Source: a virus
Length of the DNA: 32,496 nucleotides
Virus record (IMG/VR): IMGVR_UViG_3300003937_000218
Coordinates: 1 to 32,496 of that record
Reading direction: 5' to 3' (one strand)
Positions 1 through 32,496 of this stretch are shown here, piece by piece (within the stretch, counting starts at the first letter, position 1; each line of letters starts with the position of its first letter). The position numbers and the translations under genes are program-made. The notes under the pieces were generated by a model, which searched no databases, was not told the DNA's origin, and saw only the letters and a program-made list of their open reading frames with translations.

Positions 1-1
1 T

Positions 2-643
2 AGAACTATTGCACATAATTTAATGGATAAAACATATACAATACATGATTATGATTACAATTTGGACTATGAAAAATCACACCATACAGAGCATGATGGC
101 AGTGGTGGTAAAACAGATGATAAATCAATGGCGCCAATGATAAACTATCATGGTAACCAATTTAGTGATTACGCAGAGACTCGTACATTTATGAAATCTA
201 ACACAACCAAAATACATAATGATTTTGAAGATGTACCAAAAGAAACAATGGCCAAAAGATTATCACAAAAGTTGGCTTTCGCCTCAATGCAGGTAGCACT
301 CACAGCAAGAGGATTCACAGGATTGTCCGCTGGTGATGTAGTCGCATTAGAGATTCCGTCATACGAACCGGCAGGTGTTGATAACCCTTTAGATCACGAT
401 CCCTATATGTCTGGACGCTACCTGGTTAAGAATATACGGCATAAAGTAGATACGGCTACAGATAAACACACAATGAATATTACGTGTATGAAGGACGCCG
501 TAAGAACTCCATATCCATCAGAGGAAATAGATACCTTTACAGGTAGGGAAAACACCGAGGCCACCAACGTATTACAGTATGACCTAGATGACGCAATAAT
601 AACTGAAGCAAATAAAGGAGGTCCACCAAGTGTACTCTCATAG
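2..643 (+). CDS. Baseplate hub protein, C-terminal part (gp27-like by position)
   Basis: The reading frame is open to the left edge, so only the last 213 residues are visible and the ATG at 23 is probably internal. The segment around LTARGFTGLSAGDVV, followed by a stretch ending in GRYLVKNIRHKV, resembles the tube-like hub domain of contractile-tail baseplates, where a β-domain is said to be placed on the tail axis. The next recognisable gene is a gp5-like needle. In T4 gp27 and gp5 form the central hub together, which favours a gp27-equivalent. The N-terminal ~60 visible residues are hydrophilic and rich in His and Asp, and the extreme C-terminus is acidic. It could instead be another hub component, since the N-terminal part is missing. 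Confidence 0.55.
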   Translation, partial: RTIAHNLMDKTYTIHDYDYNLDYEKSHHTEHDGSGGKTDDKSMAPMINYHGNQFSDYAETRTFMKSNTTKIHNDFEDVPKETMAKRLSQKLAFASMQVALTARGFTGLSAGDVVALEIPSYEPAGVDNPLDHDPYMSGRYLVKNIRHKVDTATDKHTMNITCMKDAVRTPYPSEEIDTFTGRENTEATNVLQYDLDDAIITEANKGGPPSVLS

Positions 644-771
644 GCTTAGAGAATCTCCGAGATTTCCGACCGCTCCGCTCGCTTTGACGATAGATATACT
701 AACGGAGGCCATATAAGAGGCCATGACGAGAGGATTTGACCATAACATATTAAAGACAAGATTAAGGAACA

Positions 772-1038
772 ATGAATATGACAATGTATAATAAAGAGAA
801 CAACCCTTATAGACACATAGACCTTATGCTCAAGGCGGCCTTTGTTAAATCATTTTCATGGGTTCAGAGAACATACACCACCGTGTGTATCAGAGGCAGG
901 CCAATAGCTAAAGTCATGCTAGCGCATGCCTATTCCATTGGAAAAGGTTATAACGCATTAATAAATAACAATACGCAGGCCTACAGAGACCACGTTAAGA
1001 ATAAAGGCCATTTGCGTAAGGATAAAAGTAATAGGTAG
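772..1038 (+). CDS. Unknown basic 88-aa protein between hub and needle genes
   Basis: I do not recognise this family. The ATG at 772 has a Shine-Dalgarno-like AAGGA four bases upstream (763-767), which supports this start. The protein is basic, mainly at its C-terminus, with a central hydrophobic/aromatic stretch, and no catalytic motif is visible. It lies between the hub and gp5-like genes, so a small baseplate role or a morphogenesis accessory role is possible but unproven. The 128 bases before it hold a short AATCT-CCG-AGATT hairpin and a GC-rich CCGCTCCGCTCGC stretch, with no T-run that would make a terminator. A 22-codon ORF (723-791) overlaps its start in another frame and is not called. 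Confidence 0.5.
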   Translation: MNMTMYNKENNPYRHIDLMLKAAFVKSFSWVQRTYTTVCIRGRPIAKVMLAHAYSIGKGYNALINNNTQAYRDHVKNKGHLRKDKSNR

Positions 1039-1095
1039 AAATGACGTATAGTGTAGAGATTAAAAACAAACATATATCGGAAAATATTTAAGACA

Positions 1096-2298
1096 ATGGC
1101 CAAATTTATAGGAAAGAATACAGAGTTTACATGGTTCAGTGGTGTCGTAGAGGACAGATTAGACCCAATTAAAACAGGCCGGCTTAGAGTAAGGTGTTTA
1201 GGTTTTCATACAGAAAATAAAAGTTTATTACCAACGGCCGATTTACCGTGGGCGACAGTGATGTTGTCTACGCAGAGTCCAGGTATTTCTGGACTAGGAA
1301 CTTCACCGAGTTTTTTAGTTGAAGGCAGTTGGGTATGGGGATATTTCCGTGACAGTGGCCACCAGGAGCCTGTCGTTTGTGGGAGTTTGCCAGGTAAACC
1401 GAAATATTATGGCAATCCTGACATGGGCTTTAATGACCCAATTAGGAGATCAGAGGATGATATTGAGGATGTGGCCATTGAGGATTACGGAAAAGATTCA
1501 GAAGATGACGACAATTACCACAAATCGGTATTCCCTAGAAACATAAACGAACCGGACACCAATAGACTGGCCGTTAATAACCCGGACTTGGAACACCCTA
1601 CGTTTACGGCAAGGAAGGCCGACAGAGAGGATCCCGAAAAAGGTAATTTGGAAATACCAACGGCGGACTTTGACGAGACGCAGGCCGCTGATGGCAGTAC
1701 AATAAAGGCCAGTGACTCGGACACCTGGGACCAACCAGAAATTCCTTACTCGGCCATTTACCCATACAATCATGTTTTTGAATCTGAACAAGGCCATATT
1801 AAAGAGTACGATGATTCTTGGGAGTATGATGAGTACACCAACAAATATCATTTTTACACACGTATACATGAACGCCACAAAAGTGGCACAGGTTATGAAA
1901 TAGATAATTCAGGTTCTATTGTAAAGAAAATAGTGGCCGACTCTTACGAGATTATTGACGCTGACCATTACATAAACATAAAACAAGATTCAGATATTAC
2001 AATCAATGGCCGCCACAAAATATTCATTAACAAAGATGGCTTTGAGGACAACCACTATGACATTCACGTGGGCGCAAATGCCAATGTGAACATACAAGTA
2101 GACAAAGGAGATATTAATATGGTGACCAAAGATGGCCGTATTAATGCCGTTAGCAGTGGCGATTACAATCTTAAAGTGGGTGGCAATTACACAATATCAG
2201 TAGAAGGAAATAAACAAGAAGACGTAGCAGGTACTAAAACATCTAACACAACAGGTGCAGTAATACATAGAGGGGCTACTATTGATTTGAATCCTTAA
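1096..2298 (+). CDS. gp5-like baseplate hub/needle protein without lysozyme domain
   Basis: Residues ~10-120 match the OB-fold start of T4 gp5: WFSGVVEDRLDPIKTGRLRV corresponds to WFVGVVEDRMDPLKLGRVRV, followed by LPWATVMLSTQSPGISGLG and a VEG.WVWGYF segment. Residues ~120-235 form a long acidic, Asp/Glu-rich linker. Residues ~250-400 are short alternating β-repeats (DITINGRHKIFINKDG, GDINMVTKDG, GNYTISVEGN) typical of the trimeric needle β-helix that pierces the outer membrane. T4 gp5 has 575 residues with a lysozyme domain between these parts. Here the protein has 400 residues and no lysozyme-like segment, so local peptidoglycan digestion must come from elsewhere or is not needed. The gene is unusually rich in GGCC. 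Confidence 0.85.
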   Translation: MAKFIGKNTEFTWFSGVVEDRLDPIKTGRLRVRCLGFHTENKSLLPTADLPWATVMLSTQSPGISGLGTSPSFLVEGSWVWGYFRDSGHQEPVVCGSLPGKPKYYGNPDMGFNDPIRRSEDDIEDVAIEDYGKDSEDDDNYHKSVFPRNINEPDTNRLAVNNPDLEHPTFTARKADREDPEKGNLEIPTADFDETQAADGSTIKASDSDTWDQPEIPYSAIYPYNHVFESEQGHIKEYDDSWEYDEYTNKYHFYTRIHERHKSGTGYEIDNSGSIVKKIVADSYEIIDADHYINIKQDSDITINGRHKIFINKDGFEDNHYDIHVGANANVNIQVDKGDINMVTKDGRINAVSSGDYNLKVGGNYTISVEGNKQEDVAGTKTSNTTGAVIHRGATIDLNP

Positions 2299-2490
2299 AC
2301 CACATAAAATTTTTCATATATGCCGGCGCTATTGATTTGGAGGTGGCCAGATTTAATCTATATTTGCAATAACAATCATTAGCATTATCCTTTATCTTAT
2401 TTTTTTCCTCCAGGATTTCGGTGGCCGGTGGTAGTCAACTGGAAGTTGATAGCTTGGAGCATTGACTTTATCATATAAATAGTATAAGAT
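2299..2490. other. Intergenic stretch with small hairpin
   Basis: This gap follows the needle gene. It holds a T-rich run near 2398-2407 and a small inverted repeat TCAACT-GGA-AGTTGA (2435-2449) with no T-run behind it, so it is not a convincing terminator. The 12-base string GCTATTGATTTG near 2328-2339 repeats part of the end of the preceding gene. A 20-codon ORF from 2320 has no ribosome site. A late-type promoter box lies at its right end. Confidence 0.4.
2474..2481 (+). promoter_or_regulatory. T4-type late promoter box (TATAAATA)
   Basis: An exact TATAAATA, the core of T4 late promoters read by the phage gp55/gp33/gp45 system, lies nine bases before the ATG at 2491. With T4 geometry (start about six bases after the box) the transcript would begin near 2487, giving a leader of about four bases. 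TTGACT at 2462-2467 lies only 7 bases upstream, too close to act as a sigma70 -35 for this box. Confidence 0.55.
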
Positions 2491-2592
2491 ATGTTAATGG
2501 ATTTAACTATAAATTTATTATTGATAAGTCTTCCTTTTTTATTAGTACTCGCATTACTGATTATGTGGAACAATGAAAAACCTGGCAAATAA
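2491..2592 (+). CDS. Tiny single-span membrane peptide (33 aa)
   Basis: This ORF encodes a short polar N-terminus, one long hydrophobic segment (roughly residues 5-26, rich in Leu and Ile) and a polar C-terminal tail (WNNEKPGK). That is the shape of a single-span membrane peptide. It sits nine bases after a TATAAATA late-type box, with only a weak AAGA as ribosome site. Its 3' end overlaps the next tiny ORF by 20 bases in another frame. Such pairs in phages can be lysis or envelope accessory proteins, but nothing here identifies a function. A chance ORF in a non-coding gap remains possible. Confidence 0.4.
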   Translation: MLMDLTINLLLISLPFLLVLALLIMWNNEKPGK

Positions 2593-2662
2593 GTTTTATT
2601 ACATTTGTGGGTTGCTGGCCATTATAACAGTATTTCTATCCCTATTATTATTATTCTATTAG
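2573..2662 (+). CDS. Second tiny single-span membrane peptide (29 aa)
   Basis: The ORF overlaps the end of the preceding 33-codon ORF in a different frame, as expected for translational coupling. A weak GGA lies five bases before its ATG. The peptide has a basic N-terminus (MKNLANK), then an almost continuous hydrophobic segment from about residue 10 to its end, containing GLLAIITVFLSLLLLFY. A positively charged start plus one membrane span suggests an N-in or signal-anchor peptide. No function is recognised; its support is the tandem arrangement and the membrane-like composition. Confidence 0.4.
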   Translation: MKNLANKFYYICGLLAIITVFLSLLLLFY

Positions 2663-2791
2663 ACACTAGGTCTATAAATCTTACAAAGCATATATAACGG
2701 TGTTGAGTTTCAAGGAAGGCTCCAAAGCCCTATAGGCCGGACACTTGATTACTATTCGCAAAAACAATTTACACTTTTAACACTAATCTAA

Positions 2792-2799
2792 TATAAATA
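2792..2799 (+). promoter_or_regulatory. T4-type late promoter box (TATAAATA)
   Basis: An exact TATAAATA lies in the gap before the 105-aa gene. It is about 88 bases from the ATG at 2888, so unlike most other boxes in this window it would give an ordinary leader. The predicted transcript start (about 2805) coincides with the first base of a perfect inverted repeat. Confidence 0.5.
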
Positions 2800-2804
2800 T
2801 AAGT

Positions 2805-2820
2805 GTTGGTATTTACCAAC
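2805..2820 (+). other. 5'-terminal hairpin of predicted late transcript
   Basis: GTTGGTA-TT-TACCAAC is a perfect 7-base inverted repeat; in practice this means six pairs around a four-base loop. It begins six bases after the TATAAATA box, at the predicted +1. A stem at the very 5' end of an mRNA can protect it from RNase E-type decay. It could alternatively be an operator-like palindrome. Confidence 0.35.
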
Positions 2821-2887
2821 TATTTCATTCTATATCTAATATTTCTGATTTGGTTTATTGATAAAAAAATAACCGTAAAGGGAATAC

Positions 2888-3205
2888 ATGGCACGAAATA
2901 CAGGCAAAGTAACATACCAGGATATTAAGTATGCTCTACTTGCATTTAAGAAGAAGGCACCTAAAGTACCGAATTATACGTGTACAGACATTGATAATAT
3001 AATTACCACTCTTGAACATTTACATAATGGCACGAAGAAGTTAACAAAGGTCCGTCTTGATGTTTTAGAACGCAAGTTGGAACGTCTACGATCTTCCAAT
3101 GAAATGCTAAGAGACTCGGGTATCTATTGGTATGGTATCTGTAAAAAGCTATTAGAACAATATGAAAGTGAGTTGAGCCATAAAAGTAAAAAAAATCGGA
3201 ATTAA
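2888..3205 (+). CDS. Unknown 105-aa helical, basic protein
   Basis: The start is well set by AAAGGGA five bases upstream of the ATG. The protein is basic and predominantly helical in character. A Leu/Lys/Arg-rich central part (around TKVRLDVLERKLERLRSSNE) looks like a short coiled coil, and the tail is a Lys/Ser run. No family is recognised. It is the first gene after a long gap with a late-type promoter and is followed 28 bases later by the 90-aa gene. Its stop codon lies in the loop of a strong inverted repeat. Confidence 0.6.
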   Translation: MARNTGKVTYQDIKYALLAFKKKAPKVPNYTCTDIDNIITTLEHLHNGTKKLTKVRLDVLERKLERLRSSNEMLRDSGIYWYGICKKLLEQYESELSHKSKKNRN

Positions 3206-3213
3206 GTTCCGAT
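3188..3213 (-). terminator. Intrinsic terminator in minus orientation
   Basis: ATCGGAA-TTAAG-TTCCGAT (3195-3213) is a perfect 7-bp stem with a five-base loop. On the minus strand it is followed by an uninterrupted T-run (complement of the A-run 3188-3194), which is the textbook form of a rho-independent terminator. On the plus strand there is no T-run. No minus-strand gene ends here; the nearest minus-strand genes are more than 3 kb away, at 6650-7501. Confidence 0.5.
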
Positions 3214-3233
3214 AGTTCTAGGAGGAACGAAAA

Positions 3234-3506
3234 ATGGGAGAATTTTTTCTTGTTATTATGATGTGTATAGGGACTGCTTGTCAGACGATACACAACGAAG
3301 TACCATTTGAAACATATGATAGTTGTTATCAGACATCGGTGGTGGTTGCAAGTGAATATAATAAGAAGTATCCTAATAGTAGAGGACAATGTTATTGTTT
3401 AACAAAAGAGCAATATGAAACTTACCTAAATAGTACTACAGAACAAGATAGAAGTATATTAGGTGAAGAGCCTAAAATAGGTAAACAAACTGGTATGCCT
3501 ATCTAA
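3234..3506 (+). CDS. Unknown 90-aa Cys-containing protein with hydrophobic N-terminus
   Basis: A near-perfect ribosome site (AGGAGG, 3220-3225) sets the start. The first ~15 residues are hydrophobic (FFLVIMMCIGTAC), like a short signal or membrane anchor, though it lacks the usual basic residues. Five cysteines (11, 16, 31, 53, 55) include a C-Y-C pair. The rest is polar with a Tyr-rich middle. If exported, the cysteines could form disulfides, which would fit the secreted thioredoxin-like gene nearby. No family is recognised. The next gene starts nine bases later. Confidence 0.6.
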   Translation: MGEFFLVIMMCIGTACQTIHNEVPFETYDSCYQTSVVVASEYNKKYPNSRGQCYCLTKEQYETYLNSTTEQDRSILGEEPKIGKQTGMPI

Positions 3507-3515
3507 AGGAAAATT

Positions 3516-3839
3516 ATGATTACATTAACAGAAGGTGCGAAAGCACATTTAAATAATTTAAAAGCAAAACATAAAGTAGATTATGTTAGACTAGAAGTCA
3601 AAGGTGGTGGCTGTGCAGGTCACGAATACGAATGGTCATTTATACCAAACGACTTTGAAAAGACACCAACTAAAGATGATATTATAGTTGACAATCTAGT
3701 AGTAATAGATAATCTATTTGAAATATATGTCGCAGGTATGGAGTTGGATTACAAAGAAGAAATCTTTGGTAGTTCTTTCCATTTTAAAAACCCTAATACT
3801 AAATCATCATGTGGTTGTGGAACATCATTTAGTATCTAA
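3516..3839 (+). CDS. HesB/IscA-type iron-sulfur cluster carrier
   Basis: The protein has the full A-type carrier layout: an N-terminal LTEGAKAHL helix, the GGGCAGHEYEW segment with Cys33, LDY at ~78-80, FKNPN at ~90-94, and the C-terminal CGCG with Cys99 and Cys101. These three cysteines bind the Fe-S cluster in IscA, SufA and ErpA. At 107 residues the length is normal, and AAAGGA lies upstream of the ATG. A-type carriers pass clusters to apo-enzymes. Here the gene directly precedes a radical SAM/SPASM pair, which needs [4Fe-4S] clusters, so it may serve the phage's own Fe-S enzymes or support host metabolism. Such genes are known in marine T4-like phages. Confidence 0.88.
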   Translation: MITLTEGAKAHLNNLKAKHKVDYVRLEVKGGGCAGHEYEWSFIPNDFEKTPTKDDIIVDNLVVIDNLFEIYVAGMELDYKEEIFGSSFHFKNPNTKSSCGCGTSFSI

Positions 3840-3847
3840 CATAAATA
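3840..3847 (+). promoter_or_regulatory. Late-promoter-like box (CATAAATA)
   Basis: CATAAATA matches the TATAAATA core at seven of eight bases and lies ten bases before the ATG of the radical SAM gene, right after the stop of the iscA-like gene. The position relative to the start matches the exact boxes elsewhere in the window, with a predicted leader of about five bases. Confidence 0.35.
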
Positions 3848-3857
3848 GTTTTATATT

Positions 3858-4541
3858 ATGGCTGAAACAAATAGAGAAAAGATTGAAGGTACAGAGATAC
3901 AACACGGTATCAAGATAAAGGAAAATTCCTTTTTTGATAGAAGACATAAGAGATTAAATATTGATTTATCTCATAGATGTCCGTTAGAGTGTTTACGTTG
4001 TGGTAGACAAAGAAGTTTTACAAGTAAAGGCCTAAAAGTACCAGGCAGAGATTTAACAATACCTGAATTTAATAAAATATTGGATTGGTTTCCACGAATA
4101 TCTTTTTGTGGCCAATATTCAGACCCAATACATCACCCACAAATAAACGAATTATTAAAAATCACAAAAGAACGTGGTACTAAAGTTGAAGTACATTTAG
4201 CTTCATCTTTAAAACCTATGAAACATTATATAGAGGCCTTTAAGGCAAACCCTAAAGCAAATTGGATATTTGGTATAGATGGCATACCTGAAGAAAGTCA
4301 TAAGTACAGAGTAAACCAAGATGGTAGAAAACTATTTAATATAATGTTAGAAAGTAAAAAGTATTTACAAACTAAACCTTTATGGCAATTTATTATATTC
4401 AGTTATAATGAACATAGTCTTGATGAGGCAATGAAAATGGCCAAAGAGGCTGATGTTAATTTTATATTAATTAATAGTGCAAGATGGACAGATGATGATG
4501 ATTGGTTAATGCCTAAAACAAAAAGGACAATAAATGACTAA
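3858..4541 (+). CDS. Radical SAM core protein (half of a split enzyme)
   Basis: The N-terminal region carries CPLECLRC, the CX3CX2C [4Fe-4S]/SAM motif (Cys41, 45, 48), followed by a SAM-barrel-like layout with hydrophobic strands (ISFCGQYSDP, FGIDGI, FILINSARW). At 227 residues it stops where other family members continue into a SPASM domain. That domain appears to be encoded by the next gene, which overlaps the stop by eight bases in another frame. There is no strong ribosome site before the ATG, only a CATAAATA box ten bases upstream. It is either a natural two-subunit enzyme or a fused gene broken by a frameshift. The substrate is unknown; SPASM enzymes often modify peptides. Confidence 0.8.
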   Translation: MAETNREKIEGTEIQHGIKIKENSFFDRRHKRLNIDLSHRCPLECLRCGRQRSFTSKGLKVPGRDLTIPEFNKILDWFPRISFCGQYSDPIHHPQINELLKITKERGTKVEVHLASSLKPMKHYIEAFKANPKANWIFGIDGIPEESHKYRVNQDGRKLFNIMLESKKYLQTKPLWQFIIFSYNEHSLDEAMKMAKEADVNFILINSARWTDDDDWLMPKTKRTIND

Positions 4542-4932
4542 AGTTACCGATAACTCTTTAGGTGTTGATTTATTAAATCTAACATCTAGAGCAGAAGGAG
4601 ATGTTGAGTTAGACCCTTTATGTTTTAAAGACGCAATTGCTTTAGCAGTTACTAATCAAGGTGTATTACTACCTTGTTGTAGAATGGACGATCCAGAAAC
4701 AATGAACGACCCATTAATGAAAGATATGTTGAACGCAAGTGTTATAAATGATAACAATAAAATAGAAGATATATTAAAATCAAAACAATGGAAACAATTT
4801 GCAAAAGACTTATCAAATAATATAGGACCAAATGCATGTAGGACTACATGTGCTAAGTTAAAAAAATATACACAAGTGGTAGAATGGATAGATACTGAAA
4901 AAGGTGTAGCAACAAGTGTGGAGAAAAAATAA
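4534..4932 (+). CDS. SPASM-like auxiliary Fe-S domain protein (second half)
   Basis: The protein has the cysteine pattern of a SPASM domain: Cys30, then NQGVLLPCC (Cys48, 49), then C-x3-C near the end (Cys102, 106). Such domains bind auxiliary [4Fe-4S] clusters in radical SAM peptide-modifying enzymes. It lacks its own CX3CX2C core and so must act with the upstream radical SAM protein. It overlaps that gene by eight bases (ATGACTAA) and has its own AAGGA ribosome site eight to ten bases upstream. That supports coupled translation of two polypeptides rather than a simple sequencing error. The next gene starts on the last base of this stop codon. Confidence 0.65.
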   Translation: MTKVTDNSLGVDLLNLTSRAEGDVELDPLCFKDAIALAVTNQGVLLPCCRMDDPETMNDPLMKDMLNASVINDNNKIEDILKSKQWKQFAKDLSNNIGPNACRTTCAKLKKYTQVVEWIDTEKGVATSVEKK

Positions 4933-5273
4933 TGAAAATATTAGTATTTCTTTTAGCAATGTTTTATGCTACAACAATACAAGCATTAGAATTATTAATG
5001 GCACACAATCCTAAATGTCACATTTGTAATAAATTCATGGATGAGGTTGCTATTGATTATGATAACAAAGAATTACCTTTGGTTATTATTAATCTATATA
5101 ATCAGCCTGAATGGTTTAAAGAAGCGTATGCTCAAAACAGAATTAAACCTATTAGAGGAACACCAACATTTATAATATGGAATGGTAGAAAAGAATTAGT
5201 TAGACTTGTAGGTTATAGTAATAAAGAAAGATTTTATAGGAGAGTAAAGGATATATTTATAAATGAGAAATAG
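4932..5273 (+). CDS. Secreted thioredoxin-like protein (CHIC active site)
   Basis: A signal peptide is visible at residues 1-18 (short basic start, hydrophobic core, cleavage near IQA-LE). The mature protein begins with a thioredoxin-fold strand, then C29-H-I-C32 as redox motif, and has the cis-proline segment GTPTF (Pro78) about 46 residues later. The length (113) fits a minimal periplasmic thioredoxin of the DsbE/SoxW type. It probably reduces or exchanges disulfides in the periplasm; the substrate is not evident, and the Cys-containing 90-aa protein encoded upstream is one candidate. The start overlaps the previous stop (TAATG), and the 3' end overlaps the SGNH gene by 11 bases. Confidence 0.75.
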   Translation: MKILVFLLAMFYATTIQALELLMAHNPKCHICNKFMDEVAIDYDNKELPLVIINLYNQPEWFKEAYAQNRIKPIRGTPTFIIWNGRKELVRLVGYSNKERFYRRVKDIFINEK

Positions 5274-6246
5274 AAAAAAATTGGTAATTGGTGGTTGTAG
5301 TTGGTCAGATATTAACTATATTGATTTAATAAATTCACAAGAAGCGCCTTTAGCAAAAGAAGGTGATGGTGTTGTACCACACCAAATGAAAAGAGAAGGT
5401 GCTCCAATAATTATTAAAGATTTTCCTAATTGGGCACAACTTCTAGCAAAAAAATTAGATATGGAATTAGTTTGTTTAGCTAAGTGTGGTTTTGGTCAAC
5501 AAGGAATATTCTCAACAATACAAGATTACGTGGCGAGACATGATCCACAAGAAATTGGTTTATGTATTGCAGCCTGGTCAAAAAGTCAAAGAGCAAATTG
5601 GCAAAAGAGAAAATTAGAATGGGAGGATGGTAGACCTAATTTATATGGTCATGTACATTTTTGGATATTAGATTCATTAAGATACATGTATGCCTTTCAA
5701 ACATTAATGGAATATAATAGAATACCATATAGACATTTTCAAATGATTTCTTTATTTGTAGATCATATCTATGAAGTAGAATATAAAGATAATGGTATAC
5801 CATTTAAAAAAATATATGATAGTTGTTGTGATGTAATTAAAACATCACCATACTTCCATAAAATGAAAAACTTTATTGGTTGGCCTATCATTGAGGAAGC
5901 TGGTGGTTTTGTTCTTGGTGATGTACAAATACATAAAAATTGGGGAGTGGAAAATAGATTAGCCAATAATTTAGCAAGTTCTTCCTTTAATCCTTATAAT
6001 AGAGATTATGAGGATAGAATAAAAGGTAGAAACAATAAAGAGTTATATAAAATATTTGGTAAACATGTAGGTATAGCTCCACGAGATATGATTAATTATG
6101 ATTATGTTATTAGTGACGCTAATCCACACCCAAATAAAAAAGGACATGAATGGATTGCAAACTGTGTAAGGTTATATGGTTTTAATAGTCAACGAGTTCA
6201 AGATAAACAATACTATCAGAAAATGTTGAGAAAGGAGAAAGAATGA
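5263..6246 (+). CDS. SGNH/GDSL-type hydrolase-like protein
   Basis: The N-terminus has LVIGGCSWSD (residues 8-16), the form of SGNH block I in which Ser13 would be the nucleophile. Near the C-terminus, SDANPHPNKKGHEWIA (284-299) supplies the Asp and His of block V. A middle block with AAWSKSQRANW could hold the Asn. SGNH enzymes are esterases, acyltransferases or acetyl-removing enzymes acting on lipids and polysaccharides. In phages they often act on host surface glycans. The gene overlaps the thioredoxin-like gene by 11 bases and the cytidylyltransferase gene by four (ATGA), so it belongs to the same transcript. Substrate and location are not visible; there is no signal peptide. Confidence 0.68.
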   Translation: MRNRKKLVIGGCSWSDINYIDLINSQEAPLAKEGDGVVPHQMKREGAPIIIKDFPNWAQLLAKKLDMELVCLAKCGFGQQGIFSTIQDYVARHDPQEIGLCIAAWSKSQRANWQKRKLEWEDGRPNLYGHVHFWILDSLRYMYAFQTLMEYNRIPYRHFQMISLFVDHIYEVEYKDNGIPFKKIYDSCCDVIKTSPYFHKMKNFIGWPIIEEAGGFVLGDVQIHKNWGVENRLANNLASSSFNPYNRDYEDRIKGRNNKELYKIFGKHVGIAPRDMINYDYVISDANPHPNKKGHEWIANCVRLYGFNSQRVQDKQYYQKMLRKEKE

Positions 6247-6653
6247 AAGTAGGATTTACGTGTAGTGCTTTTGATTTGTTACATGCTGGTCATGTACAGA
6301 TGTTAAAAGACGCTAAAGAAGAATGCGATTACTTGATTGTTGGATTACAAACTGATCCAACTATAGATAGACCAAAAGAAAAGAAAAAACCAATACAAAC
6401 ATTGGTAGAGAGAAGTATACAACTTAATGCTATAAAATATGTAGATGAAGTTATACCATACGAAACAGAAAAAGATTTAGAAGATATATTCCAAATGTAT
6501 AATATATCAGTTAGAATTATAGGTGAAGAATATCAAGGTAAGAATTTTACTGGTAAAGAGATATGTGTTAAGAAACACATAAAGATTGTTTACAATAAAA
6601 GAGAACATAGGTTCTCCACCACTGATTTAAGAAAACGTATTATAGATAGTTAA
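6243..6653 (+). CDS. TagD-like cytidylyltransferase (nucleotidyltransferase)
   Basis: The protein shows the hallmarks of the small HxGH nucleotidyltransferases: GFTCSAFDLLHAGHVQML with HAGH at 14-17, and HRFSTTDLRKRI (122-133) corresponding to the RxxxISTT signature of glycerol-3-phosphate cytidylyltransferase. The length of 136 is normal for TagD. It would couple CTP to a phosphorylated polyol or a similar phosphate to give a CDP-activated donor. It overlaps the SGNH gene by four bases and is the last gene of the plus-strand run. An activated donor would fit the glycosyltransferase-like and epimerase genes elsewhere in the window. The exact substrate cannot be read from the sequence. Confidence 0.82.
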   Translation: MKVGFTCSAFDLLHAGHVQMLKDAKEECDYLIVGLQTDPTIDRPKEKKKPIQTLVERSIQLNAIKYVDEVIPYETEKDLEDIFQMYNISVRIIGEEYQGKNFTGKEICVKKHIKIVYNKREHRFSTTDLRKRIIDS

Positions 6654-6943
6654 TTATATCTAAAATAGTTATTGTTTGGATTTCTATAATATAAACTAAA
6701 TGTATCAGCACCAAAAATATGACAAAAAGATTGAGGTCTTTTATAGTTCGGTTTTGAACAACCTCTATATCTATATCTAACTTTCTTGGCGTTTTTAGCT
6801 CTAGTAATTTCTTTAAAGTATTTTAAATACTTAATTGGTATACCAGCAGCTATACAAGACCCTTGATATTTAAATGGGTCTAACATATGTTTAAGTAATA
6901 ATGGGTTTACTATTTTTCTAAAAACTTTATCACGTCTATTCAT
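6650..6943 (-). CDS. Unknown basic 97-aa protein
   Basis: No family is recognised. The protein is strongly basic and aromatic (YRYRGC, YYRNPNNNYFRYN at its end), with three Cys residues. AGAGGATA directly upstream of the ATG makes a good ribosome site and overlaps the stop of the preceding gene. It is the last gene of a three-gene minus-strand unit driven from 7536-7564 and converges with the cytidylyltransferase gene (four-base overlap of ends). An early, host-directed or nucleic-acid-binding role is possible from its charge, but that is inference. Confidence 0.55.
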   Translation of the reverse strand: MNRRDKVFRKIVNPLLLKHMLDPFKYQGSCIAAGIPIKYLKYFKEITRAKNAKKVRYRYRGCSKPNYKRPQSFCHIFGADTFSLYYRNPNNNYFRYN

Positions 6944-6944
6944 A

Positions 6945-7328
6945 TTATCCTCTTAATCTTCTTTGTGAATCCATATACAAAGGACCAGTCCATTTGATAT
7001 GGTAATTGCCATTTAGTACATTTCCTCTAGGAGAATTTAAAGCAGGTGCATTATAACCAGCCGCTTTTAATATATCGCCTTTTTTAAAGTGTTTAAAATC
7101 ATTCATTACGATAAATGCAAAAACACCACCATCACGTACAACTCTAATGTACTTTTTACCTTGTGATACTCTTGTTTTATTATCCCAATTTGCGATTTCT
7201 TCTTTTGAGTAGTCAGAAACGTTACCATTTTTGTCGGTAGTCCAAGAAACATAATCTGCCTTGGCACCATTCATCATATTTTTAACTCCTTCATCTAAAG
7301 AAGTTGCTTTTAAGTTAACTATTGTCAT
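6945..7328 (-). CDS. Unknown 127-aa protein
   Basis: The protein has a polar N-terminal half and a β-rich centre (KKYIRVVRDGGVFAFIVMND) followed by FKKGDILKAAGYNAPA and a Gly/Asn/Arg-rich end. I do not recognise a named family; its make-up suggests a small soluble β-domain. It starts on the last base of the preceding stop, and GAGGGAAAATA upstream of the ATG serves as ribosome site. Transcription is presumably from the sigma70-like promoter at 7536-7564, which would make it early rather than late, unlike the surrounding plus-strand genes. Confidence 0.6.
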   Translation of the reverse strand: MTIVNLKATSLDEGVKNMMNGAKADYVSWTTDKNGNVSDYSKEEIANWDNKTRVSQGKKYIRVVRDGGVFAFIVMNDFKHFKKGDILKAAGYNAPALNSPRGNVLNGNYHIKWTGPLYMDSQRRLRG

Positions 7329-7501
7329 TATTTTCCCTCCATAGTGTATAGTGTTAATATGCCTGAAATTAACATAATTCCAAACATTACAAAGAACATT
7401 GGCCAGTTATCGTTTCCTAAACAATGACCACCACAATCTTCAATGAAACCAACTGCCATTATAGCAGAAAGTATAGTTGTAATACTAAAAAAAGTATTCA
7501 T
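7328..7501 (-). CDS. Small membrane protein with two spans (57 aa)
   Basis: The chosen start (7501) has AAGGAAAA as ribosome site; an in-frame ATG eight codons upstream (7525) has none and is less likely. The protein has a hydrophobic segment at residues ~5-20, a polar loop with two Cys and a His (DCGGHC, 22-27), a second span at ~34-52 and a short polar tail. This suggests an inner-membrane protein with both ends on one side. It is the first gene of the minus-strand unit. A holin or membrane-perturbing role cannot be excluded but is not shown. Confidence 0.6.
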   Translation of the reverse strand: MNTFFSITTILSAIMAVGFIEDCGGHCLGNDNWPMFFVMFGIMLISGILTLYTMEGK

Positions 7502-7535
7502 AGTGTTTTCCTTTATTATTTTCATTTATTGGTCC

Positions 7536-7564
7536 ACTATACCAGATAAATATAGAAAAGTCAA
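7536..7564 (-). promoter_or_regulatory. Sigma70-type promoter for the minus-strand unit
   Basis: On the minus strand TTGACT (complement of 7559-7564) and TATAGT (complement of 7536-7541) are separated by exactly 17 bases, with one mismatch to each consensus hexamer. The promoter faces the three genes at 7501-6650 and would start near 7529, leaving a leader of about 28 bases with the AAGGAAAA ribosome site. This is the best host-type promoter I saw in the window. Confidence 0.65.
7545..7552 (+). promoter_or_regulatory. Late-promoter-like box (GATAAATA)
   Basis: GATAAATA matches seven of eight bases of the late core. It lies inside the spacer of the divergent sigma70-type promoter, 19 bases before the lipoprotein ATG at 7572. 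If both work, early minus-strand and late plus-strand initiation would occupy the same DNA and exclude each other. Confidence 0.35.
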
Positions 7565-7571
7565 CAAAAAA

Positions 7572-7760
7572 ATGAGCAAAAATGAAAAAAAATCAAGTAA
7601 AATGGCGCTTTTTTTAGTCTGTTCGCTTTTTGTTCTAGTTTCTTGCTCAAAAAATGTTGAAAAATGTCGCTTTTTTGAGTTTGAGCAAGAATCAGTAAAA
7701 AATTATGCAAAAAATTTATCCGGAAATGAAATTTATGCTCATATTCGCTGTAATTTTTAA
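7572..7760 (+). CDS. Small lipoprotein (62 aa), candidate outer spanin
   Basis: The start at 7572 gives a Lys-rich n-region (MSKNEKKSSK), a hydrophobic core (MALFLVCSLFVL) and a lipobox LVSC with Cys at about residue 25, followed by a Lys/Glu-rich polar domain of ~37 residues. A longer frame upstream adds a second hydrophobic stretch but no ribosome site, so I reject it. Small outer-membrane lipoproteins in phages are often o-spanins or envelope and exclusion proteins; no i-spanin partner is evident next to it. The gene is very low in complexity, with repeated CGCTTTTTT and AAAAATG strings, unlike its neighbours. Confidence 0.55.
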   Translation: MSKNEKKSSKMALFLVCSLFVLVSCSKNVEKCRFFEFEQESVKNYAKNLSGNEIYAHIRCNF

Positions 7761-7774
7761 ACCTAAATAATATT

Positions 7775-7924
7775 ATGACTTATTGTATGAATTGTGGAAA
7801 TAAATCTCACGATGATTTTCTAAAAAGAACGGAAATAGATGAAAATGGCAGAATTTACGAAATTGTCGTTTGTCAATATAATAGAATTGAAGAAAATATA
7901 GAAATAGAGGAAAATAATGAGTAA
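7775..7924 (+). CDS. 49-aa Cys-containing protein
   Basis: The frame opens with M-T-Y-C-M-N-C-G and has a third Cys at residue 33. A CxxC near the N-terminus plus a later Cys and His12 could bind one zinc, but the site is incomplete by standard zinc-ribbon rules. The C-terminal third is very acidic, with alternating Glu, Ile and Asn. Its stop overlaps the next gene start by eight bases (ATGAGTAA), typical of coupled genes, which supports a real gene. There is little ribosome site before the ATG. Function unknown. Confidence 0.5.
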   Translation: MTYCMNCGNKSHDDFLKRTEIDENGRIYEIVVCQYNRIEENIEIEENNE

Positions 7925-8123
7925 AATGCGAGAATTTAAATTTATAGATGATGAAAAAGGCGAAAAAATAATAGAATCAACTTCATTTAAGAAAGCAGTA
8001 AAATCTTTTCAAAATCAAGTTAAACAAAAAATGGTATACGTTGAATGGGTAAGTAAAAAAGGTCAGGAAATGACCAAATGGCAAATATTACCATTAGGTA
8101 GAAAAGACAAAATAGGAAGATAA
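7917..8123 (+). CDS. Unknown 68-aa basic protein
   Basis: This is a small, charged protein (about a quarter Lys/Arg) with alternating strands and a helix, such as MREFKFIDDEKGEKII and KKAVKSFQNQVKQ. No family is recognised. AGAGGAAAATA upstream serves as ribosome site. It overlaps the 49-aa gene by eight bases and its stop overlaps the PAAR start (TAATG), so it is cotranslated with the baseplate tip gene. The position suggests a small structural or assembly role, but this is by association only. Confidence 0.6.
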   Translation: MSKMREFKFIDDEKGEKIIESTSFKKAVKSFQNQVKQKMVYVEWVSKKGQEMTKWQILPLGRKDKIGR

Positions 8124-8422
8124 TGCCAGCAGTTAGTAGAAAAGGTGACGCTTTAAGTACAGGACATGCTTGTGTAGGTTCAACTATACTTGATACACCA
8201 GGACAAGGTACTTGTAGAGCAAATAGTATTCTAATTGCTAGAGTTACCGATCCAACTGTACCTCATCCAGCGCCTCCAATACCTCCTTGCCCGGATCATG
8301 TTAAAGTTGTTAACGTAGGCTCTTCAACTGTTAGAGTACATAGCTTAGCAGTAGCAAGAATTGGCGATAGTACAGACGCAGGAGCTATGACTGCAGGATC
8401 ATCAAATGTTTTTAGCGGTTAA
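8123..8422 (+). CDS. PAAR-domain spike tip protein (gp5.4-like)
   Basis: The sequence begins with MPAVSRKGDALSTGHAC and carries the PAAR-type repeated short strands with conserved Pro-Ala-(Ala/Val)-Arg-like and Gly-Asp motifs (SRKGD, ARVTDP, ARIGDS), plus His15, Cys17 and a Cys/His region (PPCPDH) able to bind the metal at the cone tip. At 99 residues it matches T4 gp5.4 in size. It caps the gp5-like needle as the sharp point that first meets the outer membrane. The gene starts on the previous stop and is followed by a late-type promoter for gp25. Confidence 0.85.
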   Translation: MPAVSRKGDALSTGHACVGSTILDTPGQGTCRANSILIARVTDPTVPHPAPPIPPCPDHVKVVNVGSSTVRVHSLAVARIGDSTDAGAMTAGSSNVFSG

Positions 8423-8435
8423 TTACCAATTGTCG

Positions 8436-8443
8436 TATAAATA
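8436..8443 (+). promoter_or_regulatory. T4-type late promoter box (TATAAATA)
   Basis: An exact TATAAATA is separated by only five bases from the gp25 ATG at 8449. By T4 geometry the transcript would begin on the A of that ATG, making a leaderless message. It is the presumed driver of the gp25-gp6-gp7 block. Confidence 0.6.
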
Positions 8444-8448
8444 TAAGC

Positions 8449-8874
8449 ATGCCAAACTTTGATAGTAGCAATACAAACAATAGCAAAAGAGCAAATAGAA
8501 TCTATAAAGACTTGGATTTGAATTTTGGTCGTAATCCTGTTACTAACGATGTAAACAAATTGACCGATGTAGAGGCTGTTAAACGAAGTGTTAGAAATTT
8601 AATACAAACTTCTCACTTTGAGAGACCTTTTCATCCAGAAATTGGCAGTGATGTTAGAAGTATGTTATTTGAACCAATGACACCTCTTACAGCGCTTAAT
8701 TTACAAAGAAAGGTTAACGAAGTTCTTGATAATTTTGAGCCTAGAATTAAATTAGTACAAATTTTAGCTAGACCAGACCTTGATAGAAATAGTTATCACT
8801 TAACAATAATGTTTTATGTTATAGGTACAACAGAGCCGGTAACAATAGAAACATTTTTAGAAAGATTAAGATAA
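8449..8874 (+). CDS. 25: Baseplate wedge protein gp25
   Basis: The central part matches the gp25/lysozyme-like wedge family: VEAVKRSVRNLIQT, then RPFHPEIGSDVRSMLFEP (the conserved F.P..Gs....LFe segment), then a helix and NEVLDNFEPRIKL near the end. Length 141 versus 132 in T4. gp25 sits in the inner baseplate, joins the wedge core and connects to the sheath initiator end. Despite the family name no lysozyme activity is expected. There is no Shine-Dalgarno before the ATG, but a TATAAATA box five bases upstream. The stop overlaps the gp6 start (TAATG). Confidence 0.9.
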   Translation: MPNFDSSNTNNSKRANRIYKDLDLNFGRNPVTNDVNKLTDVEAVKRSVRNLIQTSHFERPFHPEIGSDVRSMLFEPMTPLTALNLQRKVNEVLDNFEPRIKLVQILARPDLDRNSYHLTIMFYVIGTTEPVTIETFLERLR

Positions 8875-10715
8875 TGGCAAGTAATAAACTCGTAGTATCA
8901 GATTTTGACTTTGATAACGTCAAAGCAAACTTAAAAACATTTTTACAAAATCAACCAGAATTTTCAGACTACAATTTTGAAGGATCAGGCTTTGCTGTTC
9001 TTTTAGATACGTTAGCTTACAATACACATTATCTTGGTTTCAATGCCAATATGTTTGTAAATGAATCTTATTTAGATTCTGCTGACATAAGAAAAAATAT
9101 AGTCTCATTAGCAAAAGCAATCGGTTATACTCCATCATCTGTTAGAGCGCCAATGGCTGAAATTGATATTTTAGTTAACAACGCTTCAGGCTCAAGTATA
9201 TTAATGAATAAAGGAACAACGTTTACAACTACAGTAGATGGAACAGGATATAACTTTCTTACTAACGAAGATATTACAATCACACCTTTAAACGGTGTTT
9301 ATAAGTTTTCAAATATTAAATTATACGAAGGTACTTTAGTTACTTTCAAATATACAGTTGATAGCTCTGATTCAGATCAAAGCTTTATGATAAGAAATAT
9401 AGACGCTGATACTTCTACTTTAAAAGTAACAATTCAAAACTCTGTATCAGATTCAACATTAAATACTTACACATTAGCTACAGGTTTAAGAAATTTAAAT
9501 AATACATCTAAAATTTACTTCTTACAAGAAACAGATACAGGTAAATTTGAAGTTTACTTTGGTGATGGTGTTATAGGAAATAAATTAGAAGATGGTAACA
9601 TAGTTATTTTAGAATATATTGTTACAAATCAAGAAGAAGCTAATGGCGCTAGTAAATTTGAATTAGGTTCTAGTATTGGAGCATTTTCAAATGTAACCAT
9701 AACAACTAAATCAAATGCTCAAGGCGGATCAGACGAAGAAGAAAAAGAGTCTATTAGATTTAATGCGCCTCTACAATATACAGCACAAGATAGAGCTGTC
9801 ACAGCAACAGATTACGAAACAATAGTAAGATCAATTTATCCTAATGCATTATCAGTTAGTGCGTGGGGTGGAGAAGATGATGAAACACCAGTTTATGGTG
9901 TAGTAAAAATTTCAATAAAAGCAGCTTCAGGTTCAACTTTAACCGAGGCAACAAAAGCTTCTATTGTAAAAGAATTAATACCTTATAATGTAGCGGCTGT
10001 TAGACCAGAAATTATTGATCCAGAAACAACATCAATTTTATTAACTACTACTGCTAAGTACGATAAAAAAGGTACTAGTAAATCCGATGATTCATTAAAA
10101 TCAGAAATAGTTACAGCTATTACAAATTATAATAGTTCTACTTTACAAAAATTTGATGGTGTATTCAGATTTTCTAAATTAACAGGTTTAATAGATGGTG
10201 TTGATACAAGTATTTTATCAAATATAACAACTATTAAAATGAGAAAGAATTTTACACCAACTATAGCGTCTTCAACAAAATATGATATATATTTTAGAAA
10301 CGCAATATGGGATCCACATGATAGTCATCCACCAGTTTTGACATCAACAGGATTTAAAGTTTCAGGTAGTAATAATGAAATGTTTTTAGATGATGATAGT
10401 AAAGGTAATATTAGAAGATATTATCTAGTAAGTGGTGTTAAAACATATGCTAACTCAACACAAGGTACTATTAATTATGAAACAGGTCAGGTAACTTTAA
10501 ATTCATTAAACGTAGCTTCAATATCAAATATTAGAGGTGTTGTTTCTAATGTAATTGAATTAACTGCTACGCCAAAATCAAATGATATAGTTCCAGTTAG
10601 AAACCAAGTTGTAGAGATAGACGTTTCAAATTCAAACATAACTGTAGAGGAAGATACTTTTGTAGGCGGTTCATCCGAAGCTGGCGTAGGCTATACAACT
10701 ACAACAAGTCATTAA
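8874..10715 (+). CDS. 6: Baseplate wedge protein gp6
   Basis: The N-terminal half matches T4 gp6 (baseplate J-like): SDYNFEGSGFAVLLDTLAYN corresponds to LDYDFEGSRLNVLCDLLAYN, followed by DSADIRKNIVSLAKAIGYTP. FEVYFGDGVIG and AVTATDYETIVRSIYPNAL match FYFGEGEI and VTATDYDTFVSERFG. Length 613 versus 660 in T4. gp6 forms the continuous inner ring of wedges, and its dimer switch accompanies baseplate opening. It is translated from an ATG overlapping the gp25 stop and is followed six bases later by the next structural gene. Confidence 0.92.
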   Translation: MASNKLVVSDFDFDNVKANLKTFLQNQPEFSDYNFEGSGFAVLLDTLAYNTHYLGFNANMFVNESYLDSADIRKNIVSLAKAIGYTPSSVRAPMAEIDILVNNASGSSILMNKGTTFTTTVDGTGYNFLTNEDITITPLNGVYKFSNIKLYEGTLVTFKYTVDSSDSDQSFMIRNIDADTSTLKVTIQNSVSDSTLNTYTLATGLRNLNNTSKIYFLQETDTGKFEVYFGDGVIGNKLEDGNIVILEYIVTNQEEANGASKFELGSSIGAFSNVTITTKSNAQGGSDEEEKESIRFNAPLQYTAQDRAVTATDYETIVRSIYPNALSVSAWGGEDDETPVYGVVKISIKAASGSTLTEATKASIVKELIPYNVAAVRPEIIDPETTSILLTTTAKYDKKGTSKSDDSLKSEIVTAITNYNSSTLQKFDGVFRFSKLTGLIDGVDTSILSNITTIKMRKNFTPTIASSTKYDIYFRNAIWDPHDSHPPVLTSTGFKVSGSNNEMFLDDDSKGNIRRYYLVSGVKTYANSTQGTINYETGQVTLNSLNVASISNIRGVVSNVIELTATPKSNDIVPVRNQVVEIDVSNSNITVEEDTFVGGSSEAGVGYTTTTSH

Positions 10716-10721
10716 TAAACA

Positions 10722-13325
10722 ATGGCGAAATTTGATAATAAAATTTCCAACTTAATACCGACTCAACTACCGGATTTCGTAGTTGACGATCACCCAAAAT
10801 TTGTAGAGTTCTTAAAAACTTATTTTCAATTTATGGAGGCTGCCGAATTACAGGTAACTTCTATTCAAACTACAGACGGAATAACTTTAGAAAATCAAAC
10901 AGGTGTTGCTAACAATTTAGTATTAGATGGTGGATCACTTGGTGCTGAACATACACAATTAGATTTAGATGATAAAATTATATTAGAAGATAGTACATAT
11001 GGTAAATTTACATTTAAAGAAACTATAACAGGACAAACTTCTAAAGCAACAGCTACAGTATTAACGGAAGATTTAATTAATAATAGATTATTCATATCAT
11101 CACAAGATAAATTTATAGGTGGCGAAATAGTTGTTGGTTCAATTTCTAATGCGTCAGCTGTTGTTAATTTATATAGACCTAATCCAGTTAATACTATTCA
11201 ACAATTAACAAACTTTAGGGATCCTGATAAAGTTATTTCAAATTTTTTAGATAGTTTTAGGGACGAGTTCTTTCAAACTATACCAGAAAATTTAGCTTCA
11301 GGATTAAACAAAAGAAATTTAATAAAAAATATTAAATCGTTATATAAACTAAAAGGCACACAAAAAGGCCACGAATTATTTTTTAGAATATTATTTAACG
11401 ATAGCTCTGAAACATTTTATCCTAGAGAAAACTTGATGAAAGTATCTGACGGTAAATGGGATACTAAAACAGTTTTAAGAGTAATAGCTACACAAGGTAA
11501 TACTTCATCTTTAGTTGGAAGAAAAATTACAGGTAATACTTCTAACGCAACAGCAATAATAGAACATGTTACTAAATTTTATATTGGTGCTAATGAAGTT
11601 TCTGAAGTTACTATAAACAAAGATACTATCATAGGTACTTTTCAAGTAGATGAAGAAATACAAGGTACAGCAACTGATACAGACGATTATTATATTTTAG
11701 CAAATATTTCAGGAATACCAGGAACAAAAACAATTACTAATGACGGTAATTTATATACTACAGACGATATTATAACAGTCACAGGTGGTGGAGAACAAGC
11801 TGCTTTTCAAGTTAGTGATGTTGGTTCTGGTAAATTAACGGAAGTTATTGTTGACGCCGGGGGTTCTGGTTATGAAATTGGAGATGAATTAAGTTTTGCA
11901 AATACAGGAACATTTGGATCAGGTGCTAAAGGTGTAGTTACTGTTGTTAATGGTGCTGTAGCACATGAAGATACAGATCATGTAGTATTAGAAGATCAGA
12001 CAACTTCAGGAGATCATCTTACAGGAGATAAAATTGTTTTTGAATCAGATACAGGTACAGGAGATATTACAGACGTTTACTTATATAATGGTGGTGACGG
12101 ATATAAAACTTTACCAACAGTTACGGTAACATCTTCAGCTGGTGCAAATGCAAACTTATTATCTTATGGTACAGAAGTAGGAAAAGTTTTAGGAATAACA
12201 ACAACAAATTTAGGTATTAAATATCAAAATTCTCCTACACCTCCAACATTATCTTTTGTACAAAATTTATTTTTGACAGGTGTTACAGGAAATTTTGCAA
12301 ATGCATTAACTTTAACAGGTGCTTCTTCAGGTGCAACAGGATTAGTAACAGATTGGGATACAGATAGAAATATATTAAAAGTAAAAAATGTATCAGGTAC
12401 TTTTCAATTAAATGAAACAGTAACAACTTCAGGTGCTAGTGGTACTTTAAAATATTTAGATTTAACTACAACAACTGTAAATGTCGCTGCTGTAGTAGAT
12501 ACAGATGGTAAATTCTTAAATGAAAAAGGATTCCTTTCAGAAAATACTATGAAAGTACAAGATAGTTTATACTATCAAGATTATTCTTATGTATTAAAAG
12601 TAGGTAACTCAATTAATTTATGGAGAGACGCATTTAAAAAAACAATGCATACTTCAGGTTTCTATTTTACAGGTCAAGTTGATTTAGAGAGTAGAATTAA
12701 TATGCAAGTTAGCATAGCAGAGGCTCTTAACACAGGTACAATTGGCGAACCAATAATTTCAATGATGAAATTAATATTTTCTACTGTATTTGGTAGAAGA
12801 TTAGGAACAATAGATGATGGAACAAGTTTAAGATCAGATTCATACTTTGCTTCTCCAGCAGTAGTATATCCATATTTTGCTACTACAACTAGAGACGTGA
12901 CTTTATCAAGAGCGCCTATAGGTGTTAGATTAAGTTTAAGAATAAGAAGAAAAGTTGGAACGAACAAAACTATAAGTCAAGGATTTGCATATTGTGGTCC
13001 TAGATTTTCTTCAATAAACAAGTGGGCTAATACAGCATATGGTGTTACTGTCAATAGAGCAGGTGGTATTAATGGTACATCTGGTATTACTTTTAATAGA
13101 TTAAACGAATTAAAGGTTACTGGTACTAGATCAAGTTTAGATGGTACAACAGCTCTACTTAATATGATAAGTGGTACTAATGTAAATGAAGATGATAATG
13201 GTTTTATGTTAAAGACCAACTTCACTTTTCCAGCAGATATTACATTCCCAGGCGAAGAATCATTTAGTGGAAATACTATAAAATTTGATAGCACTAATAA
13301 TGAATTTGACCAAGCAAACGTATAA
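10722..13325 (+). CDS. Large baseplate structural protein in gp7 position
   Basis: The protein starts with a conserved-looking block (LIPTQLPDFVVDDHPKFVEF, then LKTYFQFMEAAE) and has a second around residues 160-250 (FLDSFRDEFFQTIPENL, GTQKGHELFFRILFND, FYPRENL). It then carries many β-repeat modules of the pattern E.ITG.TS.A.A.V (near residues 100, 265 and 530) and GGSGY modules (near 380). A C-terminal region contains the motif VLKVGNSINLWRDAFKKT. It does not resemble T4 gp7 in sequence by eye, but its position between gp6 and gp8 and its length (867 versus 1032) make it the gp7 counterpart. A late-type box overlaps its stop codon. Confidence 0.7.
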   Translation: MAKFDNKISNLIPTQLPDFVVDDHPKFVEFLKTYFQFMEAAELQVTSIQTTDGITLENQTGVANNLVLDGGSLGAEHTQLDLDDKIILEDSTYGKFTFKETITGQTSKATATVLTEDLINNRLFISSQDKFIGGEIVVGSISNASAVVNLYRPNPVNTIQQLTNFRDPDKVISNFLDSFRDEFFQTIPENLASGLNKRNLIKNIKSLYKLKGTQKGHELFFRILFNDSSETFYPRENLMKVSDGKWDTKTVLRVIATQGNTSSLVGRKITGNTSNATAIIEHVTKFYIGANEVSEVTINKDTIIGTFQVDEEIQGTATDTDDYYILANISGIPGTKTITNDGNLYTTDDIITVTGGGEQAAFQVSDVGSGKLTEVIVDAGGSGYEIGDELSFANTGTFGSGAKGVVTVVNGAVAHEDTDHVVLEDQTTSGDHLTGDKIVFESDTGTGDITDVYLYNGGDGYKTLPTVTVTSSAGANANLLSYGTEVGKVLGITTTNLGIKYQNSPTPPTLSFVQNLFLTGVTGNFANALTLTGASSGATGLVTDWDTDRNILKVKNVSGTFQLNETVTTSGASGTLKYLDLTTTTVNVAAVVDTDGKFLNEKGFLSENTMKVQDSLYYQDYSYVLKVGNSINLWRDAFKKTMHTSGFYFTGQVDLESRINMQVSIAEALNTGTIGEPIISMMKLIFSTVFGRRLGTIDDGTSLRSDSYFASPAVVYPYFATTTRDVTLSRAPIGVRLSLRIRRKVGTNKTISQGFAYCGPRFSSINKWANTAYGVTVNRAGGINGTSGITFNRLNELKVTGTRSSLDGTTALLNMISGTNVNEDDNGFMLKTNFTFPADITFPGEESFSGNTIKFDSTNNEFDQANV

Positions 13326-13341
13326 ATATAGGATATAAATA
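13321..13341 (+). promoter_or_regulatory. Double T4-type late promoter (two TATAAATA boxes)
   Basis: Two exact TATAAATA boxes lie in tandem (13321-13328, which contains the preceding gene's stop, and 13334-13341), 13 bases apart start to start. The second is nine bases before the ATG at 13351 and would give a leader of about four bases; the first would give about 17. This is the only doubled box in the window and implies strong expression of the fibre-like gene. Confidence 0.6.
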
Positions 13342-13350
13342 GAGATAGAA

Positions 13351-14289
13351 ATGGCAAAACAAACAATATCAATCGGTTCAGCTCCAAATGACGGTACAGG
13401 TTCTACTATTAGAGCAGGTGGAGATTTAATCAACGATAACTTTAACGAAATCTATAGTACTATAGGAGACGGTACAAATTTAAGTACTGGTATTATTACA
13501 GGTAAACAAGAAGGAGCAAACTTCTCAAACTCTTTAATGATCGGTCACTCGGTGACAGGTACTTTGAGTGCAGCTCAAGAAAACGTTGCTGTTGGTAAAA
13601 CATCTTTAAGAGCAATTACTTCAGGAGACGATAACGTTGCCGTGGGGTTTGCAGCTTTAGAATCAATGACCTCTAACAGTAAAAGTACAGCTGTAGGTCA
13701 CTCAGCAGGTAAAGACGCAACAGGACAAAGAAATACTTTATTTGGTGCAAACGCAGGTTTAAGAGTAAATGCAGGACAACAAAACACTTTTGTAGGTTAT
13801 AATGCAGGTCAAACTATAGAAACTGGATCAGGTAATGTTATTATAGGAAATGCTGCTGGTAATACTACCGGTGAAACTAGAGCAATGATAATTGCAGGAT
13901 CAGATGGTTCTACTTTGACAACTTGGTTAGAAGGAGATAGTACAGGTGAGGTTGTAATATTTGGTAACCCAACAAAAAATTTAGGTATTGCAACAAAACA
14001 ATATGTAGACAGTTCAATTTTAACTGCTGTATCCGCTGAAGACCAAATATCAGAAATGAACGATGTCACTTTGACAAGTATTGCAAGTGGCGATATTTTA
14101 CAGTGGAACGGTAGTGCTTTTGTTAATATAGCTTTAGGTACAATAGGTACTATGGCTGCTCAAAATGCTAATGCAGTTGCAATAACTGGTGGTTCTATCA
14201 CTATGGCTAATCTATCTAATGCGTCAACTCTACTAGTAAAAAATTCTAGTGGCGTTACACAAAAAACAATTATTGGAACAACATCATAG
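13351..14289 (+). CDS. Fibre-like structural protein with head-type β-repeats
   Basis: The N-terminus (QTISIGSAPNDGTGSTIRAG, then DLINDNFNEIYSTIGDGTNL) is the common attachment start of marine phage fibre-like proteins. Residues ~78-177 contain six repeats of the form N.aVG..A......g..N, ~16-18 residues each, like the YadA-head or collagen-like trimeric β-roll. Residues ~210-220 have LGIATKQYVDSS, a typical fibre motif. The C-terminus ends in STLLVKNSSGVTQKTIIG, closely similar to the end of the 178-aa protein at 22320. Length is 312. It lies between gp7 and gp8 genes, so it probably attaches to the baseplate as a trimer. It has no T4 counterpart at this place. Confidence 0.7.
   Translation: MAKQTISIGSAPNDGTGSTIRAGGDLINDNFNEIYSTIGDGTNLSTGIITGKQEGANFSNSLMIGHSVTGTLSAAQENVAVGKTSLRAITSGDDNVAVGFAALESMTSNSKSTAVGHSAGKDATGQRNTLFGANAGLRVNAGQQNTFVGYNAGQTIETGSGNVIIGNAAGNTTGETRAMIIAGSDGSTLTTWLEGDSTGEVVIFGNPTKNLGIATKQYVDSSILTAVSAEDQISEMNDVTLTSIASGDILQWNGSAFVNIALGTIGTMAAQNANAVAITGGSITMANLSNASTLLVKNSSGVTQKTIIGTTS
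13582..13881 (+). repeat. Coding repeats of about 17 codons (six units)
   Basis: Six degenerate units code for the pattern N-(V/T)-x-(V/F/I)-G-x-x-(A/S)-(G/L) spaced 15-18 residues apart, starting at residues 79, 95, 112, 128, 145 and 162 of the fibre-like protein. The repetition is at protein level; the DNA is diverged, so slippage is unlikely. Confidence 0.6.
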
Positions 14290-14296
14290 AAAGTAT

Positions 14297-14304
14297 TATA
14301 AATA
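14297..14304 (+). promoter_or_regulatory. T4-type late promoter box (TATAAATA)
   Basis: An exact TATAAATA lies 12 bases before the gp8 ATG at 14317. The predicted leader is about seven bases. A possible weak ribosome site (AGGAATAA) lies between box and start. Confidence 0.6.
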
Positions 14305-14316
14305 GGAATAACAATT

Positions 14317-15786
14317 ATGCCAGCGATTATAACAACAAAATTCAGAATTAATAACAGTGAACAGTTTCACGAATCTTTCACGGAAGCTTCGCCAAACGTT
14401 TACTACCTAGGACTTGGAAGACCTCAACCTTGGGGTACTTTAACAAGAGCTGATTCTCGTACAGATTACGAAGGAACAGACGCAGCTCCAATAACTCCAG
14501 GCGACAGTGTCGTTGCAGAGTTCAATACCTACGATGATTTATTAGCAGCTAAGAAAATTACAACTTCGGATATTTCTTTTGCTATACCAAGAAGAAATTG
14601 GGCAACAGGAACAACATACGATATTTACAGACACGACTATGGCGAATACTTAACAGGTAGTGTATCTACAAGAGTTACTGCTAATAGTGGTGCAACAATT
14701 TTACATGACGCTAATTTCTATGTATTAACTACAGACAGAAATGTTTATAAGTGCATAGACAACGATGGTAACACAGCTTCAACTGTAGAACCTACAGGAA
14801 CATCAACAACTGTTATAACAACTGCTGACGGATATAAATGGAAATACATGTTCACTATGTCAGCTTCTCAACAATCAAATTTTTTATCAACAGACTTTAT
14901 GGGAGTATCAACTAACTCAACTGTTAGTGCAGCTGCTATAGACGGATCAATTGATTGTATAAAAATTAAAGCAAGTGGTTCAGGTGGAGCAAACGGTACA
15001 CATTCAGTTACTATTAAAGGTGACGGATCAAGTGCAACTGCTAACGTTTTAGTTTCAGGTGGTATTATTACTTCTGTAACTATGACTAACGTTGGATCAG
15101 GTTACACTTTTGGTACAGTTTCAAATACAGAAATTGTAGCCGCTGGTGCAACAGGTTTAACAGGTGCTGAATTAGATGTTATTATCTCACCAAATGGTGG
15201 TAATGGATTTAATGCAGTAGAAGAATTAGGTGGTTTCTTTGTAATGCTAAATATAAATTTAGAAGGAACAGAATCAGCAAACTCTGGAGATTTCCATGCT
15301 GGTAATGATTTCAGAAAAATCACTTTAATAAGAGACCCAGCAGCTGGTGGTTCAGCCGCTTCAGCTTCAACATTAAGAGGAACTAAAGCAGTTAGAATTA
15401 ACTCAACTCCAACTCCAGGTACTTTTGTAGTAGATGAAGAATTGAATCAAGCAAGTACAGGTGCAGTTGGTAAAGTTGTAGAATGGGACTCAACAAACAG
15501 AATTTTATATTACATGCAATCAAGACATAATGACGCCGGTGTTGACTCGTCAGGTAATTTAACAGCATTTTCTAGTACCGAAGTTATCACAGGTCAAACT
15601 TCATCAGCAACAGGTACACCGGAAACAAGTGTAACAAGTACAATCAATAACGTTGTATTTTCAGGTGGTTATTCTGCCTCTGAAATAGACCATGATACTG
15701 GTGATATTTTATACGTAGAAAACAGAGCTCCGATTCAAAGAGCAACAGATCAAACAGAAAATATCAAACTAGTTATTGAATTTTAG
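14317..15786 (+). CDS. 8: Baseplate wedge protein gp8 (enlarged)
   Basis: Both ends match T4 gp8. Near the start, IITTKFRINN and YLGLGRPQPW correspond to AIVTSKFR and FITFGRSEPW, and FAIPRRNW corresponds to AVIPRRDW. DGYKWKYMF at ~170 corresponds to DGYVWEYLF. The last 22 residues, VENRAPIQRATDQTENIKLV and two more, correspond to MENRPPIIMAMDQTEEINIL. At 489 residues it is about 150 longer than T4 gp8 (334). The excess is a Gly/Ser/Thr-rich insert around residues 215-420 with a GSGY module and E..TGQTSSATG modules like those of the neighbouring gp7-position protein. gp8 dimers join the wedge periphery. Confidence 0.88.
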   Translation: MPAIITTKFRINNSEQFHESFTEASPNVYYLGLGRPQPWGTLTRADSRTDYEGTDAAPITPGDSVVAEFNTYDDLLAAKKITTSDISFAIPRRNWATGTTYDIYRHDYGEYLTGSVSTRVTANSGATILHDANFYVLTTDRNVYKCIDNDGNTASTVEPTGTSTTVITTADGYKWKYMFTMSASQQSNFLSTDFMGVSTNSTVSAAAIDGSIDCIKIKASGSGGANGTHSVTIKGDGSSATANVLVSGGIITSVTMTNVGSGYTFGTVSNTEIVAAGATGLTGAELDVIISPNGGNGFNAVEELGGFFVMLNINLEGTESANSGDFHAGNDFRKITLIRDPAAGGSAASASTLRGTKAVRINSTPTPGTFVVDEELNQASTGAVGKVVEWDSTNRILYYMQSRHNDAGVDSSGNLTAFSSTEVITGQTSSATGTPETSVTSTINNVVFSGGYSASEIDHDTGDILYVENRAPIQRATDQTENIKLVIEF

Positions 15787-15796
15787 GGAGAATTAA

Positions 15797-18700
15797 ATGC
15801 CAAGTCCAACTGACTTTAATCTTTCGCCTTACTACGATGACTTTACTGAAACTAAAAAGTTTCATAGAGTTCTTTATAGACCAGCATTTGCTGTACAAGG
15901 TAGAGAGTTAACACAATCGCAATCAATTTTACAAAATCAGATTGAGAGATTATCAGATCACGTCTTTGAACAAGGCGCTATGGTTATACCTGGCGATATT
16001 TCTTATGACTTAATGGTAGGTTCTGTTAAGTTAACTTCATTTACAGATTCAGCTGCCGTTGGTGTTGTATTAACAGATTTTGTTGGTTTAACTTTAACAG
16101 GTGTTTCTTCAGGTTTAAAAGCAAGAGTTGTTAAAACTGTAGCAACAGATGGAACAGATCCAAACACTTTACTTGTTAAATATTTAAATTCAGGTACAAA
16201 TAATACTTCATCAGCATTTACAGATGGAGAAACTATATCAGTAGCAACAACTTTACAATCAACAGTAACAACAGTTTCAGCAGTAGTTAATACCACAGCA
16301 GATGGTAGTATGGCCGCTGTTAATGAAGGTGTTTATTATATTAATGGATTTCATGTTCAAGTAAGTAAACAAGATTTAGTACTAGAAAAATATTCAAACA
16401 CTCCTTCTTATAGAGTAGGATTAATAATAACAGAAAGTTTTGTAACTCAAAATGATGATTCAACTTTAAATGATAATGCTCAAGGAGTTTCAAATACAAA
16501 CGCTCCAGGTGCTCATAGATTTAAAATAGATTTAACATTAGCTAAAAAATCTTTAACTGCTACAGATGATTCAAACTTTGTAGAATTATTAAGATTAAAA
16601 AGTGGTATTATTCAAAACCAAGTTAGAACAACTGATTATGCAGTATTAGAAGAAACATTAGCAAGACGAACATTTGACGAATCAGGTGATTATTCAATAA
16701 AAGATTTTGATTTAGATTTAAGAGAACATTTAGTATCAGGAGATAATAGAGGTATTTACACTTCAGCTGATGGTGGATTAGAAACTAAAATTGCTGCTGG
16801 TTTAGCACCAGGTAAAGCATACGTTAAAGGTTATGAAATAAGTACTATTGGAACAAGATTTGCTGATGTAGATAAGGCAAGAGATTTTGATACACAAAAC
16901 AATTCTAATACTAGATTTGATGTAGGAAACTATGTGTACGTTAATAACGTATATGGTTCTCCAGATATTGGATTTGTTTCAGGTGATGTTGAAGCTTTTA
17001 AAAAAGTTGGTTTATATAATACAGCAACATCAGCAAGAGGAACAGAAAATACAGGATCAGGTTCTAATATACCTATAATAGGTCGTGCTAAATCTAGAGG
17101 ATTTGAATATGCTTCAGGTACAGCTACAAACAATATTTTTTCAAGTTCATCATTAACAAGTGCAGTATTCAAACATTATCTATTTGATATTGTTATGATG
17201 ACTCACTTAAACTGTCCTAAAAACCAAGCATTTACAACTGGAGAAGAAATTACAGGTGGTACTTCAGGTGCTAAAGGTACATTTGAAAGTATATCAACAA
17301 ATAATCAACATTCAATAACAGCTGCAACAGCAGCTAATCCTGTAGTAATAACTTCTACAAACACTTTAAAAGATGGTCAACAAGTGACAATCAATAGTGT
17401 TGGTGGTATGACAGAATTAAATGGTAACACATATACAGTAAAAAATCCAACTAGTTCAAATTTTGAATTAGATGTAAACGGTTCTGGTTTTACTTCATAT
17501 ACAAGTGGTGGTACGGCAGATCAATCAGTTGTTATTTTATCTGCTGTAAACGGAACATTTACAGCTGGAGAAATTATAACAGGTGGTATTTCATCAAACA
17601 CTGCTACTATTCAAGCAGACGCTAGAGGATTTAAAGGTGTTACTTCATATGATTTCACATCTACAAAACAAATTGGTATGGCTGGTACTCCGGTATTTAC
17701 AGCAGATACTCTTATAGATTCTACATACGGAGAAAGTTTACAGATTACAGGTACATTATCAGTTGCAAACAGTAGCAACGCAATTACAGGTTTTGGTACA
17801 AAATTTAATACAGAATTAAGAGTAGGTGATTCAATCACATTAACTACAGACGCAGGTACTTCACTAACAAGAATTATTGAAGCTATTATTTCAGATACTT
17901 CTTTAGAAATATCTAGTGCAGTTGGTGGTTCAGATGTTTCAACTAAATCAAATGCAAATAGAAACAGAGCAACATTTAAAGATTCAGATAAAAACATTTC
18001 ATTATTCAAATTACCTTATGAAAATGTTAAGACATTAAAAACAACTTCTAACTCTGGTGCTAGTGATACAAACTTTAAAGTTAGAAGACACTTTACAGCA
18101 ACATTAGGATCAAATGGTGACGCAACTCTTTCAGCAGGTACAAACGAAGTATTCCCTTCTATGGGCGAATATGATTTTTCTGTATCAATAATGTCAACAG
18201 GTTCAGGTGGCACAGGTGCGACAGGAGATTTTTTAAGTTTAACTGGAAATAACCATGAAGGTGATGTAATATTTTCATTAACTGGTTCGCCAGTAGGTAA
18301 ATCAATAATTTTAGATTTTGGTGCTAATTATGCAGGACATAAAATCAAAGTCTTAGCTACTATTGTTAGATCAGTAGTAGAAGAAAAAACAAAAACATTG
18401 GTAACAGGATTTACAAGAAATCATACAAGTTTAGCAGATATTAAAAAACAAGGTGGTATGAGATTAAATAAATGTGATATTTACAAATTAAACTATGTTA
18501 AAATGGCAACTGCCTTTGGTTTATATTCGCAATCAGGAGAAATTGATATTACAGATAGATTTACTTTAGACAATGGTCAAAGAGATAACTTCTATGATAT
18601 AGGTAGAATAACTTTAAATACAGGTGCAGTAGACCCAACAGGTTCTATTCAAATTAGTGTTGATTACTTCTCTCACGGTTCAGGAGATGTTTTCACTGTT

Positions 18701-21700
18701 GATAGTTATTCAGGCGCTGTTGATTATGCAGATATTCCTTCTCATACTTCGGATACAACTGGAGACACTTATGAGTTAAGAGATTGTTTAGATTTCAGAC
18801 CAAGAGTTGATGACGAGGCTAGAATTAATAGAGGATACCAGGACCGAGATTATAACGGTACAGGTGCTTCAACTGTAGATGTTGCTAAATTTGGTTCTGA
18901 TATATCTTCAGATTTAGAATATTACTTATCAAGAATAGATAAAATTTTTGTAGATAAAGATGGTAAGTTTCAAGTAGCTAGAGGTGCTAGTTCATTAATT
19001 CCACAAGCGCCTAAAAATTTAGATGGTGCAATGCATTTATACACTTTAGATATTCCTGCTTATACTTTAACTCCAGAAGATATTGATATTACTAAAGTAG
19101 ATAATAAGAGATATACAATGAGAGACATTGGTAGATTAGAAAATAGACTTGAAAATACAGAATACTATACTCAATTATCTCTTTTAGAAATGCAAGCAGC
19201 TAATTTACAAATACAAGACGCAGATGGATTTGATAGATTTAAAAATGGATTTTTAGTAGATAACTTTACAGGTCATAGTGTTGGTGACGCAGGAAATTTA
19301 GATTACAAAGTATCTATGGATATGGCAAAGGGTGAAATGAGACCTATGTTCCATGAGGATGCCGTACAGTTAATAGAAGCTGATGATGACGGTACTTCAA
19401 TAACTGCTTTAGATAGAACAGACGCTAAGTATGCAAAAACAGGTGATTGTATGACTTTACCTTACACTGAAACAACTTTAATAGATCAACCTTTTGCAAG
19501 TAAATTTGTTAACGTAAACCCATTTGACGTTTTCTCATGGGCAGGTAATATTCAATTAACTCCACCAAGTGATGAATGGAAAGAAACTGAAAGAATGCCA
19601 GAATTGGTAATTAATAGAACAGGTAGTTTTGATACGTTAGTACAAAGTTTAGGTAATCCAAATTTAACAAGTGTAGCAATAGGTACTGTATGGAATGATT
19701 GGCAAGAGTTCTGGTCAGGAACACCACAAGAATTATCTAGAAGTAATGTAGGTAATATTAGACGTGGTAGACGAGTAATGCAACGTACAGCAATTACTGA
19801 AAGAGGTCAATTATCAGCAACAAGAACAGGTATAAGATCAAGAATAGTACCACAAGTAGTAAGAACATCAATAGGCGATAGAGTTGTTAGTGTTGGTTTT
19901 GTTCCATTTATAAGAAGTAGAACATTAACCTTTATAGCAACTAGAATGAAACCTGAAACAAGAGTTTATCCTTTCTTTGATAACATTGACGTAGCAAGTT
20001 ATATTACACCAAACGGTGGTTCGTTAGGTGGCAATTTGGTTACAAATATTAATGGAATGGTTACAGGAACATTTTCAATACCTGATCCAAAAGTGAATAG
20101 TAATCCAAGATGGAGAACAGGTCAAAGAGTATTCAGATTAACAAGTTCAGTTACAAACAATTTAAGTACGGCAGTTCAAACTTCAGCAGAGGCTGATTAT
20201 GTTGCTAAAGGTGCTTTAGATACAGTACAAGAAACAATTATTTCTACAAGAGAAGCTCAAACTGTTAGAGAAAGTACTGTTGAAACAGTTAGTAGAGGAA
20301 CACAAACAAGAACAAGAATTACCGAACAACAAATAGGTTGGCATGACCCATTATCACAAACATTTATGATTGATGACGCAGGTGGTGTATTTGCAACTTC
20401 AGTAGATTTATATTTTAGTTCAAAAGATAGTAATATTCCGGTAACAGTACAAATTAGAGAAGTAGTAAACGGATATCCTGGAAAGAGAATACTTCCTTTC
20501 AGTGAAAAAACTTTAAATCCAAATTCAGTAAATATAAGTACAGACGCAACAACGGCTACAACATTTACTTTTGACTCACCAGTTTACTTACAAGAAAATA
20601 CAGAATACTGTTTTGTTGTTATGGCAATGACCAACAATTACAATTGTTATGTTGGTAGATTAGGTGAAAAAGTAATAAATTCAGATAGAACAATTTCGCA
20701 ACAGCCTTATGCTGGTGTTCTATTCAAATCACAAAATGGTTCAACTTGGACGGCTGAACAAAACGAGGACATTAAGTTTAAAATAAAGAGAGCAGAATTT
20801 GAAAACGTAACAGGTACGGTTACACTATGTAATGACGTATTACCTACAAGAACATTAAAAACAAATGCAATTAGAACAACTAATACATCTGGTGTAATTA
20901 GAATTTCACATCCTAATCACGGTATGCATGGTACATCAAACAACGTTACAATCGCAGGTGTTCCATCAGCAACTTACAATGGCATTGTCCATTCAGATAT
21001 TAATGGAACATATACAAGTATTTCTAATGTAACTTTAGATAGTTATGATATTACTACTTCAGGAACAGCAACAGCGACAGGAGATATAGGGGGATCTGCT
21101 ATCACTGCTACACAAAATAGAGCGTATGATGTACTAAATTTAAATTTAGCTACAGCAACAGTTCCAGGAACAAATATAACATATGCAATTAGACCTACAA
21201 CAGGAAGATCAATTCATGGTAATGAGTCAGAGTTTAGTTTAACATCATCAGCTAATGCAATATCAGCTATTGCAGGAGATAATATTTGGTTTAATGCACC
21301 TAATATGGTTGCAAGTGATATAAACCAAACTAATGAAATGTCAGGTAATAAATCTTTATTCGTTAACTTAACGTTTACAACATCAAATACTAAACTATCT
21401 CCAGTGCTAGATATGGCAAGAGTTAGTGCATATACAATTCAGAATAGATTAAATTCAGCAACTAGCTTTAATACACCAAATTATGTAGCAGATACGGAAG
21501 CTAGTGGTACATCATCAGCAGGAGTTTATGTTACTAAACCAATTGTTTTAGAAAACTTATCAACTGCTTTAGATATTAGAATGACTTCAAACGTTAGAGC
21601 AACTTCTAGTGTCCTCGTTTATTATAGATTATCTTCTTCGGAAGAAGCAAGAAAAATTGACGATATAGGTTGGACAGCATTTAATGATACAGGTTTAGAA

Positions 21701-21871
21701 GATACAACTGTTACACCTGCTGAAGATGATGATACGTTTAGAGAATACAAATATAGTGCAAGTGGTTTAAATGAGTTCACTACATTCCAATTAAAAGTTG
21801 TTATGAAAGGTACTAACTCATCATACCCACCTGTAATGAAAGATTTAAGAGGTATTGCATTGGCAGTATAA
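15797..21871 (+). CDS. Giant tail/baseplate protein with DUF4815 N-terminus (gp10 position)
   Basis: The first ~100 residues carry the DUF4815 pattern: SPYYDDFTETKKFHRVLYRP, GRELTQSQSILQNQIERLSD, and GAMVIPGDISYD. The middle contains several E.ITGGTSGAKG-type β-modules (near residues 480 and 590) and many Gly/Ser/Thr-rich stretches. Around residues 1510-1650 there is a jelly-roll-like region beginning QTFMIDDAGGVFATSVDLYF, followed by NTEYCFVVMA, typical of fibre or receptor-facing parts. At 2024 residues it is the largest gene here. Its position after gp8 corresponds to T4 gp9/gp10, so it probably links the baseplate periphery to fibres. GGGAGAA before the ATG is a good ribosome site. Confidence 0.75.
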   Translation: MPSPTDFNLSPYYDDFTETKKFHRVLYRPAFAVQGRELTQSQSILQNQIERLSDHVFEQGAMVIPGDISYDLMVGSVKLTSFTDSAAVGVVLTDFVGLTLTGVSSGLKARVVKTVATDGTDPNTLLVKYLNSGTNNTSSAFTDGETISVATTLQSTVTTVSAVVNTTADGSMAAVNEGVYYINGFHVQVSKQDLVLEKYSNTPSYRVGLIITESFVTQNDDSTLNDNAQGVSNTNAPGAHRFKIDLTLAKKSLTATDDSNFVELLRLKSGIIQNQVRTTDYAVLEETLARRTFDESGDYSIKDFDLDLREHLVSGDNRGIYTSADGGLETKIAAGLAPGKAYVKGYEISTIGTRFADVDKARDFDTQNNSNTRFDVGNYVYVNNVYGSPDIGFVSGDVEAFKKVGLYNTATSARGTENTGSGSNIPIIGRAKSRGFEYASGTATNNIFSSSSLTSAVFKHYLFDIVMMTHLNCPKNQAFTTGEEITGGTSGAKGTFESISTNNQHSITAATAANPVVITSTNTLKDGQQVTINSVGGMTELNGNTYTVKNPTSSNFELDVNGSGFTSYTSGGTADQSVVILSAVNGTFTAGEIITGGISSNTATIQADARGFKGVTSYDFTSTKQIGMAGTPVFTADTLIDSTYGESLQITGTLSVANSSNAITGFGTKFNTELRVGDSITLTTDAGTSLTRIIEAIISDTSLEISSAVGGSDVSTKSNANRNRATFKDSDKNISLFKLPYENVKTLKTTSNSGASDTNFKVRRHFTATLGSNGDATLSAGTNEVFPSMGEYDFSVSIMSTGSGGTGATGDFLSLTGNNHEGDVIFSLTGSPVGKSIILDFGANYAGHKIKVLATIVRSVVEEKTKTLVTGFTRNHTSLADIKKQGGMRLNKCDIYKLNYVKMATAFGLYSQSGEIDITDRFTLDNGQRDNFYDIGRITLNTGAVDPTGSIQISVDYFSHGSGDVFTVDSYSGAVDYADIPSHTSDTTGDTYELRDCLDFRPRVDDEARINRGYQDRDYNGTGASTVDVAKFGSDISSDLEYYLSRIDKIFVDKDGKFQVARGASSLIPQAPKNLDGAMHLYTLDIPAYTLTPEDIDITKVDNKRYTMRDIGRLENRLENTEYYTQLSLLEMQAANLQIQDADGFDRFKNGFLVDNFTGHSVGDAGNLDYKVSMDMAKGEMRPMFHEDAVQLIEADDDGTSITALDRTDAKYAKTGDCMTLPYTETTLIDQPFASKFVNVNPFDVFSWAGNIQLTPPSDEWKETERMPELVINRTGSFDTLVQSLGNPNLTSVAIGTVWNDWQEFWSGTPQELSRSNVGNIRRGRRVMQRTAITERGQLSATRTGIRSRIVPQVVRTSIGDRVVSVGFVPFIRSRTLTFIATRMKPETRVYPFFDNIDVASYITPNGGSLGGNLVTNINGMVTGTFSIPDPKVNSNPRWRTGQRVFRLTSSVTNNLSTAVQTSAEADYVAKGALDTVQETIISTREAQTVRESTVETVSRGTQTRTRITEQQIGWHDPLSQTFMIDDAGGVFATSVDLYFSSKDSNIPVTVQIREVVNGYPGKRILPFSEKTLNPNSVNISTDATTATTFTFDSPVYLQENTEYCFVVMAMTNNYNCYVGRLGEKVINSDRTISQQPYAGVLFKSQNGSTWTAEQNEDIKFKIKRAEFENVTGTVTLCNDVLPTRTLKTNAIRTTNTSGVIRISHPNHGMHGTSNNVTIAGVPSATYNGIVHSDINGTYTSISNVTLDSYDITTSGTATATGDIGGSAITATQNRAYDVLNLNLATATVPGTNITYAIRPTTGRSIHGNESEFSLTSSANAISAIAGDNIWFNAPNMVASDINQTNEMSGNKSLFVNLTFTTSNTKLSPVLDMARVSAYTIQNRLNSATSFNTPNYVADTEASGTSSAGVYVTKPIVLENLSTALDIRMTSNVRATSSVLVYYRLSSSEEARKIDDIGWTAFNDTGLEDTTVTPAEDDDTFREYKYSASGLNEFTTFQLKVVMKGTNSSYPPVMKDLRGIALAV

Positions 21872-21875
21872 AAAT

Positions 21876-22106
21876 ATGGCAAATTATAATACATTAAAGG
21901 TTGAAGGATTTGAAAGTCTAATTAAAGATGTAAACACTAAAGCTATTATTAACACTAATAGATCAGAATACAACTCATATATGGCTAGAGTAAAATCAAG
22001 AGAAACTAATAGTGATACAATAAGAAGCCTTTGTAAAGAGATAAATATATTAAAAAAAGAATTATTTAATATTAAGAAAGAGTTAAAAAATACTAGGAAA
22101 GGATAA
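21876..22106 (+). CDS. Unknown 76-aa coiled-coil protein
   Basis: I place the start at 21876, four bases after the giant gene's stop; an in-frame ATG at 21855 would overlap that gene and has no ribosome site. The C-terminal half (IRSLCKEINILKKELFNIKK and onward) is a strongly basic amphipathic helix with heptad spacing of Leu/Ile, so it is a coiled coil. The N-terminal half is polar. It lies in the tail-gene block just before two tiny genes and a fibre-like gene, so a small structural or assembly-chaperone role is plausible. No family is recognised. Confidence 0.65.
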   Translation: MANYNTLKVEGFESLIKDVNTKAIINTNRSEYNSYMARVKSRETNSDTIRSLCKEINILKKELFNIKKELKNTRKG

Positions 22107-22107
22107 T

Positions 22108-22233
22108 ATGCTAAAGAAATTAAAAGCGAAAATGAAAATGCCTAAAATTACGTTACCTAAATTAAAGGTACCAGAAGCTGTTAAAAAAGCACCTTCTAAA
22201 GTTATGGGCTTATTTAAAAAGAAGAAAGATTAA
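22108..22233 (+). CDS. Lys-rich 41-aa protein
   Basis: A strong ribosome site (AGGAAAGGA) precedes the ATG. The peptide has 15 Lys in 41 residues with regularly spaced Pro (KMPKITLPKLKVPEAVKKAP) and ends in FKKKKD. The KxPKxxLPKLKVP pattern suggests an extended, nucleic-acid- or membrane-binding tail rather than a globular domain. It directly follows the coiled-coil gene (one base after the stop) and precedes the Cys-rich 25-aa ORF. Its function is unknown; virion DNA-binding or membrane-active roles are only guesses from charge. Confidence 0.6.
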   Translation: MLKKLKAKMKMPKITLPKLKVPEAVKKAPSKVMGLFKKKKD

Positions 22234-22238
22234 GACAA

Positions 22239-22316
22239 ATGGATAACAAAAATTGCAACAATCCACACTGTACTTGTAACCCTTGTACTTGTGATCCTTG
22301 CGAATGTAAAGAATAG
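22239..22316 (+). CDS. 25-aa Cys-rich metallothionein-like peptide
   Basis: The ORF starts five bases after the Lys-rich gene and stops three bases before the next ATG, so it fills the gap exactly. Seven of 25 residues are Cys (6, 11, 13, 16, 18, 21, 23), and one is His10. The core is CTCNPCTCDPCEC, i.e. CxCxxCxC repeats as in small metallothioneins. Thiol clusters of this density normally bind Zn(II), Cu(I) or Cd(II), or Fe-S. There is only a weak ribosome site, so translational coupling to the 41-aa gene is likely. It is far shorter than most annotated metallothioneins. Spaced CxC motifs with intervening Pro argue against a random ORF. Confidence 0.6.
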   Translation: MDNKNCNNPHCTCNPCTCDPCECKE

Positions 22317-22319
22317 AAA

Positions 22320-22856
22320 ATGGCAGTAAAAAATATAGCAGGAACAGATACACTAGAAACATTTAGAACAACGTTTAACGACTTAGCTCTAAATGATTTT
22401 GGTGACGCAGCTCTATTATCTCCAGCAGGAATATCAGCAACGTCTGTTGTTGGTGCTGTAATAGAGTTATCTTCTCAAATAGGTACTGGACAAGGTCACT
22501 ATATTAGAGACTCTGGTTCAACTGTACAGTTGATAGCTCCTGGTAATACTGTATCATTTTTAGGTACTAGTAACGAAATCAATGCTGTTGTTTCAAGTCC
22601 AGATACAGTTACAGTTGGATTCCCAACTAATGTAACGATTACAAACTTAACTGTTAGTGGTACTTTAAACGGACAAACAATTACTTTTCCAAGTGCGTCT
22701 GGAGAAATTATAACAACTGGATCAATTGATCTAGTGACAGAGAGTATGATGGCTGATGACTCTGTCGGTTCAACACAAATGAAATCGCTATCAACTTTAT
22801 TAATTAAGAATAGTGCTGGTGGTTTATTGAAAACACTACACGCCGCTGGAGTTTAA
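22320..22856 (+). CDS. Small fibre-like structural protein
   Basis: The N-terminus (VKNIAGTDTLETFRTTFNDL) is a common start of phage fibre proteins that attach to the tail. The middle is β-rich (NVTITNLTVSGTLNGQTITF), as in trimeric fibre shafts. The last ~20 residues (STLLIKNSAGGLLKTLHAAG) match the end of the 312-aa fibre-like protein (STLLVKNSSGVTQKTIIG). The shared end suggests a common tip, trimerisation or chaperone-recognition element. At 178 residues it is short for a fibre and may be a modular adaptor. The gene follows the Cys-rich ORF by three bases. Confidence 0.65.
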   Translation: MAVKNIAGTDTLETFRTTFNDLALNDFGDAALLSPAGISATSVVGAVIELSSQIGTGQGHYIRDSGSTVQLIAPGNTVSFLGTSNEINAVVSSPDTVTVGFPTNVTITNLTVSGTLNGQTITFPSASGEIITTGSIDLVTESMMADDSVGSTQMKSLSTLLIKNSAGGLLKTLHAAGV

Positions 22857-22872
22857 ACAATGAGAATTTATT

Positions 22873-23607
22873 ATGAATATATTATTAACAGGCAGTGAAG
22901 GATTTATAGGAAAACACCTTCATAAGCATTTAGAAAATAACAATCACAAAGTAATCCCAATAGACAAATTATCAGGTAACGATTTAATAAATTGTAACCT
23001 TAAATACGATGTAGGTTTGGTCATACACTTGGCTGGCCTTTCAGGAGTTAGAGATAGTTTAGATAGACCTACAGAATACTGGAAAGAAAATGTAATTGCA
23101 GGTCAAAGACTATTTGATTATTTTCCAAATACAAAAATATTATATGCAAGTTCTTCAACGGCCATAGAGCCTTGGCGTAACCCTTATGCTATGAGTAAAT
23201 ATTCTTTGGAACAAATTGCACCAGAAAATAGTATCGGTATGAGATTTACAACTGTATATGGACCAGGCGCTAGGGAACATATGTTGATACCAAGAATATT
23301 AAGAAACGATGTACCATTTGTACATACTAATCATACAAGAGATTTTATACATGTAGATGATATAATATCTGCTATTGACACTTTAATGAAAAGTGAATTT
23401 ACAGGTGTAACAGATATAGGTATAGGAAAATCTTATAGTTTGCTGGAGATGATAACGTATTTTGGAATTGATTTTAAAGAAAAAAGGGTAGGTAATGAAT
23501 TTGAAAGAGAAGATAACACAGCAGATACAGAAGTTTTAAATAAACTAAACTGGTCGGTTAAAACTGACCTATATAATTATATAAAGGAAAATAAAAATGT
23601 CAATTGA
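22873..23607 (+). CDS. NAD-dependent sugar epimerase/dehydratase (extended SDR)
   Basis: The sequence carries the Rossmann NAD motif TGSEGFIG (residues 6-13), the catalytic SSST (93-96), YAMSK (Tyr105, Lys109) and TTVYGPG (127-132), all typical of extended short-chain dehydrogenases acting on nucleotide sugars (GalE/RmlB/WcaG type). At 244 residues it is shorter than the usual 300-340; the C-terminal substrate domain appears reduced but the end is in frame and conserved-looking. It would make or convert an NDP-sugar, matching the glycosyltransferase-like genes on the other strand. It overlaps the following gene by 11 bases. The exact sugar cannot be told from sequence. Confidence 0.85.
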   Translation: MNILLTGSEGFIGKHLHKHLENNNHKVIPIDKLSGNDLINCNLKYDVGLVIHLAGLSGVRDSLDRPTEYWKENVIAGQRLFDYFPNTKILYASSSTAIEPWRNPYAMSKYSLEQIAPENSIGMRFTTVYGPGAREHMLIPRILRNDVPFVHTNHTRDFIHVDDIISAIDTLMKSEFTGVTDIGIGKSYSLLEMITYFGIDFKEKRVGNEFEREDNTADTEVLNKLNWSVKTDLYNYIKENKNVN

Positions 23608-24118
23608 AGTAGTTAAAAGAGAACATAAAGAAGTAGGATTTGGTGATGGAATGTTAAAATATTTTGTTGACGCTAGATTTACTAATAGTAAAAGAGATTG
23701 GATTGAAGTATTAACTAATGAAAATAAAGAGAGTCTTACATCTACTCACGTTGAGTTTGATGAAAAACATCCATACTTTATATCATTAATGAAAGTTACC
23801 AATATAGAAAAAATACATGAGAGTACATATCGTCACAATGAAGAACAAAAAAAAGAATTTGAACAGGTAGCTTTAGCTATTGCTAAAAGAGAGGGTCTTG
23901 TACAAACAGACGATACTTCTCCAACTAGAGTTCTTGATTTTATATTTAATCCTGAAGAAGCAACCGAAGATGAAATGTTTGCTTTAAAAATAGCCTTATT
24001 TGAAATAGATAAGATAAAAGATTCTAAAAATCTTGATGGTAAAAAAGCATTAAGAAAATGTAAAACTAGAATTGACTTGTTAAAGAGTGCTCTTAATCTT
24101 TATAGTGAGGCAGAATAA
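23597..24118 (+). CDS. Unknown 173-aa protein
   Basis: No named family is recognised. The N-terminal ~90 residues are mixed α/β, with a conserved-looking start (EVVKREHKEVGFGDGMLKYF). The C-terminal half is acidic and then helical (ATEDEMFALKIALFEIDKIK). AAAGGAAA upstream of the ATG, overlapping the epimerase gene, is the ribosome site. It is the last plus-strand gene and its end overlaps the end of the minus-strand operon by 26 bases, so the two transcripts converge. Confidence 0.65.
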   Translation: MSIEVVKREHKEVGFGDGMLKYFVDARFTNSKRDWIEVLTNENKESLTSTHVEFDEKHPYFISLMKVTNIEKIHESTYRHNEEQKKEFEQVALAIAKREGLVQTDDTSPTRVLDFIFNPEEATEDEMFALKIALFEIDKIKDSKNLDGKKALRKCKTRIDLLKSALNLYSEAE

Positions 24119-24677
24119 AATCTGACCACCAACCTTGCCAACCTGGTTCTAATAGGTGGTTCATTTGACCTAAAGTACAAATACTAAATTCTTTTGGTGG
24201 TATTTCATACATATAGTTTTTAATAGAAGGACAAACTTTATCATAGTTTTTATAATTTATTTCTCTATAATAAAACTCATCACTACCTTTATTGTATTTT
24301 TCTAGGTACATTTTTTCGTTAGACTTAAATTTATCCCATATATGAGAAACATCTCCTGTCCAAGAGACAATAGTTGAGTTTAATGGAGTATGAGCTTCTT
24401 CTCTCCACCATAAATCATTTAATAAAGTAAAGTCTTTTCTGAATAAATCTGGTAACTCTTTCCATATAATAACGTCTAAATCAAAGTATAAGTTCTCCCC
24501 ATCCCGGAACTTATCGTACATTTGGAATTTATTATACCAATTACCGTAAATATCATTTTCAATAACTTCAAAACTATCATATGATATACCAGAGTGAAAG
24601 TCTATCATATATTTTAAGTTATCAACATGCCATTGTGTAAACTTATTACCGAATCTACAAGCTATTATTCTCCGCAT
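24093..24677 (-). CDS. Glycosyltransferase-like protein with DxD motif
   Basis: A predicted strand ending in YFDLDVIIW (DxD at residues 66-68) follows a ~60-residue N-terminal α/β region, as in GT-A fold sugar transferases (GT8/GT32-like), which bind NDP-sugar through Mn2+. Later Trp-rich segments (NDLWWREE, GWQGWWSD) could contact a sugar. At 194 residues it is short. It is the last gene of the minus-strand operon and overlaps the stop of the kinase-fusion gene by 13 bases. The substrate is unknown; a truncated or accessory transferase is possible. Confidence 0.55.
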   Translation of the reverse strand: MRRIIACRFGNKFTQWHVDNLKYMIDFHSGISYDSFEVIENDIYGNWYNKFQMYDKFRDGENLYFDLDVIIWKELPDLFRKDFTLLNDLWWREEAHTPLNSTIVSWTGDVSHIWDKFKSNEKMYLEKYNKGSDEFYYREINYKNYDKVCPSIKNYMYEIPPKEFSICTLGQMNHLLEPGWQGWWSDFILPHYKD

Positions 24678-25843
24678 TTTAAAACACCATCAATCATATA
24701 TTTTATATCTTTCATTTCAGATACTAAATCAATATTAGCCCATTGTCCAGATTTTTTAATTTGTTTATATAAACTAGCAAATGAGTTCATATATCTTTCT
24801 GGTCCAACACCTGACACTTCATAATCGCCACACATAGATAATACTATCTGTACATAATGTCCTTGTTCAGCCCAACGTAAAGCAGAGTGATCTAATGTTT
24901 TAAAAATACAACCTGGTAAGTTTTGACCTGCCACAATTACATTTTTAATTCCTATTCCTAGACCTTCAAATTCTTTTTTAATATATTTAATGGAGTTAAA
25001 TGGATTTGCTTTATCAAATTTCCAATCGCTGGTGTCTGGTAACTCTAGCCAATTATATCTGTCTTTAATTTCATACTTTAGTTCATTCATTTTAGTCATA
25101 TAACCATATTCATTTAAATTTTCAGATACTATACATAAGTCTGGTAATTTTGTTTCAAATTTTGTTTCAAACAACAATTTTTTTAACTTACTAAAACGCA
25201 AATTATTTAAAGCCGTATCACCTGATAATAGACTATTGCCTTCAAAATCAATTAAATTCAATAGCGTACAGGTTTTAAGTTGTTTTGGAGTGTACATTCT
25301 TTTAGTGTTTCTTATCTTATTTATTATCTCTTTAGCTATGTTCTCCGGCGTATCGCCTTCAGCCTTAATATATAAGTAACCAGGTCTACCTTTGAAATAT
25401 TCTATTACAGGATCAACTTGTTTTTTATATTTAGCAATTGCTTTTTCATATAAATCAATAGATGTAGAATCTGAATCTTCATCTATTCTGCCTGTATATT
25501 CGGGTGGATGCCATTTATCTTTGCCTCTAGCAATTAATCTTTTGATAAGTTCTTCCTGACTCACATCTAAATATATCACATAGTCAGAATACTTTTGATG
25601 AAAAAGTTGATTATACGGTCTTTCAGCCTCTTTGATTTCTAATTTGTCTATATCAATACCTTTCTTTTCCAAGTCTTTAACTTGTTTCATATTACTTGGA
25701 TATCCATCCAAGATCAATTGCTGGTAAAGATAATTATCAGGTACCTCTTTAGCGTGGATATGTGATAACTTAAATTCTTTTAATAATATTTTTGCAAGAG
25801 TTGATTTTCCACTACCTGGATGACCAATTAAAACTATTCTCAT
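24665..25843 (-). CDS. P-loop kinase fused to a possible cysteine-hydrolase domain
   Basis: The N-terminal half (1-~180) is an adenylate-kinase-like P-loop enzyme: Walker A GHPGSGKS (7-14), a DYVIYLD strand before an SQEELIKRL helix, and a lid-like region with LIARGKDKWHPP. The C-terminal half (~190-392) has segments that resemble isochorismatase-like cysteine hydrolases: LLNLIDFEGNSL near its start and NVIVAGQNLPGCIFKT (301-316) with Cys312 at the nucleophile position, then a helix and GHYVQIV. The second assignment is tentative. The fusion suggests phosphorylation and hydrolysis of related small molecules. It overlaps the MOSC gene by four bases. Confidence 0.6.
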   Translation of the reverse strand: MRIVLIGHPGSGKSTLAKILLKEFKLSHIHAKEVPDNYLYQQLILDGYPSNMKQVKDLEKKGIDIDKLEIKEAERPYNQLFHQKYSDYVIYLDVSQEELIKRLIARGKDKWHPPEYTGRIDEDSDSTSIDLYEKAIAKYKKQVDPVIEYFKGRPGYLYIKAEGDTPENIAKEIINKIRNTKRMYTPKQLKTCTLLNLIDFEGNSLLSGDTALNNLRFSKLKKLLFETKFETKLPDLCIVSENLNEYGYMTKMNELKYEIKDRYNWLELPDTSDWKFDKANPFNSIKYIKKEFEGLGIGIKNVIVAGQNLPGCIFKTLDHSALRWAEQGHYVQIVLSMCGDYEVSGVGPERYMNSFASLYKQIKKSGQWANIDLVSEMKDIKYMIDGVLKCGE

Positions 25844-26307
25844 TTCTCAATATCTATTACATCACCTATACTTATTTGTCCTGCTTTTAAAACTTTGGCA
25901 CACCATCTGCCATATGTTGGATAAATTTTTTCATTTACTATATCCCAGTCACCATTTAAAAATGACTTACTAATGCCTTCGCAAGGTGGTGCTGTAAAAG
26001 TTAATTGAAGTATTGTTTTTCCTACTTTAACTATATCTCCTTTTTTAAAATTATCATATGATAATCCTTCTCTCCAAAAATCTATAGTTATATTTTCTCC
26101 GGCTGTTCCAGGAGCAATAGGGTGTCCGTCTGCCTGTAATTTGATAATTTTTTGATTATCATATAATAAAACAGCACGATTAAGTCCTGTATGAGAATTT
26201 TGTCTATCTTCTTTAAGACCTGATTTTTCTATATTAGCTGTAGAGACTTGACGCTTTGGTACGCCACCATCAGGATTGACATTTATATATCGTATTGTAG
26301 CAACCAT
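25840..26307 (-). CDS. MOSC-domain protein
   Basis: The protein reads through the MOSC family signature: GVPKRQVSTANI, GLKEDRQNSHTGLNRAVLLY, then GHPIAPGTAGENITI, GDIVKVG, LTFTAPPCEGI with the conserved Cys109, GRWCAKVLKAGQISIGDVI. At 155 residues it is a stand-alone MOSC of the YiiM/YuaD size. MOSC domains are linked to molybdenum-cofactor sulfuration and sulfur carriage; some stand-alone members reduce N-hydroxylated bases. Phage copies are uncommon as far as I know. The gene lies two bases after the 2OG-oxygenase stop and overlaps the kinase-fusion start by four. Its partner or substrate here is unknown. Confidence 0.82.
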   Translation of the reverse strand: MVATIRYINVNPDGGVPKRQVSTANIEKSGLKEDRQNSHTGLNRAVLLYDNQKIIKLQADGHPIAPGTAGENITIDFWREGLSYDNFKKGDIVKVGKTILQLTFTAPPCEGISKSFLNGDWDIVNEKIYPTYGRWCAKVLKAGQISIGDVIDIEK

Positions 26308-26309
26308 AA

Positions 26310-26759
26310 TTATATTTTATTTCCTACTAAATGTATTCTATCTTCTCTTGAAGCATTAACAGCAGTATGTTTTTTAGTAGTATCAATTATATACCAATTA
26401 CCATCTGCTGGATACCTTTTAATTTTATCATCAATAACAAAGAAACAATTATTATTTGTAATTAAAGGTATATGGAATCTTTTTTCATAATCTTGATGGT
26501 AAGTATAACAAGTTTTACTTTTTAAATTCATCAATCTAACTCTATATAGATTTTGTTCTTTAATAATAGAATTGATATAAGGTAAATCAAATAGTAGATG
26601 TATAAATTCTTTTTCATCCTCTGAATTACGATTATCGTAAAAATGTTTACCAGCACCAATAAAAGGATCTTTAATAGTTTCTGTACCTTGTAAACATATT
26701 TGTTCGTCCCATTTAGGTAAAGTTTCTATTTCTTTTAATATTTTATTCAAATTTAGCAT
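26310..26759 (-). CDS. 2OG-Fe(II) oxygenase, Asp/Asn β-hydroxylase-like
   Basis: The C-terminal half carries a cupin-type core: YHQDYEKRFHIPLITN with H88-x-D90 as iron ligands, CFFVIDD, then DTTKKHTAVNASREDRIHL with His131 as third ligand and Arg141 as possible 2-oxoglutarate contact. This is the layout of the aspartyl/asparaginyl β-hydroxylase family and its bacterial relatives. It would hydroxylate a protein side chain or a small molecule with O2 and 2-oxoglutarate. It overlaps the SDR gene by 17 bases. The N-terminal ~60 residues are unrecognised. The family is known in marine phages but the substrate here cannot be told. Confidence 0.72.
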   Translation of the reverse strand: MLNLNKILKEIETLPKWDEQICLQGTETIKDPFIGAGKHFYDNRNSEDEKEFIHLLFDLPYINSIIKEQNLYRVRLMNLKSKTCYTYHQDYEKRFHIPLITNNNCFFVIDDKIKRYPADGNWYIIDTTKKHTAVNASREDRIHLVGNKI

Positions 26760-27270
26760 GAGCTACACCCTTAATTTTGTCATCATCTGGACCAAAATTA
26801 GATTTAATATTTTTTTCAGGTGGACAAACTGTTATTTCTTTAATTCTATTTGGTTGTTGTAAAACCCAATGAATAATACCACAACAATACTCAACACTCA
26901 TTTTAGGAACATCTTTATCTTGTACTCTTTCTGTATCTATATAACCAAAATTTATAATTGTTGTATCAATTCCATCATTAAATAATTGGTGATTAGCTTC
27001 TCTTAAAGCTTTTTTCTCAACACCATACCGATACAGATACGTATAATCACTAGCAAGAGAACCAATATTAATTATTTTTTTCTTTAATTTACCAGCTTTA
27101 TATAATAATTCAACTTGTTCAAATTTATCGTGTTTACAATTTATAAAAACATCACAATCAATTAAAGAACCAACTACCATGTTGCCAGTTGGATATACCA
27201 CTATTTTATCATATTTTTCTAGTAAAGCTTTTCCTAAACCACGTCTTGTTCCTGTTATATAAAATTTCAT
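26743..27270 (-). CDS. Short-chain dehydrogenase/reductase
   Basis: The protein begins almost directly with KFYITGTRRGLG, the TGxxxGxG cofactor motif of classical SDRs. CDVFINCKHD replaces the usual NNAG strand, and NIGSLASDYTYLYRYGVEKK provides a Ser and the YxxxK catalytic pair. At 175 residues it is short. I choose the ATG at 27270, which overlaps the ATP-grasp stop as ATGA and fits the family start; an ATG at 27288 would add six residues. It is probably an NAD(P)-dependent oxidoreductase acting on an alcohol or ketone in the pathway built by this operon. Confidence 0.7.
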   Translation of the reverse strand: MKFYITGTRRGLGKALLEKYDKIVVYPTGNMVVGSLIDCDVFINCKHDKFEQVELLYKAGKLKKKIINIGSLASDYTYLYRYGVEKKALREANHQLFNDGIDTTIINFGYIDTERVQDKDVPKMSVEYCCGIIHWVLQQPNRIKEITVCPPEKNIKSNFGPDDDKIKGVAHAKFE

Positions 27271-28337
27271 TTTTCTTTTGTATTCCATGTTTTTATTTTT
27301 TCTGAATATGGAAGTTTTACGAGTTTTAATCCATCATAATCACCCCAACCAAATTCAGTATTAGTACGGATATTATCAAGATATACCGATGTTATTTGTT
27401 GATAATGTTCTATTTCATCTTGTACTTTATTTGTAAACAAATCTACTATTGTATTAAATTTACCTATATCCCAATCATATGATCCTATTTCAAGTTGACC
27501 AAAGGGTCTAGCATTGTATTCTTGAAAATGTAGTTTACCGTTTTTTTCTTTAGAAAATTCTGTTGCCACAATTCTATTCTTTACTGTTATATTTTCTTTT
27601 AACTTTTTATAGAAATTTTTTATTATATCTATTTCCTCTTTAGGAAAATTTACGTGTGGAAATTGATACATAAATGGAATATTTTGAGCCATTTTAATGC
27701 CATCTCCTGGCACACCTATAGTATGATTATATAAATGATACTCGCCCTCATTATCACATAGAACCTGTGAGATAATTGAATAATCGTAATTTATATATCT
27801 TTGTATAAAATCATTTTTCCTTGCTTGATAGTGTTTTTTCAGACATGTTTTATAACCATGTCCACCACCTGATTTTCCTGAATCTAATTTTACTATAATT
27901 TTATCATCAATACTTCCTTCATCTAAAGTAGGTATACCCATTAATTTACATACTCGGTCTTGTTCTCTTTTAGATGTAAAAAACTTTAAAGCTCTTTTAT
28001 CAAATTGTGTTTTAGTATTATACCATAAACAAAGTTCATATTCTACTTTAGTTATTGGTTCTTCGTCTCTACAATTCATAATATATTCAGGTACAAAATC
28101 TAAATTTTTTATATAATATTGTGGATCATATAATTTTTCTTTTGGAAGATATGTAGCATATGGCCTTAATTTATTGCTTTCATTAAAAGTATGTTTACTA
28201 GCTAGATCAAACATCTTAAAATTAATGCCATACTTTAAACAAAGCTCTACTAAAGTTTCCCATTTTTTACGAGCATTTAAAATAAGTATATTTTTAGGTA
28301 AAAGTTTTCTATCTATATTGTCTGCAAATTTTAACAT
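27267..28337 (-). CDS. ATP-grasp ligase
   Basis: The domain order is that of an ATP-grasp enzyme: an N-terminal Rossmann-like part (ILILNARKKWETLVELCLKY), then FFTSKREQDRVCKLMGIPT (~119-137, the lysine and GIPT entry), IIVKLDSGKSGGGHGY (147-162, the Gly-rich ATP loop), FIQRYINYDYSI and the Mg site HFQEYNARP (260-268, Glu263, Asn265, Arg267). Such enzymes join a carboxylate to an amine or thiol via acyl-phosphate. It has 356 residues and lies eight bases after the PP-loop gene. With the neighbours it suggests assembly of an amide- or peptide-like bond. The substrate is not visible. Confidence 0.82.
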   Translation of the reverse strand: MLKFADNIDRKLLPKNILILNARKKWETLVELCLKYGINFKMFDLASKHTFNESNKLRPYATYLPKEKLYDPQYYIKNLDFVPEYIMNCRDEEPITKVEYELCLWYNTKTQFDKRALKFFTSKREQDRVCKLMGIPTLDEGSIDDKIIVKLDSGKSGGGHGYKTCLKKHYQARKNDFIQRYINYDYSIISQVLCDNEGEYHLYNHTIGVPGDGIKMAQNIPFMYQFPHVNFPKEEIDIIKNFYKKLKENITVKNRIVATEFSKEKNGKLHFQEYNARPFGQLEIGSYDWDIGKFNTIVDLFTNKVQDEIEHYQQITSVYLDNIRTNTEFGWGDYDGLKLVKLPYSEKIKTWNTKEK

Positions 28338-28345
28338 AATGTAGT

Positions 28346-29101
28346 CTAATCCTCAAATGCCCAAGCCCTCTCATTACACCAAAAACATTTACCACATACT
28401 TCAAGTGTTTTAGACCAAGCACATGATTTAGTTTCTGGAAATAAAGTCTCCATTAAATTATTTTCTTTAAAGACACCTGCTACATATTTTTTATCAACTT
28501 TTAGATATGGTTGATATGTTTTACCACCAGCTGGAATTATATCCAACATTTTTAAATCACTGTCGCCTGGATCCCTTTTTCTTTCTGCTACATCATAAAA
28601 TCCTCTTTCTTTTTGTATATCTACTGGAGGATTAGTAGTCATGGCCATAACAACAGGCGCTGAATATCTTGTTGACATAATTGATCTTACGTTTCTGTTT
28701 TGTAGAGCTTTTGAACAACCGTTTAATGATCCCCACATAGAAACTTTTTTACCATTTACTGTAGGACTATTTTTTGGATCAGCCATTGCTTCTTTGGCCT
28801 TTTTTTGCCAACTAGGATCACTTGTTCTTACAGTAAAGATTTCTAAATCATTAACTGTAGGAAATTTGTTTTGTAAAAATTTATGTACTTCTATAGCACG
28901 TTCAGTATCTATAGTGCAGTCTTCATCTTTTGAATGAAAAGGATACATTTGAATATTTGGAAAATTAGTTCCAATTAAATATGTAAGTGATGATGAGTCA
29001 CAACCTCCTGATAATGAGATTACAACCTTTTCTGGGGGTCCATCTGGAAAAATGTCTTCTCCAAATAAGTCTATTGTCTGTTCGCCGTATGTTAGTTTCA
29101 T
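28346..29101 (-). CDS. QueC-like PP-loop ATPase with four-Cys zinc site
   Basis: The N-terminus contains the PP-loop SGGCDSSS (residues 31-38) of N-type ATP pyrophosphatases. The C-terminus has C227-x8-C236-G-x-C239-x2-C242 followed by NERAWAF, the zinc-site layout of QueC (7-cyano-7-deazaguanine synthase). AAGGAGAT is a strong ribosome site. QueC converts a carboxylate to a nitrile using ATP and ammonia; related PP-loop enzymes make amides or thiolate bases. No QueD, QueE or FolE homologue is evident in the window, so the true substrate may differ. The gene sits between the radical SAM and ATP-grasp genes of the operon. Confidence 0.68.
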   Translation of the reverse strand: MKLTYGEQTIDLFGEDIFPDGPPEKVVISLSGGCDSSSLTYLIGTNFPNIQMYPFHSKDEDCTIDTERAIEVHKFLQNKFPTVNDLEIFTVRTSDPSWQKKAKEAMADPKNSPTVNGKKVSMWGSLNGCSKALQNRNVRSIMSTRYSAPVVMAMTTNPPVDIQKERGFYDVAERKRDPGDSDLKMLDIIPAGGKTYQPYLKVDKKYVAGVFKENNLMETLFPETKSCAWSKTLEVCGKCFWCNERAWAFED

Positions 29102-29122
29102 AATATCTCCTTCAAGTATTAT

Positions 29123-30409
29123 TTAATGTCTTGTCTCACGTTGTTTCGCCTTTATATAGTGTTCTTCTAGTTCTGGATGTAGTGCAAATAAATCATGTCC
29201 TTTTTCTTTACTAAAGCCATTTTCATCTAAATCTTGACAATACTCAATAGTCTTAATAAATTCTGCTTCATCTTGTTCCTTTTCTAATGATCTTATAATG
29301 TTAGGATAGTCTTTATAAAAAGGTATTAATTTTTGTTTTATATCATATGGTAAATTTTTAACTTGTAAGATTTTTGGATATTCTATAATATAGAACGTAT
29401 GTGCTATACCCATATCTTTTAATAATGCAATTAGTTTATAATTTTCTAATACACTTAAAAAAGATATTACAGAGTGAACATTAACTCTTGCATTTCTTCT
29501 TGCTCTCATTGTTTTCATATTATCTAAAAGTGAAGGCCAATCTGATTTCTTTCTTATATAGTCATTATATTTACCATAACTATCTATAGATATTTTCATT
29601 ACAAATTCTTTGAAGTGGTCAAAGTAATCTCTAAAGTTGTAACCGTCCATATCAAATACTGATAAGTTTGTTTTATAGATTAAGTCTATACCTTTTGAGT
29701 AACCTGTTTTTACTAATTTGTCTAATAGTTTATAATGATTTACCATAACTAAAGGTTCGCCACCAATTAGTTTGATTGATCTAGTATATTTTGCTACAGA
29801 GGCAATATCATCTAGATATTCTATATCATCATGTTTTAAAGTATTCATTCTATCACCGTCTTTAGGGTCTAAATCAGGATCATATACTTTCTTTAATTTT
29901 TTTAAAGATATAGTTCTAGTGTTAGCACTTCTTGGTGTACACATATAACAATCTAGATTACAAGCATTACCAAACATCTTCATTTTAATGTCTAATATTC
30001 TTTCATCTAAATCTAACTTACCGTCATCTTGAAATTTTTGAACGGCTCTTAATAACTCTGGTACTTTACTATCAAATGTACCTGCTAATATTTGTTCAAC
30101 ATATTTCTGTCTATCTGAACGACCATATTTTGATTCTTGTTTCCAACAACCTGTACAATGATGTTTAAAGAATTTACCATTATAATCCTCTTTTAACATT
30201 TCTTTTCTTAAAGTGTTTTGATAGTCAGAAGTATACCATTCTCTTATTGTAGTATCTTCCATATTATGGCCAGTTCTTGCTAGTGCGTCATAGCAAGGTG
30301 CAAATCTACCACTTAAACTAGAGAATACATGTGTGAAAGGTAAAGGACAAAACCATAGTTTCTTATCCTTTAACTTTTGTTCAAATTCTTTTTTTTGTTT
30401 CTCGTCCAT
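29123..30409 (-). CDS. Twitch-type radical SAM enzyme
   Basis: The SAM/[4Fe-4S] motif is C150-NLD-C154-YM-C157 in GNACNLDCYMC, with KLIGGEPLV downstream as the GGEP motif. An N-terminal region has FCPLPFTHVF, APCYDA and CTGCW (Cys21, 39, 85, 88), the layout of an auxiliary-cluster (twitch/SPASM-like) segment placed before the core, as in the twitch-domain enzymes of marine phages. Length 428. It would carry out a radical reaction on a sugar, peptide or nucleoside. Its start follows the glycosyltransferase stop directly, with a GATAAATA string five bases before the ATG and no good ribosome site. Confidence 0.8.
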   Translation of the reverse strand: MDEKQKKEFEQKLKDKKLWFCPLPFTHVFSSLSGRFAPCYDALARTGHNMEDTTIREWYTSDYQNTLRKEMLKEDYNGKFFKHHCTGCWKQESKYGRSDRQKYVEQILAGTFDSKVPELLRAVQKFQDDGKLDLDERILDIKMKMFGNACNLDCYMCTPRSANTRTISLKKLKKVYDPDLDPKDGDRMNTLKHDDIEYLDDIASVAKYTRSIKLIGGEPLVMVNHYKLLDKLVKTGYSKGIDLIYKTNLSVFDMDGYNFRDYFDHFKEFVMKISIDSYGKYNDYIRKKSDWPSLLDNMKTMRARRNARVNVHSVISFLSVLENYKLIALLKDMGIAHTFYIIEYPKILQVKNLPYDIKQKLIPFYKDYPNIIRSLEKEQDEAEFIKTIEYCQDLDENGFSKEKGHDLFALHPELEEHYIKAKQRETRH

Positions 30410-31189
30410 TTACCTATTTATCCACTTACTATACAAAGGGCTGTCTTTTAGTTCGTGAATAACACGATTAGGACCTGTATAGTGTACAATTTTTAACTTT
30501 TCATTTGGTTCATCTAATAACATATAATCTGTATTAAATTTTTTTGCATACATCTTATTTAAATTTACCATATCTTTTCCATTTTCTGTATACTTACCTA
30601 ACCATTCTTGTGGTGTATTAGTAAGTTTACTTTTCTTTTCAAATATTTTCCAATCAACATAATTTTGTTCGCCATAATATTTAAAGTGTACTTTACCTAC
30701 ATTGTAATAGTGCAATTGCCAATATTCAGGATTAAGTGCAAAATCATCCCATATATGCTTGAATTGGCCAGATTTAAATTTATAAAAACCACCATTCAAA
30801 GGTAATATGTTATTATCTTTTAATCTGTTAGTATGTAATCTTTCATTCCAAAATACACCATATGATACTAACTCATCATCGCCAACTGGATGTCCTATAA
30901 GATCATCTACATTACCTACAATAACTTGATCTATATCCATTATAACAATCTCATCATTTGGTTGTTGACCACCAAATAAAGGACTAAAAAATTTTAATTT
31001 ATGCCAGTGCTTTACAATAGTACTATGATGATTATATGGTAATACTACATCGGCCTTTACGTTAGGGTCATCACTTAAACAAATAAACTGAAAAGGTATT
31101 GTACTGTTTCTTTTCAGTCCATCATATAAGTTAGCAACATAATCTGGTGTATACATGCCTTTGAAGTATACAGTACATATTTTAATCAT
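30410..31189 (-). CDS. Glycosyltransferase-like protein (GT8-like, DxD)
   Basis: The protein begins with a strand-helix unit (IKICTVYFKG, VANLYDGLKR), has EIVIMDIDQVIVGN with DxD at about residues 85-87, and near its end KLKIVHYTGPNR, which resembles the HxxGxxKP metal/UDP motif of GT8 enzymes. GEQNYVDW in the middle is the usual E/D-Q-xx-(L/V) position. Length (259) is normal for the family. The start is the ATG at 31189 (GGAGA eight bases upstream), not the TTG three bases before. It overlaps the upstream glycosyltransferase gene by eight bases. It is predicted to move a sugar from an NDP donor. Confidence 0.72.
   Translation of the reverse strand: MIKICTVYFKGMYTPDYVANLYDGLKRNSTIPFQFICLSDDPNVKADVVLPYNHHSTIVKHWHKLKFFSPLFGGQQPNDEIVIMDIDQVIVGNVDDLIGHPVGDDELVSYGVFWNERLHTNRLKDNNILPLNGGFYKFKSGQFKHIWDDFALNPEYWQLHYYNVGKVHFKYYGEQNYVDWKIFEKKSKLTNTPQEWLGKYTENGKDMVNLNKMYAKKFNTDYMLLDEPNEKLKIVHYTGPNRVIHELKDSPLYSKWINR
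30415..30422 (-). promoter_or_regulatory. Possible late-type box (GATAAATA), minus strand
   Basis: GATAAATA on the minus strand lies five bases before the radical SAM ATG, the same spacing as the exact box before gp25. It falls within the last codons of the preceding glycosyltransferase gene, so it could be chance coding sequence. It is recorded because it would allow separate expression inside the operon. Confidence 0.25.
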
Positions 31190-32060
31190 CAATGTTTCTC
31201 CAAATTATATCAAACCTTTTATTAATAGCATGTATAAGTTTGGCAGTTTTAGGAATAAAAAGATTTGTATCAAAGAAATAGTGCCAATCTTTATCTAACC
31301 ATTGTACTGGTACTTTCTTTTCTTTTAGTTTCACAGCAAATATTGTTTCATTATCATAACCAAAGAAATCAGCAATCTTTTTAGGAAATATATCATATAC
31401 ACCTATAAGACTTGTCATTTCATTAAGAGTTTCTTTAAAATTTGTAAAATAATCTAATTGATCTAAATGTTCTTTATCAATACCTATTATACCTGTATTA
31501 ATAACATCATTTTCAGGACTTAAACCTTTTTCTATTAACATAGCTTGAGCATTATAAAATTTTGCGTTTGGACTTCTTATTGTTTGTGTTCTTTCTGTAA
31601 TCTTTTGAATAGGAGATACTCTTTCATTATTATTTAAAACACAAACACCTTTTGATAAATCCCAATGGTCAAAAAAGTTTTCGTCTGTATTAGGAACAAC
31701 ATCAAAGTCTAGGTATAATACTTCATCATATTTTTTACTATACTCATATAGTAAATGTATTTTAAAAAAGTTAACTATATTATAACTTGTAATTTCTGGA
31801 TAGTTTTTTTGAAAGTGATCGTAATATTCTTTATATTCTTCATGCATAAAAAAGTCTACGCCTATTTTATCAGCATATTCTTTTTTACAATCTATTAGTC
31901 TTTGGTAATGAGTTTCAAATTCATTTTTAGTATTAATATTTGTAAACTCTGTATCTGGTTTCTTTATATGTTTATCAAATAAGTCTAACTCCTCTTTAGG
32001 TATATTAATATACAAGGAGAATATAACTCTTTTTTTAGGTTCATTATCAAATAATTTCAT
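31182..32060 (-). CDS. Glycosyltransferase-like protein (DxD)
   Basis: After an N-terminal Rossmann-like part, YDEVLYLDFDVVPNT carries DxD at residues 118-120, set on a strand as in GT-A sugar transferases that handle polysaccharide subunits. Segments such as VINTGIIGID and AKLIHAINKR fit the fold's later strands. Length 292. The start overlaps the stop of the upstream gene by one base, and the end overlaps the next glycosyltransferase gene by eight. It may be a capsule- or LPS-type transferase, as seen in marine phages; acceptor and donor are unknown. Confidence 0.65.
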   Translation of the reverse strand: MKLFDNEPKKRVIFSLYINIPKEELDLFDKHIKKPDTEFTNINTKNEFETHYQRLIDCKKEYADKIGVDFFMHEEYKEYYDHFQKNYPEITSYNIVNFFKIHLLYEYSKKYDEVLYLDFDVVPNTDENFFDHWDLSKGVCVLNNNERVSPIQKITERTQTIRSPNAKFYNAQAMLIEKGLSPENDVINTGIIGIDKEHLDQLDYFTNFKETLNEMTSLIGVYDIFPKKIADFFGYDNETIFAVKLKEKKVPVQWLDKDWHYFFDTNLFIPKTAKLIHAINKRFDIIWRNIDD

Positions 32061-32496
32061 TATTTTATTTTCTTAGCTTCTTCCCATGACATAATAGGAT
32101 CAGGTTTTCCTTCCATTTTTCCTACTATAATAAATCTTGTACCTCTATAATCTGTTACCTTTTCCTCTGATAATACAGTTGCATTACTAGGCAATTGTTT
32201 CTTAAAATTTTCTATTGTATCTACACAATTAATATGGCCTTCAATATCAAACATGTTGTTTGATGTAAAAGCAAAGTGTGTAGGTGAAGTTCTACCCCAC
32301 CAAGGATTTTTCATTATTGGTGCCGGTCCCCATTCTTTCATAGGTTTCATATGTTCGCAAGATGTATTAATAAACAAATCAACACCATCATATTGATCTC
32401 TATACTTTTCAAATACATCGCCTGTTATCCAATCAATATTCCATTCAGGAAATATTCTATACTTTGATCTACTAATTACTTGAGCGTCTGTATCAA
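32060..32496 (-). CDS. Probable class I methyltransferase, C-terminal part
   Basis: The frame is open to the right edge (an in-frame TTG at 32375-32377 is not a true start), so 144 residues of the C-terminal part are visible. WNIDWITGDVFEKY followed by DLFINTSCEHM looks like motifs around the acidic loop and the D-x-x-x-(N/S) strand of Rossmann methyltransferases. Later parts contain WWGRTSP and FIIVGKM strands. It is the first visible gene of the minus-strand operon and its stop overlaps the next start by one base. Assignment as a SAM methyltransferase is likely but rests on partial sequence. Confidence 0.45.
   Translation of the reverse strand, partial: DTDAQVISRSKYRIFPEWNIDWITGDVFEKYRDQYDGVDLFINTSCEHMKPMKEWGPAPIMKNPWWGRTSPTHFAFTSNNMFDIEGHINCVDTIENFKKQLPSNATVLSEEKVTDYRGTRFIIVGKMEGKPDPIMSWEEAKKIK

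Follow-up and report, generated by a model that had tools for sequence, protein, structure and literature searches.

The window analysed here (32,496 nucleotides, the entire IMG/VR record IMGVR_UViG_3300003937_000218) ends in eleven minus-strand genes, A to K, which are best explained as the downstream part of a long, late glycan-tailoring operon with a virion protein as the favoured acceptor, a reading to which we assign a probability of roughly 0.4. The operon consists of a constant frame of genes and a swappable box between genes C and K. Regions of this type are already known; what is new is the modular layout, together with the late-type switch and the unusual enzymes.

A constant frame and an interchangeable box

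All eleven open reading frames of the preliminary description were found in place at 24093-32494, tightly packed (coding fraction 99.6%), with A rightmost and K last. No intergenic gap exceeds 21 bases, in line with the description, but overlaps reach 22 bases (between G and F, using the longest starts) rather than 17. A is cut at the window end, in agreement with the earlier view that the operon runs off the right edge, and the near-identical contig G001 continues upstream. There the complete A has 220 residues and is preceded by genes for a DegT aminotransferase, nitroreductases, RibB, radical SAM enzymes, a SufT-like protein and a carbamoyltransferase, so the unit is longer than eleven genes.

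32060..32494, minus strand: A, methyltransferase-like, 5′ end outside the window (complete protein matches Spermine_synth at E 0.0014; 68% to Mosig_00090)
31182..32060, minus strand: B, GT8-like putative glycosyltransferase (Pfam GT8 E 2.2e-4; 52% to Mosig)
30410..31192, minus strand: C, putative glycosyltransferase (PHROG 1962 E 7.2e-12; 53% to Mosig_00092)
29123..30409, minus strand: D, radical SAM enzyme with an N-terminal twitch domain (NCBIfam NF033640)
28346..29101, minus strand: E, QueC-like PP-loop ATPase with SGGxDS and the CxxCxxC metal-site motif (Pfam PF06508, 26.6 against a cut-off of 22.0)
27267..28337, minus strand: F, putative ATP-grasp-like ligase, accessory (labelled by motif; found in 17 loci)
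26743..27288, minus strand: G, SDR-like dehydrogenase, rare accessory (NCBIfam SDR E 5.6e-4)
26310..26759, minus strand: H, Asp/Arg-hydroxylase-like 2OG-Fe(II) oxygenase, rare accessory here (PF05118, 42.0 bits, cut-off 22.6)
25840..26307, minus strand: I, MOSC-domain protein, rare accessory (PF03473, 43.8 bits, cut-off 22.7)
24665..25843, minus strand: J, adenylate-kinase-like domain (residues 1-182; ADK 48.6 bits, cut-off 26.8) fused to a predicted isochorismatase-fold domain (183-392)
24093..24677, minus strand: K, putative glycosyltransferase, final operon gene (PHROG 1962 E 5.5e-5; 65% to Mosig_00094)

The domain labels originally proposed were upheld by scores above cut-off for D, E, H, I and the adenylate-kinase-like part of J, and were weaker for A, B, C, F, G and K. 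A is weakly methyltransferase-like by sequence. The B score for GT8 lies under the Pfam cut-off (21.4 against 24.3), the sole match of C and K is PHROG 1962 'glycosyltransferase', and none of 13 K-family members matched any Pfam family at E 0.01; these weak matches suggest that B, C and K are glycosyltransferases.

A search seeded on K alone collected 75 loci, and frequency counts were restricted to the 59 K-seeded loci with at least 5 upstream genes. The frame genes were nearly always present among these 59 (B in 59, A in 55, the carbamoyltransferase in 50 and C in 49), and the box genes were found less often (D in 25, E in 16, I in 4, and F, G and H in 2). Because D and E are missing from 34 and 43 of the 59 loci, respectively, the frame does not need the box. 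The single fixed pathway of eleven genes first envisaged is therefore not supported: A, B, C and K are constant, D and E frequent but optional, and F, G, H and I rare inserts, with G detected in 2 loci by short-peptide patterns in viral contigs.

The frame keeps its order. Absence of a conserved neighbourhood in related phages had been set beforehand as grounds for abandoning a joint function; such a neighbourhood was found, and the expected run of co-oriented tailoring genes recurs in the same order in dozens of contigs, which argues that the operon is not a chance assembly. The listed pairs of A, B, C, D and K (at most 8 pairs per gene) gave dN/dS values of 0.03-0.33, indicating purifying selection. 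Several box genes (F, H, I and J) showed near-neutral dN/dS with intact reading frames, and F frames were open although a neutral simulation expects 17-20 stop mutations. A weak need for F, H, I and J could be another explanation of their near-neutral divergence.

Enzymes of the box

D scored 292.7 bits against NF033640 (cut-off 170) and contains CxxxCxxC. Its cysteines C150/C154/C157 and C21/C39/C85/C88 are invariant in 23 aligned members. The twitch part resembles BtrN, an enzyme of butirosin synthesis, weakly by sequence (E 0.0049).

The SGGxDS and CxxCxxC motifs occur in all 27 members of the E family. The exact zinc motif C(x)8CxxCxxC is present in the window E and 7 others; in the remaining 19, CxxCxxC follows a longer first gap of 13-27. 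The predicted model of E (pLDDT 90.5) has Cap9 as its best VIA row (Z 14.3), tied with QueC (Z 13.8), and its fold is like that of Cap9/QueC; the top Foldseek rows are TtuA sulphur transferases. E shares the PP-loop SGGxDS, the CxxCxxC metal site and the fold with QueC, Cap9 and QatC, but its family is sited among sugar genes and shows no Y-[PA]-D-x-R pattern. In B. subtilis QueC, the Y and D that bind 7-deazaguanine are Y129 and D131 (PMC13279940). The corresponding Y-[PA]-D-x-R was absent from 27 of 27 E-family members in a pattern search, as distinct from a residue-level structural alignment, and E had no PADLOC match at 0.001. One bacterial locus (L083) carries D-like, E-like and radical SAM genes near a UDP-glucose/GDP-mannose dehydrogenase gene.

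F is tentatively labelled by its ExN and glycine-loop residues, which resemble the ATP-grasp motif. Residues K150, G157, G158, E273, N275 and R277 are invariant in 13 of 13 members; the window F reached E 0.045 against ATP-grasp_4, no F-family member (0 of 13) matched Pfam at E 0.01, and F had no significant match among PDB sequences. G is weakly assigned as an SDR by sequence. The second half of J occurs as a stand-alone gene in other phages. Nearly all of the 50 VIA rows listed for its model (pLDDT only 77.8; top row Z 10.7, rmsd 4.3, 159 aligned) are cysteine hydrolases, nicotinamidases, isochorismatases or relatives, so an isochorismatase-like fold is predicted; by Foldseek alone, nothing matched at E ≤0.001 and other folds ranked highest. 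Isochorismatase-like cysteine hydrolases use a catalytic Asp-Lys-Cys. In J, Cys130 is invariant in all 13 members, 3 of which carry His in place of Asp17.

Genomic setting and late promoter motifs

The window is a fragment of a T4-like pelagiphage, a virus of SAR11, the bacteria that are most numerous in the ocean: its gp6-like baseplate wedge protein is 68% identical to that of Pelagibacter phage Mosig and 53% to that of HTVC008M. VrlC lies on one side of the operon and the neck genes on the other (in G001, g7 and g8 are 58% and 73% identical to Mosig neck proteins), which places it in the 'host recognition cluster' described for pelagimyophages (Zaragoza-Solas et al. 2020, PMC7029224). The T4-like pelagiphage genome, the VrlC-neck position and a variable content with glycosyltransferases were all found here.

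8436..8443, plus strand: late promoter motif upstream of the gp25-like baseplate gene (motif search)
13321..13341, plus strand: two late promoter motifs upstream of a structural gene (motif search)
14297..14304, plus strand: TATAAATA late promoter motif, 13 bases before a structural gene (motif search)
15797..21871, plus strand: VrlC homologue marking the left boundary of the host recognition cluster (63% to the compared part of Mosig VrlC, over 1462 residues)
22873..23607, plus strand: NAD-dependent sugar epimerase/dehydratase family protein adjoining the tail genes, a possible sugar supplier (PF01370, 90.8 bits; 60% to Mosig_00096)
23597..24118, plus strand: conserved convergent gene sharing 26 bases with the 3′ end of K (29% to Mosig_00095)

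The convergent gene directly adjoins K in 61 of the 75 loci; one of the loci ends at K. The same place, direction and frame are seen in the cultured phage Mosig EXVC030M (Mosig_00082-00094), with identities of 62% (DegT), 70% (radical SAM), 74% (carbamoyltransferase), 68% (A), 52% (B), 53% (C) and 65% (K). Mosig, however, has a nitroreductase in place of D-J, D and E have no match in it at 1e-5, and its B, C and K are annotated as hypothetical.

A T4-type late motif (TATAAATA/NATAAATA) was found on the cassette side of 11 of 13 distinct operon heads and back-to-back on both strands in 10 of the 13 distinct visible heads; Mosig likewise has divergent late promoter motifs at its operon head. Exact TATAAATA was present on the cassette side of 7 of 13 heads, and the remaining six have just the looser NATAAATA, or nothing, on that side. 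Two heads (L057 and L163) have the motif on neither strand and one (L036) on the cassette side only. In G001, 12 of 15 copies of TATAAATA sit between genes, whereas other 8-mers with the same letter composition are so placed in 8.8% of cases (p 7.5e-11). The window's part of the cassette contains no exact TATAAATA; the operon head is outside the window. Cyanophage late promoters have the form NATAAATA (PMC2984593), and the Mosig annotation lists a late sigma factor as well as an accessory gene for late transcription. Judging from these motifs, the operon is probably expressed late.

Possible products and acceptors

From these observations we infer the following order of reactions. The frame (DegT, radical SAM, carbamoyltransferase, A, B, C and K) would most likely build a carbamoylated, methylated amino-sugar unit. 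Cytoplasmic assembly looks likely because A-K contain no strongly hydrophobic stretch (maximum 19-residue hydropathy 1.24; some upstream ORFs of G001 reach 1.58-1.78). The box D-J would alter the sugar further, with radical oxidation by D, ATP-driven amide formation by E and F, redox steps by G and H, and phosphoryl and acyl or amide chemistry by J. The acceptor would be a virion protein, for example a tail fibre, and swapping of the box would alter the phage coat.

A serious possibility is that the operon instead alters the host LPS O-chain during infection and thereby blocks adsorption of competing phages. Pelagimyophage glycosyltransferases have been read in this way in PMC7029224, on the grounds of GT8 and of restriction systems being rare in SAR11; in the cytoplasm, soluble glycosyltransferases could act on host O-units, and the bacterial D/E-like genes have a nucleotide-sugar dehydrogenase gene close by. 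However, late-type head motifs match an early exclusion of rivals poorly, although they would fit late remodelling of the host surface, and no multi-spanning flippase or membrane glycosyltransferase, as in gtrABC-type serotype conversion, is evident in A-K. The late-type promoter motifs at the operon head tilt the balance towards tailoring of the virion. Synthesis of a free, natural-product-like small molecule or cofactor seems improbable: RibB, the nitroreductases, the SufT-like protein, several radical SAM enzymes, the QueC-like and ATP-grasp-like ligases and the BtrN resemblance of D would suit it, but the frame contains three glycosyltransferase-like genes, one of them (B) in every locus counted.

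Attachment of a small molecule to protein by E and its partners, in the style of Cap9 deazaguanylation for defence or counter-defence, appears more improbable still. The Cap9 row for E points in that direction; the TtuA rows, the missing Y-[PA]-D-x-R pattern and the PADLOC result point away from it, as does the fact that no 7-deazaguanine gene was recognised among the scanned G001 cassette proteins. We consider it very improbable that the genes are an accidental collection, or stuffer DNA, an idea raised for cyanophage LPS genes (PMC3037559): box genes do come and go and four diverge near neutrality, but synteny is conserved across 75 loci, the frame is under purifying selection and F stays open. 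Least probable of all is hypermodification of phage DNA, for although phage glycosyltransferases can use DNA (PMC7029224) and QueC functions in 7-deazaguanine synthesis (PMC13329287), the motifs are late-type, and the whole Mosig annotation, in which many genes are hypothetical, names a flavin-dependent thymidylate synthase and no hydroxymethylase.

The host recognition cluster of PMC7029224 has in common with this operon the T4-like SAR11 phage background, the hypervariable VrlC-neck region, glycosyltransferases and radical SAM cassettes that vary among relatives; the accessible text of that paper makes no mention of a constant frame or the gene order, of QueC-like or carbamoyltransferase genes, of paired late promoters or of an interchangeable box. 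Cyanophages P-SSM2, S-SM2 and S-SSM7 likewise have big sugar-gene clusters in marine T4-like genomes, and some cyanophages have carbamoyltransferases, but those LPS clusters lie near hli03, phoH and tRNAs, and their function is also putative (PMC3037559). Mycobacteriophages are reported to carry glycans on virion proteins (Freeman et al. 2023); the putative glycan-tailoring enzyme set here is far larger.

Returning to virion tailoring, we offer tentatively a fuller and on balance unlikely proposal, that the operon is a 'serotype' machine of SAR11 myophages, in which a late, fixed frame and a fast-changing box would make an amidated, carbamoylated virion glycan by means of a QueC-like ligase and twitch radical SAM enzymes, a sugar chemistry not yet described. 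The presence of the frame and box in cultured Mosig makes the question testable. If the proposal is true, phages would own a system for varying their coat, together with unexplored radical SAM and QueC-like enzymes.

Extent of the cassette and kinship of the phage

The minus-strand array consists of eleven ORFs, designated A to K in the direction of transcription, with gaps of at most 21 bases and 99.6% coding. The tight packing noted in the preliminary description was confirmed, except that overlaps reach 22 bases rather than 17. Most of its gene labels (A, methyltransferase-like; B, GT8-like; C and K, glycosyltransferase-like; D, twitch radical SAM; E, QueC-like; F, ATP-grasp-like; G, SDR-like; H, 2OG-Fe(II) oxygenase-like; I, MOSC; J, kinase-like/isochorismatase-fold fusion) were backed by profile searches, with A, F, G and K the weakest. 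The ATP-grasp-like label of F is putative, and PDB sequence searches with the F and K alignments returned no match. Because the window is the entire 32,496-base virus record, it cannot itself be extended; the prediction that the operon runs past the right edge was borne out by G001, a near-identical longer contig (64,405 bases) that carries further genes upstream of A.

Cassette genes in the window and, upstream of A, in G001
Window 24093-32494, minus strand: genes A to K
G001: possible glycosyltransferase, without Pfam match
G001: two split radical SAM/SPASM-like pairs (one radical SAM member profile-scanned, 26.8 bits, below cut-off; SPASM label taken from the window homologue at 4534-4932, 20.3 vs 21.5)
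G001: DegT aminotransferase, 257 bits
G001: SGNH-like protein, weak
G001: two nitroreductase-like proteins, below the Pfam cut-off
G001: second QueC-like protein, 31% to E
G001 operon: RibB (3,4-dihydroxy-2-butanone 4-phosphate synthase), L066:9698-10330, 273 bits
G001: small radical SAM protein
G001: SufT-like iron-sulphur assembly protein, 48 bits
G001: carbamoyltransferase, 237 bits for the C-terminal part, followed by A to K

RibB could provide the nitroreductases with flavin or contribute a four-carbon unit. A second small tailoring-like gene set lies between structural genes of the window (3858-6653, plus strand) and comprises split radical SAM-like and SPASM-like ORFs, a cytidylyltransferase, a thioredoxin-like protein whose N-terminus is hydrophobic and an ORF related to the G001 SGNH-like protein. 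The arrangement of radical SAM-like and SPASM-like domains as two overlapping ORFs (window 3858-4932; L066:2913-4957) is recurrent and also found in relatives.

The baseplate wedge protein of the window matches that of the cultured Pelagibacter phage Mosig EXVC030M at 68% and that of HTVC008M at 53%, a VrlC homologue lies at 15797-21871, and the portal, sheath, terminase and neck proteins of G001, beyond the far side of the cassette, are Mosig-like. From this kinship to pelagiphages we infer that the host is SAR11. The cassette occupies the same position as the "host recognition cluster" of pelagimyophages, which is described as running from VrlC to the neck gene gp14 and as holding glycosyltransferases and radical SAM cassettes (PMC7029224). 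An Rfam scan of the window, L065, L066 and L075 (for Mosig, positions 30000-79000 only) gave no matches; a glutamine riboswitch is reported in Mosig (PMC9004378).

A constant frame and an interchangeable box

Searches seeded with D and E recovered 61 loci on 50 contigs. Where the next gene was present, A was followed by B in 29 of 31 contigs, B by C in 32 of 36, C by D or a D paralogue in 36 of 36, and D by E in 39 of 46. All 24 contigs that span the stretch between D and the convergent tail-side gene contained E; K occurred in 21 of them, a same-strand second half of J in 15, I in 4 and F-G-H in 2. Because these loci had been found via D and E, a set that over-counts both, the search was repeated from K, which corrects this bias but includes near-identical phages. 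The convergent gene of the type at 23597 adjoins K in 61 of the resulting 75 loci. At least five same-strand genes precede K in 59 loci; all of these contained B, 55 A, 50 the carbamoyltransferase, 49 C, 35 a nitroreductase, 32 DegT, 25 D, 20 J, 16 E and 4 I, with F, G and H in 2 each. The 10 kb flank reduces the counts of far-upstream genes (DegT, nitroreductases, RibB, E paralogues) and stops too near K for the frequency of RibB to be judged, and gene labels, here and at the cassette heads, are best BLAST hits at 1e-5 against references that include paralogues. On the basis of the K-seeded counts, we define the frame as DegT, radical SAM, carbamoyltransferase, A, B, C and K; the variable parts are the stretch between C and K (the box) and further upstream.

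The same frame is found in Mosig (DegT 62%, radical SAM 70%, carbamoyltransferase 74%, A 68%, B 52%, C 53% and K 65% identity), where a nitroreductase occupies the box. Exchange of blocks between phages is visible in the mosaic identities of locus L008, where the match to the window is 96-99% for B, C and D but 57% for A and 74% for E. Locus L036 has a smaller cassette, without B, C, K and E in the stretch covered. The preliminary description had looked to conserved synteny as the check on its operon, and this is provided by the recurrent A-B-C-D-E order and by B in 59/59 K-seeded loci with at least five genes before K. An accidental collection was accordingly rejected as the main reading; the gene content of both sets of loci also led us to reject the eleven genes as one indivisible pathway.

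By the Nei-Gojobori method, applied to few pairs (at most 8 printed per gene in the main set), the frame genes are constrained, with dN/dS of 0.03-0.17 for K, 0.06-0.33 for A, 0.11-0.23 for C, 0.13-0.19 for D and 0.17-0.25 for B (0.38-0.56 in very distant or very close pairs). The box genes are less constrained than these: 0.35 for G, 0.58-0.81 for F, 0.70 for H, 0.82 for I and 0.2-0.35 for E (two very close pairs gave 0.54 and 0.97); the second half of J gave 1.37-1.47 against three close relatives and 0.30 against the more distant L009. In a neutral simulation (40 replicates per pair, assumed base composition; medians 0.84-1.12), the second half of J (1.28-1.39), H and I fell within the neutral range, and of three F pairs two gave values under this range and one a value within it. 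The simulation expects 17-20 stop mutations in F and ∼6 in the J half, and the compared copies are open, although stop-broken copies appear as short ORFs and are hence under-counted. Together, these ratios and open frames fit a changing protein in an intact reading frame, and thus either diversifying selection or a gene in use that is weakly constrained. Between the J half of the window (24665-25297) and that of a close relative (L004:4835-5455), 29, 23 and 18 changes fall at codon positions 1, 2 and 3, and 2 of 49 fourfold sites are changed.

Late-type promoter motifs

TATAAATA is the T4 late promoter and NATAAATA its cyanophage form (PMC2984593). Exact TATAAATA was not enriched in the window overall (7 vs 9.7 expected). 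Its placement was biased toward intergenic positions, at 5 of 7 sites in the window, 12 of 15 in G001, 7 of 9 in the first 20 kb of contig G002, 11 of 14 in contig G003 and 8 of 12 in Mosig 30-79 kb, compared with an intergenic share of 6-11% for other same-letter 8-mers (p between 2e-4 and 7.5e-11; the tests on the window and on G001, almost one and the same phage, are not independent). Of 13 distinct visible heads, the starts of runs with at least four cassette genes, 11 have a cassette-side NATAAATA, which at 7 heads is exact TATAAATA; the motif stands back to back on both strands at 10 of the 13, and L057 and L163 have neither. Genes annotated in Mosig include those for a late sigma factor and for an accessory protein of late transcription. 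Taken together, motif placement, heads and these late genes indicate that the cassette is most likely transcribed together with the virion genes. Since internal motifs are also present, it need not be a single transcript. Minus-strand NATAAATA-like motifs, possibly due to chance, occur at window 25318, ∼20 bases before an internal ATG of the J second half, and at 30415, 5 bases before D.

Predicted enzymes and role of the cassette

The SGGxDS and CxxCxxC motifs of E are kept in 27 of 27 relatives. In structural comparisons of the E model (mean pLDDT 90.5), the aligner VIA-align ranked Cap9 best (Z 14.3, rmsd 3.0, 166 aligned), followed by QueC (Z 13.8, rmsd 3.4, 178 aligned) and MesJ/TilS and LarE (13.2), and Foldseek placed TtuA sulphur transferases first and QueC seventh; these rankings make the predicted PP-loop ATPase fold of E secure but not its assignment to one subfamily. 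Some members of the QueC family are now known to modify proteins (PMC13329287, PMC13279940). A simple pattern test found Y-[PA]-D-x-R in none of the 27 E-family members. E had no match in the phages collection; across 385 genomes belonging to the same class as a Rhodobacteraceae-labelled bin it matched only that bin itself, a result that does not amount to absence from the host. Matches were found in 4 of 191 genomes of the phylum of genome G013, among them G013 and G016.

D is an N-terminal-twitch radical SAM enzyme whose twitch part is weakly BtrN-like (E 0.0049). The only PADLOC matches were to the viperin type for D (4.9e-6) and to VakA (1.4e-5) and mad8 (2.6e-4) for the kinase part of J, which we read as general radical SAM and P-loop similarity. 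J joins an adenylate-kinase-like domain to a second domain (model mean pLDDT 77.8) for which cysteine hydrolase/nicotinamidase/isochorismatase structures were best by VIA (Z 10.7, rmsd 4.3, 159 aligned); with Foldseek alone no match reached E 0.001, and other folds ranked first. The fusion was found only in the window and the near-identical contig, and in the other loci examined the second half stands alone as a separate gene.

D-like, SPASM-type radical SAM-like and E-like genes lie together on the bacterial contigs L080 (title: Bdellovibrionales) and L083, the latter with a nearby UDP-glucose/GDP-mannose dehydrogenase gene; roles in L083 beyond Pfam hits are putative. In L091, an E-like gene lies beside genes for a radical SAM protein and a carbamoyltransferase (52%). 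Twitch radical SAM-like, QueC-like and SPASM-type radical SAM-like genes abound in the bacterial loci L080, L083, L090 and L091. Some of these loci also encode small membrane-like proteins that match no Pfam family, and the loci may reflect an undescribed bacterial pathway. L076 and L078, filed under bacterial bins, are probably phage because they carry T4-like phage tail-gene homologues; L077 is likewise filed under a bacterial bin.

Published work already covers the island, its glycosyltransferases and the occurrence of radical SAM cassettes, and the Mosig annotation is public. Within the open-licence literature, we did not find the constant frame with an interchangeable box, the late-type head or the QueC-like/twitch-radical-SAM pair inside the cassette.

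Our preferred interpretation of the cassette is a late glycan-tailoring operon; DNA modification was rejected as the main reading. Enzymes of the frame would synthesise a carbamoylated, methylated amino-sugar and transfer it, and those of the box would add or alter groups. The virion is favoured as the putative acceptor because of the late-type promoter motifs and because tail genes, with an epimerase gene next to them, adjoin the cassette, with a change of the host O-chain close behind.
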